A DNA stretch of 64,000 nucleotides from Dictyobacter formicarum (GTDB lineage: Bacteria; Chloroflexota; Ktedonobacteria; Ktedonobacterales; Ktedonobacteraceae). A program made the translations under genes and the position numbers. The notes under the pieces are model-generated. The model made no database searches. It saw only the letters and a program-made list of their open reading frames with translations, and had not been told where the DNA came from. Location of the stretch: contig NZ_BNJJ01000009.1 in the NCBI RefSeq assembly GCF_016587435.1, forward strand, positions 308,898 through 372,897. The letters are read 5' to 3'. Positions 1 through 64,000 of this stretch are shown here, piece after piece; within the stretch, counting starts at the first letter, position 1, and the number at the start of each line of letters is the position of its first letter.

Positions 1-189
1 CAGCATCAAGAGGAACAGCAACAGGAACAGGAACATCATCAGCATCACGAGAATCAGCAAAATAACCACTTTAACGTCCATGGCGCTGTTGGCGCCGTTG
101 GCGCTGTTGGTGCTGTTGGTGCCGGTGCCGGTGGTTTCCCTGGCCTGCCTCCAACAGGATCTGATCCAGATCCTCGATTGAGGCGCTAG
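1..189 (+). CDS. C-terminal part of a His/Gln-rich protein ending in an LPPTG motif (5' end outside window)
   Basis: Frame 1 is open from the first base to the TAG at 187-189, giving the last 62 residues of a protein that begins upstream. It starts with a Gln/Glu/His-rich stretch, continues with a Gly-Ala-Val repeat (GAVGAVGAVGAV, about residues 35-46), and ends with a Pro/Gly segment containing LPPTG (bases 145-159) nine residues before the end; the tail is acidic, then Arg-rich (RLRR). LPPTG matches the LPxTG class of sortase sorting signals, and two sortase genes follow 0.2 and 1.1 kb downstream. The hydrophobic anchor helix that normally follows the motif is absent, so its use as a sortase substrate is an inference. 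Confidence 0.6.
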   Translation, partial: QHQEEQQQEQEHHQHHENQQNNHFNVHGAVGAVGAVGAVGAGAGGFPGLPPTGSDPDPRLRR

Positions 190-309
190 GATCGGCTGGT
201 ATTCGTGTTGTTCTGAGATAAAGGGAAGGCCAGGAAAACAATGAGCGTAAGCATGTTTGTTCTACTGACTTCCCTTTTGATCCCGGTTGTTCAATAGGAT
301 CTGTTTTAT

Positions 310-347
310 CATCATCACTCCTGGTTTACTTCACAGGAGTGATGATG
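310..347 (+). terminator. 14-bp perfect hairpin between the LPPTG gene and the sortase
   Basis: Arms 310-323 and 334-347 are exact reverse complements around a 10-nt loop. No U-run follows, but the site after one stop codon and before the next start fits a terminator or mRNA-end hairpin. Confidence 0.5.
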
Positions 348-400
348 AGTTGTTCTGTGTAATGTGTCTGGTACATGCTCATGGAAGGAGTTGATATACG

Positions 401-1036
401 ATGCATACAAAACAGCGTTTTTGGTTTTTTCTGGCTATCCTGTTTGTAATGCTAAGTATTGCTTTGGGGGGCTGGGTTTGGAGTAATATCCTTTCCTCGC
501 AAAAAACAGTGAAGCAGCCGACTACAGCGAATCATCCTGTGGCAACTGCTACTGCTACGCCCGACTTGAGTAATGGCGTCAATGTGGCGTCGGGGGGGCG
601 CTTGATTATTCCTGCTATCAAGGTGAATGCTCCCATTGAAACCGTGGGTAAGACCTCGGCTGGTTATCTGGATGTGCCAACACGTAATCAGTGGACTGGC
701 GTGGGTTGGTATAAAGAGGGGCCGCTTCCCGGTCAGAAGGGAACAGCTGTGATTGATGGACATCTGGATCGTCCAGGATGGCTGCCAGCTGTGTTCTGGG
801 ACTTGAAGAAATTGCGCGTCGGTGACACTGTAATCGTTCAGGCAAAAAATGGTGATACGGCGCAATTTAAGGTTATCAAGGTAGCCAATTATAAGCCCGC
901 TCAGGCGCCAATTAAATTAATATTTGGCCGCCAGGATGGTACGTTCTTGAACCTGATTACTTGTGCTGGCGTGTGGGTACCTGAAGAGAACCAGACTTCT
1001 GAACGCCTGGTTGTTTATACACAGAGAGTTGCATAG
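401..1036 (+). CDS. class F-like sortase (membrane-anchored transpeptidase)
   Basis: A 211-residue protein with an N-terminal membrane anchor (about residues 7-28), a Thr-rich linker and a compact sortase domain (about 65-211). The catalytic triad is complete: His121 in IDGHLD, Cys188 in LITCAG and Arg202 in SERLVV. Sortases cleave an LPxTG-like signal and link the protein to an amine of the cell envelope; the short domain and spacing resemble the single-domain class D/E/F group of high-GC Gram-positives and Chloroflexota. The start is supported by AAGGAG (385-390) ahead of the ATG. A candidate substrate with LPPTG ends 0.2 kb upstream, and a second, degenerate sortase lies downstream. Exact class is uncertain. 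Confidence 0.9.
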   Translation: MHTKQRFWFFLAILFVMLSIALGGWVWSNILSSQKTVKQPTTANHPVATATATPDLSNGVNVASGGRLIIPAIKVNAPIETVGKTSAGYLDVPTRNQWTGVGWYKEGPLPGQKGTAVIDGHLDRPGWLPAVFWDLKKLRVGDTVIVQAKNGDTAQFKVIKVANYKPAQAPIKLIFGRQDGTFLNLITCAGVWVPEENQTSERLVVYTQRVA

Positions 1037-1264
1037 CTCTGGCATTTTTTTCACTTGTTTTCCTTCATATATTACATATCCTTTTTGTTTTGTGCGGGGC
1101 CTTATTATGTATGTGTATGGTAAGGCCTGGCAATGACTTCTCATATTGATCGCTATACGCTGGCATCTCTGGCTATACTTGATCTGTACCGAGCGTTATA
1201 CATTTTCAGAGTTTAACCATGATCTATGTATGGTCAGAATGCTATTGAGAGGAGAAGATATTTC

Positions 1265-2086
1265 ATGCAACCGCCTTTCAGGCCTTCACGATCAGCCAAC
1301 AACACACCATATGCGAAGACGAATTTGTTATTTGCTCTGGCCTTATTATTACTACTAGGCGGGGTCATTACAGGCTGGGGAATGTGCAACATTTCTTCTG
1401 GCTCTACGCTGGCGTATCAAGTTACCCATCCAGATGTAGTATTTACTCCAGACGTTGCCCATTCTACCCCCAAGAAGGTCGACAATAGTGGCGATCAGAT
1501 CTCGACCAATTTTGATCATGAGACCGCTCGATTATTGATTCAGCCAGCCAACAACGCGCCATTGAACGATAGTGACAACGGTTCGCTACCCACTCCTATT
1601 CCAACCCCGACTATTGATCCTGCTCTATCGATGCAAAATCCGGATGTCGGCGCGCATTTGCAGATTCCCGCCATTAAAGTCGATGCACCGGTCGAAGCCG
1701 TCGGTTTAAATATGAATAACCGTATGGATGTGCCGTCGCTACATGGCGCGAATGGTGTGGGCTGGTTCATAAATGGCCCGCGACTGGGTGGTATGGGGAG
1801 CGCCGTTATTGATGGTTATGCCAGTCAGCCAGATGGTACGCCGGGTGTTTTTGGTAACCTGGCTAATTTACACAAGGGCGATGTCATCTTGATTGTTAAT
1901 CAGAATGGCAATGTGCAGCATTTTAGTGTTCTGACTGTGCGCAGTTATCCACCTGATCAGACACCCGCGACCGCTATTTTTGGCAATGGAAGTGGCACCT
2001 ATCTTAATCTGATTACCTGTGATGATAACTGGATACCCACATTGTCAGGGGCACCCCAGATCGTGGTGCATGCTATCTCGAGTTGA
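1265..2086 (+). CDS. sortase-fold protein with degenerate active site
   Basis: A 273-residue protein with an N-terminal TM segment (about residues 19-41), a long Ser/Thr/Pro linker and a sortase domain clearly related to the one in the preceding gene (shared GVGW, GxAVIDG, LNLITC). The start at 1265 is chosen over the in-frame ATG at 1226 because GAGAGGAGAAG lies just upstream. The active site is altered: the His of IDGH is Tyr185 (IDGY), the Cys is kept (Cys252 in LITCDD), and the Arg position aligns with Gln265 (APQIVV instead of SERLVV). His and Arg are essential in characterised sortases, so this is either a non-catalytic paralogue or an enzyme with different chemistry. Confidence 0.85.
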   Translation: MQPPFRPSRSANNTPYAKTNLLFALALLLLLGGVITGWGMCNISSGSTLAYQVTHPDVVFTPDVAHSTPKKVDNSGDQISTNFDHETARLLIQPANNAPLNDSDNGSLPTPIPTPTIDPALSMQNPDVGAHLQIPAIKVDAPVEAVGLNMNNRMDVPSLHGANGVGWFINGPRLGGMGSAVIDGYASQPDGTPGVFGNLANLHKGDVILIVNQNGNVQHFSVLTVRSYPPDQTPATAIFGNGSGTYLNLITCDDNWIPTLSGAPQIVVHAISS

Positions 2087-2107
2087 CTTAGCTTCGATCA
2101 CCCTCAA

Positions 2108-2227
2108 TAGGTGCGCCCCTTGCGAGCGCTTTCATTCTTCCCCGGATCTTCCCTCTTCTACTTTTCAGATGCGTTTTCGAATGGGAAGGACAAAAGCGCC
2201 CAGCCGCAAGGGACGGCACCTACGGGT
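2108..2227. repeat. inverted pair of the GTAGGTGCGCC repeat, MITE-like
   Basis: A forward unit (TAGGTGCGCCCCTTGCGAGC, 2108-2127) and an inverted unit (2195-2227, ending GGCACCTACGGGT) flank about 70 bp of unrelated sequence. The same inverted-pair layout recurs at 6393-6546, and single units occur at 6556, 16748 and 20050. Each unit can fold on itself (GCGCC / GGGCGC). Confidence 0.55.
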
Positions 2228-2311
2228 CTCCCCTCTCCCACTGTCCACTCACGATAAACTGTTGCAACTGACTGCAGTGTTTCTCGATCTCAATTTTGTT
2301 CTCCTGTCTCC

Positions 2312-2500
2312 ATTGTCGATAGCAGGAATCCAGGGCGCGCTTTTAGCCGCGAGTACCTGTTGCAGGAGCTGTGGGGCTATGATTATGATAGCTTTGATCG
2401 TACGGTTGATACCCATATCACCCGCCTGCGCAAAAAAATGGGGCCGCTTGGCGAAAAGATTATGACGGTCTGGGGGGTTGGCTATCGCTTCGTGGTTTAA
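2312..2500 (+). pseudogene. remnant of an OmpR/KdpE-type response regulator (DNA-binding domain only)
   Basis: The frame ending at TAA 2498-2500 reads NPGRAFSREYLL, ELWGYDY, RTVDTHITRLRKK and VWGVGYRFVV. These are the hallmark segments of the C-terminal winged helix of OmpR/PhoB regulators. The receiver domain is missing, there is no start codon or RBS, and upstream similarity (an LTA.F..L-like stretch) shifts to another frame, so the gene is decayed. It ends exactly where a dispersed hairpin repeat begins, and a truncated KdpD-like sensor lies beyond on the opposite strand; the two may be debris of one kdpDE-like locus. Confidence 0.7.
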
Positions 2501-2668
2501 TGCCTGCGGCCCTGACGATTCGCACCTTCAGTGCTCAAAACAGTTTTTATGTAGTGGTGCAAACCGTGCGCACTGCGCACGGTTTGCACCACTACATAAA
2601 AACTGTGCGGCCGCGCATGCGGACGCCCGCAAAGGGTCGATACGCTTCCCAGTGCACTGGGAAGCATA
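2501..2668. repeat. dispersed hairpin repeat, copy A
   Basis: A left flank (TGCCTGCGGCC...CTGACG) is followed by a perfect 32-bp hairpin (2541-2572 / 2574-2605; core GGTGCAAACCGTGCGCA) and a right flank ending in the small palindrome CTTCCCAGTGCACTGGGAAG (2647-2666). The same order of parts occurs in copies at 8637, 10600, 16800 and, reversed, at 32288. It sits between convergent genes and may also serve as a bidirectional terminator. Confidence 0.75.
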
Positions 2669-2674
2669 TCCATT

Positions 2675-3571
2675 CTATGACGCCAGTTTTTCGCGCAAAA
2701 GTGAGCGTTCGATTAGCGAAGAGATTTGATCCAGGAAGGTACGGAAAAATTCGGCAGGTTGATATGCATTGCTCAGAGCACTGGCCATCACTACTTCATC
2801 CTCTAACCAGGGCACTCCGTTGAGCACGCGCAGGTAGAGAACACAGAAAACATGAGAGCTGGATTTCAAAGGGATATAATGGACCAGCGAATGTGGCACA
2901 TTTACATCTTTGATGACAGCATGTACTCCGCTTTTATATACCTGTGTGACATGACGTATTTCCTCTGGCGTTGGTAGAAACTCATCGATGCAGATTGGAG
3001 CATCAGCCCGTACCTGTATCTGGCCCGTTTGATCTGGCGAGAGCAGGACGCATTCTGTCACACCCAGTGACGAGAAAATGCGTAACGTTGATAGCGCGAT
3101 AATATCGAGCTGCTCATCAAAATTATTGGTGCTATTGCAGACCCGTATCAGCTCATACAGGATGCGTAACTCGTGTGCATTCTGCCGGGCCTCTTCGGCG
3201 CTCTTTCTGACCGCGCCAACCAGCCAACTCGTGATGATCGCTGTGAACAGGAATACAAACAGGGCTACCCATTGGATCGGATCATCTATCGTGAATGTAA
3301 AGAGTGGGGGCACCAGGAAGTAGTCAAACGAGAGAAATGTCGCGATGGCGGCAATGATAGCGGCATAACGGCTGCGCCAGATGGCCATAGCCATAATCCA
3401 GATTAAATGGATGATGACGATATCTGAGATGCGTGGATACAGATGGGAAAAGTAAATCATGCCGGTAATAATGAGCGAGCCGGTCACAGCGATCAATGCA
3501 TCAAAGACATAATACTGCCACTTATTTTTTATCCCCGTTTCAATCTGTGGAATGCGTTCGATTGTTTGCAT
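2675..3571 (-). CDS. KdpD-like DUF4118 + GAF sensor lacking the kinase domain
   Basis: A 298-residue protein. Residues about 20-125 hold four membrane helices of the KdpD transmembrane (DUF4118) type, with FDYFLVPP typical of KdpD; about 135-295 form a GAF-like domain. It stops at ERSLLREKLAS, just where the HisKA dimerisation helix of KdpD would start, so there is no phosphoacceptor His or ATPase domain. The N-terminal Walker-type KdpD domain is also absent. The ATG at 3571 has AGAGGTGG upstream. The protein may be a natural kinase-free sensor that acts through a partner, or a truncated KdpD, since its 3' end abuts repeat copy A. No kdpABC genes are present here. Confidence 0.75.
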   Translation of the reverse strand: MQTIERIPQIETGIKNKWQYYVFDALIAVTGSLIITGMIYFSHLYPRISDIVIIHLIWIMAMAIWRSRYAAIIAAIATFLSFDYFLVPPLFTFTIDDPIQWVALFVFLFTAIITSWLVGAVRKSAEEARQNAHELRILYELIRVCNSTNNFDEQLDIIALSTLRIFSSLGVTECVLLSPDQTGQIQVRADAPICIDEFLPTPEEIRHVTQVYKSGVHAVIKDVNVPHSLVHYIPLKSSSHVFCVLYLRVLNGVPWLEDEVVMASALSNAYQPAEFFRTFLDQISSLIERSLLREKLAS

Positions 3572-3740
3572 TTGACCACCTCTTAATAGTATAGCTGAGC
3601 TGTTTTACATTGTTTGTATGTCCTTCTCTAAGATACAACTAAAAACGTCAAGGATGTCTCAAAAATTGCCGGTTGGACCTCAATAATGACTCAAAAAACC
3701 AGAAGATCTTAGGAATTCTAGAATTTCAGATCCGTATTTT

Positions 3741-3793
3741 TTATGGTGTGGTGTGTGAAATGTTCCAAGTACATTTTACGCACCACACCATAA
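3741..3793. terminator. 23-bp near-perfect hairpin in the gap upstream of the KdpD-like gene
   Basis: Arms 3741-3763 and 3771-3793 pair over 23 bp with two G-U-compatible differences, around a 7-nt loop. It lies in a 1.1-kb stretch without a gene. Confidence 0.45.
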
Positions 3794-3806
3794 GAGAGTG
3801 ACTAAA

Positions 3807-3962
3807 AGCCATGCGAATCGTCAGGGGCCGAAGGCACAAAGAACAGGGGTTGCAAACGTGCCTACAGCGCAAAATTTGCACTATCTGAATAAAAAAGGGG
3901 CGGGCGCATCCGCGCCCGCCCGCAACAGGTCAACGCCCTTCCCAATGCACTGCGAAGGGCAC
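3807..3962. repeat. degenerate copy of the dispersed hairpin repeat
   Basis: Contains GTCAGGGGCCGAAGGC (the reverse of the left flank of other copies), an eroded GTTGCAAACGTGCC...GCAAAATTTGCAC core, GGGGCGGGCGCATCCGCGCCCGCC, and CTTCCCAATGCACTGCGAAG, matching the terminal palindrome of copy A with three changes. The central stem is no longer paired, so this looks like a decaying copy. Confidence 0.5.
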
Positions 3963-4029
3963 ACTTTCTTTTTTATATAATTGTAGGAGGAAGAGATATA
4001 TAGAAGCCTGAAGGTGTATAAATACACCT

Positions 4030-4570
4030 GTCAGGCTTTCTCATTCCTCCACCACCCAACCTCGGTATTCCCCCCTACGAAAACATGCTCGGGACCTCCT
4101 ATCCGCCACTGCCACCACACGTAGCGTGCACTCCTATCCCACCTGCCACCTGTACACCGCGCTTCCTCCCAACATGTCTCATTGTCTATAGCAACCAGAT
4201 AAAAATTTGGTTCATCCCCTCTATCCAACACGTTCTTGTCCGCCTCCCCATTACCACGTAGCCTTCCCACAAGAACGTTGCTCACTTTCACCCGGATACC
4301 ATGTCAACCCTGCCCACATTCACCACTACCACCGCTACACATGCAAGGCTACTGGTATTTTTACCCAACCCCACCTGTATCCGTCCTTGCCCACATCCAC
4401 TTCCATCCTCACCACTTGCAAGAACGTTGAGCTCTATCCCTTACCACGTTCCATCCTTGCCCACTACCTCACCCCCCACTACCAATGCAAGAATGGCGAA
4501 CCTTGCCCCCCGCCTCTTCCATCCCCTCATCCACCAGGGGTCACGTTTCTCTATCCGCTTACAGAGACTA
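4030..4570. other. C-rich, G-poor tract with loosely periodic CTTGCCCAC / GCAAGAA motifs
   Basis: About 540 bp of strongly strand-asymmetric sequence (C and A/T rich, few G on the + strand). CTTGCCCAC-like elements (near 4230, 4305, 4383, 4453) alternate with GCAAG elements (near 4270, 4343, 4425, 4490) at roughly 35-45 bp spacing. Overlapping ORFs on both strands reflect the composition bias. The minus strand shows short repeated phrases such as AACGTTCTTG and may be eroded coding sequence. No gene is called. Confidence 0.4.
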
Positions 4571-4662
4571 ATATAACATGCGTGCATGACTATGCCATGA
4601 ATTGATACTCATTTATGCTGAATAAATGTTCATAATACGAGAAAAGCTGAACAAGAATTATA

Positions 4663-5328
4663 TTACAGATTCTTCATCTTTTTTAAATCTTGCTCAAACC
4701 GCATAATGGCCTCTTCACTTTCGGGATCATTAGCCATTTCCAGCAAGATGGCGGGAGGAATTGTGAGGTCATGTGCTCCACTGAGTAGTGCTTCGGATGC
4801 CTCGGCAGTGGATTTGATGCTAGCGGCCAGGATGCGGGTACCAGGAGTCTGGCCGGCGATGACGCGGGCCATGTGCCCGATGCGCTCACAGGGATCTACC
4901 CCGCTGCGCCTTAAACGGTTATAGTAGGGGATGATATATTTCGCACCTACCAGGGAGGCGACATAGGCCTGAGAGACCGTGGTGATGGCGGTGAAGGCGA
5001 TATGATGTCCCTCGGCGTACAGGCGCTGGCCCACGCGTACTCCTGCTCGATTCATCGGGATTTTAGGAATCACCCTTTCGGGGTCGGCTTCAATATATGA
5101 GTGGGCTTCTCGATAGGCTGCCTCTTCGTTGACCATGGTGGGTTGCATAAAAACAGTGCCGCGGGTGCGCTTCAGTAGCTGTGCTACCAGCTCGTTGGCG
5201 CTGGTGCGCTGACCGTTCTGATAGGCATTTAAAAGCAAGGTCGGATTAGTGGTTACGCCGGCAACTGGTAATGTTTGTGCTACCGCTGTGATATCATCCA
5301 GGTAAGCACTATCAATGTAGAGGGCCAT
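4663..5328 (-). CDS. transaldolase / fructose-6-phosphate aldolase family protein
   Basis: A 221-residue TIM-barrel aldolase of the short transaldolase (TalC/FSA) type, which is usually 210-225 residues. Visible signatures are VTTNPTLL near residue 25 and PKIPMN, whose Lys matches the Schiff-base lysine in V(K)IPxT. Expected reactions are transfer of a dihydroxyacetone unit between sugar phosphates, or cleavage of fructose 6-phosphate; the sequence does not decide between them. The ATG at 5328 is preferred over an upstream in-frame ATG at 5376 because GGAG precedes it and the family N-terminus (MALYIDSA) begins there. Its start codon is one base from that of the divergent methyltransferase gene. 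Confidence 0.88.
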   Translation of the reverse strand: MALYIDSAYLDDITAVAQTLPVAGVTTNPTLLLNAYQNGQRTSANELVAQLLKRTRGTVFMQPTMVNEEAAYREAHSYIEADPERVIPKIPMNRAGVRVGQRLYAEGHHIAFTAITTVSQAYVASLVGAKYIIPYYNRLRRSGVDPCERIGHMARVIAGQTPGTRILAASIKSTAEASEALLSGAHDLTIPPAILLEMANDPESEEAIMRFEQDLKKMKNL

Positions 5329-5329
5329 A

Positions 5330-6355
5330 ATGATGCTCCAATCTCGATTATTATCTGATTTCGCACAATTTAACACAACAGATCAAGTGTTAATCCTTAA
5401 TTCGGCTGCCGATCCCTTCGTAGCCCTGGCGCGGCAACGTCTGACGACGGGCTGTCTGCACCTGGCGGAAGATAATATCGCGACCCTGGGAGCGTTCAAG
5501 GCTCACACTGCCGTTTCTTCTGTGCGCGATGTGGCGTTTCATGATTACATCTTACATCATTCTCCAGAGACGGTACATGTGGCGGCTATGAACCTGTTGT
5601 ATCAGCCGGGCAATATCTGGATGTTTTATGGGTTGAGTGTGGCCGCCTTTGCGCTCAAGGTCGGTGGTAAACTCTACGTGGCGGGGGCGAAGGATCGTGG
5701 TATTCTGACTGTGGCTAAACGCATGCGCGAGCTATTTGGGAATGTCGAGACGTTGACGATTAGCAAGGGGCATCGCGTGCTTTGTTCGACCAAGCAGCAC
5801 AGTTTTACCGTTGAGCAGTTGCCGGTGATTACGTTGCGCATCTTCGCGGATAGCAATCTGGATGAAGGCACTCAGCTGCTGTTGGCTGCATTGGATGTAC
5901 GGCCAGCTGATCGTGCATTGGATATTGGCTGTGGCGCTGGCTTTATTGGTTTGCATATAGCACGTCTGGCCCCTCAGGGGCAGGTGACGATGGTGGATGC
6001 CAGCCTGGCGGCGGTAGCTGCCAGCCAGCAGGCGGTGAGCCAGGCGGGTCAAACCAATGTCCGTGTGCTTCCCAGCGATGGTGCCCAGGCGGTACTGAGC
6101 CAACGCTTTGACCTGATCGCTACCAATCCTCCTTTTCACCAGGGAGGAGTACAGACTCTGGAGATTGCCGAGCGCTTTATTCGTCAGGCTGCCCAGATTC
6201 TGGAGCCGGATGGTCGTTTCTACCTGGTCGCCAATCGCTTTCTTAAGTACGAGCCTACCTTGCAGGCTTGCTTTCATCAGGTGCGAGAAGTTGCTGGCAA
6301 TAATCGCTACAAAGTGATCTATGCGACCAATCCACGCCCCGCCAAAGCCAGGTGA
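5330..6355 (+). CDS. RsmC/RlmG-like class I SAM-dependent rRNA methyltransferase
   Basis: A 341-residue, two-domain protein. The N-terminal half is a degenerate methyltransferase-like domain (VLILNSAADP) and the C-terminal half a full class I fold with the SAM loop LDIGCGAGF (about residue 199) and the catalytic NPPFHQGG. This pattern matches 16S rRNA guanine-N2 methyltransferase RsmC and its relative RlmG, which modify ribosomal RNA in the cytoplasm. Either of two tandem ATGs (5330 or 5333) may be used; GAGGG lies six bases upstream, inside the divergent transaldolase gene. There is almost no room for a 5' leader if both divergent genes have their own promoters. Confidence 0.85.
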   Translation: MMLQSRLLSDFAQFNTTDQVLILNSAADPFVALARQRLTTGCLHLAEDNIATLGAFKAHTAVSSVRDVAFHDYILHHSPETVHVAAMNLLYQPGNIWMFYGLSVAAFALKVGGKLYVAGAKDRGILTVAKRMRELFGNVETLTISKGHRVLCSTKQHSFTVEQLPVITLRIFADSNLDEGTQLLLAALDVRPADRALDIGCGAGFIGLHIARLAPQGQVTMVDASLAAVAASQQAVSQAGQTNVRVLPSDGAQAVLSQRFDLIATNPPFHQGGVQTLEIAERFIRQAAQILEPDGRFYLVANRFLKYEPTLQACFHQVREVAGNNRYKVIYATNPRPAKAR

Positions 6356-6392
6356 GAAGAATATATTGATACGCGAAAAGAATGATAAAATC

Positions 6393-6584
6393 GTAGGTGC
6401 GCCTCTTGCGGGCGCTTACTGCCTCGCCGCACGTCAACATAGGAGAATCCCTTGTGGGAGTTCTGATTCGATGTATGACATTATTATTGATTATTTTTTT
6501 CGAGCCTGGAGGGTCAAAGCGCCCGCAAGGGGCGCACCTACGGGTAAGGGTAAAATTGCCCGCAAGGGGTGCACCTACGGGTAA
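6393..6584. repeat. three units of the GTAGGTGCGCC repeat
   Basis: A forward unit (6393-6416) and an inverted unit (6518-6546) flank about 100 bp of AT-rich DNA; a second inverted unit follows at 6556-6584. The inverted units share AAAGCGCCCGCAAGGG and ACCTACGGGTA with the pair near 2.2 kb. The gap 6356-6702 holds no convincing gene. Confidence 0.55.
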
Positions 6585-6702
6585 GCCCTGGAAATAGGTT
6601 AACTAAAATGTTAAAAATATTGTTATACGGTACAATGTGACGCACAGGCCTGTTTCCGGTCACGGCGTACTGATGTCTTGATACCTGGTAAGGAGCATCA
6701 TT

Positions 6703-7626
6703 TTGCCTATCTCCGCGCGCCTCCCGTCCTCTTCGTCGTCTCGTCATACCCTGTCCTGGTTGATTTTGATTGGGGCTAATATTTTATGGGCTACCAGCTA
6801 TGTGGCTGCCAAGTATGCCCTCGCGGCGATGCCATTGCCGTTGATGCTTGCTTTAAGAATGTGTCTATCGGGGATTGTATTGCTTCCCTTTTTGATTGCC
6901 AGGCGTAGCTTGCTAGATCTGACCTGGCGCGATGTTCCTCAACTGGCACTCTTGTCATTGATCGGCTTTGTGGTTAACAAGATACTGGAATTCGGCGGTT
7001 TATCGTTAACTACAGCTTCTGATGTGGCCTTGCTGATTACGGGCGAGTCGATTTTTACTTCTGCTCTATCCTGGATAGTATTGCGAGAACGGGTAAGTAT
7101 ACGGGCGATTGGGGCTTTAGGGTTGGGATTTTTTGGCGTGTATTTGATCGTTGAGCGCAGTTTGCTGCCTAATCTGCCCACCGATGGTGGGGTCTGGCGT
7201 ATTGTCGGAGACCTGCTGGTCGTAGCGGCACTGTTGATTGAGGCTCTGTATACTGTTCGTGGTAAGGCATTACTGACCAGGCATTCGCCCCTGCTGATTA
7301 CGGCGGCGTCAATTGTGGGCAGTATGCTTTTCTGGTTGCCGGTGGCAGGTTGGGAATTTCTCTCGACTGGCTGGCGCATGCCTGATATGGCTGGCTGGCT
7401 CAGCGCGCTCTGGCTGGCTATTCCGTGTACATGTGTAGCATATCTGGCCTGGTTTCAAGGCCTGACGAGAGTCAAAGCCTCGGCGGCGGCTTCGACACTC
7501 TTCATACAACCATTATTAGGACCTTTGCTGGGAGTGCTACTATTGCATGAAGAACTTACCCCTTACACCATCTTTGGCGGTATGCTCATTATCGTCAGCG
7601 TCTACTTAATTTCTAAACAGGAATAA
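6703..7626 (+). CDS. EamA/DMT-family transporter
   Basis: A 307-residue protein with about ten hydrophobic helices in two EamA repeats; ILWATSYVAAKY near residue 20 is typical of the first repeat, and LLGVLLLHEELTP of the second. Family members export or import small metabolites such as amino acids or nucleobases; the substrate cannot be read from sequence. The TTG start at 6703 is supported by AAGGAG ten bases upstream. It is followed 29 bp later by an alpha/beta-hydrolase-fold gene on the same strand, so the two may be co-transcribed. Confidence 0.9.
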   Translation: MPISARLPSSSSSRHTLSWLILIGANILWATSYVAAKYALAAMPLPLMLALRMCLSGIVLLPFLIARRSLLDLTWRDVPQLALLSLIGFVVNKILEFGGLSLTTASDVALLITGESIFTSALSWIVLRERVSIRAIGALGLGFFGVYLIVERSLLPNLPTDGGVWRIVGDLLVVAALLIEALYTVRGKALLTRHSPLLITAASIVGSMLFWLPVAGWEFLSTGWRMPDMAGWLSALWLAIPCTCVAYLAWFQGLTRVKASAAASTLFIQPLLGPLLGVLLLHEELTPYTIFGGMLIIVSVYLISKQE

Positions 7627-7655
7627 GAAGATATATTGAGAAAGAGGTATGTTTT

Positions 7656-8594
7656 ATGTTCGAACCTCGCAGCTCGTTTGTTGATGCGGGCGATGTGCGT
7701 CTTCATTATCTGGAATGGGACCCGACCATACATAAGTCGTCGGCTGGTGAGGCCTCGCCAGCGGCATATGAAGATACTACAGACGATATTCCTGTTGTGC
7801 TGCTGCATGGCTTGGCCGCGACGGCAGATACCTGGCGTCTGCTCGCTGAGCATCTCTATCAGCGCCATCCTTTGCTGGCGTTTGACTTGCGTGGGCATGG
7901 CTTGAGCGCTCAGCCAGAAACGGGCTACGATTTGACTACGGTTGCCGAGGATATTATCAGCGGCATGGCTACACTGGGTCTGGGACAAGTAGCTGTGGTC
8001 GGACACGGCTGGGGCGCGCGCGTGGCCCTGGTGTTGGCTGCGCGCCATTCAGCCCTGGTCAGCCACCTGGTACTGGTAGATTGCCCACATGTGGAGCCGC
8101 GTCACTGGCCGGGAATGACGCGTGAGCGCTTTATCCGTGAGAAGGCAACGCCCGAGCTTTACCCGTCGCGCGCGGCCTATTTGCAGGCGTTGCGTACGGA
8201 GATGCCGTTTGCCTGGACGCCCGAAATCGAGCGCATTGTTCTGACGTACATTCGCGATTTGCCCGATGGCACCGTGCAGGAACGTTTGCGCTCCGAGCTG
8301 CAGTGCGCGATTCGTGAATCGTTGTGGGAAGATCGCGCGCTATCCTACTACAGTAAATTAAGCTGTCCGGTGCTGCTGGTTCCGGCCGCTGATCGACCTT
8401 TGCCTGGCGAGGAGCCGCCTGAACGCCTTGAGCATGCCGATGAGTTCGCGGCCGCCAAGGGACAGATGGCAGCTCAGGTGGCGCGCGCTATTCAGCATTG
8501 TTCTGTACTATGGATGCCTGAAACGGCCCACGATATTCAATTACAGCGCCCACAAGTACTTGGTGAAGCGATCCTCAAATTCTTAGAGGAATAG
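7656..8594 (+). CDS. alpha/beta-hydrolase-fold protein with Gly at the nucleophile position
   Basis: A 312-residue protein with the fold hallmarks LLHGLAAT (oxyanion loop, about residue 48), FDLRGHG, and a nucleophile elbow reading VVGHGWGA. The third residue of the GxSxG elbow is Gly118 (codon GGC at 8007-8009), where hydrolases have Ser, Asp or Cys. The C-terminal His is present (ETAHDIQ, about residue 289). Without a nucleophile, ordinary ester hydrolysis is not expected; cofactor-free alpha/beta-fold enzymes with other chemistry or a binding role are possible. RBS-like AAAGAGG precedes the ATG. Confidence 0.85.
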   Translation: MFEPRSSFVDAGDVRLHYLEWDPTIHKSSAGEASPAAYEDTTDDIPVVLLHGLAATADTWRLLAEHLYQRHPLLAFDLRGHGLSAQPETGYDLTTVAEDIISGMATLGLGQVAVVGHGWGARVALVLAARHSALVSHLVLVDCPHVEPRHWPGMTRERFIREKATPELYPSRAAYLQALRTEMPFAWTPEIERIVLTYIRDLPDGTVQERLRSELQCAIRESLWEDRALSYYSKLSCPVLLVPAADRPLPGEEPPERLEHADEFAAAKGQMAAQVARAIQHCSVLWMPETAHDIQLQRPQVLGEAILKFLEE

Positions 8595-8636
8595 ATAAAT
8601 GAGCGCTATAAGCGCGTTTGAAAAGCGTACATTTCG

Positions 8637-8790
8637 TGCCTGCGGCCCCCTGACGCTACGCGCCGGCGGCGCTCAAAAAAGTTTATGGGTTGTTGCAGAA
8701 AGTGCGCATGTGCGCACTTTCTGCAACAACCCATAAGCAAAGAGTGGGGGCATCAGCGCCCCAATAGGTTCGGGCTTTGCGCCCGATTGG
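8637..8790. repeat. dispersed hairpin repeat, copy B
   Basis: Left flank TGCCTGCGGCCCCCTGACGC, then a 28-bp hairpin (8681-8708 / 8711-8738, one G-U-type pair; core GTTGTTGCAGAAAGTGCGCA), then a right flank with GGGGGCATCAGCGCCCC. The hairpin arms differ from copy A yet still pair. The whole gap 8595-8897 is repeat-derived. Confidence 0.75.
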
Positions 8791-8897
8791 TGCCCCTGGC
8801 GAGCGATTCCATTCCCTGGCGAGCGATCCCGCTGGCCGTGGGAATAAAATACTTTATGGACAGTTTTTTTCAATCTAGATAGAAAGCGAGATGCTTG

Positions 8898-10511
8898 ATG
8901 AGCAAGGTACTTTATCTGAATGGCAACATCTATACGATGGATGCCCAGGTACCATATGCACAGGCGATGGCGATAGATGCTGGGAGTGGACGTATTCTGG
9001 CAGTGGGCTCTAATGACGAGGTACGTCGCGTAGGTGGTCAGAATGCCGAACTGGTGGATCTGCGTGGCCGCACGGTTGTACCTGGTTTTATTGATGCACA
9101 TATCCATCTCCTGGCGACCGCTTATCGGTCGCAGCGTGTGGATGCTGCAGCCTGTAACAGTGAGGAAGAGGTAGCCGAGTTGGTACGGGCTCGCGCTGCT
9201 GTTACGCCGGCTGGACAATGGATTCAGGGCAGTCACTGGGATCGCAATGCCTGGGCGAACAATAATTTTCCTACGCGCGCATCTCTGGATGCGGCTGCCC
9301 CCGATCATCCAGTGGCTCTCTCCAGTAAAGATGGACACCTGCTCTGGGTTAACTCGCGTGCGTTAGAGCTGGCGCATATTAACGCCGAGACGCCTGATCC
9401 TGCTAACGGTGCTATCTTGCGCGATGGCACTGGTGAACCCGCTGGTGTTTTGCAGGAAGCGGATGCTACGCGCCTGGTGTTTGATGTGATTACGCCGCCC
9501 GATCCCAATTTAAGCTGGCAACTGATGGAGCAGTCCCTGGCTCAATTGCAGCGTAGTGGCATTACTACCATCCATGATATTGAGGATGAGCTCTCACTGA
9601 ATATTTTTAGTCAACTGCGCGATGAAGGAAAGCTGGGTGTGCGTGTCCAGATGATCATGCCGCGCCAGATGCTGGCCAAATTGCCCACACTGGAGATTAC
9701 CAATGGCGAGAACGATCTGCTGCGTATTGGTGGCATCAAAATTTTTGCCGATGGTACTCTGGGTTCCCAGACCGCGGCCATGCTGCATAGCTTTGAAGGA
9801 AGCCCTGGTAATCGCGGCATCCTGGCCATTCCTGAGCAAGAGATGATGGATACCGTGCGCGTGGCGACCGAGATGGATCTGATGATTGCCATTCATGCGA
9901 TTGGCGATCGGGCTGCGCGCGTGGCTCTCAACTCCATTGAGCAGGCGCAGCGGTCGCTGCTGATGAAACGCGATACGGCCGTTCCATTTAAGCATTTGCG
10001 CTATCGATTGGAGCATGTGCAGTTGATCGCGCCCGAGGATCTGGAGCGGATGCGCCGCCTGGGTGTGATTGCCTCGATCCAACCATTTCACGCCGTGGCG
10101 GATCGCGATATCGCTGAGCGCTACTGGGGGAAGCGCCACCGCCGCGCCTATGCCTATCGCACCATGCACAATATGGGCATACCACTGGCGATGGGCTCGG
10201 ATGCGCCGGTTGAAACCTTTGATCCCCTGAACATCATTTATGCGGCCACCGTCCGCCGCGATCCCGCCACGAAACGTCCACCCTGGCTTCCTGACCAGGC
10301 GCTGTCGGTAGTCAGTGCGCTAGGCGGCTATACGCTGGGAGCAGCCTATGCGGGCGCCGAAGAGCGGCATAAAGGCTCGCTGACCGTTGGTAAACTGGGA
10401 GACGCCGTTGTATTGCGGGATGATATTCTACGCGTGGACCAGGCACATATTTCAGAAAATGGTGTACAGGCCACTATTCTTGGTGGTCAGCTGGTGTACG
10501 GTTCTCTGTAA
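8898..10511 (+). CDS. YtcJ-like amidohydrolase (amidohydrolase 3 family)
   Basis: A 537-residue metal-dependent hydrolase. Visible metal-site elements are DAHIHL (about residue 69), IHAIGDRA, LEHVQLI and GSDAPVE near residue 433. The N-terminus (VLYLNGNIYTMD) and C-terminus (GSLTVGKLGDAVVL) form the small beta-sandwich typical of the superfamily. Members deaminate or hydrolyse amide or lactam substrates in the cytoplasm; the natural substrate is unknown. The ATG at 8898 is preferred over an overlapping TTG; GAAAGCGAG serves as RBS. No pathway neighbours are seen. Confidence 0.9.
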   Translation: MSKVLYLNGNIYTMDAQVPYAQAMAIDAGSGRILAVGSNDEVRRVGGQNAELVDLRGRTVVPGFIDAHIHLLATAYRSQRVDAAACNSEEEVAELVRARAAVTPAGQWIQGSHWDRNAWANNNFPTRASLDAAAPDHPVALSSKDGHLLWVNSRALELAHINAETPDPANGAILRDGTGEPAGVLQEADATRLVFDVITPPDPNLSWQLMEQSLAQLQRSGITTIHDIEDELSLNIFSQLRDEGKLGVRVQMIMPRQMLAKLPTLEITNGENDLLRIGGIKIFADGTLGSQTAAMLHSFEGSPGNRGILAIPEQEMMDTVRVATEMDLMIAIHAIGDRAARVALNSIEQAQRSLLMKRDTAVPFKHLRYRLEHVQLIAPEDLERMRRLGVIASIQPFHAVADRDIAERYWGKRHRRAYAYRTMHNMGIPLAMGSDAPVETFDPLNIIYAATVRRDPATKRPPWLPDQALSVVSALGGYTLGAAYAGAEERHKGSLTVGKLGDAVVLRDDILRVDQAHISENGVQATILGGQLVYGSL

Positions 10512-10599
10512 CGTATTTCTACAAAAGCAAAGGGAGGCTGGAAAACAACATTTCCTGCATCCCTGGTTCCTTCATAATGATATACTTGTCAATATTAGA

Positions 10600-10795
10600 G
10601 AGTGTCGGACTCCCACGCCCATAGTGGTCTCTCAGCCTCACGCTTCGCTCCTGCGGAACTCAAAAGAGGTTTTTTCTGTTGGTGCAAAAAGTGCGCATAG
10701 CGCACTTTTTGCACCAACAGAAAAAAAGAGATTGGGGGCGTCAGCGCCCCCAGGCTGGGGTATAACGTGCTTCCCATGATCATGGGAAGCAGACC
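10600..10795. repeat. dispersed hairpin repeat, copy C
   Basis: A perfect 27-bp hairpin (10670-10696 / 10700-10726; core CTGTTGGTGCAAAAAGTGCGC) is followed by GGGGGCGTCAGCGCCCCC and the terminal palindrome CTTCCCATGATCATGGGAAG (10769-10788), which matches the copy A end in position but differs in sequence while staying palindromic. It fills most of the gap between the amidohydrolase and TauE genes. Confidence 0.75.
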
Positions 10796-10841
10796 CTCTC
10801 TTACGAACTTTGTTATTAGCAATAGGTATAAAGGTGTCTGT

Positions 10842-11615
10842 ATGTCTCTTTCAACTGTACTATTGTTGTTTCTGGTGGCGGTCATTGGCGGAACACTCAA
10901 TGCAGTGGCGGGCGGCGGAAGTTTCTTTACTTTTCCAGCTTTGATTTTTGCGGGCGTGCCGCCGATTCCAGCGAATGCGACCAGCACAGTTGCCATCTGG
11001 CCTGGATCGGTGGCCAGTGTGGGCGCCTATCGTCGCGAGTTAAAGGTGATCGAGCGCAGCCTGCTGATTATTCTGGTGGTTACCAGCTTGATTGGAGGGA
11101 TCCTGGGAGCTCTCTTGCTCTTGATTACCCCGCCCTCCATTTTCACGACGCTACTCCCTTATTTGTTGTTGATCGCTACTCTGCTATTTGCTTTCAGTGG
11201 CCCGGTTACCAGACGCTTACGTATGCAGCGGGTTGAAAAGTCGTCCCTTTCGATTGGCCATCTGATTGGTATATCGGTCGCGCAACTGATTATCGCCATT
11301 TATGGCGGCTATTTTGGCGGCGGCATTGGTATTTTGATGCTGGCCACGCTGGCATTGATGGGTTTGGAAAACATCCATATTATGAATGGCCTCAAGACCT
11401 TGCTGGCATCCTGTATCAATGGTGTAGCTGTGATTACCTTTATTGTGGCCGGAGCCGTTTACTGGCCTGAAGCTATCGTGATGGTAGTGGGGGCCATTGT
11501 TGGCGGTTATGGTGGCGCCTATTTTGCGCGTAAGATTGATCAAAAGTGGATTCGTCTCTTTGTGATTGTGGTAGGATTCGCTATGACTTTGTATTTTTTT
11601 ATCAAAGCCTGGTAA
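10842..11615 (+). CDS. TauE/SafE-family sulfite or organic-anion exporter
   Basis: A 257-residue membrane protein with about eight helices and the two family half-motifs: GGTLNAVAGGGSFFTFPAL near the N-terminus and GGYFGGGIGILMLA in the second half. The family exports sulfite, sulfoacetate or related anions, but the substrate is not predictable here. The ATG at 10842 with AAAGGTG upstream is chosen; the longer frame to 10767 reads through repeat copy C and is unlikely. It is monocistronic as far as can be seen. Confidence 0.88.
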   Translation: MSLSTVLLLFLVAVIGGTLNAVAGGGSFFTFPALIFAGVPPIPANATSTVAIWPGSVASVGAYRRELKVIERSLLIILVVTSLIGGILGALLLLITPPSIFTTLLPYLLLIATLLFAFSGPVTRRLRMQRVEKSSLSIGHLIGISVAQLIIAIYGGYFGGGIGILMLATLALMGLENIHIMNGLKTLLASCINGVAVITFIVAGAVYWPEAIVMVVGAIVGGYGGAYFARKIDQKWIRLFVIVVGFAMTLYFFIKAW

Positions 11616-11719
11616 GTATTGGAACTGGTCATGTACGACGTCTGTTTTTTAGGATAGTTAACTGATGCTTTCATTTATATATGTGGCTTTTTAACTCACT
11701 GGAAATCTGGATTTTTGAC

Positions 11720-13246
11720 ATGAAGCAAGAGGAAAAAACTTCTCAATCTGGCATGGAAAAAAACGATCCACGTGTTGTGGCCTCTAATGCTAATGCTGGC
11801 AAAGAGGCTGTGCCACAACTGCAAACGGGGAAATGGACAACGTTATTGGTGGTGGCGATTGGCGTTTTTATGGCGACGCTGGATTCGTCGATCGTCAATA
11901 TCAGTTTACCAGCGATCGCGAACAATTTTGGCGTTCCTCTGAGTGGAGCAATTGAATGGGTAGTGATCGCCTATCTGGTCGTGACGGCGGCGACCTTACT
12001 GACGGCTGGACGGCTAGCGGATATGATTGGCCGCAAGGCCGTCTGGCTAACCGGCCTGGTTTTTTTTACTGGTAGTTCGGCACTGTGTGGACTGGCTCCC
12101 AACCTGGCTTTTTTGATCGCGGCCCGCGCGCTGCAGGGTCTGGGTGGAGCACTCTTGCTGGCTGTTAGTCCCGCCATGCTGACCTCCGCTTTCTCTCCCC
12201 ATGAACGTGGCCGTGCGCTGGGTCTTAATGCCATTACCGTATCGCTGGGAGTAAGCATTGGACCTATTCTGGGCGGCTTTATTACTGGCTACTTTACCTG
12301 GCGCTGGATTTTCTATGTGAACCTTCCCTTTGGCATCCTTGGCCTGATTGCCACGCTGGTGTTTATCAAAGAGAAAGTGCAGCGCCGTCCCGGTCGCTTT
12401 GATCCATTGGGGGCCGCCTTGCTGGCGATTGGACTGGCCTGTTTGACGGCAGGCCTCTCCTTTGCCCAGGAATTAGGTTGGAACTCGCTTCCGATTCTTA
12501 TGCTGTTGATCGTGGGGCTGCTGGCATTGATTATACTGCCTTTTGTGGAGTTGCGGGTGCCTAATCCGGCTATTGTTCTTTCTCTGCTCAATAACCGCGT
12601 CTTTACCTCAGCTCTGCTTAGCCTGATAATTAGCTTCCTGGCCCTGTTCGCGGTCAGCTTTATGCTGCCATTCTACCTGGAGGAACTGCGTAGATTCCCT
12701 ACGCAACTATCGGGCCTCCTGCTGACGCCATTGCCGCTAACCATTGCGTTTATTGCGCCTATCAGCGGCTCGTTGGCTGATCGCATCGGTACTCGTTGGC
12801 TGGCCGCCGGTGGGCTGGCGATTGCCTCTATTGGCCTGGTCTGCATTAGCTTCTTAAATGAGCGTAGCTCCATCTGGGATATTGTCTGGCCGCTTTTGGT
12901 GACTGGTATTGGACAGTCAATCTTCCAGACGCCGAATAATAGCGCATTATTGGGAGCGGCCCCTCCCCAGCATCAGGGCAGTGCCTCGGGCTTTCTGGCC
13001 ACTGCTCGCACCATGGGGCAAAGTTTGAGTATTGCATTGGCCGGAGCGATTTTCGCCGCTCTGGGAGGTGCAACGGCTGGCAGGATACTGGTCTCTGGGA
13101 ATGCCAGTGGCCAGCTAGCACAGTTGCAACGGACCTTTGTGTATAGCTTTCACCAGACCTTTGTTGTGTGTGCCTGCATCGCCGCGCTGGGGGTGCTGGC
13201 TTCTCTCGTGCGCGGCAAAGAGACACGCCGCCTGAAGACCCGATAG
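11720..13246 (+). CDS. MFS drug exporter, DHA2 (14-TM, EmrB/QacA) family
   Basis: About 508 residues with 14 predicted helices after a hydrophilic N-terminus. Signatures: LDSSIVNISLP in TM1 (motif D1 of DHA2), GRLADMIGRKAVW (motif A) and GPILGGFI (motif C). It would export hydrophobic or cationic compounds using the proton gradient. The ATG at 11720 is likely; an in-frame ATG at 11681 has no RBS. Unlike the two DHA2 genes near 30 and 33 kb, it has no EmrA-like partner. Confidence 0.88.
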   Translation: MKQEEKTSQSGMEKNDPRVVASNANAGKEAVPQLQTGKWTTLLVVAIGVFMATLDSSIVNISLPAIANNFGVPLSGAIEWVVIAYLVVTAATLLTAGRLADMIGRKAVWLTGLVFFTGSSALCGLAPNLAFLIAARALQGLGGALLLAVSPAMLTSAFSPHERGRALGLNAITVSLGVSIGPILGGFITGYFTWRWIFYVNLPFGILGLIATLVFIKEKVQRRPGRFDPLGAALLAIGLACLTAGLSFAQELGWNSLPILMLLIVGLLALIILPFVELRVPNPAIVLSLLNNRVFTSALLSLIISFLALFAVSFMLPFYLEELRRFPTQLSGLLLTPLPLTIAFIAPISGSLADRIGTRWLAAGGLAIASIGLVCISFLNERSSIWDIVWPLLVTGIGQSIFQTPNNSALLGAAPPQHQGSASGFLATARTMGQSLSIALAGAIFAALGGATAGRILVSGNASGQLAQLQRTFVYSFHQTFVVCACIAALGVLASLVRGKETRRLKTR

Positions 13247-13392
13247 CGTATTTGTGGCGTTGTTTACCCTGAAAAGTATCACCCTTCGTCCTTCTTGAAT
13301 AAGAAATATAAGGAAGGATAGCGCAAGCATGATCCTGATGTGTGTGATATGTATGCGGGGAAATAATGGGCACTCTATCGGGTGGAGATGTT

Positions 13393-13767
13393 ATGATGAC
13401 TAGAATTGCCAAGGATCGACCAGTTATCACAGTGGTGAGTGTTTTTACGGTCGAGCCAAAGAATCAGCAGCGCTTACTTAATATCTTAATTAAGGCAACA
13501 AATGTAGTGATACGCCATATGCCTGGTTATGTCTCGGCGAACTTTCATCAAAGTTTGGACGGGAGAAACGTGGTCAATTATGCACAATGGCGCAGTCAGG
13601 AAGATATTGAGGCGATGATGCGCGACGCCACTGTGCAAGAGTTTATGCAGGAAGTTAACAAACTGGCGACAGTGGCCTCTCAGTTGTACCGGGTAGCATA
13701 TACTGATGAGGTCTTTCAGCGACCTCCAACCGCTGCCAGGCCCCTACCACAGGTTGGTAGTGCCTAA
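13393..13767 (+). CDS. ABM-domain (antibiotic biosynthesis monooxygenase-like) protein
   Basis: A 124-residue protein with a dimeric alpha+beta-barrel domain over residues 12-100: an N-terminal strand VITVVSVFTV, the helix with NQQRLLNILIKA, and VNYAQWRSQEDIEAMM typical of ABM proteins. Family members range from quinol monooxygenases to haem-degrading enzymes and small binding proteins; no specific role can be given. The start at 13393 has GGTGGAG five bases upstream and is preferred over 13366. A 32-bp perfect palindrome follows the gene. Confidence 0.75.
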   Translation: MMTRIAKDRPVITVVSVFTVEPKNQQRLLNILIKATNVVIRHMPGYVSANFHQSLDGRNVVNYAQWRSQEDIEAMMRDATVQEFMQEVNKLATVASQLYRVAYTDEVFQRPPTAARPLPQVGSA

Positions 13768-13781
13768 GAGAGAGAATTGGA

Positions 13782-13845
13782 CAGGATAGCCAACGGCTGG
13801 CCGGAGTCAGACATGTCTGACTCCGGCCAGCCGTTGGCTATCCTG
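13782..13845. terminator. perfect 64-nt palindrome after the ABM gene
   Basis: Arms 13782-13813 and 13814-13845 are exact reverse complements with no spacer; a short T-rich stretch follows (CTTTTATC). The sequence is unrelated to the other hairpin repeats. It is probably a strong intrinsic terminator or RNA-end stabiliser. Confidence 0.6.
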
Positions 13846-13979
13846 CCTTTTATCACCAATACACTAGCCCATTATGATCCATTGATAGAAATACTCGCTT
13901 TATTCGTCTTTACTAATATACGCCTATATAATCCATACATTGATATAGATCATTAAAGATGATAAAGGAGACAGAGGCG

Positions 13980-15521
13980 ATGACCACTGGTGACGTTTCG
14001 GAGTATAACAAGCGTGGCGCTGACTATGCGCTGTCTGGCGATTATGAGCGAGCGCTGACAGAATTTAGTCAGGCGATCCAAAATCATCCTCAGGAAGCCT
14101 CCTCTTACTATAATCGGGCTCTAGTGTATCGTAGTTTGAGTGAATATGAGCAGGCTCTAAGAGATATCCAGCGGGTAATTGAACTTCAACCAACATATGG
14201 GCAGGCCTATTATCAACGCGGCATTATTTATTATTTGCAGCATAATAATCGGCGCGCGCTCTACGATTTCAGCATGGCTGTGGCTTTGAATGCACAGGAT
14301 GTGCAGGCGCTGATCGGTCGTGGCCTGGTCTATAATGTGATGGAAGAGCATGAACAGGCTATCTTGAATCTGGATCGCGCTCTCGTTCTGGATGAACATA
14401 ATGCTGGCCGCCTGGGCGCATATGCCAGCCGTGGACAGGCCTACGCGGCGCTGGAACGTTTAGACGAGGCGATCGCGGATTTCCAGCATGCCCTCTATTT
14501 TAAACCGCACGATGTGATCCTGCTCAATCGCCTGGGCGCTGCCTACACGGATAGTGGACGTCCCGAATGCGCGTTGGAACATTATCATAAAGCTCTTGAC
14601 CTCCAACCACAGACGGCCTTTACGTATAATAATCGTGGCGAGGCTTATCGTCTGCTTGAACGCTATCCAGAGGCGATCGCGGATTTCGATCAAGCGCTAT
14701 CGCTGGATGCCAATCTGGCGACCGTTTACTATAATCGGGGCCTGGCCCACGATGGATTGTCGGCGACGCAACAGGCGCTGGCTGATTATACCATGGCCCT
14801 CTCGCTGCACCCTACCTTTACAGCAGTCTACCATGATCGGGCTGGCATCTATGTGCGCCTCAAGCGTTACCAGGAAGCTGCGGCAGACTATAGTCGTATC
14901 CTGACCTATGATCCCTGTGATGTCATGGCCAGATTTAGCCGTGGCACTATGTATCTTTATCTGTCACAACCCAGGAATGCGATTGAAGATCTTAACCGAG
15001 CCATTGAGCTGCGACCAGATTTTGCCTGCGCCTATACCAATCGCGGCGAAGCTTATCTCTATTTACGTGACCTGAAGCAAGCGTCCCGTGATTGCAGCCG
15101 TAGCTGGCACCTGGATGCGTCGCACGCCGACCATGGCTGGATGGCGCAGTGGGTTGATATGTGCTTGTTACGGCCCGATGCTGCTGTGCCTGAACGCCTG
15201 GAACAGATCGCTACCGCTGAACCAGCCGTCTATGCCGCCTATGTCTGTCGTGGTGTCGCCCACTTCCTGGGACAGCGCCATACGCTGGCCCTCCAGGAAC
15301 TCGAGTATGCGCTGGCCCTCGACCTGGATCGCTGGGACGCCCATTTCTGGAAAGGAATGATTAGCGCCAGCCTGGATCACGACGAGGAGGCCCTGACCTC
15401 ACTTGAACGAGCCGTGGCCTTGAATATTCCTTCTATTTTACTGGCCCCGTTGCACTGGTTGCAGCAGGAACACGCAGATTTTTATGCCAGGCATGCGATG
15501 TCCTTCCTTAATCGGGCCTGA
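13980..15521 (+). CDS. TPR-repeat protein
   Basis: About 513 residues built almost wholly of 34-residue tetratricopeptide repeats (roughly a dozen), each with the pattern YxxRGxxY...L..Y..A..D...A..L.P. There is no signal peptide and no catalytic domain. TPR arrays bind protein partners, so a cytoplasmic scaffold role is likely, but the partner is unknown. The start at 13980 has AAAGGAG upstream; an in-frame ATG at 13959 precedes the RBS. The last repeats are more divergent and include several Cys residues. Confidence 0.88.
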   Translation: MTTGDVSEYNKRGADYALSGDYERALTEFSQAIQNHPQEASSYYNRALVYRSLSEYEQALRDIQRVIELQPTYGQAYYQRGIIYYLQHNNRRALYDFSMAVALNAQDVQALIGRGLVYNVMEEHEQAILNLDRALVLDEHNAGRLGAYASRGQAYAALERLDEAIADFQHALYFKPHDVILLNRLGAAYTDSGRPECALEHYHKALDLQPQTAFTYNNRGEAYRLLERYPEAIADFDQALSLDANLATVYYNRGLAHDGLSATQQALADYTMALSLHPTFTAVYHDRAGIYVRLKRYQEAAADYSRILTYDPCDVMARFSRGTMYLYLSQPRNAIEDLNRAIELRPDFACAYTNRGEAYLYLRDLKQASRDCSRSWHLDASHADHGWMAQWVDMCLLRPDAAVPERLEQIATAEPAVYAAYVCRGVAHFLGQRHTLALQELEYALALDLDRWDAHFWKGMISASLDHDEEALTSLERAVALNIPSILLAPLHWLQQEHADFYARHAMSFLNRA

Positions 15522-15747
15522 TAGGCTATCGGAGCAAACCTTCAGGCAACCATATTTCCTACCAGAACAGAATATAATTCTTGTGGGCGAGTAAAATAAG
15601 TAATATTGGTGCTGGATAGAAAAGTAGGTGCCAAAGGGTAATTTGTGTATAGACGAATATAATTAAGCAGATCAAGAGAGGATTGCTGGCCCTCACACGA
15701 ACTGTGTAAAGAAAAGATATGTTGTGGTTAATAGTTGGGGGGTGGAA

Positions 15748-16476
15748 ATGGATATAGACGATCAACGTTTAGAGCTGGAGCCGGTCCTGGAGTCCCGGTA
15801 TGTTGAAGAAAAGGAGCTGCTTCCGGCTGTGACTGCACCGACTCGGGTACTGGTTGTTGACGACCACGAGGTCGTACGTACAGGTATATGCGCTTTTCTG
15901 GCGGCCGAGCCAGATTTTTCAGTGGTAGGCGAGGTGTCGGAGGGCAATGCAGCTATCGCTCTGTCATTGGAGCTACATCCAGACATCATCTTGCTGGATG
16001 TCTTTTTAGGCCAGACCGATGGACTCGATATTGCTCAGCAGTTGTTGCGAGCCTGCCCTGATGCGCGTGTGGTCATTTTTACTGGCTGCTTTGATGATGA
16101 GTCGCTCTTTCGGGCCTTTCGTATTGGCGCGCATGGGTACTTGCAAAAATCGCTCTCAACCAGAGGCGTGCTGGCGGCGCTGCGAGCTGTCCGACAGGGC
16201 GAGCGTGTATTGATGGATGCCCATACCCTGACCCAGCTGCTGGACGAGTTTGGCCGTGTTAGCCGTGAGCAGACACGTATCCATTCGGGTCTGACCGAGA
16301 CAGAGATTGAAATAGTACGGCTGGTGGGTGAGGGTTGCACAAATAAAGAAATTGCCCTGCGTCACTTCTGGAGCGAAGTTACTGTCAAGCGCAAGTTGCA
16401 AGAGATCTACCGCAAACTCCAGGTGTCAGATCGCGCCCAGGCGGTCGCCGAAGTTCTACGTATGGGTTTAATTTGA
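15748..16476 (+). CDS. NarL/LuxR-type response regulator, orphan
   Basis: A 242-residue protein. After an acidic 30-residue N-terminus comes a receiver domain (VLVVDDHEVV with the acidic pair; phospho-acceptor Asp in ILLDVFLG; conserved Thr in IFTG and Lys in LQKS), then a LuxR helix-turn-helix (LTETEIEIVRLV...NKEIALRHFWSEVTVKRKLQ). No histidine kinase gene is adjacent. GGGGTGG precedes the ATG at 15748. The following zinc-ribbon gene begins 20 bp after its stop and is likely co-transcribed. Confidence 0.9.
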   Translation: MDIDDQRLELEPVLESRYVEEKELLPAVTAPTRVLVVDDHEVVRTGICAFLAAEPDFSVVGEVSEGNAAIALSLELHPDIILLDVFLGQTDGLDIAQQLLRACPDARVVIFTGCFDDESLFRAFRIGAHGYLQKSLSTRGVLAALRAVRQGERVLMDAHTLTQLLDEFGRVSREQTRIHSGLTETEIEIVRLVGEGCTNKEIALRHFWSEVTVKRKLQEIYRKLQVSDRAQAVAEVLRMGLI

Positions 16477-16496
16477 GAAAAAGGTGGGAGGATTAT

Positions 16497-16748
16497 ATGG
16501 AGGAGGTACAGACGCTCTGTCCACGCTGTCGGACAGAGAATGTGTTTACGGCCAAGAATTGCCAGCGGTGCCGGGTCAATCTCTATTGGGCTCAGCAGCA
16601 CTATAAAGAACTGGTCAGTTTACGTCAGGAGCACCAGTTGACGGCCGATGCCCCGACTGCCTCGTTTCTTCTGGAAACCAGTCGCCGCATTGATACAGGC
16701 CCTACCGCTTCCTGGCTGCATAGGAGAAGAACTGCTACGTCCGTGTAG
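16497..16748 (+). CDS. small zinc-ribbon protein
   Basis: An 83-residue protein with two CxxC knuckles (CPRC and CQRC, residues about 8-25) that form a zinc ribbon; the rest is polar and helical with no recognised domain. The last residues run into the GTAGGTGCGCC repeat at 16748, so the C-terminus may have been altered by repeat insertion. GGTGGGAGG gives a strong RBS, and the gene follows the response regulator closely, which suggests a shared transcript. Confidence 0.65.
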   Translation: MEEVQTLCPRCRTENVFTAKNCQRCRVNLYWAQQHYKELVSLRQEHQLTADAPTASFLLETSRRIDTGPTASWLHRRRTATSV

Positions 16749-16968
16749 CAGGTGCGCCCCTGGCGGGCGCAGGCGCGCCCGAGCCCTTTTTAAAGCATGT
16801 CAGAAAGCCATAGGGTTCGCGCCTTCGGCCCCTGACGCTACGCGCCTGCGGCGCTCTTTAGACCTTTTATGTGTTGGTGCAACCTGTGCTTTGCGCACAG
16901 GTTGCACCAACACATAAAACAAGCTCGGGTGCGTATGCATCCGCCCGTACGGGAGCGCCTGGCTTCCC
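16748..16968. repeat. GTAGGTGCGCC unit followed by dispersed hairpin repeat, copy D
   Basis: A short-repeat unit (16748-16770) precedes the left flank CGCCTTCGGCCCCTGACGCT (16821-16840), a perfect 25-bp hairpin (16865-16889 / 16895-16919; core GTGTTGGTGCAACCTGTGC) and a right flank with CATCCGCCCGTACGGGAG. It separates convergent genes and lies against both stop codons. Confidence 0.75.
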
Positions 16969-16969
16969 A

Positions 16970-18010
16970 TTAAAGGCGCATAGCGGCCAGGGCCGCCATA
17001 TGGCTGGCCGCCGCTATGGGAGGCTTCTCCATGCCGCCTGTATTAAACCACTGAGCCGCCTGGCGAATTCCATCTGGCAGGTCGACCTGCGGATAATAGC
17101 TCAGCTCGCGCCGCGCCTTTTCGATGCTATGGCGGTTATCCGTCCCAAACATCATGGCGCCCAGGCGCGTCACGATCGGCTTGCTCTGTGTCAGTGGGGC
17201 CAGCACATGCTCTGCCACCATGCTTCCATAGTAGACAGGCGTATAGGGCACGTGCAGCGCCGGTCGTTTTCCGCCTACTGCGTCGGCGATCAGGTTGAGC
17301 ATTTGTAACTGTGTCAAAGGACGATCATTGGTAATGTTGTAGGTGTTACCGGGGGCATTGTGATGGTAGCCAGCCAGGATAAAACCCTGCGCGACATCCG
17401 TCACATAGCAGAAAGGCAGCATATTGGCGCCGCTGCCCAGCACAATTCCTTTGCCAGCTTTCAGTTTTTGCGCCATGCGCCCAAAGTGCAGATGGTCACC
17501 TGGACCAAAGAAGGTGCCCGGCCGTATGATGACCGTTTCCATATTGCTGGTGAGCAGTAGTCTGCGCAGTAAGCGATCAGCCTCTGCTTTGCTCAAGCTA
17601 TATGGGTCAGGATCTGGTCTCAAGGCCGCACCCTCGGTTAGAAAGCGTCCATGTCCCAATCCGTAGACGGTGTGTGAGCTGGTATGCACAAAACGGCGCA
17701 CTCCCGCTTGCTGGGCAGCCCGATACAAATTCAGGGTGCCCGTAACATTGACCAGGCGATAATCTGCCAGGGGACGCCAGACGCCCATCATGCCTGCCAG
17801 GTGAAACACCAGCTCAACGTCCTTGACCGCTGGACCTAATGTGGTGGGATCAGTAATATCTCCCCTGATTATCTCAATACCCTGCTGAATCAATAGATTG
17901 GCATCTTCAAGTGGTAAAATCAACGCGCGTAGCTGTTCGCCGCGCTTTTGGAGCTTTTTAATAAGGTAGCCGCCTAATAAACCAGTCGCACCAGTAATCA
18001 ATATTTTCAT
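16970..18010 (-). CDS. NAD-dependent epimerase/dehydratase (3-beta-HSD-like extended SDR)
   Basis: A 346-residue Rossmann-fold protein with the nucleotide loop TGATGLLGGYL at the N-terminus, the catalytic Ser/Tyr/Lys arrangement (THTSSHTVYG, then YSLSKAEAD) and FHLAGMMG between them. Extended SDRs of this type act on sugar nucleotides, sterols or related alcohols. The ATG at 18010 has GGAGGGAAG upstream and is preferred over 18058. The C-terminus is rich in Ala/Met and ends against repeat copy D. Confidence 0.88.
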   Translation of the reverse strand: MKILITGATGLLGGYLIKKLQKRGEQLRALILPLEDANLLIQQGIEIIRGDITDPTTLGPAVKDVELVFHLAGMMGVWRPLADYRLVNVTGTLNLYRAAQQAGVRRFVHTSSHTVYGLGHGRFLTEGAALRPDPDPYSLSKAEADRLLRRLLLTSNMETVIIRPGTFFGPGDHLHFGRMAQKLKAGKGIVLGSGANMLPFCYVTDVAQGFILAGYHHNAPGNTYNITNDRPLTQLQMLNLIADAVGGKRPALHVPYTPVYYGSMVAEHVLAPLTQSKPIVTRLGAMMFGTDNRHSIEKARRELSYYPQVDLPDGIRQAAQWFNTGGMEKPPIAAASHMAALAAMRL

Positions 18011-18238
18011 TGTCTTCCCTCCAACCTCCATCGCATATATGGCTATGACGGTGTACAATATTTATAAGATTAGCTTGCCCAATTTATGGAACGAGTGATG
18101 TTATTATAAGGAACTCAGTACCCGTAAGTACTGATTTTATATGTCGTAAAAAGTCATACGGGTTAAAACGTTATTATCGACTGGTTGTTATTTTCTCTCT
18201 CGTTCGCTCTATCTAACATTGCTATAAAGGAGTAATCT

Positions 18239-18655
18239 ATGGCTCGTGACCAAAAAGTAAAAAATAAAGCGACTAAGAAGCCTATCGCGGAAGTGCAGCA
18301 GACACCTGTGGAGACGGCCGCACCTGCGGAACCTGCTACAGCACCGTCGGCGGCCCCGCTGCAGGTCGTGGAACAGGACAATCGCAATACTGTTGCTGCT
18401 GTGCAGCCCTCATGGCCGTCGTGGCCCACATCCAAACCCGGCCCACGCTCGACCCCACCCCCTCCAGGAATGCGCTCATTTAATCCATTCCGCCCGGAAC
18501 AGGTGAGCGAAATCGGCTATAACCAGGCGACTGGTGAACCCGGTAGCAATAGCCCATTGCGCTCTCTGCCCGATCCATCCATGGGTGACCTGGTCAGCTT
18601 TGACCAGAAGCCTACCGGCCAGGATATTCTGGGCAAGCGTAAGAAACGCTTGTAA
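18239..18655 (+). CDS. hypothetical Ala/Pro-rich basic protein
   Basis: A 138-residue soluble protein of unknown function. The N-terminus is Lys-rich (KVKNKATKKP), the middle (20-80) is Ala/Pro/Gln-rich with WPSWPTSKP and a PPPPG run, and the C-terminus is basic (LGKRKKRL). It is predicted to be largely disordered. AAAGGAG at good spacing supports the start, and coding constraint is visible in the third-position bias. No family is recognised. Confidence 0.65.
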   Translation: MARDQKVKNKATKKPIAEVQQTPVETAAPAEPATAPSAAPLQVVEQDNRNTVAAVQPSWPSWPTSKPGPRSTPPPPGMRSFNPFRPEQVSEIGYNQATGEPGSNSPLRSLPDPSMGDLVSFDQKPTGQDILGKRKKRL

Positions 18656-18816
18656 GGAAAGCAAGCTTTTTGTCTACTAACGCGACCGCCGTCAGCCACA
18701 TGAGAATTGGTTATCCATTGGATGACCAACGGAATGCGATGCTCAGTGAATGATGGCGGTTTTATTAATAAATTTTTTCAGCGCTGCCGAATAATAAAGA
18801 TAAGGAGTTCTAAATT

Positions 18817-19929
18817 ATGGAGACAACGCAGACCAACAAATTACGCTATGCGATTATTGGCGCCGGCGCTGGCGTGTTAGGAATGCATCGCCAGGCCCTG
18901 CAGTCGCCCTCGATCGCCGTGGTGGCGGTTTCAGATGTTAATCCAGAGGCCGCGCAGCAACGAGCAGAGGAGTGGAGCTGCCCCTCTTACTCGGATCATC
19001 GTCAGTTGTTGAGCGAGATACGGCCGGACGTGGCGGTGGTTATGACCCCGCATCCTTTCCATGCGCAGATCGCGATCGATTGTTTGCAGGCTGGTTGCCA
19101 CGTGCTGGTAGAGAAGCCAATGGCCGTTCACGTTGGCGAGGCTGACGCGATGGTCGAGGCTGCCAACCAGGCCGGACGCCTGCTGGGTGTCGTTTTTCAG
19201 CACCGTTTCCGCCCCGAAATTCGGGCGGCCCATCAGCTATTGCAGAATGGGCAAATTGGTCGCATCCAGCATGTCACCATGTCAGCGGTATGGACTCGTA
19301 CGGCGCGCTACTATCAGTCCGCTGGCTGGCGCGGCACCTGGAAGGGCGAAGGTGGCGGCGTCCTGATGAATCAAGCCCCTCATCACCTGGATCTGCTGTG
19401 TCACCTGGTGGGCCAGCCCGCCCGTGTCTTTAGCTGGACCAGGCGTTTCCTGCACTCGATTGAGACCGAAGATACGGTGGAGGCTACCCTGGAATGGCCC
19501 GATGGAGCACTGGGCTCGCTCCATATCAGCACCGCCGAGGCCGACCAGGCCGAATACCTGAAGATCGTCGGTACGCATGGACAGCTGGAGCTCAATGGCG
19601 GCAAATTAAGCGCTCGTGGACTGGAAATGGATATCGCCGACTTTGTGGCTACTTCTCCTAAGCCGATGGCCGCCCCGGCCAGCCACGAGCTGCCGATTAC
19701 CCTGGATACAACGACCGCTGGTAATCACGCTGCCGTCTATCAAGCTTTCAATGATGCTGTCCTGCATAGTACGCCCTTTACCTCAGCGGGAGCGCAAGGG
19801 ATTATGGCGCTAGAGCTAGCGAATGCCTGTATATATTCTAACTATACCCACAGCGCGGCTGACCTGCCGCTGGACCGACAGAAATATGCAGCTCTACTGG
19901 TAGACCTCATCGACAAAAAAAGTTTGTAA
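18817..19929 (+). CDS. Gfo/Idh/MocA-family oxidoreductase
   Basis: A 370-residue NAD(P)-dependent dehydrogenase. The Rossmann domain starts at IIGAGAGVLGMH, the hallmark EKPMA (Lys near residue 95) is present, and the C-terminal beta-sheet domain holds MNQAPHHLDLLCHL with the usual Asp/His. These enzymes oxidise or reduce sugars, inositols and their derivatives; the substrate cannot be told. AAGGAG precedes the ATG. No sugar transporter is adjacent. A 28-bp hairpin terminator-like element follows. Confidence 0.9.
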   Translation: METTQTNKLRYAIIGAGAGVLGMHRQALQSPSIAVVAVSDVNPEAAQQRAEEWSCPSYSDHRQLLSEIRPDVAVVMTPHPFHAQIAIDCLQAGCHVLVEKPMAVHVGEADAMVEAANQAGRLLGVVFQHRFRPEIRAAHQLLQNGQIGRIQHVTMSAVWTRTARYYQSAGWRGTWKGEGGGVLMNQAPHHLDLLCHLVGQPARVFSWTRRFLHSIETEDTVEATLEWPDGALGSLHISTAEADQAEYLKIVGTHGQLELNGGKLSARGLEMDIADFVATSPKPMAAPASHELPITLDTTTAGNHAAVYQAFNDAVLHSTPFTSAGAQGIMALELANACIYSNYTHSAADLPLDRQKYAALLVDLIDKKSL

Positions 19930-20027
19930 TCTCGGTATTTACACATGAATAGTAATGTTATTATACATGGAGAGAAAAACCGGCTGAATGGCCAATACAT
20001 GTCACATAACGCCGGGCAAACGAAACA

Positions 20028-20096
20028 CAGCAAGGAACACGAAACATCATAGGTGCGCCCGCAAGGCACACCTATGATGTTTCGTGTTCCTTGCTG
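20028..20096. terminator. 28-bp perfect hairpin with a repeat unit in its loop
   Basis: Arms 20028-20055 and 20069-20096 pair exactly. The loop carries GCGCCCGCAAGGC, so the top of the hairpin is a short GTAGGTGCGCC-family unit (AGGTGCGCCCGCAAGGCACACCT). Position after the oxidoreductase gene fits a terminator. Confidence 0.6.
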
Positions 20097-20254
20097 CTTG
20101 TAATCATGTATTTCATCTAATACCACGCCTATTTTTACCCCCTTTTACCCCTAAACATAGCTAATGACCTGATATATTAACATGTTTCATTGTTGTAGGT
20201 AGTGTATATTGCAACTATACGTCTGTGATCATCAATGTAGGCATAACACAATCT

Positions 20255-20290
20255 GATAGTGCACTTGATAGTGTACTTGATAGTGTAAAA
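20255..20290 (+). promoter_or_regulatory. three 12-bp direct repeats upstream of the LysM-CHAP gene
   Basis: GATAGTGCACTT, GATAGTGTACTT and GATAGTGTAAAA lie head to tail, ending 20 bp before the start codon. A further TAGTGTACTTGAC lies at 21511-21523 in the triad promoter. This could be a regulator binding array; no protein is assigned. Confidence 0.45.
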
Positions 20291-20310
20291 GGTTACAGGA
20301 TGCATTAAAG

Positions 20311-21252
20311 ATGTTTGCGGGGGGTCTGCAAATTGTATATTCGAAAGAGGATACATTGCAAACACAACGACGAAGCTGGAAAACTCCCCAGCGGTACAAC
20401 GTAGTGAGTTTTGTAGTGAGTGCTTGTTTTATCATCGTCTTTGGAATTGGCTTAGTTGGAGTAACGTCGCGAGCGAATATGGAGGGTGCGCACGCGCGAA
20501 CTATTGTTGCTTGCTCACAGGCTGATCGCATTCATACTGTAATCAGGAATGAGACACTTGCGAGTATTGCAGCGTATTATGGTCTTGGCGAACGGAGTAT
20601 TGTGGCCTATAATCACTTGGGTGGCCCCAATTCAATTTACATCAACCAGAGTATTTGTATTCCGAGCATACCGATAGAAGACATGAGTAGCGCTATTCAT
20701 ACGCATAAGTTGCTGCGTAAATTAGCGGCACCTATGGCACTGGTGAGGAAAACAGCTCACATGGATTTAGAGGAGCGCGATCAGCCAGCGGCTCCAGAAT
20801 TTCAAGCTGTGCCATCCCCAGAATCAGATTTACCTATCAGTTCAATTGTGCCTAGAAGAGCACGGGGGGGATTGGCAGTCCTGGCTCCATTCTCAATGGC
20901 GGTCAGCTTTCGCAATGCATATCCGACCGGGCAATGTACCTGGTGGGCCGCGGAGCGCTACTATCAATTGCACGATGTATTTGTGCCATGGATGAATGCT
21001 AATGCTGGAGGATGGGTCGATCGTGCCCAGCAATTTGGGTGGCATGTATCCAGCATTCCCACGGTTGGCTCGATTATCGTCCTGCAGGGGGGCGTGCAAG
21101 GATCCTCGCTCGTAGGACATGTTGCTGTAGTTGAACAGGTTCTTAACAATCAAGCAGTGATTGCCAGTTCGATGAACTGGGGAAACAATCCCAACGCGGT
21201 CACAAACACTGTATTCTATACTGGGACTGGCGTAGCTTTCATAAGTCAGTAA
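20311..21252 (+). CDS. LysM + CHAP domain secreted cell-wall hydrolase
   Basis: A 313-residue protein with an N-terminal membrane/signal segment (about residues 36-54), a LysM peptidoglycan-binding module (HTVIRNETLASIAAYYGL ... NQSICIPS, about 72-115) and a C-terminal CHAP domain (about 205-313) with the catalytic Cys in GQCTWWAAERYY and His in GHVAVVEQV. CHAP amidases or endopeptidases cleave peptidoglycan stem peptides, so a role in wall remodelling or spore/hypha separation fits. The start is not certain, as no clear RBS precedes the ATG at 20311; three 12-bp direct repeats lie just upstream. Confidence 0.88.
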   Translation: MFAGGLQIVYSKEDTLQTQRRSWKTPQRYNVVSFVVSACFIIVFGIGLVGVTSRANMEGAHARTIVACSQADRIHTVIRNETLASIAAYYGLGERSIVAYNHLGGPNSIYINQSICIPSIPIEDMSSAIHTHKLLRKLAAPMALVRKTAHMDLEERDQPAAPEFQAVPSPESDLPISSIVPRRARGGLAVLAPFSMAVSFRNAYPTGQCTWWAAERYYQLHDVFVPWMNANAGGWVDRAQQFGWHVSSIPTVGSIIVLQGGVQGSSLVGHVAVVEQVLNNQAVIASSMNWGNNPNAVTNTVFYTGTGVAFISQ

Positions 21253-21422
21253 GTTCGTTGCTGGACGCCTGCCTGTAGTATTTTTGTCCCTCACTTCATC
21301 TGTCGAAGATGCATAGAGGACGCATAGGCGGGCTAGTGATAACGTTTAAAGACCCCATGCATATTGTTTCTATCAGGAGCAGTTGCAGAGGCAACTCTCC
21401 CGGTTGCCCTTACAGCATGACG

Positions 21423-21447
21423 GCCAGGCATCACACTGATGCCTGGC
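21423..21447 (+). terminator. hairpin downstream of the LysM-CHAP gene
   Basis: GCCAGGCATCA (21423-21433) pairs with TGATGCCTGGC (21437-21447) around a 3-nt loop, followed by CCCCGCATTTTAT. The rest of the gap 21253-21604 holds only the triad promoter. Confidence 0.55.
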
Positions 21448-21518
21448 CCCCGCATTTTATCCCCACCCTTAGCGCCCGCCCATCACTTGTATAGTTTACC
21501 CCTCATAGTATAGTGTAC

Positions 21519-21563
21519 TTGACATTACTTTGACTATTAGGTAAATTGGTGACTGTGTAGTCA
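21519..21563 (+). promoter_or_regulatory. sigma-70-type promoter with TetR-like operator, triad operon
   Basis: TTGACA (21519-21524), a 17-nt spacer, and TAAATT (21542-21547), followed at once by the palindrome TGACT-GTGT-AGTCA (21550-21563) covering the expected start site. The same arrangement recurs at 28295 and 32520. Repression by the TetR protein encoded at 28.4 kb is inferred. Confidence 0.75.
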
Positions 21564-21604
21564 TTGTTTGTTTGAGTTAGTCATAAAACTAGTGAGTTAG
21601 ACTT

Positions 21605-22492
21605 ATGGATACATATACACAGGCCTGGGCGGGTTCGCGTCCGGGATGCCTGATCTTTTTGCTTGATCAATCTGGCTCAATGGCTGATCCGTTTGGGATG
21701 GCTCAGGCCGGAGCGGGCCGGCGCAAATGTGATATGGTGGCAACGGTATTGAATAGCTTCTTAAATGAATTGATTGTTGCCAATACTGTGGCCCAGAGAG
21801 ATGGTACTACTGAGGTGCGACCACGTGCCGAAGTTGCGGTGCTGGGTTACGAAGGTATTTCGGTGGTGCCAGTTTTGCAGAGCAATCTTTCGGGTCAGAA
21901 CTTTATCAGCCTGCCGGAGTTGCAGATGAATCCGTTTGACATCGAGAGGCGTAAGCGCACAGAGATCGATGACACCGGCCAGGAAATCGAAATCACAGTA
22001 CCTTTTCCGGTCTGGGTGAAGGCAAAAGCCGGTGGTGGTACTCCCATGTGTATGGCTCTGGAACAGGCCCGTGACCTGGCGCAGGAATGGGCCGCTAACC
22101 ATCCTGACAGCTATCCGCCCGTTATTATTAATGTGACCGATGGTGTGGCAAGCGATGGTGATCCGTCGACGGTGGCGCGGGAGATCAGCGAAATTCGTAC
22201 TAATGATGGGCATGCCTTACTCTTCAATGTTCATATTACCGATTTCAACCTGGCGCCCCTGGTTTATCCAGCCAGCAGTGACGAGTTGCCCGCTGATGCA
22301 TATGCTCGTTTGCTGTTTGATATTTCCAGTGAGATTCCTGAGAGCAGCTGCCAGTTGTTGCGTTCGTTGCTGAGCAAGGACATTCAGCCAGGTGCACGTG
22401 GCATCATCTTTAATGGGGACGCCGCTTCGGTGCGCCAGATGTTTGTCTTTGCCAGTGTCCCGGCTACCCAGCCTTTGAATGTTAATGAATAG
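21605..22492 (+). CDS. TerY-like von Willebrand factor A domain protein
   Basis: A 295-residue protein whose vWA domain spans about residues 14-225. The metal site (MIDAS) is intact: DQSGS near residue 22, Thr in GGTPMC and Asp in VTDGVASDGD. vWA proteins of the TerY type pair with a PP2C phosphatase and a Ser/Thr kinase in phosphorylation triads that handle stress signals. The next two genes encode these two partners, 33 and 4 bp away, so the operon fits that plan. The domain probably binds a phosphorylated or metal-dependent partner in the cytoplasm. Translation starts 40-50 bp after the shared promoter. Confidence 0.88.
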   Translation: MDTYTQAWAGSRPGCLIFLLDQSGSMADPFGMAQAGAGRRKCDMVATVLNSFLNELIVANTVAQRDGTTEVRPRAEVAVLGYEGISVVPVLQSNLSGQNFISLPELQMNPFDIERRKRTEIDDTGQEIEITVPFPVWVKAKAGGGTPMCMALEQARDLAQEWAANHPDSYPPVIINVTDGVASDGDPSTVAREISEIRTNDGHALLFNVHITDFNLAPLVYPASSDELPADAYARLLFDISSEIPESSCQLLRSLLSKDIQPGARGIIFNGDAASVRQMFVFASVPATQPLNVNE

Positions 22493-22525
22493 GTGAACGC
22501 GCTACGCGTAAGAAACTGAATTTGT

Positions 22526-24694
22526 ATGTATGCACATGTAACCAGGTTGCAATGTTGGAAATCTGAGCACAATGATCAGACCTGTGAAGATGCCTATGGT
22601 ATAAACCTTGCTGAGGGGTTGTTGGTAGTTGCTGATGGGGTGGGAACAACGTTATTTTCCAATATCTGGGCCAGACATCTCGTAGATCATTTCTTAGCTA
22701 CGCCTCTTCTCAGCGAAGATCCTTTTGAGGTTGAGTGGTGGTTGCGCGTGGCACAGGAGCAATTTCAGCAGTCACTACCGCCTCTTGAGGGTATGCCCTG
22801 GAATGTGAAGCAAAAAGTACAGAGCGAAGGCAGCTTTTCGACTCTGGCAACGTTACGCATGCTTACGGCGGTCGGGACCGGTGAGACCTCTTATGTCCAG
22901 GCTAAAATGCTTGCTTTTGGAGATAGCTGTATCTTTATCCATAAAGCTGCCGCCCCGACTGTACTTTCTTTCCCACTGGCGCAGGCAACCGATTTCAATC
23001 AGCCGCCGATCAGTCTACCTTCAAAGTTGAGTGCGTTCCACCGCTATTTTCAGCGTGGCATGACGCATTGCATAAATCTGCATGCGGGAGATCGTGTGTT
23101 GCTGACGACGGATGCTGTGGCCCGTTGGATTATAGAGGCCGAAAATCGGGTGGGCGAGAGTGCTTTGAGCGCTTTTCATGCGATAGCAGAGCAGACGCCT
23201 GAGAGCTGGCCGGGTTTTGTTGGGGCCTGCCGTATGGCTGGATCGATGGTTGACGATGATAGTACGGCCATTCTGCTCTCGCTCAACGCGCATCCGATCG
23301 ATGGCAGCGAGACCATGCTGGGCACGACCATGGCACATCGACCGGAGGTGCGCGCCAGCCGGAGAGATGCCTTTCTACAGGCCGTGCAGGAGCAAAATAA
23401 AGAACTGGCCGCGATCACCTTCGGGGATGGCCAGGACCTGGAGCAAGAGGGCGTCTTTTTTCCGCATGAGCAGAAGCAGCAGGCTCGCCAGGTGGCCGAT
23501 GCGTTGCGCGAAATGCTAACTGTGCTGCGGCGCGAAATCAATGGTCCACAGGCCGCCCAAATGATTCTGCCAACGTGGAGGAAGTATGAGCCGCTGTTGC
23601 TGGAGGAGCCCTGTGCCGCCGCGGTACGCAAGACGTTGACGCGGCTCGGTATCGTGTTAGAGGCGCCAGTAGATCCTACCATGGTTGGCTGGGCGTTGCC
23701 GTCAACCACTGCCGCACCCATGCAAATAGTGTTTAAGAGCCAGGAGCAACTCCAACTGGAGCAGGCCTTGAGCGAGGCCCTGCGTTCAAATGATGATATG
23801 AACATTGTTGAAGCTACAGCCGCCCTGCAGAACTCTCCCTACGCTGGCTCGGTTAACCTTTCCAGGCGCGATCAGGAACGTATTCGGCAGGCTGCGCTGC
23901 GTGAGCAGGATCGTCTGCGCATACAACACGCCATTGCCAGCAAGCACATAGAGCAGATTGTTCTGGCCTCAGACCTGATGGGTCGTAACCTTACCTGCCT
24001 TTCGCAAGATGAGCACCAGATCGTGTTGCTGGCCCAGCACTGGGTGGATGCGCGCCGTGCTCAGGATGACCAGGCCGTGTTAGAGGCGGTCGAAGCCATC
24101 CTCGTTTCTCCCTATAGTGAGACACTCCTGTTTCCTGAGCAGGATAAAGCCTATCTGGCGCAGCTATGGCAGCAGAAGCAGCAGACAGTGGCGGCCACGC
24201 TGGAGGTTGTTAACCATAACGGTCCCGGCATCAGTGAAGCCTGGTTCAGGAAAGTGTGTGCAGTTAAGCGCATCTATTTAATGCACTGGATCTACCAGAA
24301 GATCAGCGATGTCGAACTAGAGCAGTCCACGCTGGATGACCTGGTCAATGCCCCCCTCATCCAGGAGGGTATTCGGGCTGTCAACAGCAGTGGCGTTGGT
24401 ATGCCGCTGTTACCAGAGATCCTGCTACCGGATATATGGCAAGCCTTTAAGAGCGATCCTATGGTTAACTATGGGTCCCTGCTACAAGAGCTGGAGCTGA
24501 CCGAAGGCCAGCTCAAAGATATCCTGCTCATCTTCCTGAATCGCCAACTTTTTGAGGATTACCTGCTCTGGGAGCAATCTACGCAACTTGACGATTGGTT
24601 ACAGGTCGCGCATGGTTATGATGCCGTTGAATTCAGGCAGCGCCTGGAACATGCTTGCCCCTGGGTGATGAATTTAAGCTGGTGGAAGGGATGA
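22526..24694 (+). CDS. PP2C-like phosphatase with C-terminal helical repeats
   Basis: A 722-residue protein. Residues 1-260 resemble a PP2C phosphatase: NDQTCEDAYG and VVADGVG supply the metal-binding Asp residues, AFGDS the central strand, and DDDSTAILL the last metal site. From about 290 on it is helical and repetitive, with units such as ALRSNDDMNIVEATAAL...SPY and RRAQDDQAVLEAVEAI...SPY that also occur in the kinase encoded next. The phosphatase would reverse phosphorylation by that kinase; the shared repeats probably let them dock to each other or to a common partner. The start ATG lies 33 bp after the vWA gene and no strong RBS is seen, so translation may be coupled. Confidence 0.8.
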   Translation: MYAHVTRLQCWKSEHNDQTCEDAYGINLAEGLLVVADGVGTTLFSNIWARHLVDHFLATPLLSEDPFEVEWWLRVAQEQFQQSLPPLEGMPWNVKQKVQSEGSFSTLATLRMLTAVGTGETSYVQAKMLAFGDSCIFIHKAAAPTVLSFPLAQATDFNQPPISLPSKLSAFHRYFQRGMTHCINLHAGDRVLLTTDAVARWIIEAENRVGESALSAFHAIAEQTPESWPGFVGACRMAGSMVDDDSTAILLSLNAHPIDGSETMLGTTMAHRPEVRASRRDAFLQAVQEQNKELAAITFGDGQDLEQEGVFFPHEQKQQARQVADALREMLTVLRREINGPQAAQMILPTWRKYEPLLLEEPCAAAVRKTLTRLGIVLEAPVDPTMVGWALPSTTAAPMQIVFKSQEQLQLEQALSEALRSNDDMNIVEATAALQNSPYAGSVNLSRRDQERIRQAALREQDRLRIQHAIASKHIEQIVLASDLMGRNLTCLSQDEHQIVLLAQHWVDARRAQDDQAVLEAVEAILVSPYSETLLFPEQDKAYLAQLWQQKQQTVAATLEVVNHNGPGISEAWFRKVCAVKRIYLMHWIYQKISDVELEQSTLDDLVNAPLIQEGIRAVNSSGVGMPLLPEILLPDIWQAFKSDPMVNYGSLLQELELTEGQLKDILLIFLNRQLFEDYLLWEQSTQLDDWLQVAHGYDAVEFRQRLEHACPWVMNLSWWKG

Positions 24695-24698
24695 TGTC

Positions 24699-26936
24699 AT
24701 GCCTGATCGTCTTGCCTATGATGAGGCGATGCTTTTTTCGGCGGTCCGGCTCAAGGTTACGGATCCCGATATAAAGCAAGGAAAAGTTGCTACACTGACC
24801 ACGCAGACTGCACTGGGACCCGTCGAACGTCCCTGGGGTATTGAAGGCGGCTTCGCGGTCGTCTATAAGTTTATGACCAGTAGTGGCAGGGCACGGGCCC
24901 TGCGCTGTTTCCGTGTGCCTATCGATGCCGATATGCGTTTTCGTTATGAGCGTATCGGCGCTTTCTTTCGCACTCATCTTCCCGAGATTACGGTAGACTG
25001 TTCTTACTATGCCGATGGCCTGGTCGTCAAAGAGCAGGGAGTGTCGCCGTCGCGTGCCTATCCAGTGATCGATATGGAGTGGGTCGATGGCCTTACCCTG
25101 CTCGAAATGGTGGACGAATGTTGCCGCCACCGCAATACAAAACATCTGCAGCAGTTGGTCCAGCAGTGGTCTCAGCTGATTGTCCAGCTGCGCCAATGTG
25201 GCATGGCCCATGGGGACCTGGCTGGCGTCAATGTGATGTGCCACGCCGATGGTCGCATGGTGTTGGTGGACTACGATGGTGTGTATTTACCCGAATTTGG
25301 ACCTGGCGCGGCCAATCTACAGCGCGTCTTGCTTGGTCAGCCCGATTATCAGCATCCACACATGGCGGCGCGTCCCTTTAGCGCCACGATGGATGATTTC
25401 TCGGCGCTGGTGATCTATACAGCTTTGCTGGCCCTCGCGCGACGACCTGAATTGTGGGAAACATATGCGAAGCGCGATGCGCAGGGAAAATTGCTGGATA
25501 CTAATCTTTTATTTACCCGTCAGGACTATCAAGATCCAGACCACTCCAGCCTGTGGCAGGCACTGGCAGGCTTGAAAGATGAACAGGTGGCCAGCGCGGT
25601 AGCCGCATTACGGCGCTCCTGCCAGCAACCAGTTGAGCAGGTGCGTTTCCCCTGGTACCTGCTCGAGCAGCCTTCTGAGTGTGGACCCCTGCCGTCTTTG
25701 TCTTCCCCAATTCCGAATGTGGCCAGGTCGGGTGTCGTGCCCGTACCACCTGTGGCGCAGCGCTCTCAGGTGGTACAGAGCGCCATCGGCAGCGGCACCG
25801 ACAGTCGTCCGCTTACGCGGTCCACCCCAGGCCTTACCTTGCGTGAGTGGGAACGTCAGTTCTCTGAACAGGTGGCCGCTTTCAAGCAGATATGCCAGAG
25901 TGAGGATGACGAGGCGATCGCCGCCGCCTATGAAGAGATCAGCAATTTTGGACATTTCGATGAGCTGCTCTTCCCGTCGGCGCTGCTGCAGCGTGCTCGC
26001 CTGGCGCAACAGCGTCGCAGCGCCCTGGCGCGTTTTCGCATGGCCCTGTCCACTAAGCGCCCCCTCCAGATGGCTACGGCCTACGATGCGTCCTTGCTGA
26101 ACGCCTCTCAGAGCGTGACGCCGCGTGAGAGATCGGTGCTGGCGCTGGCTCATGCTTTCCAACAGGCCTGTAGCGCGAACGATAGTGATGCCTTGCTGGC
26201 GGCCTATCAAGCGATTCAGGATTCGCCCTATCAACGCTCCTTCGCTTTTTCCGCCCGGGAGCTGGCGCTGGTCAGTACAGCTCAGGCTTACCTGACGATG
26301 CGGCACGAGGTACTGCAGGGGATTGCCAACGACGACGATGCGCTCATACGCCATGCCTACCAACCCGAGCTGGAGCAGCGTTTTACGGCGTTCTCGCCTG
26401 CGCAACAGCTACGCATCAAAGGAGCCCTGGCGTCCGCTGAGATTGAGCAGGCGCTCTCAGAGCATGACTACGCTGCGGCGCTGCTGCGCGCATGGCCATT
26501 GGCTGCCACGCAGCTCAGTAAGCTAACCTGCTTCAAACTACAGAAAGCGGCCCTGCGCTTGATCCGTCAGCAAGACCTGAGCGAGCTAAGCGCAGCCATC
26601 CGTCGGCGTGATGGCGCGACTTATCTCAGCCTCAGCTGGCGCTGGCCTGCTTATCCACTGGTGCAGCATGCCGTGATTGTCTGGAGTAGCGAACACTGGC
26701 CGCCCAGACTGGCCAACCACGTCAAGCAACCAACTGCTGAGCATCACCTCTGGGTTCAGCGCCCGAACGGCCAGGTTCAGGGCTCATGTGAGATCTTGCT
26801 GGATACGCCGGTCGGAGCGCATCTATATATCCAGGGCTACAGCGCTCTACGTGATTCCTGGGATGAACAGGAGCGCTGTTTCTTCGCAGATGGCTGCGCC
26901 CTGACCTCTCAGTGCAAACTGGCCGTTACAGCATGA
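24699..26936 (+). CDS. Ser/Thr kinase-like protein of the vWA/PP2C triad
   Basis: A 745-residue protein. Residues about 35-260 form a divergent kinase domain: glycine loop GIEGGFAVVYKF, catalytic loop HGDLAGVNVM (Asp and Asn kept), and LVDYDGVY in place of DFG. The beta-3 lysine position reads ALRCF, so Lys is replaced by Arg (as seen in the codon CGC), which would weaken ATP anchoring. A Ser/Pro linker leads to helical repeats (about 385-640) of the type CQSEDDEAIAAAYEEI and CSANDSDALLAAYQAIQDSPY shared with the phosphatase. It starts 4 bp after the phosphatase stop, showing a tight operon. It may be an active but atypical kinase or a pseudokinase switch. Confidence 0.82.
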   Translation: MPDRLAYDEAMLFSAVRLKVTDPDIKQGKVATLTTQTALGPVERPWGIEGGFAVVYKFMTSSGRARALRCFRVPIDADMRFRYERIGAFFRTHLPEITVDCSYYADGLVVKEQGVSPSRAYPVIDMEWVDGLTLLEMVDECCRHRNTKHLQQLVQQWSQLIVQLRQCGMAHGDLAGVNVMCHADGRMVLVDYDGVYLPEFGPGAANLQRVLLGQPDYQHPHMAARPFSATMDDFSALVIYTALLALARRPELWETYAKRDAQGKLLDTNLLFTRQDYQDPDHSSLWQALAGLKDEQVASAVAALRRSCQQPVEQVRFPWYLLEQPSECGPLPSLSSPIPNVARSGVVPVPPVAQRSQVVQSAIGSGTDSRPLTRSTPGLTLREWERQFSEQVAAFKQICQSEDDEAIAAAYEEISNFGHFDELLFPSALLQRARLAQQRRSALARFRMALSTKRPLQMATAYDASLLNASQSVTPRERSVLALAHAFQQACSANDSDALLAAYQAIQDSPYQRSFAFSARELALVSTAQAYLTMRHEVLQGIANDDDALIRHAYQPELEQRFTAFSPAQQLRIKGALASAEIEQALSEHDYAAALLRAWPLAATQLSKLTCFKLQKAALRLIRQQDLSELSAAIRRRDGATYLSLSWRWPAYPLVQHAVIVWSSEHWPPRLANHVKQPTAEHHLWVQRPNGQVQGSCEILLDTPVGAHLYIQGYSALRDSWDEQERCFFADGCALTSQCKLAVTA

Positions 26937-26993
26937 CTGTCGGTATGGCAACTGTACAGCAGAGAAAGCATAACCTGCTTTTTGAGGAACATT

Positions 26994-28298
26994 ATGATAG
27001 ATACTAATCACATAACAGAACTTTTGACGGAGATGACCCGGCGCATTGAGTCATTTGATACCGAGAGCGCCCAGCGCCTCAAGCTGCTGAACAATGCCAT
27101 CCAGGACGAGTCGAGCGGCGAAATCAATGCCTGGGCCGATGCCGACCTCTATCAGCTGATCGATCCAACGCTGGTATTGGAGCGCTATCACGGTTATCTC
27201 TCGCTTCCTACCCGGTCCGATGTTATTACCAGCTGGCGGCGACCGCTGCGTCTGCTGCTGCCTTTCCTTCCTTTACTATTGACCGGCCTGAGTCTGGCAC
27301 AGGCCCTGATGCTATATCCAGCCATCCTGTCTACCCCTGCCAATCGTGGCGGCCAATCCTTTCTTTTCTGGTGGCAGCAGGGCTTTAATGGTCAATTACC
27401 TGGCTGGTTGCGGGCCAGTAATGTAGTGCTGCTCGATGTGCTGCTGCTGCTGGCGTGGCTGCTCTTCTCGCTCTGGCTGACCATCGGACCGTCGCGACGC
27501 CAGCAGGAGCACCGGCAGGTGCAGGCCCGGCAGGAGCAGGAACTGCGCGCCTCCCTGACTCACATGCTGGCCCTGGTCACGCTCTACCTGGCGCAATATA
27601 AAAGCCAGCTCAGTACAGCCGAGAACCTGACCCTGGTGGCCCGGCGCATAGATGCCATGGGGAGCCGCCTGGAAAAGAATTTTGAGCAGGTTACCGGCAG
27701 GTTCGATAGCATGACCCGACAGGTGGCCACCCAATTTGATAACCAGGCTCAGCACATGACCGAGCAATTTGAGGATATGACGCGCCAGGTATCTGATCGC
27801 TTTACAGGCATGGCGCAGGAGCTCACACAGGGCTTCGATGGCGTAACGACGGATGTAGCCACCAGGTACGATAGCATGTCACAGCAGGTCATGCATCGTT
27901 TCGGCCAGGTGACTGATCGCATGCTGGAGCAACTGTTGGAGGGCAGTAAGTATCTGAAAGAGATTGGCAAGCTGACCGCGGGCGTAGTCAAAACGGCCGA
28001 CCATGTGCGGGCCGCCGCGACCATCCTTCAAGAAACCAACGGCGAGCTGGCTCTGCAGGCACAGAACCTGGTGGCCCCGACTGCAGACCTGGCCAGGCAG
28101 CAAGCATCGCTGATTACGGTCGCCTCGCGGTCGATGCAGTTACTGGAAGAGGTCTCCAACACAATGGCGGACCTCAGCCAGAAGCAGGACCGCTGGGGAA
28201 CCGACCTCAGAAACATCCTGGACACCCTGGATTTGACGGTTGAGCGTGCCGCCGAGCTGGCATTCAAATTCGCCAACAAAGAAAATACAAACTCTTGA
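26994..28298 (+). CDS. two-TM protein with hendecad coiled-coil repeats, fourth gene of the triad operon
   Basis: A 434-residue protein. A soluble N-terminus (1-80) precedes two membrane helices (about 84-112 and 142-165). Residues 237-313 hold seven consecutive 11-residue repeats with Phe/Tyr at 237, 248, 259, 270, 281, 292 and 303 (pattern F-D-x-M-T-x-Q-V-x-x-R), then a further helical region to the end. Hendecads make straight coiled coils or membrane-lying amphipathic helices. No named family is recognised. As the last gene of the vWA-PP2C-kinase operon it is a good candidate for the membrane anchor or target of the triad. Its stop codon lies inside the -35 box of the tetR promoter. Confidence 0.8.
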   Translation: MIDTNHITELLTEMTRRIESFDTESAQRLKLLNNAIQDESSGEINAWADADLYQLIDPTLVLERYHGYLSLPTRSDVITSWRRPLRLLLPFLPLLLTGLSLAQALMLYPAILSTPANRGGQSFLFWWQQGFNGQLPGWLRASNVVLLDVLLLLAWLLFSLWLTIGPSRRQQEHRQVQARQEQELRASLTHMLALVTLYLAQYKSQLSTAENLTLVARRIDAMGSRLEKNFEQVTGRFDSMTRQVATQFDNQAQHMTEQFEDMTRQVSDRFTGMAQELTQGFDGVTTDVATRYDSMSQQVMHRFGQVTDRMLEQLLEGSKYLKEIGKLTAGVVKTADHVRAAATILQETNGELALQAQNLVAPTADLARQQASLITVASRSMQLLEEVSNTMADLSQKQDRWGTDLRNILDTLDLTVERAAELAFKFANKENTNS

Positions 28299-28339
28299 CA
28301 GCGGGATGACTTTTTGGTAAATTGATGACTAGAGAGTCA
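28295..28339 (+). promoter_or_regulatory. promoter with TetR-like operator upstream of tetR
   Basis: TTGACA (28295-28300), 17-nt spacer, TAAATT (28318-28323) and the operator TGACT-AGAG-AGTCA (28326-28339). Same build as at 21519 and 32520, which implies autoregulation of the TetR gene 60 bp downstream. Confidence 0.75.
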
Positions 28340-28399
28340 TAAAGAAATTTGGCCAGTCAAAATTTAGTATTGCTGGTCATAAATCAACTGGTGTGAACA

Positions 28400-29056
28400 G
28401 TGAGTTACCTCCCAAAGGAATTGGTCGCAGAAAAAATGATACATCAATCGCTTAAAGAAAAGCAGAGGCAGGAACGGGAAGAGTTAATCCTGCAAGCAAC
28501 ACAGGAGTTATTGTTGGAGCGTGGCTACTACGATACCTCGATGGGTGAGATTGCCCAGCGTGTCGGGGTCGCCAAGGGAACGCTCTATCAACATTTTGAG
28601 AGCAAAGAAGCTTTAATGATTGTCCTCTTTAAGCGTGAATTCCATGATCTACAAGTTGCTACTGAGCGCATAGCTCAGATGTCGGTTGATGCGCAAGAAA
28701 AGATGTCCTTGATGATCGATACGCTGTGTTACCATCTGGCTGAGAAGCATCCACTGTTCTTTATCATTCGTAACGCGACTGATCTGGAAGCAGAAATCCA
28801 TCAGGAGATCAAAGAATATTTTAACGCGATGCGTGCGCAAATTGGCTTGATGTTGGATGAAGGGAAGGCCGAGGGCATTTTTAATGTTGCTCTTCCGACC
28901 GAAGTAATGCTAGAGGTCTTGTTTGGCATTATCGTCTCGCGCCTGTTCAAAAATTTTCACCAGGGCCTGCAAGTCAAATATGAGGATTTAGTTGGCCACC
29001 TGAAATGTATCTACTTCCACGGGATTACGGCACCCGCGCCTGCTCCTGCGGGCTAA
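28400..29056 (+). CDS. TetR/AcrR-family transcriptional regulator
   Basis: A 218-residue protein. The N-terminal TetR helix-turn-helix is clear (ILQATQELLLERGYYDTSMGE, then VAKGTLYQHFESKEAL), and the C-terminal helical domain binds ligand and dimerises. It probably represses its own promoter, the upstream triad operon and the second exporter cassette through TGACT-N4-AGTCA, and is relieved by an exported compound. The start is uncertain: GTG at 28400 or ATG at 28436, with AAAGGAA between them. The first exporter cassette follows in the same direction after 157 bp. Confidence 0.9.
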   Translation: MSYLPKELVAEKMIHQSLKEKQRQEREELILQATQELLLERGYYDTSMGEIAQRVGVAKGTLYQHFESKEALMIVLFKREFHDLQVATERIAQMSVDAQEKMSLMIDTLCYHLAEKHPLFFIIRNATDLEAEIHQEIKEYFNAMRAQIGLMLDEGKAEGIFNVALPTEVMLEVLFGIIVSRLFKNFHQGLQVKYEDLVGHLKCIYFHGITAPAPAPAG

Positions 29057-29212
29057 TGCCAGCTGTGTCGATAAATCAAATATACCGAAGGAACATTTAT
29101 TGCCAGATTTAGCAATGCCGCTTTCTGATTTAAAATGCATAAAAAATGTTCTCTGTCTATTCTATAACTACGTTCAAATGTATTGAAATTGCGTCGTAAG
29201 GAGTGACTCATT

Positions 29213-30841
29213 ATGCAAGTTTCTGCAGTATCTCAGCAGGAAAAAACGGGGGGACTTGCCTATAAGTGGGTTGTTGCGATAGTTGTAGTCTTTGGCCTGT
29301 TCATGACCATCCTGGATGGCACCATCGTGAACACTGCTATCCCACGATTACAAAACGCCTTCGGTGCTGATCTGACCAGTGTACAGTGGGTATTAACAGC
29401 TTATACGCTGGCCCAGGGTGTGGCCACCCCACTGACCGCCTACCTGGCAAGCCGGATTGGCAATAAGCGTTTATATCTTGTCGCACTAGCTGGCTTTACG
29501 TTGGGATCAGCGTTGTGCGGACTCTCCTGGAGTCTGGAGTCGTTGATTATTTTCCGTGTCATCCAGGCGGTGTTTGGATCTTTCCTTTCCCCGCTGGCGA
29601 TTACCTTGCTCTACATGGAGTTTCCTCCTGCGGAGCGTGGTACGGCCATGGGTTTCCTGGGTATTCCGATTTTGCTGGCGCCTGCCTTTGGTCCTACACT
29701 TGGTGGTTACCTGGTAACTTATTCCGACTGGCAGTTGATCTTCTATATTAACCTGCCGATTGGTATCGTTGGCCTGCTGTTAGGATTTTTCTTCCTGCGT
29801 GAAAGTCAGGGGCACCGCGTAGGCTTTGATTTTCTGGGCTTCGTGTTTGCGGCCGTTGGCCTGGCAGCAGTCCTCTATGGTTTGTCGGATGCCAGTACGG
29901 ATGGCTGGGGCTCAGTGATCGTGCTTGGCTGTATCATAGGTGGCCTGTTCTGCCTGACGATCTTTGTGGCGCTGGAACTGACACGCGTCAAACAAGATAA
30001 ACCTGTGCTCCTGGACCTGCGCGTCTTTGGCAATGGCGTGTTCACCACCAGTATCATTGCCAGTACACTGGTTATCTTCGCCCTGTATGGCGGCCTGTTC
30101 CTGATCCCGGTTTATCTGCAATCGCTACGTGGCGAATCGGCTTTCCAATCTGGCCTGGTCCTGTTGCCACAGGCATTTGCATCTATGCTAGCCGTCTTGA
30201 TCGGTGGTCGTCTAGTTGACAAGATTGGTGTACGTGCGGTTGTTATCCCTGGTTTGCTGATCATGGGATTTGCCATGTGGCTGCTGACCTCGATTAACCT
30301 GACCGAGCCGATTGGTTCTTTCCAGTATGCCCTGATCATTCGTGGCTTTGGCATGGGTCTGTGTTTACAGCCGCTGTCGGTCTCGATGCTCTCACAGATC
30401 AAGCCTAAGATGCTTTCGCAGGCATCATCCGTCAATACCACCTTCCGCTTTGTGATGAGCTCGCTGGCCGTATCGGTGATCTCGACCTATGTGACCTCAC
30501 GAGACAAACTGCACTATGCCCATATGGCGGAGATGGTCACTGCCAACTCGCCTACCGGCCAATTCATCACTCAGATGCAGGCGATCATGATGAGCCGGGG
30601 TTCATCCGCCACGGCCGCTTACGCGACTGCACTGAAGTATATCGCTGGACGGCTGCAATTGCAGGCATATGTGATGGCCATGCAAGATGCTTTCTGGGTG
30701 ACCCTGATCCTGGTTGGCGTGGCTGTGATTGCTTCCCTCTTTGTCACTAGCAACAAGAAGAAGCAGCTTGAGCAGATTGAGGAGCGGCCTTTGACCGCTG
30801 AAGAACAGCTGGCTAAAGAAGAGGCCTTGATGGCGGTATAA
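29213..30841 (+). CDS. MFS exporter, DHA2/EmrB family, cassette 1
   Basis: A 542-residue, 14-TM pump. TM1 carries LDGTIVNTAIPRL, motif A reads YLASRIGNKRLYL (weaker than the standard GxLaDrxGrk) and motif C GPTLGGYLV. The hydrophilic C-terminus is rich in Glu/Lys (EERPLTAEEQLAKEE). The next gene is a short EmrA-like adaptor, so the pair would form a tripartite-type exporter adapted to a monoderm envelope. AAGGAG precedes the ATG. It is strongly similar in order and sequence to the copy at 32747, showing tandem duplication. Confidence 0.92.
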   Translation: MQVSAVSQQEKTGGLAYKWVVAIVVVFGLFMTILDGTIVNTAIPRLQNAFGADLTSVQWVLTAYTLAQGVATPLTAYLASRIGNKRLYLVALAGFTLGSALCGLSWSLESLIIFRVIQAVFGSFLSPLAITLLYMEFPPAERGTAMGFLGIPILLAPAFGPTLGGYLVTYSDWQLIFYINLPIGIVGLLLGFFFLRESQGHRVGFDFLGFVFAAVGLAAVLYGLSDASTDGWGSVIVLGCIIGGLFCLTIFVALELTRVKQDKPVLLDLRVFGNGVFTTSIIASTLVIFALYGGLFLIPVYLQSLRGESAFQSGLVLLPQAFASMLAVLIGGRLVDKIGVRAVVIPGLLIMGFAMWLLTSINLTEPIGSFQYALIIRGFGMGLCLQPLSVSMLSQIKPKMLSQASSVNTTFRFVMSSLAVSVISTYVTSRDKLHYAHMAEMVTANSPTGQFITQMQAIMMSRGSSATAAYATALKYIAGRLQLQAYVMAMQDAFWVTLILVGVAVIASLFVTSNKKKQLEQIEERPLTAEEQLAKEEALMAV

Positions 30842-30955
30842 TAACCGCCCCGAGATTGAACTATTGAGGGAATATTCATCATTCCTCTATACATAGATAC
30901 ATTCGTTTTTATCTAAAATTTTTACTTTCTCATGTGAAGAAGGAGATCACGCACC

Positions 30956-31615
30956 ATGCGTCGCATGATTTTTGTACCGATCCTGGTTATGATCGCTATC
31001 CTGGCCATTGCCGGCGGCGTCGGTTACTGGCTCTTGAACAACTACAACTACTATCAGACTGATGATGCCCAGGTCAGTGGACATATTTTGAGCGTGAGTA
31101 GTCCCCAGGCGGGTCAGTTGGCTACTATGTCGGTCAAACTGGGCGATAAAGTAACTGCCGGTGAAGTTATTGGTACTATGACCACGGCTCCAGTCGCTCC
31201 AGCGCTCAAGGCTGCCACCATCAAAGTTACCAGCCCCATCGATGGCGCGATCGTCCAGGCCAATGGGGTCCAGGGGCAGTCGGTCACACCGGGAGCTACC
31301 CTGGCTCAGGTGGCCGATCTCAACGACCTGACGATCATGGCGTACGTTGATGAAGGTGCTATCCACAACGTGAAATTGAACCAGGACGTCGACGTGACCA
31401 TCGACGCCTATAGCGGTACCGCCTACAAGGGCCATGTGCAGAATATTGTCTCGGCGACCGCTGGCTCATTCTCGCTGCTGCCTTCCTCTGACAACGCCAG
31501 CGGCAACTTCACCAAAGTCTCGCAGCGTATTCCGGTAGTCATCTCATTGGGTGACAATGGCGGCAACAATATTGTTCCCGGCATGAGCGCCGAGGTCACT
31601 ATTCACCTGCACTAA
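30956..31615 (+). CDS. short EmrA/HlyD-like membrane fusion protein, cassette 1
   Basis: A 219-residue protein with an N-terminal TM helix (about 5-25), NYYQTDDAQVSGHI that is characteristic of EmrA, a biotinyl-lipoyl-like half-motif around VKLGDKVTAGEVIG, and a beta-barrel C-terminus. E. coli EmrA has about 390 residues with a long coiled-coil hairpin; here the hairpin between the lipoyl halves is nearly absent. AGAAGGAG precedes the ATG. It would couple the upstream MFS pump to the outer envelope. The copy at 34471 is highly similar. Confidence 0.9.
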   Translation: MRRMIFVPILVMIAILAIAGGVGYWLLNNYNYYQTDDAQVSGHILSVSSPQAGQLATMSVKLGDKVTAGEVIGTMTTAPVAPALKAATIKVTSPIDGAIVQANGVQGQSVTPGATLAQVADLNDLTIMAYVDEGAIHNVKLNQDVDVTIDAYSGTAYKGHVQNIVSATAGSFSLLPSSDNASGNFTKVSQRIPVVISLGDNGGNNIVPGMSAEVTIHLH

Positions 31616-31697
31616 TGCAGTCCCGGTCCGCCAGTTTCTCGCCGTCATCAACTGATGGCAAGGAGCTAGCGGATCAGGTTAAGATAAGGAGAGAAGA

Positions 31698-32237
31698 ATG
31701 ATCATTGGAGGACTCATCGCGATCGCTGTTCTCGCCTTGCTGGGGGCATTTTTCCTGTCACGTGGTGGTGATAAGAATGAGAAGCCGGCCAGGGTAGAGA
31801 GCGCGCAGCCAGCGACGCCAGCACAGTCTGAAGTTGACAAGAAGGCTACCATACCCGCTCCCGAGTTCAAAAATCAGAGCCAGCAGTTGGAATTCCCTGA
31901 AAATCCTAACCTGTCTGATGTCAGCCAGGAGCCTACAACTGCTATGTCTCAGGTCAATAATTATGGGGAGAGCACACAGTTCAATACCACGCCGGCGTAC
32001 TGGCCGCAGGAGCAACCTGTGCGCCAATCTGAGCCCGATGTGGCCGCCCTTAATCGCCGCTTATATGAGCTGGCCGGTCAGTTGCATATCCTGCAGCGTC
32101 AATCACGCGACATTGAGCAGGGCCTCATGCACCTGAGCGGCGTCATTGAGCACATGAACCGCAATAATCGCAATAATGGGTCGGACTCCCTGGTAGCCAG
32201 AAACTCTTCTGTACCAGCCATGCCCTACGGCGAATAA
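31698..32237 (+). CDS. single-TM coiled-coil protein, cassette 1
   Basis: A 179-residue protein: N-terminal TM helix (IIGGLIAIAVLALLGAFFL), polar disordered middle, and a conserved C-terminal helix YELAGQLHILQRQS..IE..L..LSGVIEHM, followed by an Asn-rich tail. The same two ends, with a divergent middle, occur in the copy at 35207. No family is recognised. It follows the short EmrA-like gene in both cassettes, so it is probably a third exporter subunit; supplying the coiled coil missing from the adaptor is a guess. AAGGAG supports the start. Confidence 0.75.
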   Translation: MIIGGLIAIAVLALLGAFFLSRGGDKNEKPARVESAQPATPAQSEVDKKATIPAPEFKNQSQQLEFPENPNLSDVSQEPTTAMSQVNNYGESTQFNTTPAYWPQEQPVRQSEPDVAALNRRLYELAGQLHILQRQSRDIEQGLMHLSGVIEHMNRNNRNNGSDSLVARNSSVPAMPYGE

Positions 32238-32287
32238 GCGCCCTCGCACGGGCTGCCGCTGATGCTCCAGTCCGTGTTTTTTTGTAT

Positions 32288-32410
32288 TTATATACTCTGG
32301 TGCATTTTTTGCATCGGTAGCGCACAGCGCTACCGATGCAAAAAATGCACCAGAGTATATAATAATATGCGAGCGCCGCAGGCGCGTAGCGTCAGGGGCC
32401 GAAGGCGGGA
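32288..32410. repeat. dispersed hairpin repeat, copy E (inverted orientation)
   Basis: A perfect 36-bp hairpin (32288-32323 / 32327-32362, 3-nt loop; core CTCTGGTGCATTTTTTGCAT) is followed by GAGCGCCGCAGGCGCGTAGC and GTCAGGGGCCGAAGGC, the reverse complement of the left flank in copies B and D. It follows the last gene of cassette 1. Confidence 0.75.
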
Positions 32411-32419
32411 ACCTCTAGC

Positions 32420-32480
32420 ATCATACTGTAATGTAGAAACAGATCACGATAGGTGATCTGTTTCTACATTACAGTATGAT
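32420..32480. terminator. 28-bp perfect hairpin between the two exporter cassettes
   Basis: Arms 32420-32447 and 32453-32480 pair exactly around the loop GATAG. It lies 40 bp before the cassette 2 promoter and would insulate it from upstream transcription. Confidence 0.6.
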
Positions 32481-32519
32481 GAACAACCGCGTTTAGCGGT
32501 AAAATTTCCCTCCTATCCC

Positions 32520-32564
32520 TTGACTTTGTTTTGACCTTCTGGTAAATTGATGACTGAGTAGTCA
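32520..32564 (+). promoter_or_regulatory. promoter with TetR-like operator, exporter cassette 2
   Basis: TTGACT (32520-32525), 17-nt spacer, TAAATT (32543-32548) and the operator TGACT-GAGT-AGTCA (32551-32564). Extra half sites (GTCAAA, TTAGTCAC) follow. A leader of about 180 nt would precede the MFS gene. Confidence 0.75.
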
Positions 32565-32746
32565 ATAAATCTTTGTGTAAGTCAAAAATAGCCTTTGGCG
32601 GTCAAATGCCAACTTGTTAGTCACTTACTTGATTGCTACCGATTGACATCTAACTCTGGAACGCCCCTGTATTTTGTGCTTTAAATTTCTCGATATGCAT
32701 ATAGCAATATCGCGTGTGTACAGCGTATCATAAGGAGTTTCTGTCT

Positions 32747-34372
32747 ATGCAGATGTCTGCACCTGCCGCGCCACGGAGCGGAGGATTGCCATATAAGTGG
32801 ATTGTGGCTTGCGTGGTGATATTTGGAATCTTTATGAGTATTCTAGATAGCACCATTGTGAATATCGCTATCCCACGGTTACAGAGTGCCTTTGGTTCCG
32901 ATCTCAACAGTGTGCAATGGGTGTTGACCGGCTATACGCTGGCCCAGGGTGTGGCCACGCCGCTCACCGCCTATCTGTCGGACCGGATCGGTATCAAGCG
33001 TTTCTATATGTTGTCGCTGGCAGGTTTTACATTGGGGTCCGCCCTGTGTGGCCTGGCCTGGAGTTTGCCGGTACTGATTGCTTTCCGCTTGCTGCAAGGC
33101 TTTATGGGAGCCTTTCTTTCCCCGCTCGCTATCACGCTGCTGTATCGTGAATTTGCCCCCTCGGAGCGTGGTACGGCCATGGGCGTGCTGGGTATTCCTA
33201 TTCTACTGGCGCCCGCGTTCGGTCCTACCCTGGGTGGCTACATCGTTACCTTTGCCGGCTGGCAACTCATCTTCTATATCAATGTCCCTCTGGGAATTAT
33301 CGGCCTGATCCTGGCGGCGATCTATATCCACGAAGCCCGCGCGGATACACACGCCAGTTTTGATATATCCGGTTTTGTGCTCTCAGCGATTGGCTTAGGC
33401 CTGTTGCTCTATGGACTATCTGATGCCAGCACCTCTGGCTGGACCTCTGGTCTTGTGCTGGGATGCTTGATCTCGGGTGGCCTGCTACTGGTTATATTCA
33501 TTTTTGTAGAACTGAGCCGGGCACGCCAGGGACTGCAGCCGCTGCTGGATGTGCGGGTGTTTAAAGATCACTCATTCTCAACCAGTAGCTTTGCCAGTAT
33601 CCTGGTCACCTTTGCCCTGTTTGGTGGCCTCTTCCTGGTCCCGGTCTACCTGCAAAATCTACGTCAGCTCAGCGCCTTCCAGGCCGGTCTGCTCCTGCTG
33701 CCACAGGCCTTTGCCTCCATGATTGCTGTGGTAGTTGGTGGCCGTCTGGTGGATCGCCTGGGCGTGCGGGCCGTGGTTATTCCGGGCCTGATTATCACCG
33801 CCATCGCCATGTGGCGCTTTACATTTTTAGATCTTTACATTCCCTATACATCGTTCCAATTGCTCTTAATTCTACGCGGTTTTGGCATTGGCCTCTGTAT
33901 GCAGCCATTGATGGTGTCGGCCCTGGCGCAGATCCGGCCGCGTATGCTGGCCCAGGCGACAGCGGTCAGTACCACCCTGCGTTTTGTGGGTAGCTCGCTG
34001 GCGGTCGCCATTGTGGCCACGCTGGTACAGAGTCGGACCAGCCTGCACTATGCACACCTGGCTGAAAAAGTCACACCAGACTCCCCGCTGGGACAACTGG
34101 TGCCGCGCCTGCAAGCTCTTTTTATCTCGCATGGAGCATCTACGCTGGCGGCTTATGGGACAGCCTTGAGCACCATCAGCGGCCTGGTGCGCCGGCAGGC
34201 GTATATCCTGGCGATACAGGATGCCTTCTGGCTTAGCCTGGTTCTGACGCTGGTGGCTGTGGTGGCGGCCTTCTTTGTTAGCTCCGGTCGGCGTAAAAAT
34301 GAGCCTGTCCAGCAAGAGCCTTTGAACGACGAAGAAGCGAAAGCGCGCGAAGAGGCCATGATGGCGGTTTAA
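32747..34372 (+). CDS. MFS exporter, DHA2/EmrB family, cassette 2
   Basis: A 541-residue, 14-TM pump closely similar to the one at 29213: LDSTIVNIAIPRL in TM1, YLSDRIGIKRFYM at motif A, GPTLGGYIV at motif C, and the same acidic end (EEAKAREEAMMAV). The ATG at 32747 with ATAAGGAG upstream is chosen over 32714. It has its own TetR-box promoter, unlike copy 1, so the two pumps may respond differently while sharing one regulator. Confidence 0.92.
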   Translation: MQMSAPAAPRSGGLPYKWIVACVVIFGIFMSILDSTIVNIAIPRLQSAFGSDLNSVQWVLTGYTLAQGVATPLTAYLSDRIGIKRFYMLSLAGFTLGSALCGLAWSLPVLIAFRLLQGFMGAFLSPLAITLLYREFAPSERGTAMGVLGIPILLAPAFGPTLGGYIVTFAGWQLIFYINVPLGIIGLILAAIYIHEARADTHASFDISGFVLSAIGLGLLLYGLSDASTSGWTSGLVLGCLISGGLLLVIFIFVELSRARQGLQPLLDVRVFKDHSFSTSSFASILVTFALFGGLFLVPVYLQNLRQLSAFQAGLLLLPQAFASMIAVVVGGRLVDRLGVRAVVIPGLIITAIAMWRFTFLDLYIPYTSFQLLLILRGFGIGLCMQPLMVSALAQIRPRMLAQATAVSTTLRFVGSSLAVAIVATLVQSRTSLHYAHLAEKVTPDSPLGQLVPRLQALFISHGASTLAAYGTALSTISGLVRRQAYILAIQDAFWLSLVLTLVAVVAAFFVSSGRRKNEPVQQEPLNDEEAKAREEAMMAV

Positions 34373-34373
34373 T

Positions 34374-34396
34374 AGGTTCGGACCTTGCGTCCGATT
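34374..34396 (+). repeat. short ATAGGTTCGGACCTTGCGTCCG hairpin after the MFS gene
   Basis: CGGAC-CTTGC-GTCCG (34379-34393) forms a small stem just after the stop codon. A like unit, ATAGGTTCGGGCTTTGCGCCCG, lies near 8764, so this is a variant of the short repeat family. Confidence 0.4.
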
Positions 34397-34470
34397 TTAT
34401 AGACAACCATTTATAGATGATGTTACATCAAGTAATTTAACGATACGAATGTCGAAGGAGAGAACGTACC

Positions 34471-35127
34471 ATGCGGCGTATGGTTTTTGTTCCAATCTTA
34501 ATCATGGTTGCCATCCTGGCGATTGCCGGCGGTGTAGGATATTGGATCTGGAATAACTACAACTACTATCAGACCGATGATGCCCAGGTTAGCGGGCATA
34601 TCTTAAGCGTGAGCAGTCCCCAGGCCGGCCAGTTAATCACATTATCCGTCAAACTGGGTGATAAAGTAACCGCTGGCCAGACCATTGGTACCATCACTGT
34701 GGCGACCCCAACCACTGGCGCGAAAAACGATATAGATGTCACCAGCCCCATCGCGGGCACGATCGTTCAGGTGCCTGTGGCCCAGGGACAAACAGTTTCA
34801 CCAGGTCTGACATTGGCTCAGGTCGCCGACCTCAGCAATCTGACGATCACCGCTTATGTGGATGAAGGCGCCATCAATAACATTAAGGTCAATCAAGATG
34901 TCGATGTGAGCATCGATGCCTTTAGCGGCACCAATTATAAGGGCCACGTCCAGAATATTGTCTCGGCGACCGCCGGTTCATTCTCGCTGCTACCTTCCTC
35001 CGACAATGCCAGCGGCAATTTCACCAAGGTTTCGCAGCGCATACCCGTTGTCATTAGCCTGGATGGTGTAGGTAACGACAATGTCGTACCAGGTATGAGC
35101 GCAGAAGTCATCATTCACGTGCACTAA
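34471..35127 (+). CDS. short EmrA/HlyD-like membrane fusion protein, cassette 2
   Basis: A 218-residue paralogue of the protein at 30956 with the same TM anchor, NYYQTDDAQVSGHI, VKLGDKVTAGQTIG and a C-terminus that is almost identical (FSLLPSSDNASGNFTKVSQR). It lacks the long helical hairpin of EmrA. Differences cluster between the lipoyl halves. GAAGGAGAG precedes the ATG. Confidence 0.9.
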   Translation: MRRMVFVPILIMVAILAIAGGVGYWIWNNYNYYQTDDAQVSGHILSVSSPQAGQLITLSVKLGDKVTAGQTIGTITVATPTTGAKNDIDVTSPIAGTIVQVPVAQGQTVSPGLTLAQVADLSNLTITAYVDEGAINNIKVNQDVDVSIDAFSGTNYKGHVQNIVSATAGSFSLLPSSDNASGNFTKVSQRIPVVISLDGVGNDNVVPGMSAEVIIHVH

Positions 35128-35206
35128 GCAAACAGGCTGGAAGGAAAGAAGCTTGTAAGATGGAGGGACGCCATCAAAGGCGTTCCTTACGTCGAAAGGA
35201 AGAAGC

Positions 35207-35713
35207 ATGTTCATTATTGGTGGACTCATTGCTGTAGCTATTGTGGCCTTGCTGCTCGCCTTTTTTCTGGCCCGAGGAGACAGTAGTGAGCGTAGAAAGC
35301 CCGAGCTACCCAATAACCAGGCCCAGACCGAGCTGATGGCGGCCCAGACCGCTGGCTCACCCAGCGCGACCGCTCCTACTGCCGAGATGACTCCTGTCAT
35401 GGAGCGCAAGCCTGCAATGGCCAACAATCAGGGAAGCTATGCTGATCGAACTGAAGAGACGACGGGCTTTTCCCGATCGGGGGTCAGCCTGGCTCCTCAC
35501 TATTATGACGAGGACACCAGCATCCAGTCTCTTAACAGACAGGTTTATGAGCTAGCTGGCCAGCTGCGCGCCCTGCAGCGTCAATCGCAAGAGATCGAGC
35601 GCAGCCTCGTAGAGCTTAGTGGCGTCATCGAAAGGATGGATGAACGCGGCCGTCACGACGCATCATACTATCGCCCTGTCACCTACGGTCCTGATGAAGT
35701 ACATAAAGACTAG
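35207..35713 (+). CDS. single-TM coiled-coil protein, cassette 2
   Basis: A 168-residue paralogue of the protein at 31698: TM helix FIIGGLIAVAIVALLLAFFL, variable polar middle, and the conserved helix YELAGQLRALQRQS..IE..L..LSGVIERM. Conservation of the two ends after duplication points to function in membrane placement and helix pairing. GAAAGGAAG precedes the ATG. Confidence 0.75.
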   Translation: MFIIGGLIAVAIVALLLAFFLARGDSSERRKPELPNNQAQTELMAAQTAGSPSATAPTAEMTPVMERKPAMANNQGSYADRTEETTGFSRSGVSLAPHYYDEDTSIQSLNRQVYELAGQLRALQRQSQEIERSLVELSGVIERMDERGRHDASYYRPVTYGPDEVHKD

Positions 35714-35721
35714 TCGTCCAT

Positions 35722-35777
35722 TTTCCTCTAAAGCTGCGGTCATACTTTGTAGTGCTGCCTGGCAGCTTTAGAGGAAA
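35722..35777. terminator. hairpin at the convergent end of exporter cassette 2
   Basis: A 16-bp stem (35722-35737 / 35762-35777) with a 24-nt loop between convergent genes; T and A runs at its edges suit bidirectional termination. Confidence 0.6.
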
Positions 35778-35804
35778 GAAGCCTATTCTGGTCCGGCGAC
35801 CATG

Positions 35805-36674
35805 CTAAGACGGGTCAATAGTAAAGGGACGCACCCAGGCCAGCTGCCGATCGCTGCAATCGGCTTTGCCGCACCAGTAGAGCTCAACCGCTCCCTGACT
35901 TGCATCATAATAGGTCGCCGAGAAATAGCCGGGACCCTCCCGGCCATCCAGCGGCTGCACATCGCCTTCCTTGCCACTATCCCCTTGGCTATACCACTTG
36001 GCCATCGCGTAGCCCGTATGACCGGCGGTCAGATTATACGTCAGATAAACATGATCATATGGCTGGAAGTGCGAAGATATTGTTTTCGGCTGATTATCGC
36101 TATATACCGCACTGGCCAGCTGCGCATTCGTCAGGATACTCTGGGCGGTACCCGAAAAATCCAGGTGTGAAGGTGGATTGCTCTCAGAGTATGGTGGATA
36201 AGGGGTAGGAGTCAGCGAAATCGCGTAAGCGGTCGAAGTCGCATCGGTATTAGCGGCTGAAGTCGCATCGCTATTAGCAGTCGCTGTTGCATTGGCATCG
36301 TTGTCCGACCTTACCACATTCTGCTGCCATACCGCAGCCATAATGCATAAAAAGATCAACAATATCAGCAAGCCGCCACCCAGGCAACCCCACAGGCCCG
36401 CATTACTATTCTTTTTCGGCGGCATATAAGGCATCGGTGGCGGACCATAGGAACCCAGACCAGGCTGAGAAGGCTGAGGCTGACCGGGTACAGGCCCATA
36501 CGCGCCTAACCCGGGCTGTGATGGCTGCGGACCCATTGGAGGACCATAATTACCGGGTTGCGATGGTGTTGGGCCATAATTTATTGGTTGCTGAGGCTGA
36601 GAAGTCGGTAGTCCACAACCTGGACAGATTGGAGCTCCATCTAACAATTTGTATCCACATCGTATGCATTTCAT
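35805..36674 (-). CDS. zinc-ribbon, proline-rich, single-TM protein with extracellular C-terminal domain
   Basis: A 289-residue protein. Residues 1-22 form a zinc ribbon (CIRCGYKLL, CPGCGLP), 25-92 a Pro/Gly/Gln-rich linker with three SQPG(L/N)xxYGP repeats, about 98-118 a TM helix, 120-165 an Asn/Thr/Ala/Ser-rich stalk, and 170-289 a domain with paired Cys (WCGKADCSDRQ). No function is known; the N-terminus would be cytoplasmic and the rest outside. AAGGAGGG lies 13 bases before the ATG. It converges on exporter cassette 2. Confidence 0.8.
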   Translation of the reverse strand: MKCIRCGYKLLDGAPICPGCGLPTSQPQQPINYGPTPSQPGNYGPPMGPQPSQPGLGAYGPVPGQPQPSQPGLGSYGPPPMPYMPPKKNSNAGLWGCLGGGLLILLIFLCIMAAVWQQNVVRSDNDANATATANSDATSAANTDATSTAYAISLTPTPYPPYSESNPPSHLDFSGTAQSILTNAQLASAVYSDNQPKTISSHFQPYDHVYLTYNLTAGHTGYAMAKWYSQGDSGKEGDVQPLDGREGPGYFSATYYDASQGAVELYWCGKADCSDRQLAWVRPFTIDPS

Positions 36675-37213
36675 TGAATAAGGTATCCCTCCTTATTGCC
36701 GCCAGAAGCAGCACATAACTCTACGAGAAATATGTCGACATCCAATATATTGCACTATCATAACATGTATATATATGTGTGTATAGAAAAATAACTATCA
36801 GTCTACAAATAACAGATAGCGACTATATAGCATCAAGCCAGTTAAAATAAACCTATAAGGCATACTAAACACAAAGGGTTATTAGCATCTCATAAACACA
36901 GAAGGCAACTATAAACATGCACCGCCAGGAATCCCCAAAAAACACCCTTCACGCCTACCAGAGGATTGAATGAAAAGGTGCTTTATCGCAACTATCTGTC
37001 TCCCAGTTTGCTAAGATCGCTATCTATATATTTATCTATTTAATGGATTCATCATTGCCGATATAGAAGATTGGATTTCCAGAACTTGCACTGCAAGTAA
37101 TGGATATTATTATGCGAGCAGCGCCAATGCTCACATAATGCTCATTTGCAACCTAGCAGATTTCTGTTTGTAACAGATGACAAAGCGATTTAGTTAATGG
37201 AGGGTTACTCTCG
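36675..37213. other. 540-bp AT-rich gap upstream of the YPG-repeat gene
   Basis: No gene, strong hairpin or repeat is visible. The region is AT-rich and presumably holds the promoters of the two divergent genes. GGAGGG at 37199-37204 serves as RBS for the next gene. Confidence 0.4.
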
Positions 37214-37843
37214 ATGTCTAGGCGCAACATTACGCATAAATTAGTTTCTATTGCTGCCGGAGCAGCTTTGAGCGGATTCCTGGCCTTTGTTCCTGCGCAG
37301 GTTGCAATTCATGCTGCTCCAGTACCTCCTGGCGGTGGATATTATGCTGCAACCCACCCTGGCACAGCAGGCTATCCTGGCGCAGCACGCTATCCTGGTA
37401 CAGTAGGCTATCCTGGTACAGTAGGCTATCCTGGCACAGTAGGCTATCCCGGCACAGCAAGCTACCCTGGCGCAGCAGGCTATCCTGGCACAGTGGGCTA
37501 TCCCGGCGCAGCGCGCTATCCCGGCGCAGCACGCTATCCTGGCGCAGCACGCTATCCTGGCGCAGCGCGCTATCCTGGCACAGCGCGCTATCCCCGTACA
37601 GCAGGCTATCCCGGCGCAGCACGCTACCCTGGAGCAATAGGCTATCCTGGTGCAGTGGGCTACCCCGGCGCAGCAGGCTATCCTGGCGCAGCAGGCTATC
37701 CTGGCGCAGCAGGCTATCCTGGCGCAGCGCGCTACCCTAGCACAGCAGGCTACCCTAGCACAGCAGGCTATCCCGGCACAGCAGGCTATCCCGGCACAGC
37801 AGGCTATCCTGGCGCAGCCCATCGTGGAGTTGCTCACCACTAA
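37214..37843 (+). CDS. secreted YPG hexapeptide-repeat protein
   Basis: A 209-residue protein. Residues 1-34 form a signal peptide (positive start, hydrophobic core, AIHAA cleavage region). Residues 54-203 are 25 tandem hexapeptides of the form Y-P-(G/S/R)-(A/T)-(A/V/I)-(G/R/S/H), and the end is RGVAHH. Regular Pro-Gly turns with small residues recall elastin- or abductin-like structural proteins, and the Tyr at each unit could stack or cross-link. A structural or surface role is inferred. No known family is recognised. GGAGGG supports the start. Confidence 0.8.
   Translation: MSRRNITHKLVSIAAGAALSGFLAFVPAQVAIHAAPVPPGGGYYAATHPGTAGYPGAARYPGTVGYPGTVGYPGTVGYPGTASYPGAAGYPGTVGYPGAARYPGAARYPGAARYPGAARYPGTARYPRTAGYPGAARYPGAIGYPGAVGYPGAAGYPGAAGYPGAAGYPGAARYPSTAGYPSTAGYPGTAGYPGTAGYPGAAHRGVAHH
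37373..37822 (+). repeat. 18-bp tandem repeat, 25 units, inside the YPG gene
   Basis: Units follow TATCCTGGCGCAGCAGGC with third-base and A/V, G/R variation. The array is in frame (18 bp = 6 codons) and could expand or contract by slippage without frameshift. Confidence 0.9.
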
Positions 37844-38014
37844 TAATAGCAACATCCCATACTCAATGCTAGGTTGTTGAATGTAAATGCAAACTTTAAA
37901 TGGTTCTTCCCACTGATGGCGCAACGAGATCAGGAATCTCTCGTCAAAGAAGAAAAGAGAAGCTTCTAATGAGAAGGAAACACATCATATTCTCAGGAGG
38001 AGGCTTCTCTGTAT

Positions 38015-38280
38015 ATGGTATCCAACTCTTGTATTGGGGCCCCAACCTCTCCTCAAGATCGTCCCTCGGTTCCTGAGTGGTTCGCCGAGGTGGTGATCAT
38101 CGCTTAGCATCTGACGGCGGACGGGCCTCTTGAGGTTTTTGCGCATCAGGCCCATTTGGTGCGTGGACGTTTTGGCTGCTACGAACCCCCTGACTTTCTC
38201 GCGCTACTCATCGGCTATGCGATGAGCGGAGAGCGGACGCTGGAGGCGTTCTTTATATTATCCTCTTGGCCGCCACAAAA
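38015..38280 (+). pseudogene. transposase N-terminal remnant with in-frame stop
   Basis: From the ATG at 38015 the frame reads 30 codons, meets TAG at 38105-38107, and continues in the same frame (GPLEVFAHQAHLVRGRFGCYE, then DFLALLIGYAMSGERTLEAFF) to about 38270. The second part resembles the N-terminal region of DDE transposases. The catalytic region is missing. GAGAAGCTTCT / AGGCTTCTC near 37959-38008 may be a relic of a terminal repeat. Nothing else is seen in 37844-38325. Confidence 0.55.
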
Positions 38281-38325
38281 TGACAGATTATCTCTCTCTT
38301 CTGCTACCTCGAGTAACAACTGGAA

Positions 38326-39225
38326 TTATGAAACAGCGTGATTCTGGCGAGTTGCCAACTGTCGCTGAATGAAGGCCAGTTTCTCAGGGTTGCGGATGAT
38401 CCAGATCCATTGCAACTTCTCTCTGCCAACGAAGGTGAACAGAGAGACGAGACGCTTTTCTATCCAGACCAGCAGCGCTGGAGAGCCATTCACTTCTTCA
38501 ACGGTTGTGGTGAACGAATCGGCATACCTGTTGGAGGACTTGTAGAGAATCCCTAGACAGTAGCGAGCGACGGCATCCAGGCCAAGAAGAGGACGCAATG
38601 CAGCAGTCGCTTTGCCACCTCCATCAGCCCAGGCCGTCACGTCTTGGGCCAACATTTCAGTCAATGCTGCCAGATCGCCTGACTGACACGCGGCGAGAAA
38701 GCGCGTCAGGAGTTGTTGCTGCTGAACCGAAGAAGGGTCAAAGCGAAGGCGTTGCTCAGCAAGGTGTCCCTTCGCACGATGAAAGATCTGGCGACAATTC
38801 GTCGCGCTTTTGCCAATGATCTCGGCGATCTCGGGGAAAGAGTAGTCAAAGACCTCGTGGAGGAGGAAAACAGCACGCTCTGGCGGAGTCAGCGTTTCCA
38901 GGAGGACCAAAAAAGCCATGGAGATCGACTCACGAAGCTCTGGAGCTTCACCTGGCAACAGGTTGGTGTCTACTGTCAGGATCGGTTCAGGCAACCAGGG
39001 GCCGATATAGTGCTCTCGTTCCACGCGTGCCGATTTCAGATAATCGAGGCAGAGACGAGTCACCGTCGTACTGAGATAGGATTTGAGTGAGCGTATCTCA
39101 TGTCCTGATGTCGTACTGAAACGCAGGTAGGCTTCCTGCACGATATCTTCCGCCTCGCTCATGCTCCCAGTCATACGATAGGCAATCGACAATAACAAAG
39201 GCCGATAGGTTTCGAAGTCTTCCAT
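38326..39225 (-). CDS. ECF41-type RNA polymerase sigma factor with SnoaL-like C-terminal domain
   Basis: A 299-residue sigma factor. Region 2 covers about 5-75 (RMTGSMSEAEDIVQEAYLR), region 4 about 110-165 (LTPPERAVFLLHEVFDYSFPE), and a SnoaL-like domain about 180-299 (FLAACQSGDLAALTEML...DVTAWADGGG). This is the ECF41 layout, where the tail regulates sigma activity in place of an anti-sigma factor. It directs polymerase to TGTCACA/CGTC promoters, one of which lies between this gene and the divergent epimerase. GGAAGAG precedes the ATG. Confidence 0.9.
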   Translation of the reverse strand: MEDFETYRPLLLSIAYRMTGSMSEAEDIVQEAYLRFSTTSGHEIRSLKSYLSTTVTRLCLDYLKSARVEREHYIGPWLPEPILTVDTNLLPGEAPELRESISMAFLVLLETLTPPERAVFLLHEVFDYSFPEIAEIIGKSATNCRQIFHRAKGHLAEQRLRFDPSSVQQQQLLTRFLAACQSGDLAALTEMLAQDVTAWADGGGKATAALRPLLGLDAVARYCLGILYKSSNRYADSFTTTVEEVNGSPALLVWIEKRLVSLFTFVGREKLQWIWIIRNPEKLAFIQRQLATRQNHAVS

Positions 39226-39296
39226 GTTTATTCTCTTCCTGTTCCCCTTTCCACTATTGTATCACAGGAGCTCTGCCTAAAAACAGGAGCATTGAG

Positions 39297-39323
39297 TGTC
39301 ACACTTTGACCAACTGACTCGTC
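39297..39323 (+). promoter_or_regulatory. ECF41-type promoter of the epimerase gene
   Basis: TGTCACA (39297-39303), 16-nt spacer, CGTC (39320-39323), matching the promoter described for ECF41 sigma factors, about 60 bp before the epimerase start and divergent from the ECF41 gene. Confidence 0.75.
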
Positions 39324-39383
39324 TTCGTTACAACTCGCGCGGCAAGGCAAGCGCGAGCGAAACAGAAAGGAGAGAGATTGAAC

Positions 39384-40268
39384 ATGCGTATTTTTGTTAT
39401 CGGCGCTACCGGCGTCCTGGGACGTGTCCTCATGCCACGTCTCCAGCAGGCGCATCACGACATTCGCACTCTGGTTCGTTCTTCGGAACAGGCACAAAGA
39501 TTGCAGGCTGTCGGTATTGAAGCCACAGTAGGAGAGCTACTGCAGGCAGAGACACAACAGCGCCTCCCAGAACTGATCAAGGGCTGTGAAGCGGTCATTC
39601 ATATTGCGACGGCTATCCCTTCCAATCCTTACGATCTTTCCGCTGGCAACTGGGAGACGACTACCCGTCTGCGCACGGAAGGAACAAGGCATTTGCTCGC
39701 GTCTTCCCTTCAGGCTGGAGCCGCCCGCTATATCCAGCAAAGTATCACCATGGCGTATACCGACGGTGGTGATGCATGGCTTGACGAAGACCAGCCATTC
39801 GACACAAGCCTGGCCCGTGCAGCGATTTGCGGCCCGATCGTGGAAATGGAGCGGATGGTGCGCGCTGTACCAGCTGGTCGCTTGCAATGGAGTATTCTGC
39901 GCGGTGGCTTATTCGTCGGGCCGGGAACGGGACAAGAAAAGCTCCTTGAGCGCTTGCGTGCGGGACAGGTCGAAATTCCTGGTCAAGGGCAAAACTTTCT
40001 GTCGCCCATTCATGTTGCGGATATGGCTGAGGCGATAGCGCTCACCCTTGAACACGCCTCCGGCGGTTCGATCTATCATATTGTCGATCAGCCGCTGCGC
40101 TATGGGGACTATATCACGGGGTTAGCCGACAGACTGCATCTGTCCTATCCCCCGTATAACGCGTCGTTGCCCGAGGCTCCATCGTACCGTTGCGGTAATC
40201 AACATGCACGAGAACAGCTTGGCTGGCAACCGCAACACACCATCTGGCCGGGCTCGCCATCCTGGTGA
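39384..40268 (+). CDS. NAD(P)-dependent epimerase/SDR, probable ECF41 target
   Basis: A 294-residue Rossmann protein with FVIGATGVLGR at the N-terminus, HIATAIPSNPYD and LRGGLFVGPGTG. ECF41 genes are typically next to carboxymuconolactone decarboxylase, oxidoreductase or epimerase genes (the COE group), and this is such a neighbour with a matching promoter. The classical YxxxK is not evident, so catalysis may be atypical. AAAGGAGAG precedes the ATG at 39384; 39378 is a weak TTG. The C-terminus (TIWPGSPSW) looks shortened. Confidence 0.85.
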   Translation: MRIFVIGATGVLGRVLMPRLQQAHHDIRTLVRSSEQAQRLQAVGIEATVGELLQAETQQRLPELIKGCEAVIHIATAIPSNPYDLSAGNWETTTRLRTEGTRHLLASSLQAGAARYIQQSITMAYTDGGDAWLDEDQPFDTSLARAAICGPIVEMERMVRAVPAGRLQWSILRGGLFVGPGTGQEKLLERLRAGQVEIPGQGQNFLSPIHVADMAEAIALTLEHASGGSIYHIVDQPLRYGDYITGLADRLHLSYPPYNASLPEAPSYRCGNQHAREQLGWQPQHTIWPGSPSW

Positions 40269-40345
40269 CATAAAAACATCCTTGAGGAGGTTCCCATGCC
40301 AATCGTTCACGTACTGGAGTTGTAGCTTACGAGGAACAAGGGTTC

Positions 40346-41215
40346 TCAAATGTTTTCCACCCCTTCCGGCAAACTCGCCATGCGGCGGAAAAAGAGCGCT
40401 GCCTCTTCCTGGATTACTTGCTGGAAGCCATCGAGCAGGTCGAACCCATGGGACTGCCCGCTATACAGGTGCAAATCGCTCTTGACGCCGAGTGCCACGA
40501 GCCGTTGATGGAAGCGAACCGTCGGAGGGTGAGGCACATGGACATCGGCGGTTCCATGCAACAGGAGGGTTGGTGGAAAGGTGGGCGAGATATAGGTGAA
40601 AGGACTGGCCTGCCGAATGTCTTCTGGAGAAGCATTCGGACCAAGCAGTACCCAGGAGGGAAACCCCTCCTGAGAGTGCTTGTGTCGATCCCATTCGTCC
40701 TTGTCTTCGGGCGGATACTGATTCCCGAACACCGCCTCTTGGGGATCAAAAAAGAATGCCGTAGGCGGGTAGACGGCCATGACCGCAGCGACCTGAGTAG
40801 AAAGGCTGGGAGAGCTTTCCTCGCCCTCGAACTCACGCCAGTTGGGCGTTCCCGCCGCGATCAAGGCCAGGTGAGCACCAGCGCTGTATCCCTGGAGAAC
40901 GATGCGATGAGCATCAATGCCCAATTCTTCAGCATGAGCACGCGTCCAACGAATGGCAGCCTTCACATCGTGCAATGGGGCAGGCCACGGCGCTTCCTGA
41001 ACAAGTCGGTACTCGACTGCACAACAGGTGAAGCCGAGGCTGCTCAGTTTTTCCGCATGAATATACATCATCTGGCGATTTCCCATGCGCCATCCACCAC
41101 CGTGGAACTGGAGCACGGCTGTACGCAGGCTCTTTTGTGGATCGGGAAGAAACAGATCGAGCCGCAGATCTCGACCACTCCCTGTTCCATACACAGTGTC
41201 AGATTGAAGGGGCAT
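40346..41215 (-). CDS. alpha/beta-hydrolase esterase, BD-FAE/HSL type
   Basis: A 289-residue enzyme with the oxyanion motif HGGGWRMG (about residue 39), the nucleophile elbow GYSAG (Ser near 110), and the acid/His pair in TADVHVPH and GQSHGFD near the C-terminus. These residues define the HSL/feruloyl-esterase-like group, which cleaves short acyl esters. GAGGAG precedes the ATG. It converges on the epimerase and lies 20 bp after the VOC gene on the same strand, so those two may share a transcript. Confidence 0.9.
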   Translation of the reverse strand: MPLQSDTVYGTGSGRDLRLDLFLPDPQKSLRTAVLQFHGGGWRMGNRQMMYIHAEKLSSLGFTCCAVEYRLVQEAPWPAPLHDVKAAIRWTRAHAEELGIDAHRIVLQGYSAGAHLALIAAGTPNWREFEGEESSPSLSTQVAAVMAVYPPTAFFFDPQEAVFGNQYPPEDKDEWDRHKHSQEGFPSWVLLGPNASPEDIRQASPFTYISPTFPPTLLLHGTADVHVPHPPTVRFHQRLVALGVKSDLHLYSGQSHGFDLLDGFQQVIQEEAALFFRRMASLPEGVENI

Positions 41216-41236
41216 TTCTCTCCTCTTTTCTTTGCT

Positions 41237-41626
41237 CTATTGGGCGGAGTGATACTCGCTCAGAAGGGTCGTAAATTCGACCAGGTTGCCGAATGGATCG
41301 CGGCAGAAGAAACGGGGGCGCAAGGGGATCGGCTCGGCCTCAATGATAGGTACACCCGCTGCGCTCAGTCGGTGCCGATACGCGTCTAAATCATCGACCA
41401 TCAGGCAGATGTGCTGATCATTTTCAGCGGGACTGTCTGTGGTGGGAAGGAAATGTAATTCCATTTCATCTTCGCCAACAATAAACCAGACGAGTTTGAA
41501 CTGCGCCAGGGATGGTGGTGGCTGTTTTTCCTCCAGGCCGATCAGGCGCCCGTAAAATGCGCGCACAGCCTCCTGGGTTTCAGGAGGAACAAGAAGGGAA
41601 ACATGTTGGAGTCGGGGTGTTGTCAT
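41237..41626 (-). CDS. VOC-superfamily (glyoxalase/dioxygenase-like) protein
   Basis: A 129-residue protein with one VOC module: LQHVSLLVP (first metal-site His), ELHFLP, HICLMVDDLDAY and FFCRDPFGNLVEF (last Glu). The His/Glu pattern suits a metal-binding glyoxalase, dioxygenase or resistance protein; the substrate is unknown. The ATG at 41626 fits the family N-terminus better than 41677. It lies 20 bp upstream of the esterase in the same direction. Confidence 0.85.
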   Translation of the reverse strand: MTTPRLQHVSLLVPPETQEAVRAFYGRLIGLEEKQPPPSLAQFKLVWFIVGEDEMELHFLPTTDSPAENDQHICLMVDDLDAYRHRLSAAGVPIIEAEPIPLRPRFFCRDPFGNLVEFTTLLSEYHSAQ

Positions 41627-41807
41627 AGGGAATATCCATCTTTCTCTGCTTCTATTCACACGCTTGTTATTTGTCAACGACGGCGAGCCATGCTCATTGT
41701 TGAGTCTCGTCGCATCCGTGTCACCAGTATGCTGGATCGAGAAGAGTTGAACAATAACCGAAGATAGGCTAGTATAAAAACTACTACCTTTGAAAGAAGA
41801 TGAGTAG

Positions 41808-42686
41808 ATGAATGAGGAACAACGCAGAGTAGAACTGGCACACTTTCTGCGAACACGGCGCGAGCGCCTTTTGCCAGCGCAGTTTCACCTCCCAGATGGG
41901 GGCAGGAGGCGGCGGACGCCAGGTTTGCGACGAGAGGAACTGGCGCACCTTGCTGGGATTGGGCTGACCTGGTATGTCAAACTGGAACAGGGCCAGGATA
42001 TTCAGGTGTCGGCCCAGGTGTTGGAGAGTCTTGCTCGCACGCTCCAACTCACGCCTGACGAGCGAAACTATCTTTTTCTGTTAGCACGTGAGCAGCTTCC
42101 CCTGCCTATCCATACCCCTCTTCCGAACATAAGTGCAGAACTCCAAAACGTCCTGGATGCGCTTCTCCCAAACCCCGCGTTTGTGACGAACGAGCGGCTC
42201 GATATTATTGGCTGGAACCGGACTGCCTCGCGGGTTTTTGCGGATTATGCCTCTTTGCCAGCTTGGGATCGCAATTTGGTGTGGCTCATTTTCACTGATC
42301 CAGGACAACGAAAGCTCTATGTGCAGTGGGAAGAAACGGCCCGGCGCATCCTCGGCCTTTTTCGCGCGAGTGGTGGTCAGCACGCAGATGAGGGTTGGTT
42401 TATTGAGCGCAGAGATCGATTGATGCAAACGAGCAAGGAGTTTCGTACCTGGTGGTTGCGACATGATGTAGGAGAGGAACATCTCAAGCGCAAGGAACTG
42501 GTTCATCCGGACGTCGGCTTACTGGTCGTGCAACCTATGGCCTTGCTCGTTGCGGACGACCCGAATCTCAAACTGTTTCTCTATACGCCGCTTCCCGAAG
42601 CAGAGACGACCAGCAAGCTTACCCAACTTGCGAACAGTCCTGAACAAGCCCATCAAGAAAATCGAGAGAGAACAGCTCCGCCATGA
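41808..42686 (+). CDS. XRE/MmyB-family transcriptional regulator
   Basis: A 292-residue protein: an N-terminal helix-turn-helix (residues 5-85; LRREELAHLAGIGLTWYVKLEQG) and a MmyB-like ligand-binding domain (about 105-270; ERLDIIGWNRTASRVF, NLVWLIF, ELVHPDVG). MmyB-type regulators sense small, perhaps fatty-acid-like, ligands and often control nearby dehydrogenase or hydrolase genes. It is divergent from the VOC/esterase pair, a plausible target. The gap 42687-43027 to the tRNA holds no convincing gene. Confidence 0.9.
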   Translation: MNEEQRRVELAHFLRTRRERLLPAQFHLPDGGRRRRTPGLRREELAHLAGIGLTWYVKLEQGQDIQVSAQVLESLARTLQLTPDERNYLFLLAREQLPLPIHTPLPNISAELQNVLDALLPNPAFVTNERLDIIGWNRTASRVFADYASLPAWDRNLVWLIFTDPGQRKLYVQWEETARRILGLFRASGGQHADEGWFIERRDRLMQTSKEFRTWWLRHDVGEEHLKRKELVHPDVGLLVVQPMALLVADDPNLKLFLYTPLPEAETTSKLTQLANSPEQAHQENRERTAPP

Positions 42687-43027
42687 TTACCAAAAGCGCT
42701 TTCTTTCCGATACTAAATCTTGTGATTAGGACACTCTCTAAGAAAACACAGAGAAAAAAGTCAGATGGTCTTTTTGAGTAGTGCTGAAAAGCGTCGGTGT
42801 TGGCAGTGCGTTTTTTGATGTCTTTTTTGCTCTTTGTTGGCTTATCATCTGGTCTGAGCTATCAGGGTTTTTTCCGTCGCCTGGCGCTTTCCGAGGGACG
42901 GTTTTCTTTTTGTCAGCGTCTTTTTCTTCCACTCGTGCTTCCTGGAGGCAAAAGACGCTACATATCTTTTCCTGGCTCTGCAAGAGGATTGAATGAAAGC
43001 AGAGGATATGCTATCATAGGAGATAGC

Positions 43028-43100
43028 GGGGCTGTAGCTCAGTGGATAGAGCGTCGGTTTCCTAAACCGTGCGTCGGAGGTTCGAGTCCTCTCAGCCCCA
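43028..43100 (+). tRNA. tRNA-Arg (CCU anticodon)
   Basis: A 73-nt cloverleaf. Acceptor GGGGCTG (43028-43034) pairs with CAGCCCC (43093-43099), followed by discriminator A. D-arm AGCTCAGTGGATAGAGC, anticodon loop TTCCTAA with anticodon CCT at 43061-43063, T-arm with GGTTCGAGTCC. CCA is not encoded. Genomic islands often integrate at such genes, and recombinase remnants lie nearby. Confidence 0.95.
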
Positions 43101-43206
43101 CTATCGATAAGCTCAACAATGTAAACCCGCCTCACAAGCCAAAGAAAAACTCTTTTACCGGACACAGCAAGGAACCAGTAAAAGAGCCTTTTTTGGCATT
43201 TTTTGT

Positions 43207-43270
43207 CCAAACCGCATGTCGGAGACGCCTATTTTTAACAGCGTCTTTCAAACTAACCGTGCGTCGGAGA
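43207..43270 (+). repeat. two partial copies of the tRNA-Arg anticodon/variable region
   Basis: CCAAACCGCATGTCGGAGACG (43207-43226) and CTAACCGTGCGTCGGAGA (43253-43270) match the tRNA stretch CTAAACCGTGCGTCGGAG with few differences. They lie 110-170 bp after the tRNA and may be attachment-site relics. Confidence 0.5.
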
Positions 43271-43287
43271 TCTTTCATATGGAGTTG

Positions 43288-43824
43288 TCACTTCCATTGC
43301 ATTGAGATTAATCTTCCAGTGTGCAGGGAAAGTTTAAATTTTCCTCTTCCTAGCGGATCATAACATGGTGGGTATTCTGCCATACCAATAATCTCGTCGC
43401 CTCTAATGGCAGAAATACTAACCCCATCGGCACTTAACTCTTCTGATTTCCAATTCAGGTGCGCACTTTGGCTAAAGCTATAAACCTCCCATAGAGAAGT
43501 AACAAGCATATACTTGTCACCTGGGTAAAGGCTACAATAATATCCCAGGTCAAAGAAGACCTGCCGATGTTCTGTATCCAATGAGATAAAGTAGACGAAA
43601 CATCCGAAGCCAACCACTAACCATTCATGCCACACTTGTGCATCAGCAAAAAGTGATTGTGAGCCATACATATTCAAGAGGCGATAAGGTTTTTCATCAC
43701 ATGAAACGGTACAGTAATAATGAGGTGTGCCAAGTCCCTTTGGGACATCTCCAATGTACAGAGGTTCCATATTTGTCCATGGCCTCTCAATTGTTTTCCT
43801 AAGCTGTGCTTCATAGTGCCTCAA
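43288..43824 (-). CDS. hypothetical protein
   Basis: A 178-residue soluble protein with no TM helix or recognised motif. It is rich in Tyr, Trp and Asp (GFGCFVYFISLDTEHRQVFF, then GYYCSLYPGDKYMLV), in the style of SUKH/immunity-type proteins, but similarity is too weak to name. The TTG start is supported by AAAGGGGG six bases upstream. It lies among integration debris and has a lower G+C feel than its neighbours, which suggests transfer. Confidence 0.6.
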   Translation of the reverse strand: MRHYEAQLRKTIERPWTNMEPLYIGDVPKGLGTPHYYCTVSCDEKPYRLLNMYGSQSLFADAQVWHEWLVVGFGCFVYFISLDTEHRQVFFDLGYYCSLYPGDKYMLVTSLWEVYSFSQSAHLNWKSEELSADGVSISAIRGDEIIGMAEYPPCYDPLGRGKFKLSLHTGRLISMQWK

Positions 43825-43848
43825 GAGTTACCCCCTTTATACAGCGAA

Positions 43849-44013
43849 TTATAATTCATCCAGATCCAAGCGCGCTTTTTTTTGAAATCCCCTCCTAGAT
43901 TTCTTGTACCTGAACATGGTCATCAATGAGTATTCTGACTGATCAGTTCTGGCATCACGGCTACTAAAATCTTTCAGATAGTGCTCTGTAGTACTGACCT
44001 TGCTATGCCCCAT
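43849..44013 (-). pseudogene. tyrosine recombinase/integrase C-terminal remnant 1
   Basis: The minus-strand frame contains MGHSKVSTTEHYLKDF, the end of the catalytic domain of phage-type integrases (H of GHS and the nucleophile Tyr in EHYLK), then a divergent basic tail. The arm-binding and most of the catalytic domain are missing. Its position 0.75 kb from tRNA-Arg fits a decayed island integrase. Confidence 0.65.
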
Positions 44014-44079
44014 GCAAGGCCAGGCGAAGACGACCGAACGGACCAAGGTCTTTCATCGCTTGCCATTTAACTGCACACG

Positions 44080-44595
44080 ATGAGCGATGAACTAAGGCAA
44101 AGTTGGTTAAGGAAAAACCCCGAAAGTTGCTACATAGTTAAACATGGGGATAAGGTCGTCGCCTTCTTCCATCTGCTTCCCTTAAATCATGAAACCTTGA
44201 TGGATTTTATGAACGGTAAAATTCGTGGGTGGGAAATAGACGCAGAGAATGTAGAAACATTCGAGCCAGGAAAGGCGGTTGAATGTCTTGCCATTATTGC
44301 CAGTGAGCCCGATGTCGATGCAACAACAAGAAAACACTATGTTCGCGTTTTAATTAGAGGTCTTACTAACGAGCTGGGTAAATTGGGGCGGAGAGGTGTT
44401 ATCTTATCCAAAGTCTATGCAACAAGTGAAACACCCACAGGCATTGCAATGGCTTTACATGTCGGTATGGAGCAATTTGGGAAGAAGCTAGGAAAGAGGC
44501 TCACATTTGTTCTAGATCCAACCACGTCAGAATCGTTCCTAGTAGATGAGTATAAAAATGGCCTTCATGAATGGAAAAAGGCCAAACCTCTGTAA
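44080..44595 (+). CDS. GNAT-like protein, probably N-terminally truncated
   Basis: A 171-residue protein. Strands such as YIVKHGDKVVAFFHLLPL and VECLAIIASEPD followed by a helix (RKHYVRVLIRGLTNELGKLG) and VILSKVYATSETPTGIAMALHVGMEQ suggest an acyl-CoA N-acyltransferase fold, but the acetyl-CoA loop is not clear. The ATG at 44080 has no RBS, and integrase debris ends just upstream, so the true N-terminus may be lost. A clear terminator follows. Confidence 0.55.
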   Translation: MSDELRQSWLRKNPESCYIVKHGDKVVAFFHLLPLNHETLMDFMNGKIRGWEIDAENVETFEPGKAVECLAIIASEPDVDATTRKHYVRVLIRGLTNELGKLGRRGVILSKVYATSETPTGIAMALHVGMEQFGKKLGKRLTFVLDPTTSESFLVDEYKNGLHEWKKAKPL

Positions 44596-44610
44596 GGGTT
44601 AATTAGAGGT

Positions 44611-44637
44611 AAAAATGCTCCAAATTGGAGCATTTTT
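44611..44637 (+). terminator. intrinsic terminator
   Basis: AAAAATGCTCC (44611-44621) pairs with GGAGCATTTTT (44627-44637) and runs into TTTTTT. Confidence 0.85.
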
Positions 44638-44734
44638 TGTTGTATCTCCGCCATAATAACGTTATAATATGTTTGCAAAATGCAAACAAATGATGCTGCA
44701 GTGAGTGCATCAAACTAAAAGATAGGAGCACATC

Positions 44735-45616
44735 ATGATTCTCATTACTGGAGCAACTGGCCTGAACGGTACGGCACTAGTTAACGAATTCCGAAAACAC
44801 AATGAGCGAGTACGCATACTCACGAGGGACGCTAAGAACGCGAAAATGTTTGAAGATGATCCGAACATTGAAATTGCAGTCGGCGATATGCTCAAGCCAG
44901 AGACACTTGATGACGCACTCAAAGGCGTAGACAAAGCCGTGCTTATATCGACGGCGGACCCGGTAGCAATGGCCGAAACGCAGATATCATTTATCAATGC
45001 TGCCAAAAAGGCGGGCGTACGACACATCGTTAAGCTGTCCTGCCTGAATCCAGATAAAAATAGCCCAGCCCGCTTTTTACGCATGCATGCCGAGATCGAG
45101 AAACACCTCGAGGATTCCGGCATGACATGGACGCATATTCGCCCGGCCCACTTCATGCAAATGTATCTGCTCGATGCACCGACGGTTATCGCGCAGGACT
45201 CATTATTCATCCCTATGGACGACGTGTTCATCGCACCAACTGATGTGCACGATATCGTCAAAGTATTCCATGTCGTGCTGACAACTGAAGGTCATGAAGG
45301 CAAGATTTATGAACTAAGCGGGCCTGACTCGATGACTATGAACGATATTGCTGCGCAGCTTTCCAAGGCACTTGGGAGAACTATCCACTACGTCAACGTC
45401 ACACCTGAACAGGAGCGACAGCAACTCGTCTCGTTCGGTATGCCGGAGCAGTTGGCGGATGCTGTGAACGAACTTTACCGTGAGCGACGCAAGGGCTCTG
45501 AGTCGAAAGTACTCCTTGAGACACATAAACTGTTTGGTATCCGGCCAACTACATTTGCCGAATTTGTAGCGCAGAATGTGGAAGTATTTAAGGGTACTCA
45601 AACTGCTCACTCATAA
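44735..45616 (+). CDS. NmrA-like NAD(P)-binding protein (QorB-type SDR)
   Basis: A 293-residue atypical SDR with ILITGATGLNGTALV at the N-terminus, HIVKLSCL and WTHIRPAHFMQ. It is typical of NmrA/QorB-type quinone or redox-sensing proteins, which lack the catalytic Tyr-Lys pair. An HxlR regulator gene follows in the same direction; NmrA/HxlR pairs often respond to quinone or aldehyde stress. GATAGGAG precedes the ATG. Confidence 0.88.
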   Translation: MILITGATGLNGTALVNEFRKHNERVRILTRDAKNAKMFEDDPNIEIAVGDMLKPETLDDALKGVDKAVLISTADPVAMAETQISFINAAKKAGVRHIVKLSCLNPDKNSPARFLRMHAEIEKHLEDSGMTWTHIRPAHFMQMYLLDAPTVIAQDSLFIPMDDVFIAPTDVHDIVKVFHVVLTTEGHEGKIYELSGPDSMTMNDIAAQLSKALGRTIHYVNVTPEQERQQLVSFGMPEQLADAVNELYRERRKGSESKVLLETHKLFGIRPTTFAEFVAQNVEVFKGTQTAHS

Positions 45617-45641
45617 AATCGACCATTAGGTTTGATATGCA

Positions 45642-45674
45642 AGAATCAGCCCGACATTTAGTAGGGCTGATTCT
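45642..45674 (+). terminator. hairpin terminator between NmrA and HxlR genes
   Basis: AGAATCAGCCC (45642-45652) pairs with GGGCTGATTCT (45664-45674); no long U-run follows. Confidence 0.65.
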
Positions 45675-45728
45675 TCAGTGGGATCGAGTGTTTCCATACT
45701 TTTAAACCGTAGCAAAGGAACAAAGGGG

Positions 45729-46226
45729 ATGAGAGGTCTGCACCCAACAAAACAGGGGTTCCAAATGCAAAAGAATCAACCCAGGTCTGACTGTCCTATT
45801 AACTTCGCACTTGAGATCTTCGGCGATAAGTGGACGCTGCTTATTGTGCGCGACATTGTCTATGCCGGCAAAAGGACGCACGGGGAATTCTTGAAATCAG
45901 ACGAGCGTATTGCGACGAATATCCTGGCCGACCGTTTAGCACGGCTTGAATGCCAAGGAATTATCACGAAGGCTGCCGATCCAAAGGATAAACGCCGCGA
46001 GATTTTTTCTTTAACTGAGGAAGGTTTAGCGCTTATTCCGTTACTGCTCGACCTTCAGTCATGGAGCAATGTATTTGGGCCAGCATACATCGGCCGGAGC
46101 GCGACTCTTGAAGCTGCACTCAAAAAGGATAGAGAAAAAGTTATATCAGATATAACTGACAGCGTACGACATGGCGGCTTTATGTTCGCGAACGCAGAGT
46201 GGTTCCCACCTCGGAAGGCGCAATAG
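45729..46226 (+). CDS. HxlR-family winged-helix regulator
   Basis: A 165-residue regulator. The signature Cys lies in SDCPINFALE, followed by IFGDKWTLLIVRDI, the wing and GITKxADPKDKRR-like turn (ITKAADPKDKRREIFSL). HxlR proteins sense electrophiles or redox change through the N-terminal Cys and act as dimers. It probably controls the upstream NmrA-like gene. The ATG at 45729 follows AAAGGA and AAAGGGG; 45678 and 45765 are alternatives. Confidence 0.88.
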   Translation: MRGLHPTKQGFQMQKNQPRSDCPINFALEIFGDKWTLLIVRDIVYAGKRTHGEFLKSDERIATNILADRLARLECQGIITKAADPKDKRREIFSLTEEGLALIPLLLDLQSWSNVFGPAYIGRSATLEAALKKDREKVISDITDSVRHGGFMFANAEWFPPRKAQ

Positions 46227-46300
46227 CAATTAGGTAATCCAATCCAGGGAGGGCTAGTGCCTGTTAGTAATTCGATGTCGAGAAAGTGGTAAAATGAAGG

Positions 46301-46465
46301 ATGACTCCTTCACGAAACCCCTATCCGACCGATGTGAACGACGAAGAATGGGCTGATCGCGCGCTCCGTATCTGCTCCTGTTGCCCGAAGATGCCGGACA
46401 GCGCACGCACAGCCTGCGCGAAGTGTTCAATGGCTTGCGCTGGATCGTGCGGGCGGGCGTTTCCA
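46301..46465 (+). pseudogene. IS5/IS4-type transposase N-terminal remnant, frameshifted
   Basis: The start reads NPYPTDVNDEEWADRA, then a +1 shift leads to LLPEDAGQRTHSLREVFNGL and RWIVRAG. Together they match the typical start of IS5-group transposases (YPSDLTDxEW...LLP...). The DDE domain is absent. GGGCTAGTGCCTGTTAGTAA (46253-46272) may be the left end. It lies against the end of the aminopeptidase gene. Confidence 0.65.
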
Positions 46466-46475
46466 CTGCTGCCGC

Positions 46476-47576
46476 TCACACGAGAATCTGTCCATCTTTC
46501 AGGAAGAGCGTCTCATCGACCCACACCTCGCCCGCCGTGCGCACGTCACAGATCATATCCCAGTGGATCGCTGAGCGGTTGAGGCCCCCAGTCCCTGGGA
46601 GACTGTTGCCCAGCGCCAGGTGAATGGTTCCGCCCATTTTTTCATCGAAGAGGATATGCCGGGTCGTGTGGGTAATACCTCGGTTATTGCCAAAGGCAAA
46701 TTCCCCCAGGAAACGGGCGCCCTCATCCAGATCGAGCATGCCCAGCAGGTACGCCTCTTGCTGGTTCGCACTGGCTTCGACCACTTTGCCATCCTGGAAA
46801 ACCAGGCGGATGCCCTCGACCACGCGCTCATCAAAGGTTGAGGGCAGGAAACGGATCACCCCGTTCGCGCTGGTTTCGACCGGGCCCGTGAACACCTCAC
46901 CACCAGGGAAGTTTCGTGTGCCGCCATCACTCATAACGCGCCGGCCTTTGATCGAGAGGGTCAGGTCCGTCCCTTCCCCCAGGATATGCACCCGGTCATG
47001 TCCCTGGAGCCACTCAATCAAGCGCTGTTGCTGGGCTTCCAACTCTTGCCAGCGCGCGATCGGGTCTGGATCATTCAGCAAGCACGCCTCACACACAAAC
47101 TCCTCGAAGGCGCTGAGCGACATCCTGGCGTTCTGTGCATACGCCTGGGTGGGATAGAGCGTTAGACACCAGCGAAATCCCTCTGACTGCTCGCGCTGCC
47201 GAAACGTGGCGTAGATGGATTGGAGGGCCTGTTTCCGTCTGGCTGCGCGGGTGGGATCAATGCCGGAAAGCCCACAGGTGTTCTCACTGGAGTGAATGAA
47301 CAGGCGTGCGTCCACCCGCTCTGCCATCGTCTGATGCATGGGCGAGAGCCAGTTGAGTTGCTGATCGTTTCCCCCCTGGAAGAGCAGTTCGTCAAGCGTT
47401 TCCAGATTGAGAAAGGGAACCGGGTGTGCTCCGATGTGCAGGGCTTCCCGGTAGACAGCCTCAATGAGTGGGGCCGCAGCGGGTGTTGCCTCAATGGCCA
47501 GGATCTCGCCTGCTTTGAGGGCAAGCGAGTAGTGGACCAGTGTATGAGCCCAACGGTGGAGACGAATATCGTGCAT
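46476..47576 (-). CDS. M29-family (thermophilic) aminopeptidase
   Basis: A 366-residue enzyme. Metal-site and family segments are GEGTDLTLSIKG, FPGGEVFTGPVE, FLGEFAFGNN, THTTRHILFDEKMGGTIHLALG and HWDMICD. M29 peptidases (AmpS, PepS) release N-terminal residues from peptides with a two-metal site and are about 370-410 residues long, so the protein seems complete. AAAGGATG precedes the ATG. The EamA gene ends 6 bp upstream, so they form an operon. The 3' end touches an IS remnant. Confidence 0.9.
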   Translation of the reverse strand: MHDIRLHRWAHTLVHYSLALKAGEILAIEATPAAAPLIEAVYREALHIGAHPVPFLNLETLDELLFQGGNDQQLNWLSPMHQTMAERVDARLFIHSSENTCGLSGIDPTRAARRKQALQSIYATFRQREQSEGFRWCLTLYPTQAYAQNARMSLSAFEEFVCEACLLNDPDPIARWQELEAQQQRLIEWLQGHDRVHILGEGTDLTLSIKGRRVMSDGGTRNFPGGEVFTGPVETSANGVIRFLPSTFDERVVEGIRLVFQDGKVVEASANQQEAYLLGMLDLDEGARFLGEFAFGNNRGITHTTRHILFDEKMGGTIHLALGNSLPGTGGLNRSAIHWDMICDVRTAGEVWVDETLFLKDGQILV

Positions 47577-47582
47577 GAGAAA

Positions 47583-48578
47583 TCATCCTTTCTTTTTAAG
47601 AAGAGACACGCTGTCTTTTTGCTGTTCTGTTTTGCCGTCCAGACTTTCAAGCTGTTCTGCTCGGCTCCGATGAATCTGGCCAGATGCGTGCTTGTTCTGT
47701 GGCTGCTCTGATGGTTTCCCAAAACGGAGACCAGTGACTAGGCCTGCTCCGCCGAGGATCAAGCCACAGCCTAGACCTGTTCCCCAACTCACTCCTTCGC
47801 CCAGGAAGATCAGGCCCCAGAGAACCCCAAAGATGGGGACAAGAAAGTTGACCATCAGCGCGTTGGTCGGACCCGCGTGCGCAATGAGCCAGAAATAGAA
47901 CTGGTACGCGACAGCGGTACACACCAGGGCGAGCGCGGCCACAGCGAGCAAAATGGGAAAGGTTGGAACATGCAGCGGTGGTGAAACAGCCGTCAGGGGT
48001 AACAGAAAGAGGCTGGCGCCGAGCTGGCTACAGGTGGCAACTGCCAGAGGGCTTGCCCCACCGGCATAGACCTTGATATAGCTGCTCGCAAAACCATAGC
48101 ACGCAGCCGCGGCCAGAGCGGCGACAAGCGAGAGCACCAGGGTTATGGAAAACGGGATGGTGCTCCACCCAACCAGGACAACGACCCCAAGCAGCCCAAG
48201 CAGAAGGCCGATCCCCTTTTTCGTGGTCAGGGTTTCTTTTGTCCAGACAGCGGCGATGCCCGCCCCAAACAGGGGGCCAGTCGCATTCAGGATGGCGGCG
48301 AGCCCTGCGGTGAGATGCAACTCCGCCAGGGCGAAGAGCGTAAAAGGGATCGCCGAGTTCACGATGCCAATGACGAGATAGTGTCGCCACCGTTCACGCA
48401 GATCCAGGCGGGTATGTGAGAGCCGCGAAAGACCCAGGAGAACGAGTCCCGCGAGGAGCACACGGATCTCCATGAGCACGATTGGTCCGAGGACTGATGC
48501 GGCTACACGGATCAGTAGAAATGATCCTCCCCAGATTGCGGAGAGCACCAGCAAGGCAGCTCCGCTCTTTCTGTGCAT
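47583..48578 (-). CDS. EamA/DMT-family exporter
   Basis: A 331-residue protein with ten TM helices in two EamA repeats (AIWGGSFLLIRVA; PIFGVLWGLIFLGEGV) and a hydrophilic C-terminal tail of about 40 residues rich in Gln/Lys/Ser. An Lrp/AsnC regulator gene is divergent and an aminopeptidase is co-directional 6 bp on, which suggests export of amino acids or their analogues. AAAGGAAC precedes the ATG. Confidence 0.9.
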   Translation of the reverse strand: MHRKSGAALLVLSAIWGGSFLLIRVAASVLGPIVLMEIRVLLAGLVLLGLSRLSHTRLDLRERWRHYLVIGIVNSAIPFTLFALAELHLTAGLAAILNATGPLFGAGIAAVWTKETLTTKKGIGLLLGLLGVVVLVGWSTIPFSITLVLSLVAALAAAACYGFASSYIKVYAGGASPLAVATCSQLGASLFLLPLTAVSPPLHVPTFPILLAVAALALVCTAVAYQFYFWLIAHAGPTNALMVNFLVPIFGVLWGLIFLGEGVSWGTGLGCGLILGGAGLVTGLRFGKPSEQPQNKHASGQIHRSRAEQLESLDGKTEQQKDSVSLLKKKG

Positions 48579-48727
48579 ACCTTTGTTCCTTTCGTCGATA
48601 AAGTCTTTCCTGATGCTTGCCTCTCTCCATCAGGTGCTGGTATTATACAGGCGTCTTCTGGGAAAACAGAGAGGAAAAGCAAGACAAAACTCCCTTTCTG
48701 GTTGAAAAATGAAAGGTAAATGGGTAT

Positions 48728-49249
48728 ATGGCATTGGAAATTGAGAAGTTGCTGGATGAGACTGGATGGAAATTGCTCCAGGAATTACAAGAGAACGCTC
48801 GTCTCTCATATAGTGAACTGGGTCAGCGCGTGGGCCTCTCCTCAACCGCGGTGGCAGAGCGGATTCATCGCATGGAGGAGGCGGGGATCATTGCCGGCTA
48901 TCATGCCGAGGTCGATCTGGCAAAAGTCGGCCTGCCAGTCCTGGCGATTATTCGGCTGAAAGGGGTGGTTGGTCAGAACTGCCTGCGGGTAGCAGATGTA
49001 GCGCGTACGATTCCGGAAGTCGTTGAATGTTATCGGGTCAGTGGGAGTGATATGCTGGTCATCAAAGCCGTAGCGGCTTCGATTGATCACCTGGAAACCA
49101 TCGTGAATCGGCTCAATCAGTATGGTCTTCCCTCCACCTCGTTTGTCTTCTCCCATCCCATGCAGCGGCGCACCATCACTCAGGAGATGGTCAAGCGAGG
49201 GACAGAGCAGGAGAACATGCTCATGCAGATCCCAGCCCAGGATCGGTGA
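48728..49249 (+). CDS. Lrp/AsnC-family regulator
   Basis: A 173-residue regulator. The helix-turn-helix (LLQELQENARLSYSELGQRV..SSTAVAERI) is followed by an RAM/ligand-binding domain (VVECYRVSGSDMLVIKAVA). Lrp proteins sense amino acids and control transport and catabolism. The divergent EamA-aminopeptidase operon, 150 bp away, is the obvious target. RBS is weak (AAAGGT). Confidence 0.9.
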   Translation: MALEIEKLLDETGWKLLQELQENARLSYSELGQRVGLSSTAVAERIHRMEEAGIIAGYHAEVDLAKVGLPVLAIIRLKGVVGQNCLRVADVARTIPEVVECYRVSGSDMLVIKAVAASIDHLETIVNRLNQYGLPSTSFVFSHPMQRRTITQEMVKRGTEQENMLMQIPAQDR

Positions 49250-49590
49250 TGGGGAAATCAGGAATGCGCACCGAGAGCTTGTTGTCCGCTTCACGCAAGC
49301 ATCGAAGACGCATTCCTCTGAGGTTTTCTCGCTCGTTGCGCATCCCGTGGGAAAAAACAGGTGGAAGAAACCCTTGAGTGTTTGATTGGTCACCCATTCT
49401 GAGGAGCAGGTGTAGAACGAAAAGAAACTCGTTCTCATATAAATAAAGTTGTTCCCAAATGGCGGCAAAAGCCGGAAAGAAATGCAGGGCTCCGGCCTCT
49501 TCACCACACGAATAGCTGTCGTTTGAGAACAACTCTATTTTGACCGCTATGCTCGATCAGCAGTCACATCAGAAGAAATGAGAGTTCTTC
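49250..49590. other. gap without recognised gene
   Basis: Contains short open frames only. No strong hairpin, repeat or gene is visible; it may include eroded insertion DNA given its place in the island. Confidence 0.3.
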
Positions 49591-50169
49591 TCATTCTTGG
49601 ACGACGTTGCCTATCGCTAGGATTTGTGGACTTGGTACAAATTCAACACTATTGTTCATATTATTGGTGGTTATAGCTAGCATCCCTCCCTGCCCCTGTG
49701 TAGCAGTACAATGCACCTCGACCTGATCGCCTCTCTGTAAAAATGCTACGCTCTTAACATCAATGCCGAGTCGAATGCCACTCGTATTGTCGTTATTAAC
49801 TGAGCTCTCGCCTGGGAGTGGGAATTCTCCGCCCTTTTCCCGTTCAGCTACGATGCTGCAACTAACCGTGGTATTAGGACCTGCATTTGTAAAGTCTACC
49901 GAGCCATCAAACCAAATCGCGTACTTGGCGGTCTGCTCTATCCTCAATGTCAGACCGTTGATGTCTGTTGGCCCTCCGTTCACGACGACCGTCGTCGCAC
50001 TACCAGTCGCGAAAAGAATAGGAAGCCTCTCCGGAACGTGCTGAAAGGATTTTTCGCCAGAGGAACCCGTCTGAGACATTGAATGAGCCGAAGCCATGGT
50101 TGGCAAGATGGTAAAACTTACCAGCAGACACAGCATGAGAGCTGCAAACAACATGTGAAGCTTACGCAT
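49591..50169 (-). CDS. secreted hypothetical protein
   Basis: A 192-residue protein with a signal peptide (residues 1-28, hydrophobic core LFAALMLCLLVSFTILP, cleavage near ASAHS), then a beta-rich domain with AKYAIWFDGSVDFTNAGPNT and VSCSIVAERE, and two Cys about 50 residues apart (VSCS, VHCT) that could form a disulphide. No family is recognised. AAGGAG lies 12 bases before the ATG at 50169. It is probably an extracellular protein of the island. Confidence 0.65.
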   Translation of the reverse strand: MRKLHMLFAALMLCLLVSFTILPTMASAHSMSQTGSSGEKSFQHVPERLPILFATGSATTVVVNGGPTDINGLTLRIEQTAKYAIWFDGSVDFTNAGPNTTVSCSIVAEREKGGEFPLPGESSVNNDNTSGIRLGIDVKSVAFLQRGDQVEVHCTATQGQGGMLAITTNNMNNSVEFVPSPQILAIGNVVQE

Positions 50170-50378
50170 AAAAGCTACTTTCTCCTTACTCAAAAGAAAC
50201 CGTTTCAGGAACTCCTGATTTCATTTTTCATGGTAGATAGCAGAAAAACACACATATTTGCATAAGCTGTGCCGTAGTCGTGTTGTCTTTTTCAATCGTA
50301 AGCTTGAGTTTATCAGCCATCATGCCTTATCCTGGCAGTTCTGATGTAGGGAAAAGTGGTTAACAGTTACAATTTGAG

Positions 50379-50590
50379 TTAATTGTGTAGAACATCCGAA
50401 TCCTTACGCGCCGCCCGTTGTTGAAAACTCTTGAGATATTCTTCTGTTACCTCGACACTGCTATGGCCCAGGAGCCGAGAGAGCTTATAGATCTCTCCTC
50501 CCTGTTCCAGGTAAGTACAGGCGAAAGTATGGTGAAAGGTGTGAGCCGAGACGCGAACGCCAGTGATACCAGTACGTTCTTTAATTGGTC
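50379..50590 (-). pseudogene. tyrosine recombinase/integrase C-terminal remnant 2
   Basis: The minus-strand frame reads TGITGVRVSAHTFHHTFACT, KLSRLLGHSSVEVTEEYLK and a basic tail to the TAA at 50379-50381. It is the last third of an integrase: the GHS His and nucleophile Tyr are present, but the HxxR box reads HTFHH, so the catalytic Arg is replaced by His. Stops occur upstream. With remnant 1 at 43.9 kb it brackets the island. Confidence 0.75.
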
Positions 50591-50668
50591 AAGCCCAGAT
50601 TCAATTGAGAGATTGCTGCCCGGAGGAGAGGAGGAGCATGTGGGAGAGACTGGAAGCGTGATCACGTC

Positions 50669-50959
50669 TTACATCTTCTGAATGATAGTCTCCATTTCTG
50701 TCTCGTTGAACGCACGAAGTGTCTGGGTGCGTACGTTACCGAGGCTCTCGAGGGCGAGTAAAGTCGCCATCACCATCTGCTCGTCTGGTGCCTCAATGAC
50801 ACTGACCATGTCGTACTGTCCCTGGGTCCAGTAGAAGCTGCTTAACTTGCCCCCGCGGCGTTCCACATCAGAACGGTATTGGCGAGCGCGCTGGACGGTA
50901 TCCCTGTCATTCTTCACCCCTTGATCGGTCCATTTGATGAGTACTACGTAGGTAGGCAT
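50669..50959 (-). CDS. GYD-domain protein
   Basis: A 96-residue protein with an alpha+beta GYD domain: YVVLIKWTDQG, GGKLSSFYWTQGQYDMVSVIE (QGQYD being the family signature) and MATLLALESLGNVRTQTLRAF. The family is widespread, dimeric and of unknown function. GAAAGGAAC precedes the ATG at 50959, preferred over 50986. Confidence 0.88.
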   Translation of the reverse strand: MPTYVVLIKWTDQGVKNDRDTVQRARQYRSDVERRGGKLSSFYWTQGQYDMVSVIEAPDEQMVMATLLALESLGNVRTQTLRAFNETEMETIIQKM

Positions 50960-51511
50960 AGCCTTGTTCCTTTCTTTACTCTGCACTTGTCACACTTCCA
51001 GCTCACCTCACATATGATTCATAACGTCTCCAATGGCACCAGTTGTAACACCTGTTCCCGATGCGAGGAACATGCTCAAAAGCTCACGGGTAAAGTGGTA
51101 CTCTATCTGAGGAGCAAATGGTGTCCTCGTTATTGACTTATTGTCTAGCCATTTTTCCTATTTAGCACTAACTTATCTACACAAGGTTATGGGAATTTTT
51201 GCCTGGAAATATGATTGCAAAACAATACAATTTATTTATTACATCATGATACGAGAAATACTAACGCTAACAATGAAGCTTGTTTTTGGTGTATGTGTCG
51301 GTGGAGAGTATATTATACTTGGGAAGATACATTTGACATTATTGATCTTCTATGCTAAATAGTAGATGAATGGTCGCGTTAAAAACAAAAAATAAAATAT
51401 CACGATTTTAATACAATCAAAAAGGTCATTCATCTTATTGTTTTGATCAAATCCATGTTTGGGTTCTGGTTAGAGTGATAAAAATCAATTTGTAACTATA
51501 AAAGCTAATTT
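50960..51511. other. 550-bp AT-rich gap before the polysaccharide cluster
   Basis: No gene is recognised. Near its end, AATTTGTAACTAT occurs twice (51487-51499 and 51508-51520), the second copy being the left end of the inverted-repeat element that follows. Confidence 0.35.
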
Positions 51512-51598
51512 GTAACTATTCAGGTGCTTGTTGATCTTAAAGGCCCAAAATCTGGCACTATTTATGAACTCCTGCTTTGTGCGGACCTGAATAGTTAC
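51512..51598. mobile_element. 87-bp MITE-like element with 14-bp terminal inverted repeats
   Basis: GTAACTATTCAGGT (51512-51525) and its exact reverse complement (51585-51598) bound about 60 bp without coding potential. Flanks GCTAATTT (51504-51511) and GCTATTTT (51599-51606) match at 7 of 8 positions, like an 8-bp target duplication. Ends in GTAA plus an 8-bp duplication are features of IS66-type elements. It lies just before the GT2 gene start. Confidence 0.55.
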
Positions 51599-51631
51599 GC
51601 TATTTTTTATATTTTAGGGAATGTGAGTAAT

Positions 51632-53308
51632 ATGGCACCTGTGAATCGATACTCTTCTATGCAGAATGATGCAGATGTATCACTCCTTGAAACAAGGGTA
51701 TCTAAAGCCATCATCAATGCTGACGAGGTTTCCACGCTTAAGGTTGCTGTACCCCAACCTTTTCGTGTTAATCAGCTATCCTCGAGGGGTGGTAATGCTT
51801 ACGCAATAGCGGGATCAATGCATCTTCCACACCGGACGTCTACCCAGGCTGGTCTTTTGCGGCGGCTGGTCGATCCGTTGGATATCGCGCAATATCCATT
51901 GGATATTGTGGCATCGCCGTCTGAGACAAAAGAATCTGCTGGGAAACTGCAATCGGTCTTCTCGCGCTTATGGTTTTCTACTGTCAAAATTGTCTTTCCG
52001 CCTTTACTTTCCTTTGTCATACCTTTCATGATTTATGACCTTTGCGCGCAATATTTGTTTGATATTTCGCATATCATGTATAATTTCGTTGTTATATCAC
52101 TTATCATTACTGCCTACTTTATTATGGTAGAAGCGCTCTCGGCATTACGCATCGAGCATCCCAAACCTGTTGAGGGTAATTCTTATCCACCTGCAAGCGC
52201 AATTATCGCTGCCTATCTTCCTAATGAGGCCGCAACGATTGTTGAGACCGTTGAGCATCTGCTGCGCGTCGATTATCCTGGACAATTTCAGTTGATCCTG
52301 GCATATAACACACCGCGGTATATTCCTGTAGAAGAAACATTGAGAGCAATTGCTTCTCGTGATCCTCGCTTTCTGTTGCTTAAAGTACAAAACAGCACCT
52401 CCAAGGCCCAGAACGTGAATCGCGCACTCAGTGAAGTTACGGGCACATTCGTTGGTATTTTCGATGCCGACCATCACCCGGCTCTATCGTCATTTACCCG
52501 AGCCTGGCAATGGCTGGCCCAGGGATACGATGTCGTACAGGGACATTGTGTTGTTCGCAATGGTGACAGTTCCTGGGTCTCACGGTTAGTTGCAGTGGAC
52601 TTTGAGCTCATCTATGCGCTTGGACATCCTGGACGCGCAAGAATGCATGGCTTTGGCGTCTTTGGTGGAGCTAATGGTTATTGGCGTACCGAATTGCTAC
52701 GCAAGACCGGCATGGATCACAGTATGCTAACCGAGGATATCGATTCATCTATTCGGGCTGTACAACAGGGCTACAAAATTGCTTACGATCCTCTGCTCAT
52801 TTCCAGAGAGCTGGCACCAGAAACACTGAAGGCTCTGTGGAACCAGCGTATGCGTTGGGCTCAGGGATGGTTCCAGGTAACACTGAAACATCTCATGCTC
52901 ACGTTGCGATCGCCTTATCTCTCATTCCGGCAGAAACTCGGTGTTTTTCATCTGCTTGGCTGGAGAGAGATCTATATGTGGCTTTCTGTTCAGATTGTAC
53001 CAATTCTGGCGTTTCAACTCTTGCATGAAGATATTAAATGGTTTGCCCCACTTTTCGTTCTGAGCAGCTTATTTACATTTAGTATTGGACCATTGCAGGT
53101 CCTCCTGGCCTATGCTGTGGCGGCCCCCGATGTGAGAAAACATAGAGGCTGGTTTCTTTTCTATGCTGTGATGTCGATGTTCTTTTTCACCGGCTTCAAG
53201 AATCATATCGCGAGGATTGCGCATCTTAAAGAGGCTCTGGGAGAGCGTGAGTGGAAAGTAACACCACGTTCCGCAGTTCAAACAGCCTCAGCAAAAGGAG
53301 AAGCATAA
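51632..53308 (+). CDS. processive family-2 glycosyltransferase (cellulose/hyaluronan synthase-like)
   Basis: A 558-residue membrane enzyme. A cytosolic N-terminus leads to two TM helices (about 130-185), a GT2 domain (190-430) with SAIIAAYLPNEA, FDADHHP (nucleotide-sugar Asp), TEDID and QRMRWAQGW (the QxxRW product site), and C-terminal TM helices that form the export channel. It would polymerise and extrude a beta-linked polysaccharide. The longer frame from 51524 runs through the MITE-like element, so ATG 51632 is chosen. An acyltransferase gene follows and a GH30 hydrolase gene converges. Confidence 0.88.
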   Translation: MAPVNRYSSMQNDADVSLLETRVSKAIINADEVSTLKVAVPQPFRVNQLSSRGGNAYAIAGSMHLPHRTSTQAGLLRRLVDPLDIAQYPLDIVASPSETKESAGKLQSVFSRLWFSTVKIVFPPLLSFVIPFMIYDLCAQYLFDISHIMYNFVVISLIITAYFIMVEALSALRIEHPKPVEGNSYPPASAIIAAYLPNEAATIVETVEHLLRVDYPGQFQLILAYNTPRYIPVEETLRAIASRDPRFLLLKVQNSTSKAQNVNRALSEVTGTFVGIFDADHHPALSSFTRAWQWLAQGYDVVQGHCVVRNGDSSWVSRLVAVDFELIYALGHPGRARMHGFGVFGGANGYWRTELLRKTGMDHSMLTEDIDSSIRAVQQGYKIAYDPLLISRELAPETLKALWNQRMRWAQGWFQVTLKHLMLTLRSPYLSFRQKLGVFHLLGWREIYMWLSVQIVPILAFQLLHEDIKWFAPLFVLSSLFTFSIGPLQVLLAYAVAAPDVRKHRGWFLFYAVMSMFFFTGFKNHIARIAHLKEALGEREWKVTPRSAVQTASAKGEA

Positions 53309-53313
53309 GGCCA

Positions 53314-54618
53314 GTGCTAGACGCGAAATTCGACAAAGACATCGCCGGGCTGGAGACAATAAAAACTCCAGCCTCCCATATTTCTGATCTGGAGACAATG
53401 AAAGCTCCAACCGCAGGTATTGCTGGGAAAACTTCTGTTCCACAAACTAAAGCACAGAGTTCATCTCCCCGCTTTGAAGGCCTGGAAGCATACCGTGGCA
53501 TAACGGCGCTCATCATTATTTGTTACCACTGCTACCAGCATGCTGAGCAGGTGGGCGTGCAACTCTATGCAGGTACCATGTTGCAGATGGTTCTTACCAA
53601 TAGTGATGATGTCGTCTCCTTATTTTTTGTACTCTCTGGTTTCTTGAATTTCCTGCCATTTGCGCGGGCTGCATTGAAGCAACAAGGGGCGTATCCTCTT
53701 GGCGGTTTTGTGATCCGCCGGGCAATCCGCATTATTCCTGTCTATTACATAGCCTTTCTAATAACGTGGGCAACTCGTTACTATGGAAGTCCACAGCAGT
53801 GGTTAGACCTGCTAGAGCATTTGACTTTCACACAAATATTTGATTCACGACATATTTTCTGGACCCTTGGACCCACATGGTCGCTTGCTGTTGAGTTCTG
53901 GTTTTATTTCATGCTCGTCATGCTGGCACCACTCTCCTATTATCTTTGTAGCCGCTGTAAGACGCACAAAGGTAAGGCAATTATGCTTTATGCGATTCCT
54001 ACGTTTCTCCTCGTTGTGGGTGTTGGTTACAAGATCTACTGCCTCGTAGTTCTGCATATTCCCATTGACAACTATGCAGTATATTTCTCTCTACCTGGGA
54101 GACTCGATAATTTCTCCATGGGTATGGGCCTGGCGGTATTGATGGCTACTAATAACAATCACATCAAGGTACGCAAATACGTGCCCTGGTTGCTACGTGG
54201 TGTCGCATTCCTGCTTATCGTGCTGTCCTGGATTAACCGCGAGATCAGCGTTGATGAGATCTCTGAATACATCTTCTATCATAGTATGTGGAGTATTGCC
54301 ATGTTGCTCGTGATCGCGGCAGCTGTACTCGGGTCGAGCAACTTTAAAAAGAATAAAAATGCAGTATCTCAGCGTGTATGGGTTTATCTGAGCCTGATAT
54401 CGTACAGTATTTTTCTCTGGCATGAGCCGCTGCTCATAGGGCTGGATCGGTATCTTATCTTTACTTCTGGCCCTCTTTTTCCCGTGAGTGTGCTCACACT
54501 TATCCTACTAGCCTTGGGGGTAGCTTCCTTAAGCTACTGGCTGTTAGAGTATCCCATTGGTTTTTTAGGTCACCTCTTTACCAAAGAGGGGAAACTACGA
54601 ACACGTTATATAGATTAA
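53314..54618 (+). CDS. OafA-like acyltransferase 3 family protein
   Basis: About 434 residues with ten or so TM helices. Near residue 55 is the family motif GLEAYRGITALIIICYH (the catalytic-type His after YRG), and later LGPTWSLAVEFWFY and FSLPGRLDNFSMGM. Such proteins O-acetylate extracellular polysaccharides, here probably the polymer made by the preceding GT2. GTG at 53314, 5 bp after the GT2 stop and after AAAAGGAG, is the likely start; the N-terminus has two ISDLETMKAP-like repeats. Confidence 0.85.
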   Translation: MLDAKFDKDIAGLETIKTPASHISDLETMKAPTAGIAGKTSVPQTKAQSSSPRFEGLEAYRGITALIIICYHCYQHAEQVGVQLYAGTMLQMVLTNSDDVVSLFFVLSGFLNFLPFARAALKQQGAYPLGGFVIRRAIRIIPVYYIAFLITWATRYYGSPQQWLDLLEHLTFTQIFDSRHIFWTLGPTWSLAVEFWFYFMLVMLAPLSYYLCSRCKTHKGKAIMLYAIPTFLLVVGVGYKIYCLVVLHIPIDNYAVYFSLPGRLDNFSMGMGLAVLMATNNNHIKVRKYVPWLLRGVAFLLIVLSWINREISVDEISEYIFYHSMWSIAMLLVIAAAVLGSSNFKKNKNAVSQRVWVYLSLISYSIFLWHEPLLIGLDRYLIFTSGPLFPVSVLTLILLALGVASLSYWLLEYPIGFLGHLFTKEGKLRTRYID

Positions 54619-54699
54619 GAATGTGCCGTGCCACTGCGCCTCAGCTTGAAGGCGCGGACCCTAGGGCTTTCAGATATACATATCAAAAGACGTAGAAAT

Positions 54700-54743
54700 A
54701 ATGCAGCGGGTGAGTAAATACGTATTTACTCACCCGCTGCATT
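54700..54743. terminator. perfect 44-nt palindrome between convergent genes
   Basis: Arms 54700-54721 and 54722-54743 are exact reverse complements with no spacer. It lies between the acyltransferase and GH30 stops and suits bidirectional termination. Confidence 0.7.
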
Positions 54744-54757
54744 GTCCTGTCAAGATA

Positions 54758-56260
54758 TTATGAGTGCGCAGGCCATGTGAAGGTCACAATAGCCTTCGCA
54801 GGCAGCGTATATGAGATATTTTTGCCGCCCCAGTTTATACCAAACGTTTGTTTGTTCCCATTGTCGTTATATACTGTCAGCACAATTGAGCCATCGGGAT
54901 TCTTAAAGCCTACGCTCCTGATCTTGCCACTCCCCATGTCAGTTGAGTCAATACGCTGAGCTCCAGGCTTGATATATTTGCCAAATTGGCCGAGAAGGTA
55001 ATAGGCAGAGGTATAGGTGACTTCACCAGTCTGATCATTAACATAGACATCCGCGCCACATGTGGTACAGGAGCCGGGACCATGCTCGGTATTAGAAGCA
55101 ATCGTCCATTGCATGTACGTTTGTGACCAGTTTCGTAAGACTGAAATGATGCGGTTGGCTCCCTCAGGGATGTACCATTCCCAATGTGTATCGCTAAAAG
55201 CTGCAGGAGAGTCTTCTGTAAAAAATGTACCTTTATTCGGATACTTATTATGTACTATACTTTGAGCTTCGTAGCTGCCCCCATATTTATGCCAGGATGT
55301 ACCTTCTACATATTTGCTGGCCGGACTGGCCAGAACTTGCAGGGGATACTCTGGAATATCCCAGTTATGATCATAGATCAAGATTTTCGTAGATAGACCC
55401 GCATCGGCAAGGGCTGGCCCCAGGGAGCGCTCGATAAAGGTGCTCTCCTGATCCGCGGTCAGGTTATTTCCAAAATTGGCATAGCTATGTGCAGGCTCGT
55501 TTTGTGGAATTATACCCCAGATAGGAATAGAGGGAGTTTGCGACTGATAGGCCTGAATGAACTTCACCAGATATCTGGCATAAAGATCATAGTATGCAGG
55601 ATTTAATGTGCGCGCGTATCCTGTGCCCGTCAACATCCATTGGGGAATACACCACGGCACAGCCAGAATCTTAAGCTGAGGATTTAATTTCCTGGCCTGT
55701 TGAAGCAATGCAATTGTATGTGATGATACATCAGGGTCAATTGAGAAGTGGGAGAGATTAGCATCATCCGGAATGCCGTTATTATCATCATAAGAACAAG
55801 CGCCATACGGAACTATCTGGTCAGGTGCATTTTGATCTGATGCCCCGATCGGCTGGCGCAGCATGTCGATACCAATACCATTCTCAGGATCAAACAGTTG
55901 CTTCATCACAACATCACGCTGAGCCTGAGGCAGTTTATGCTCAAGTTCCCAGACTGACGAAGCATTGAACGATGCTCCAAAACCTGTAATTGATTGGTAG
56001 GTTTGATGCTCATTAACGGTCACAACGGTGCCTTCTGATGAGTCTCCTTTGGCAAAGTTGATATTGCTTTGAGGTGTCAATTTATTTGCTTTATCCGTGG
56101 TCGTCAATACAACTTGCGCTGGTATATGCGCGTCTAACGCTGCTTTTTTGTGTGCCACAACTACCGCATATTCTGAGGGTCTTTTTACTAACAGAAGAGC
56201 AGTAATTATGACGACAACACTTAAAATAATACTAAGTATTATAAATAAATATTTTAATTT
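54758..56260 (-). CDS. glycoside hydrolase family 30, secreted or membrane-anchored
   Basis: A 500-residue enzyme with an N-terminal signal/anchor helix, a TIM barrel starting at QSITGFGASFNASS, acid/base Glu in IIPQNEP (near residue 250), nucleophile Glu in FFTEDSP, and a C-terminal beta domain (VVLTVYNDNG-type). GH30 enzymes cleave beta-glucosyl, beta-xylosyl or beta-fucosyl links. Beside a polysaccharide synthase it may trim or release the polymer. The ATG at 56260 starts the helix; a GTG at 56278 is also possible. Confidence 0.9.
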   Translation of the reverse strand, partial: KLKYLFIILSIILSVVVIITALLLVKRPSEYAVVVAHKKAALDAHIPAQVVLTTTDKANKLTPQSNINFAKGDSSEGTVVTVNEHQTYQSITGFGASFNASSVWELEHKLPQAQRDVVMKQLFDPENGIGIDMLRQPIGASDQNAPDQIVPYGACSYDDNNGIPDDANLSHFSIDPDVSSHTIALLQQARKLNPQLKILAVPWCIPQWMLTGTGYARTLNPAYYDLYARYLVKFIQAYQSQTPSIPIWGIIPQNEPAHSYANFGNNLTADQESTFIERSLGPALADAGLSTKILIYDHNWDIPEYPLQVLASPASKYVEGTSWHKYGGSYEAQSIVHNKYPNKGTFFTEDSPAAFSDTHWEWYIPEGANRIISVLRNWSQTYMQWTIASNTEHGPGSCTTCGADVYVNDQTGEVTYTSAYYLLGQFGKYIKPGAQRIDSTDMGSGKIRSVGFKNPDGSIVLTVYNDNGNKQTFGINWGGKNISYTLPAKAIVTFTWPAHS

Positions 56261-56763
56261 CATTAGGGTAGATAGCACTTTCTTAACAACGTAGTAATAT
56301 TATGTTGCAGAGGGAAATAAATAAGCCCACGCAATATATTTTTCAGTTTATTAGATACTGAAAGATAAGTCAACAAATCATGTAAAAAAGACCTATTACA
56401 ATTACAATGTAATACATGAATAACCTGGGCGGCGAAGCGTCTCCGCTACATTCCTACCACCAGCCCATGATGTCATCTATGCGCTCTTGATCTCCCTCGC
56501 CTGGCCCGACTCCATCATCTGCGTATTCATGCTCACCCTTGTCGCCCGGCTCCTTGTGGTATTACACCATGTTGCTATTGTCGCTTTTGCGTGATTAAAC
56601 GTTGTTCACCGCCTCCCGTTCCATTACACAAAGAGTTTACGAATCCCCCACACAGGGGATGGTGATTTGCGGACTCTTTGCTATACTACGGTACATATGG
56701 TTGTGTCTAACGAATAGTCAATCTAGCAGTGTTATTAGCTGCATTCTATGAGGAAGACGATAT
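56261..56763. other. 500-bp gap with promoter region of the kinase operon
   Basis: An imperfect hairpin (56632-56686, arms CAAAGAGT.../...ACTCTTTG) precedes the kinase operon. A short hydrophobic open frame (56424-56594, no start codon) ends with TM-like VFMLTLVARLLVVLHHV, perhaps gene debris; it is not called. Confidence 0.4.
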
Positions 56764-58503
56764 ATGCAGAATAGTGTGCAGCGCGAAAAGATATATCAGG
56801 CCCCTGCTTTATTACTTCTACAATTTTTGTTGAGCTTTTTGCTGGTAAGCGTGATTGTCGTCAGGCTGGTGTCCGAACTGGGAACGTTGCCAGGAGTGGC
56901 CATCGGCTGTGGCGCTGGCCTGCTGCTGACCGCTAATCTGTCGCAAGGGATGTTTGCCTTGCAGGTGATTCTGGAGCGGCAGGCGCTCGGTTTGCCTGTG
57001 GAACTGGTGGCGCTGTGGCGCTACTGGCCTCTGACGTCATTGTTTGAGCTGGCGGGACAGATGGAGAGATGGCGCGGCCAGCAGATAGAGATCGAGCAGC
57101 AAACAGTAGCCTATAAAGATCAGCTGATGCAGCAGGTGATTGAGGCCACGGCGCAGGAGGAGCGCAACCGCCTGGCACGTGATCTGCACGATTCAATCAA
57201 GCAGCAGATTTTTAGCATTACCATGAGCGCAGCGGCGGCCCGGGCGCGCTGGGATAAAGACTTGCAGCGGGTACGTAGTATTCTGGATGACATTGAACGC
57301 ACAGCACGCGAGGCCCAGGTCGAGATGCAGGCTATGTTGCAGCAACTGCGTCCCAGGGCATTAGAAAATACTGGACTGATCGAGTCCCTGCGCATGCAGA
57401 GCCAGGCGCTCGAGTATCGTACGGGCGCCAGTGTGACACTTGAGATTGAGTGCCTGCCAACTGAGGACCAATTGCCGCCAGGGGTGCAGGAGGTGCTCTT
57501 CCGCATCGTGCAGGAGGGCTTTGCGAATATCGCGCGCCATGCGCGTGCCTCTCATGTCTGGCTGTGCCTCTATCAGCAGGAGCACTTTCTGATCCTGGAG
57601 ATCGGAGACGATGGGCAGGGATTCGACATAGCTAGTCAGCCATCGCGCTCCCATACGGGCGGCATGGGTATGCAGAATATCCATGAGCGCATTAAGGTGC
57701 TGGGTGGGACAGCGCAGGTCTGGAGTATGGTTGGACAGGGCACAACGCTACAGATTGCCTTGCCCTTGCTGACGCAGAAGGCGCCAGTGCTTGAGTCCGA
57801 ACAGGCCGAGGCAGCTCCCGGCACGCCCTTTATGTATACCCGTCGCATTTTCAATCTTGGCCTCTATGCCATCGATGTGGCCGCGTCCGTCGTCCTGCTC
57901 GACATGCCAGCGCATGCCGCTACTACCAGCATCCTGCTTGACATGCTAAAGCACCTTGCTCCACTGTTGATCGGGCCATGTCTGTTCGTAGCGATAGCGG
58001 CCTGGTTATGGGCGCAGCATCCACGTATGCAGGTGGCACTCAGTATAGGGCGCGACCATCTACAGCATCTGGCTCTGCTCGCTCAGGGCTATAAGCTCCT
58101 GTGCAGCGTGACTGTATTGTCTTTGTTCTATCTTGGTTATGTCTGGTATGCGGTACTGTTTGATTGGCCTGGCTATGTCATGATCGGTCTCGCTCTGCTG
58201 CTGGCCGTCTGCTACTATCGGGTGCGCATACGCTATGGCCGGACATTGGCGCTGCCCGCGTTGCAAGAGCTTGTTCATCAGCAGCGCAAGCAGCTAGGGC
58301 TGGACTTCCTCGTCTGGACGATTGTGGTGGGATACGCTGCCTTCTCAGGTATCATTGCTGATCTGCATGCCTTCCACTTCAGCGGGGATATGTGGGTGCA
58401 GAATGCTGCACTGAGTATGTGCCTGCTCTGGTTGCTGGTCAATCTGTTAAAGAGCATTGAGACTATATGCTGGCAACGTCTGGCCGTCAAGAGGAGTAAG
58501 TAG
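56764..58503 (+). CDS. NarX-type sensor histidine kinase with C-terminal membrane domain
   Basis: A 579-residue protein. Two TM helices (about 14-65), a short coil, then HisKA_3 (EERNRLARDLHDSIKQQ, His near 142) and an ATPase domain (NIARHA, GDDGQGFD, GGMGMQNIHERI). After the kinase ends (about residue 343) a further 230 residues hold about seven hydrophobic helices. Most kinases have membrane parts before the core only, so this tail is unusual and may sense membrane or ligand state. GAGGAAG precedes the ATG. The next ATG overlaps its end and encodes the partner regulator. Confidence 0.88.
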   Translation: MQNSVQREKIYQAPALLLLQFLLSFLLVSVIVVRLVSELGTLPGVAIGCGAGLLLTANLSQGMFALQVILERQALGLPVELVALWRYWPLTSLFELAGQMERWRGQQIEIEQQTVAYKDQLMQQVIEATAQEERNRLARDLHDSIKQQIFSITMSAAAARARWDKDLQRVRSILDDIERTAREAQVEMQAMLQQLRPRALENTGLIESLRMQSQALEYRTGASVTLEIECLPTEDQLPPGVQEVLFRIVQEGFANIARHARASHVWLCLYQQEHFLILEIGDDGQGFDIASQPSRSHTGGMGMQNIHERIKVLGGTAQVWSMVGQGTTLQIALPLLTQKAPVLESEQAEAAPGTPFMYTRRIFNLGLYAIDVAASVVLLDMPAHAATTSILLDMLKHLAPLLIGPCLFVAIAAWLWAQHPRMQVALSIGRDHLQHLALLAQGYKLLCSVTVLSLFYLGYVWYAVLFDWPGYVMIGLALLLAVCYYRVRIRYGRTLALPALQELVHQQRKQLGLDFLVWTIVVGYAAFSGIIADLHAFHFSGDMWVQNAALSMCLLWLLVNLLKSIETICWQRLAVKRSK

Positions 58504-59160
58504 ATGTCTGAAGCTATTCGTGTCGTGCTGGTAGATGATCACAAGGTTGTCCGTTACGGACTGCGCACCTATCTGGAATCGTTTGACGACCTGGAGATTG
58601 TTGGTGAGGCTTCCAGTGGTGAGGAGGCGCTGCGCCACGTTGAACGCTGGGTGCCGGATGTGGTGGTGATGGACCTGTTGATGCCCGGCGGCATCGATGG
58701 CATCGAGACGATCCAGCGCATGCGCAAAATGATTCCGCTTACCCAGATTGTGGCGCTGACCAGCTACACCGACGAGGCACGGGTCATTGCGGTCTTACGT
58801 GCGGGCGCCATTAGTTATATTCGCAAGGATGCCGCCCCCGATATTTTACTGGAAGCTATTCGCAGCGCCGCCAGGGGACAATCCTTGCTGGACCCGCAGA
58901 TCGCTGACGCCGTGCTTAAAGAGCTTTCCGCCAGTACAAAAACGCAACCAGCCTTATCGGAGCGTGAGCGCGAGGTGCTGCAACACCTCGCCCTGGGCCG
59001 CACCAATCGTGAGATTGCCGAGATCATGATCGTCAGTCCTGAGACGATCAAGTCACACGTTGGCAATATTCTGACCAAGCTACAACTGGCCCATCGCAGC
59101 CAGGCCGTCATCTACGCCCTCAAACAGGGATTTATTTCCCTGGATGATATTGAGTTATAA
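58504..59160 (+). CDS. NarL/LuxR-type response regulator
   Basis: A 218-residue regulator: receiver domain (VVLVDDHKVVR; phospho-Asp in VVMDLLMPG; Thr in ALTSY; Lys in IRKD) and a LuxR helix-turn-helix (LSEREREVLQHLALGRTNREIAEIM..SPETIKSHV). It starts right after the kinase stop, so they are translationally coupled. It probably controls the WAVG protein and ABC exporter genes that follow. Confidence 0.92.
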   Translation: MSEAIRVVLVDDHKVVRYGLRTYLESFDDLEIVGEASSGEEALRHVERWVPDVVVMDLLMPGGIDGIETIQRMRKMIPLTQIVALTSYTDEARVIAVLRAGAISYIRKDAAPDILLEAIRSAARGQSLLDPQIADAVLKELSASTKTQPALSEREREVLQHLALGRTNREIAEIMIVSPETIKSHVGNILTKLQLAHRSQAVIYALKQGFISLDDIEL

Positions 59161-59179
59161 AGAGGAGTTTTGTTGCTGT

Positions 59180-60214
59180 ATGCGTCGCTATGCTTTACGC
59201 TTTCTACCTTTGCTTGTGCTGGCGCTGCTCTTGCTGCTTGTACGTAGCTACTTGAATCAGAGCAGTAGCTATACCGGGCCGTCACAAACGCCGCAGATGC
59301 CGCTGGCCTATTCGCCATTTGAGATTGGTCCGGCGCTTTATGGGGTGGCTATGGTTTCATCACAGGATGTGTGGGCGGTGGGCGGTAGCTTTAAGGCTGT
59401 TTCCAATCAGCGCAATACTCTCAGAATGGTGGTGCCGGAGCAGGGACAGATTTTGCATTACCAGGACGATAGCTGGGTGGCTTATGCTTCATTTCCAGTA
59501 CCCCTGCTGGCCATCTCGATGTCTTCCGCTCATGATGGTTGGGCGGTAGGCTATGCCGGTCAGCTGGCCCACTTTGATGGGCACAACTGGCAGGCAGAAC
59601 GAGCATCCACCAGTGCAACACTATGTAGCGTTGTCATGTTGTCGGAGCAAGAAGGCTGGGCCAGCGGCTATGGGGGCACCATTTTGCACTATCATGATCA
59701 CCACTGGCAGGTAGTCGCCAGCCCGACCAACAATGATGTGCTCAGCCTGAAAATGCTTTCCACGCAGGAAGGCTGGGCGGTAGGAGAAAACGGTACCATT
59801 CTGCACTACAGCCAGGGGATCTGGCGCAATTTTGCCAGTCCCACCAGCCACACCTTAAATGATCTCTCGATGCTGTCGGCCGATGAAGGCTGGGCGGTTG
59901 GCAACCAGGGCATTATCCTGCACTATCGGCAGGGTATCTGGTCGCCGGTACAGATGTCCTCGCCGGGCAACGATACGCCAGCACTGCTGGGAGTCGTCAT
60001 GAATACGGTGCACAGTGGCTGGATTATTGGCAAGCAGTCAATGCTGACCTACGACAGAGAGGTCTGGCAGTTTCCATCCGCTAGCCTTGATGGAGTACCA
60101 CCCGCTCTTTACGCGCTAGCTATGCATACTCCGAACGAAGGCTGGGCGGTGGGCGAGCGAAACGTTATTTATCATTATCAATCTGGTCACTGGAAAATAG
60201 TTTATACGCAATAG
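59180..60214 (+). CDS. WAVG-repeat (Ycf48-like) beta-propeller protein, exported
   Basis: A 344-residue protein with an N-terminal signal/anchor helix (LRFLPLLVLALLLLLV), then about seven repeats of 40-45 residues, each with a DxWAVG or EGWAVG core followed by G.I.HY...W (for example EGWAVGENGTILHY). This is the Ycf48/BNR-type propeller found in many Chloroflexota surface proteins. It may sense or bind a ligand for the adjacent two-component system. ATG 59180 is preferred to 59144, which overlaps the regulator. Confidence 0.85.
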   Translation: MRRYALRFLPLLVLALLLLLVRSYLNQSSSYTGPSQTPQMPLAYSPFEIGPALYGVAMVSSQDVWAVGGSFKAVSNQRNTLRMVVPEQGQILHYQDDSWVAYASFPVPLLAISMSSAHDGWAVGYAGQLAHFDGHNWQAERASTSATLCSVVMLSEQEGWASGYGGTILHYHDHHWQVVASPTNNDVLSLKMLSTQEGWAVGENGTILHYSQGIWRNFASPTSHTLNDLSMLSADEGWAVGNQGIILHYRQGIWSPVQMSSPGNDTPALLGVVMNTVHSGWIIGKQSMLTYDREVWQFPSASLDGVPPALYALAMHTPNEGWAVGERNVIYHYQSGHWKIVYTQ

Positions 60215-60274
60215 CTCATTTACCGGTATACATATCATTTTTATTGGTAAAGCAAGATAAAAAGGAGTTTATTG

Positions 60275-63200
60275 ATGGCGATGTATTCGCACAAGCTTAC
60301 GCGGCAGCCGAGTGCTGTAATGCTGCCCGCTATTGCTCTACTGGCTCGGAAGCTACTCAAGCAGACATGGGGGTTGCTGCTGGTGACGCTCTGCGGCTTG
60401 ATCGCCTGTGTAGGATTGGTATCTGCCATTCCACTTTTCTCGCAGGTGGAGATCCAGACGGGGTTGCAGGGTGTGCTCAAGCAGACCCCAGGCGGTGCGC
60501 AGATTACAGCGACTTTTTACAGCAGTCACCCCACCGCCGCACAGCAGCAATCGATATCCAACCACATCGATCATGTTATGCAGATGCGTCTGCCTGGCTA
60601 TGTAGGGACGAATGCACCTTTCACACTGTCTACGCCCAGATTGCAGATGTTGAATACCAGGACCGGTAAGGCTGCCCCTGACATGTATGTGAGCGTTTAT
60701 GGATTTGAAGCTTCCGTGATGGCACAACAGGTAACTGTGTTAAAGGGACGTTTGCCACAGATGCAGCCCGCCACCGATAACGAGATCGAGATAGCGCTGA
60801 CCGAGGCGGTCGCCAACAAACTGGGCTTGCAACTGGGTAGTCGGCAGCAGGTGCGCTATCCCATCGCGGCTGGTTCGGCCGTCTGGAATCTGCATGTTGT
60901 AGGTATTGTGGCGATACATCATGAAGCCGGGAATATCTGGCTTTCGAACTATCTTACCCCATCAGATCAGTCCAACCAGGGTATCGACACATCCGCTGGC
61001 AGCAATGACGTTCTGGGCTTGTTCCCGACTGTCTTGCCACGAGCCTCTTCTATTAAGATTTCTCCGTCGAATAATGTCCTGGGCAATGTGGAGCCGGGAC
61101 CAGACGCGCCGGTAGCTGTGACCTCCCGGCAGCCTATAGTTGCTACGACACAGACGTTAAGCTATACAGCCTCACAGACTACCAGGGCGCCTCTATCTGG
61201 TGGTCCTGGTACTGGGGATCTTAACCCTCAGTTTACCTGGTATTATAGCTATCCATTAAATATCTCGCATATCGAGGCGTACAATTTAGCTGGCGTAATT
61301 AATACGTATGAGCAACTACAGAATTCATTTTATGGTATAGCCATACCGGATGCACATGTTACCAGCCTGAGCATTTATTCGGCCGCGATGGAGAGATTAA
61401 TACTTTATAAGTCTCATATCCCGATTGGACAGGTGGTTGTTACCCTGTTGCTGATCTCTCTCCTGGGCCTGGCCTTATATACCGTGAGCCTGCTGGCGAA
61501 TATATTGGTTGAGCGTCAGCTTACCACTATTGTGATGTTGCGTAGTCGTGGGGCCACTCAGCGCGATATCTTTGGCGCCTTCGCTATGCAAGGCGTTATC
61601 CTGTGCCTGATCGCGTTACTGGCCGGGCCTGCACTGGCCATGGTGCTGGTTGGCATGGTGGCTCAATCCCTGGCATCAGCCGAGGCCCCGAACGCGTTTG
61701 CGACCATGTTTGCGAATCTTCCCATGACGATCCAGCAGGTCTGGTTGGCGGCGCTGATAACGGTGGCAGGCGCGCTGCTGGTAATGATGATCTCGCTGCG
61801 CCGCGCCTCGCACATCGGTATTGTGGAACTGCGTCAGCAACATTCGCGTACCACGCAGAAGCCATTATGGATGCGGATGGGGGTGGATTTCTTTCTGCTC
61901 GTGGTGATCGTGGCAGGCCTGGGCTATTATCAACTGCTAGCTTCTATAACGGCACGCAACCTATTGGCTCCCCTGGCCTTTCTGGGTGCGGCAGTCATCA
62001 TGCTCACCGTGGTGCTGCTCTTCTTACGTTTCTTTCCTGCTCTGACACGTCTGGGAACCAGGATCATCACCAGAAGCAAGGGGGCCCCCGGCGTGCTCGC
62101 GTTCGCGCAGATGGAGCGCCAGCCACATGCCACACTGCGGATGCTTCTGTTGCTGTCTCTAGCATTGAGCTCATCAATCTACCTGCTCACGTTTATTAAT
62201 ACCCAGCAGTCCAGAATGGTGCAGGTGGCAAATTATAAGGTTGGTGCTGACTTCAGTGGCAACCTGCCTGCTATCAAGGCTAGCCAGGACTTCGCGGATC
62301 TTAAGGCCCAATATGCCAATAAGCCGGGTGTGATCTCCACCACATTGGGCAATGTGGATACAATGAACCTCATCAACAGCCAGGTACAGGTACAAATAAT
62401 GGCGGTGGACGCTGATACCTATGCTCAGACCGCTAACTGGCAATCGATGTATAGCGACCAGCCGCTAAAGACCCTGACGGATCAACTGGTGGCCCATCGC
62501 GCGGAAGCTATGGCCAATAATGAGGTTTTTGTGGTCGTCGATGATGGAATGTGGAATGCTTTAAATCTCTCGCCGGGTCAGACATTTACCCTCAAAACGG
62601 CTGATTCTCAATTCCAACATATACGCTTTGTGGCGCTGGCTCGCGTCAATTACCTGCCCCATATCCCGGTTACGCAAACCCAGCCTTTTAACTACAACAT
62701 GCTCGTAGATTATCAGGCCTACAGCGCTGTATATGCGAAAAACTACGGTGGGGCGCATTTGCAGCCAAACTACCTCTGGCTCAAGACGCGCGATGATGCC
62801 AGTTCGCTCAGCCGGGTACGCCAGGCTTTTCCTGACCTACAAGATCGCCGTGTGCTGATCGAGCGGGTGTTGACCGAGCCATTACAGGTGGCTATCAGGG
62901 GAACCCTGATGCTGGGCCTGGTCGTTGCCCTGATTCTTTTGTTGATAGGTGTCGGACTCACGGCCTGGCTGAGCGTAAAGCAGCGCCGTATGAGCTTCGC
63001 GGTCTTACGAGCTCTGGGTATGACGCCAGTCCAGATCGCGCGCATCCTGTTATGGGAACAGGGGGTAATCTACCTGTTCTCGCTCTTGCTGGGATTGCTG
63101 ATTGGATGGGTATGTCTGCTAACAATCATACCGGCTTTCTCGATGATCGATGGCTTCATGCAGACCCTCAGCTTTGCGTTTGATGGTCCGACCTTGCCAC

Positions 63201-63346
63201 TGGCCCGCTATGCCCCCATTCCTATGAACTGGATTGGCCTGGCCCTGCTCATCTTTGTCGTCATCTGTGGCTGTGTGTTCTTATGGACGTCCCGCTTCGG
63301 ATCGCGACCAGCCATGAGCCAGGCCTTACGCCTCAGCGAGGATTAA
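60275..63346 (+). CDS. FtsX/MacB-like ABC transporter permease
   Basis: A 1023-residue permease. TM1 (about 35-55) is followed by a large extracellular domain, three TM helices with the FtsX repeat around 385-500 (VLRSRGATQRDIFGAFA; ALAMVLVGMV), a second extracellular domain (about 630-870) and a second FtsX repeat near the end (VLRALGMTPVQIARILLWEQ). This duplicated plan belongs to the LolC/MacB type-VII group, which moves substrates out of the membrane by mechanotransmission. AAGGAG precedes ATG 60275. The ATPase gene follows 62 bp on. Confidence 0.9.
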   Translation: MAMYSHKLTRQPSAVMLPAIALLARKLLKQTWGLLLVTLCGLIACVGLVSAIPLFSQVEIQTGLQGVLKQTPGGAQITATFYSSHPTAAQQQSISNHIDHVMQMRLPGYVGTNAPFTLSTPRLQMLNTRTGKAAPDMYVSVYGFEASVMAQQVTVLKGRLPQMQPATDNEIEIALTEAVANKLGLQLGSRQQVRYPIAAGSAVWNLHVVGIVAIHHEAGNIWLSNYLTPSDQSNQGIDTSAGSNDVLGLFPTVLPRASSIKISPSNNVLGNVEPGPDAPVAVTSRQPIVATTQTLSYTASQTTRAPLSGGPGTGDLNPQFTWYYSYPLNISHIEAYNLAGVINTYEQLQNSFYGIAIPDAHVTSLSIYSAAMERLILYKSHIPIGQVVVTLLLISLLGLALYTVSLLANILVERQLTTIVMLRSRGATQRDIFGAFAMQGVILCLIALLAGPALAMVLVGMVAQSLASAEAPNAFATMFANLPMTIQQVWLAALITVAGALLVMMISLRRASHIGIVELRQQHSRTTQKPLWMRMGVDFFLLVVIVAGLGYYQLLASITARNLLAPLAFLGAAVIMLTVVLLFLRFFPALTRLGTRIITRSKGAPGVLAFAQMERQPHATLRMLLLLSLALSSSIYLLTFINTQQSRMVQVANYKVGADFSGNLPAIKASQDFADLKAQYANKPGVISTTLGNVDTMNLINSQVQVQIMAVDADTYAQTANWQSMYSDQPLKTLTDQLVAHRAEAMANNEVFVVVDDGMWNALNLSPGQTFTLKTADSQFQHIRFVALARVNYLPHIPVTQTQPFNYNMLVDYQAYSAVYAKNYGGAHLQPNYLWLKTRDDASSLSRVRQAFPDLQDRRVLIERVLTEPLQVAIRGTLMLGLVVALILLLIGVGLTAWLSVKQRRMSFAVLRALGMTPVQIARILLWEQGVIYLFSLLLGLLIGWVCLLTIIPAFSMIDGFMQTLSFAFDGPTLPLARYAPIPMNWIGLALLIFVVICGCVFLWTSRFGSRPAMSQALRLSED

Positions 63347-63408
63347 TAGAAAGAAAGCAACACGCAGGCGCGGCGAATACTCGCGCCTGCCATTGGAGGA
63401 TAGATAGT

Positions 63409-64000
63409 ATGCAAGCACCATTGGTAATCTGCGATAATCTCATCAAAATTTATAAGAGCGGCAATCTGGAGACGGTCGCGCTGCAAGGTCTGGACCTGGA
63501 CGTCTACGGTGGTGAGATGATCGCGATCGTGGGTGCGTCTGGTTCTGGTAAGTCGACGCTGCTGAATATTTTGGGCGGACTGGACGTGCCGAGCGCGGGT
63601 CGCCTTACTGTGGCGGGCCATGACCTGACACGCGTGGGAGAAGAGGAGCGTGCGCGCTACCGCAGCCAGGTGATCGGCCATGTCTGGCAACAGAGCGGGC
63701 GCAACCTGCTACCGGATCTGACGATTGAAGAGAATATTCATATACCACAAATACTTAATGGCACTGGTACGGCCCGACGAAAGCGCCGGACGAGCGAGCT
63801 ATTAGAGCTGATCGGCCTGCCAACCTATGGCAAAAAGAAGCCGGTCCAGCTTTCGGGTGGACAGCAACAGCGGGTCGCCATAGCGGTGGCTATAGCCAAT
63901 CAACCATCGCTCCTGCTGGCCGACGAGCCCACCGGCGAACTGGATTCCACCACGACGCAGGAGATCATGGCCTTTTTTCGTAGCCTGAATCAACACATGG
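63409..64000 (+). CDS. MacB/LolD-type ABC transporter ATP-binding protein (3' end outside window)
   Basis: The frame is open to the window end, giving the first 197 residues. Walker A GASGSGKST, Q-loop (WQQ), signature LSGGQQQR and Walker B LLLADEPTGELD are all present, in the order of LolD/MacB ATPases (DEPTG(E/N)LD is typical). It energises the FtsX-type permease encoded just upstream. TTGGAGGA precedes the ATG at 63409. Confidence 0.95.
   Translation, partial: MQAPLVICDNLIKIYKSGNLETVALQGLDLDVYGGEMIAIVGASGSGKSTLLNILGGLDVPSAGRLTVAGHDLTRVGEEERARYRSQVIGHVWQQSGRNLLPDLTIEENIHIPQILNGTGTARRKRRTSELLELIGLPTYGKKKPVQLSGGQQQRVAIAVAIANQPSLLLADEPTGELDSTTTQEIMAFFRSLNQHM

Follow-up and report, generated by a model that had tools for sequence, protein, structure and literature searches.

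Three promoters in the window, the whole 64,000-nt stretch of DNA that was analyzed, share one exact arrangement of a –35 box, a –10 box and a TGACT-N4-AGTCA palindrome. Judged from sequence comparison, they probably define a local regulon of three operons, in which an autoregulated TetR protein would control two exporters and a TerY-P-like vWA-PP2C-kinase triad through an array of operator half-sites.

Three operons share one promoter design

A pattern scan of the window identified TTGAC-N18-TAAATT-N2-TGACT-N4-AGTCA at positions 21519-21563, 28295-28339 and 32520-32564. In this order, the –35 boxes read TTGACA, TTGACA and TTGACT, each followed by a 17-bp spacer and TAAATT, the two bases between TAAATT and the palindrome are GG, GA and GA, and the N4 of the palindrome is GTGT, AGAG and GAGT. 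The initial annotation had described just these elements, with identical operator arms and differing N4, and its description matches exactly at all three positions, letter for letter.

The exact palindrome occurs three times in the window, compared with a mean of 0.03 and a maximum of one in 100 shuffles, and the full promoter pattern with up to three mismatches was found three times versus 0.00 in shuffled sequence. With two mismatches allowed, the bare palindrome is no more frequent than expected by chance (23 matches, 23.4 expected), which leaves the exact form anchored to a promoter as the only diagnostic one. A promoter/terminator scan returned 19 promoters (13.7 expected) with these three among them and added no information; regarding a role at the RNA level, no Rfam family reached its threshold in 21200-35800. 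The features of the cluster are listed in Table 1.

Table 1. Features of the gene cluster; coordinates refer to the window and all features lie on the + strand.
Feature	Position	Evidence or elements
Promoter and putative operator array, vWA-PP2C-kinase-X4 operon	21519..21583	TTGACA, TGAC –19, TAAATT, TGACTGTGTAGTCA (21550-21563), GTCA +30
TerY-like vWA protein	21605..22492	PADLOC TerY 219 bits; Pfam VWA 25.7 bits (cut-off 23.8)
PP2C-type phosphatase, long C-terminal extension	22526..24694	PADLOC PP2C 81 bits
Protein kinase (HGDLAGVN, DYDG)	24699..26936	PADLOC STK_OB 147 bits, kinase part only; alignment; AlphaFold2
X4, last gene of triad operon; membrane segments and long coiled coil (by eye)	26982..28298	Orthologues in relatives
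Promoter and putative operator array, tetR	28295..28379	TGACTAGAGAGTCA central (28326-28339), TGAC –19, GTCA +30/+50
TetR-family regulator	28436..29056	Pfam TetR_N (PF00440) 61 bits (cut-off 24)
EmrB-type (DHA2) MFS exporter, cassette 1	29213..30841	TIGR00711 397 bits (cut-off 230)
HlyD/EmrA-like adaptor, cassette 1	30956..31615	Pfam HlyD_3 60.8 bits
S1, small, one N-terminal membrane segment, coiled-coil end (by eye)	31698..32237	
Promoter and putative operator array, cassette 2	32520..32623	TGACTGAGTAGTCA central (32551-32564), TGAC –19, GTCA +30/+50/+69
EmrB-type MFS exporter, cassette 2	32714..34372	TIGR00711 405 bits
HlyD/EmrA-like adaptor, cassette 2	34471..35127	DNA repeat of cassette 1 adaptor; orthologues in relatives
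S2, S1 paralogue	35207..35713	Sequence comparison

Phased half-sites flank each palindrome

In all three window promoters, the central palindrome is flanked by outward-facing half-sites, TGAC at –19 and GTCA at +30, and both are present in every one of the 18 promoters that this cluster has across six genomes. The array at the vWA promoter also recurs in the orthologous promoters of all five relatives. Alignments of the six genomes revealed that half-site columns are much more conserved than adjoining ones: 18/18, 17/18 and 18/18 of them are invariant at the vWA, tetR and cassette 2 (mfs2) promoters, respectively, versus 10/90, 19/90 and 17/90 of the other columns. Within the window the array is graded in length, extending to +30 at vWA, +50 at tetR and +69 at mfs2. 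This phased array had been overlooked in the initial annotation.

Two observations count against the proposed regulon. No conserved partner half was found for the downstream half-sites, and a single half-site without a partner is unusual for a TetR dimer. Moreover, the vWA promoter of D. aurantiacus lacks a TTGAC –35 box at the proper spacing.

The promoter-anchored design is conserved in Ktedonobacteria

The three-promoter set including the triad operon is kept in six genomes (Dictyobacter and one relative), as all five relatives (L001-L005) have the same three promoters and have largely kept the order of the genes; the placement of the sites upstream of the vWA-PP2C-kinase operon, tetR and exporter cassette 2, as originally annotated, is thus borne out beyond the window. 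These six genomes are related and do not represent independent tests. We then counted sites in the relatives' genomes and in a set of 47 genomes of the class. The promoter-anchored design yielded 60 strict sites in the 47 class genomes and none with a reversed-pattern control. Directly upstream of a tetR gene of one subfamily lie 42 of the 60, another 14 precede MFS exporter genes or cassettes (one of these reduced to its S gene), and four precede the vWA-PP2C-kinase operon. Twelve further triad stretches, none of them next to a TetR gene, lack the site.

The bare exact palindrome behaves differently, with 6-9 copies per genome in G001-G005 (3-8 for the reversed control) and 1-2 in two Thermogemmatispora genomes (2-4 for the control). 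As it is about as frequent as the control, we discarded it as a marker for whole genomes; several inspected matches lie inside open reading frames. The initial annotation had named a random distribution of the motif away from promoters as evidence against a regulon; the bare palindrome fits this description, whereas the promoter-anchored design (60 versus 0) does not. The latter pattern had replaced an early, narrow array pattern (up to three mismatches), which matched eight places, only three of them cluster promoters. Two strict matches outside the class were not dismissed as chance, both being located upstream of a related TetR (31% and 37% identity to the window TetR).

The putative operator is associated with a TetR subfamily

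The window TetR has the N-terminal helix-turn-helix of its family and is 85-87% identical to the D. aurantiacus and D. kobayashii proteins. Based on comparison with relatives, its start is the ATG near 28436, which displaces the GTG at 28400 that opens the longer reading frame. As judged by sequence, the palindrome over its own promoter is kept in five of five orthologous loci, in one of them with a single mismatch. An alignment of 14 TetRs shows no variation at nine of the 11 positions of the recognition-helix stretch GVAKGTLYQHF.

Reading about 400 nt upstream of each gene, we found TGAC-N6-GTCA at 58 of 82 tetR entries of the subfamily (57/81 after removal of one duplicate), compared with none of 17 tetRs that scored lower and an expectation of 0.4 of 82 from shuffling. 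Among the 24 entries lacking the site in the stretch read, five are the last genes of cassettes in which it precedes the first gene, six (Thermogemmatispora and two further genomes) carry TGACTNNNNAGTTC instead, for two the stretch read was shorter than 400 nt, and the remaining 11 lack an explanation. The motif therefore very probably serves this TetR's subfamily as its operator. Other tetR paralogues with the same operator are encoded in the same genomes, so that one regulator with one ligand is no more than a candidate reading, and such paralogues could act instead of, or besides, the neighboring TetR. Of the originally proposed TetR-box regulon, the operator and the arrangement in six genomes are supported, while binding by this TetR and a ligand are hypothetical, as is, in view of these paralogues, control by a single regulator.

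Gene products of the cluster

Both exporters pass the EmrB model. The adaptor of cassette 1 scores 118.8 bits with the EmrA model TIGR00998, below the cut-off of 390.8. Cassettes 1 and 2 represent a duplication, with blocks of 70-79% DNA identity; the adaptor of cassette 2 is a direct repeat of the first (78-79% identical, two blocks). None of the large repeat blocks of the window contains a triad gene. A relative of S1 follows each MFS-HlyD cassette examined.

The vWA protein has a complete MIDAS motif (D21-S23-S25, T146, D179), invariant in nine of nine aligned sequences, and the phosphatase scores 19.8 bits with Pfam PP2C_2, below the cut-off of 24. The kinase matches the STK_OB profile at 13-287 of 562 only. 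Its AlphaFold2 model (pLDDT 78, pTM 0.44) predicts helical repeats and, at the C-terminus, a beta domain (627-742); the 50 Foldseek matches listed are protein kinases, which do not resolve the C-terminal domain. We found no conserved C-terminal cysteine pairs, as would form a zinc ribbon, in eight aligned kinases. The name "TerY-P-like" given initially is reasonable for what PADLOC recognizes (vWA, PP2C and the kinase domain), but the C-terminal half of the kinase differs. X4 orthologues are 47-75% identical in L001-L005 and 40% in L078. PADLOC matches of X4 to ZorA (best E 8.7e-5) fall mostly on the coiled coil, and membership was not accepted.

Proposed mechanism and alternatives

Sequence, conservation, phasing and the link with the TetR subfamily were established directly; binding, repression, start site, cooperativity, ligand and graded response are what we infer for the following model. 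TetR would bind TGACT-N4-AGTCA as a dimer just downstream of the –10 box, probably covering the transcription start. A second, presumably weaker operator, TGACY-N4-GGTAA, may lie in the –35/–10 spacer, its right half fused with the –10 box. The further outward half-sites downstream are spaced by about 20 bp (two helical turns), so that extra repressor could join cooperatively. TetR would thereby repress its own tetR-emrB-hlyD-S1 operon as well as the emrB-hlyD-S2 and vWA-PP2C-kinase-X4 operons, and the graded arrays (+30, +50, +69) could give graded repression. TetR would be released by a small toxic compound, probably one that the pumps export, so that export and the phosphorylation triad are switched on jointly. 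A more detailed scenario appears rather unlikely as a whole: one TetR is released by a xenobiotic, for instance an antibiotic made by a competitor, export is induced together with a TerY-P-like immunity or stress module, the kinase may also target the coiled-coil membrane proteins S and X4 and thereby gate the pumps, and the graded array sets triad, tetR and second pump at different repressor levels.

The likeness of the three promoters could in principle reflect chance or plain descent of duplicated DNA, and the duplication of the cassettes means that two of the three could be alike by descent. We consider this explanation very improbable: it is contradicted by the shuffling expectations for palindrome and full pattern, the absence of triad genes from the repeat blocks, the retention of half-sites while the bases between them diverged, and the class-wide count. 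It is doubtful, though much less so, that the sites are real operators common to several paralogous TetRs, which would place the triad under a repressor network with different ligands and not under the neighboring TetR alone. Paralogues in the same relatives (L040-L043, L047, L033) do carry the same promoter design, a second TetR gene stands at the third site in Brp13 (L005:14214), and the helix-turn-helix is almost constant across the 14 aligned TetRs. However, the three sites remain next to this TetR in six genomes, and the paralogues L040-L043 have YLHF, not YQHF, in the recognition helix and a different sequence near the –10 box.

A more serious alternative, though still not the one we favor, is that the operons are co-regulated but not functionally coupled: the pumps and the triad, which is perhaps a defense module, would share a switch through neighborhood and promoter copying, their products not cooperating. 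Triads occur elsewhere without pumps, and operator-bearing pump cassettes without triads. Against this stand the site-specific conservation of the vWA promoter and a homologous triad in L078, which lies immediately behind hlyD and S genes and has no TetR site, indicating that the pairing also occurs under a different promoter. This alternative is compatible with a three-operon regulon and denies only the joint function.

Comparison with known systems

The cluster resembles TetR-autoregulated efflux operons: a TetR gene adjoins an exporter gene, a palindrome spans the regulator's own promoter, and the operator is extended and multi-copy. In PMC9210681, EthR is described as a homo-octamer on a 55-bp operator and the RolR operator as TGAAC-N4-GTTCA. 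Unlike in an EthR-type operator, the half-sites here face outward from a central palindrome with a 19-20 bp period and are common to a phosphorylation operon. The top NCBIfam model for the window TetR is NF053878 (Bacillus-type FadR; 67.2 bits), and its top PDB chains by profile include 3whb, a "fatty acid metabolism regulator", but the score is far below the cut-off of 200 and the neighbors are exporters, not fatty-acid genes. The exporters resemble EmrAB in the EmrB match and the adjoining HlyD-like adaptor, and differ in the shortness of the latter (219 aa, below the EmrA cut-off) and in the extra small coiled-coil membrane gene.

As in the TerY-P triad and in the antiphage variant with a kinase-OB-fold protein, a TerY-like vWA protein, a PP2C phosphatase and a protein kinase are encoded side by side in one operon. 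The TerY-P kinase has a C-terminal zinc ribbon, according to PMC11090510; in its place the window kinase has helical repeats and a beta domain, and the operon differs further by its TetR-type operator and adjoining exporters. No report of such a triad paired with a TetR and exporters was found in the literature covered, mostly titles and abstract openings together with passages of PMC11090510, PMC9210681, PMC3511530 and PMC6497799.

Implications

Ktedonobacteria are little-studied soil bacteria with antibiotic-making potential. For a TetR subfamily of this class, our analysis provides a sharp operator code at the sequence level, and it connects a small-molecule-type repressor and drug exporters with a TerY-P-like phosphorylation triad. 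With a defined repressor, a reporter could be used to test directly which signal induces such a triad. Taken together, the arrangement suggests that one chemical signal may induce the repressor, two export sets and a phosphorylation set together.

A common promoter design in the window and its relatives

The initial annotation had ascribed one design to three promoters in the window, and this description agrees with our analysis: allowing up to three mismatches, the full pattern TTGAC-N18-TAAATT-N2-TGACT-N4-AGTCA has three matches, at these same promoters, and none in 100 shuffles. The exact palindrome TGACT-N4-AGTCA is found three times (0.03 expected), while with two mismatches allowed its count in the window is at chance level. 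Positions are collected in the table.

Coordinates of the promoters and of other features discussed
Feature	Position	Remarks
Promoter of the triad operon (vWA-PP2C-kinase-X4)	21519	
Promoter of tetR and cassette 1 (MFS1-HlyD1-S1)	28295	
Promoter of cassette 2 (MFS2-HlyD2-S2), third site	32520	
LysM-type gene	20311-21252	secreted-looking product; domain by eye
Triad kinase	24699-26936	
X4	26982-28298	
tetR	28436-29056 (+)	
Inverted repeat	32288-32362	perfect; 36 bp arms, 3 nt loop; between S1 and third promoter
Inverted repeat	32419-32481	perfect; 29 bp arms, 5 nt loop; between S1 and third promoter
ORF	37214-37843	almost wholly GYPGA/RYPGA-type repeats
Split triad kinase gene in locus L078	8594-17561	~6 kb insertion with a site-specific recombinase-like gene (by eye)

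Among named organisms, Dictyobacter aurantiacus and D. kobayashii have the closest matches to the TetR protein (85-87% identity). A single scan of genome contigs yielded 22 loci; the best ten (L001-L010) were checked for the site and eight of these ten for gene order. We compared D. aurantiacus (L001), D. kobayashii (L002), D. vulcani (L003), D. arantiisoli (L004), and Ktedonobacteria bacterium brp13 (L005). Together with the window, the site heads each of the three operons in all six genomes, giving 18 promoters, of which only the tetR promoter of D. arantiisoli has a mismatch (one) in the site. The vWA promoter of D. aurantiacus keeps the operator and lacks TTGAC at the usual place. The order LysM protein, vWA, PP2C, kinase, X4, TetR, MFS1, HlyD1, S1, MFS2, HlyD2, S2 is kept in the first three relatives, with additional ORFs separating kinase and X4 in D. 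aurantiacus. D. arantiisoli is devoid of MFS2 and HlyD2, and its third site still precedes S2; in brp13, a second TetR sits between the third site and MFS2. Among the best ten of the 22 loci, the exact site is absent from L006-L010, and the Thermogemmatispora loci (L007-L010) have tetR promoters with the variant TGACTNNNNAGTTC.

In each of the five relatives, the LysM-type gene is the immediate upstream neighbour of the triad; in the window, no operator of the TGACT-N4-AGTCA type precedes it. The two inverted repeats may be terminators or small mobile hairpins.

Phased half-sites flank the palindrome

With positions counted from the initial T of the central TGACT, TGAC at -19 and GTCA at +30 are present in 18/18 promoters of the six genomes. 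A third outward half-site at +49/+50 occurs in 6/6 tetR, 5/6 mfs2 and 0/6 vWA promoters, and another at +69/+70 in four, one and none of the six mfs2, tetR and vWA promoters, respectively. Of 63 distinct promoters of this type, pooled over all loci, 49 have the upstream TGAC at -19 and nine at -20, and 33 have the downstream GTCA at +30 and 12 at +29; half-sites in the opposite orientation are found in at most 6/63 at any offset listed. Both spacings are exact in 28 promoters, and here half-site and -10 box bases form the strongest columns; as having half-sites at -19 and +30 was the criterion for this set, only the neighbouring columns are informative. Judged by its sequence, the -19 half-site looks like a second operator, since a degenerate partner, GGTAA, which overlaps the -10 box, is present in 31 of 49 promoters. 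Invariant columns make up 18/18 half-site versus 10/90 other positions in the six vWA promoters (Fisher p 9e-14), 17/18 versus 19/90 in the tetR promoters and 18/18 versus 17/90 in the mfs2 promoters; column-conservation p values are descriptive, given the relatedness of the genomes and the use of the motif to find the sites.

The probable operator accompanies one TetR subfamily

From an alignment search (E <= 1e-15) of the 47 Ktedonobacteria genomes described below, we took as the TetR subfamily the 82 matches with at least 130 bits, the next score being at most 111. Upstream stretches were collected for 80 of these genes and the window's own; one gene was entered twice, resulting in 82 entries. 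TGAC-N6-GTCA lies within ~400 nt upstream in 58/82 entries (57/81 minus the duplicate), compared with 0.4/82 expected from shuffles, and in none of 17 lower-scoring tetR matches of our choosing. The 24 entries without it include five last cassette genes, where the site precedes the first gene, six with TGACTNNNNAGTTC, and two with a shorter upstream stretch covered; 11 fit none of these groups. Paralogous TetRs have the same operator and may act on these promoters instead of, or in addition to, the neighbouring TetR.

Four Dictyobacter genomes (L040-L043) have a further subfamily tetR that is preceded by an array and diverges from a small gene for a Ser/Thr kinase-like protein (by eye), a second kinase adjoining this operator family.

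Distribution of the proposed regulon

A search of relatives for the promoter-anchored motif, as the initial annotation had proposed, recovered 60 sites of the strict pattern TTGACN{17,19}TAANNTNNTGACYN4RGTCA in 23 of 47 genomes of the class Ktedonobacteria, and none for the reversed pattern. By coordinates, 42 have a same-subfamily tetR no more than 400 nt downstream. The remaining 18 are found before the triad operon (four; G002-G005), the second cassette of the cluster (four; G001-G004, with only the S gene retained in G004), a lone MFS gene with 31-66% identity to the window's exporters (five) or MFS-HlyD-S operons (five). No other kind of gene follows any of the 60 sites, the 42 tetR cases being judged by coordinates. 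Among the sites seen, the triad is the only target that is neither transporter nor regulator. A phylum sample of 400 genomes (353 outside the 47) added two sites, both before a related TetR, versus one for the control. From these counts, the promoter design is therefore essentially a Ktedonobacteria feature.

The triad resembles TerY-P

Among PADLOC models, the vWA protein matches TerY with 219 bits, the phosphatase matches PP2C with 81 bits, and the kinase matches STK_OB with 147 bits, over its kinase part alone. The MIDAS residues of vWA and the HGDLAxxN/DYDG motifs of the kinase are invariant among the aligned relatives. In an AlphaFold2 model of the protein (pLDDT 78, pTM 0.44), the kinase domain is accompanied by helical repeats and by a beta domain. 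In the passages of PMC11090510 on TerY-P, the kinase is fused to a zinc ribbon, which is absent from the kinase of the triad. By these matches, the earlier label "TerY-P-like" can be kept for the triad, whereas it is not TerY-P proper as defined in those passages.

The usual place of the beta-3 lysine appears to be taken by an invariant arginine (R69, ALRCF) in 8/8 aligned kinases, with the catalytic loop intact. X4 gives weak ZorA-model matches (PADLOC, best E 8.7e-5), mainly in its coiled-coil tail and probably due to coiled-coil composition.

Twelve other triad-gene stretches (L078-L089, 11-20 kb each), drawn from the better kinase matches, contain neither TGACYN4RGTCA nor an ORF matching the window's TetR. 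Distant triads, with vWA proteins of 30-40% identity, make up five of the twelve. In L078, HlyD and S genes, which follow a MarR-like gene (by eye), directly precede vWA and the TetR array is absent, so that the pump-triad neighbourhood also exists under a different promoter. The triad kinase gene of L078 is split (see table). In L080-L084, from Thermogemmatispora-type genomes, a separate gene with CxxC motifs comes after the triad, as if the zinc-binding part were a gene of its own; where the stretch is long enough, genes for a large protein and for an X4-like one are also present.

Proposed mechanism

The sites, their phasing, their conservation and the association with TetR are the observed part of our model. 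We propose that a TetR dimer would bind at the central palindrome, which would overlap the start site, and that neighbouring half-sites would add further TetR cooperatively, which we liken to EthR, described with an extended operator in the relevant passages of PMC9210681. A ligand would release TetR, and upon release the pumps and the triad would rise together.
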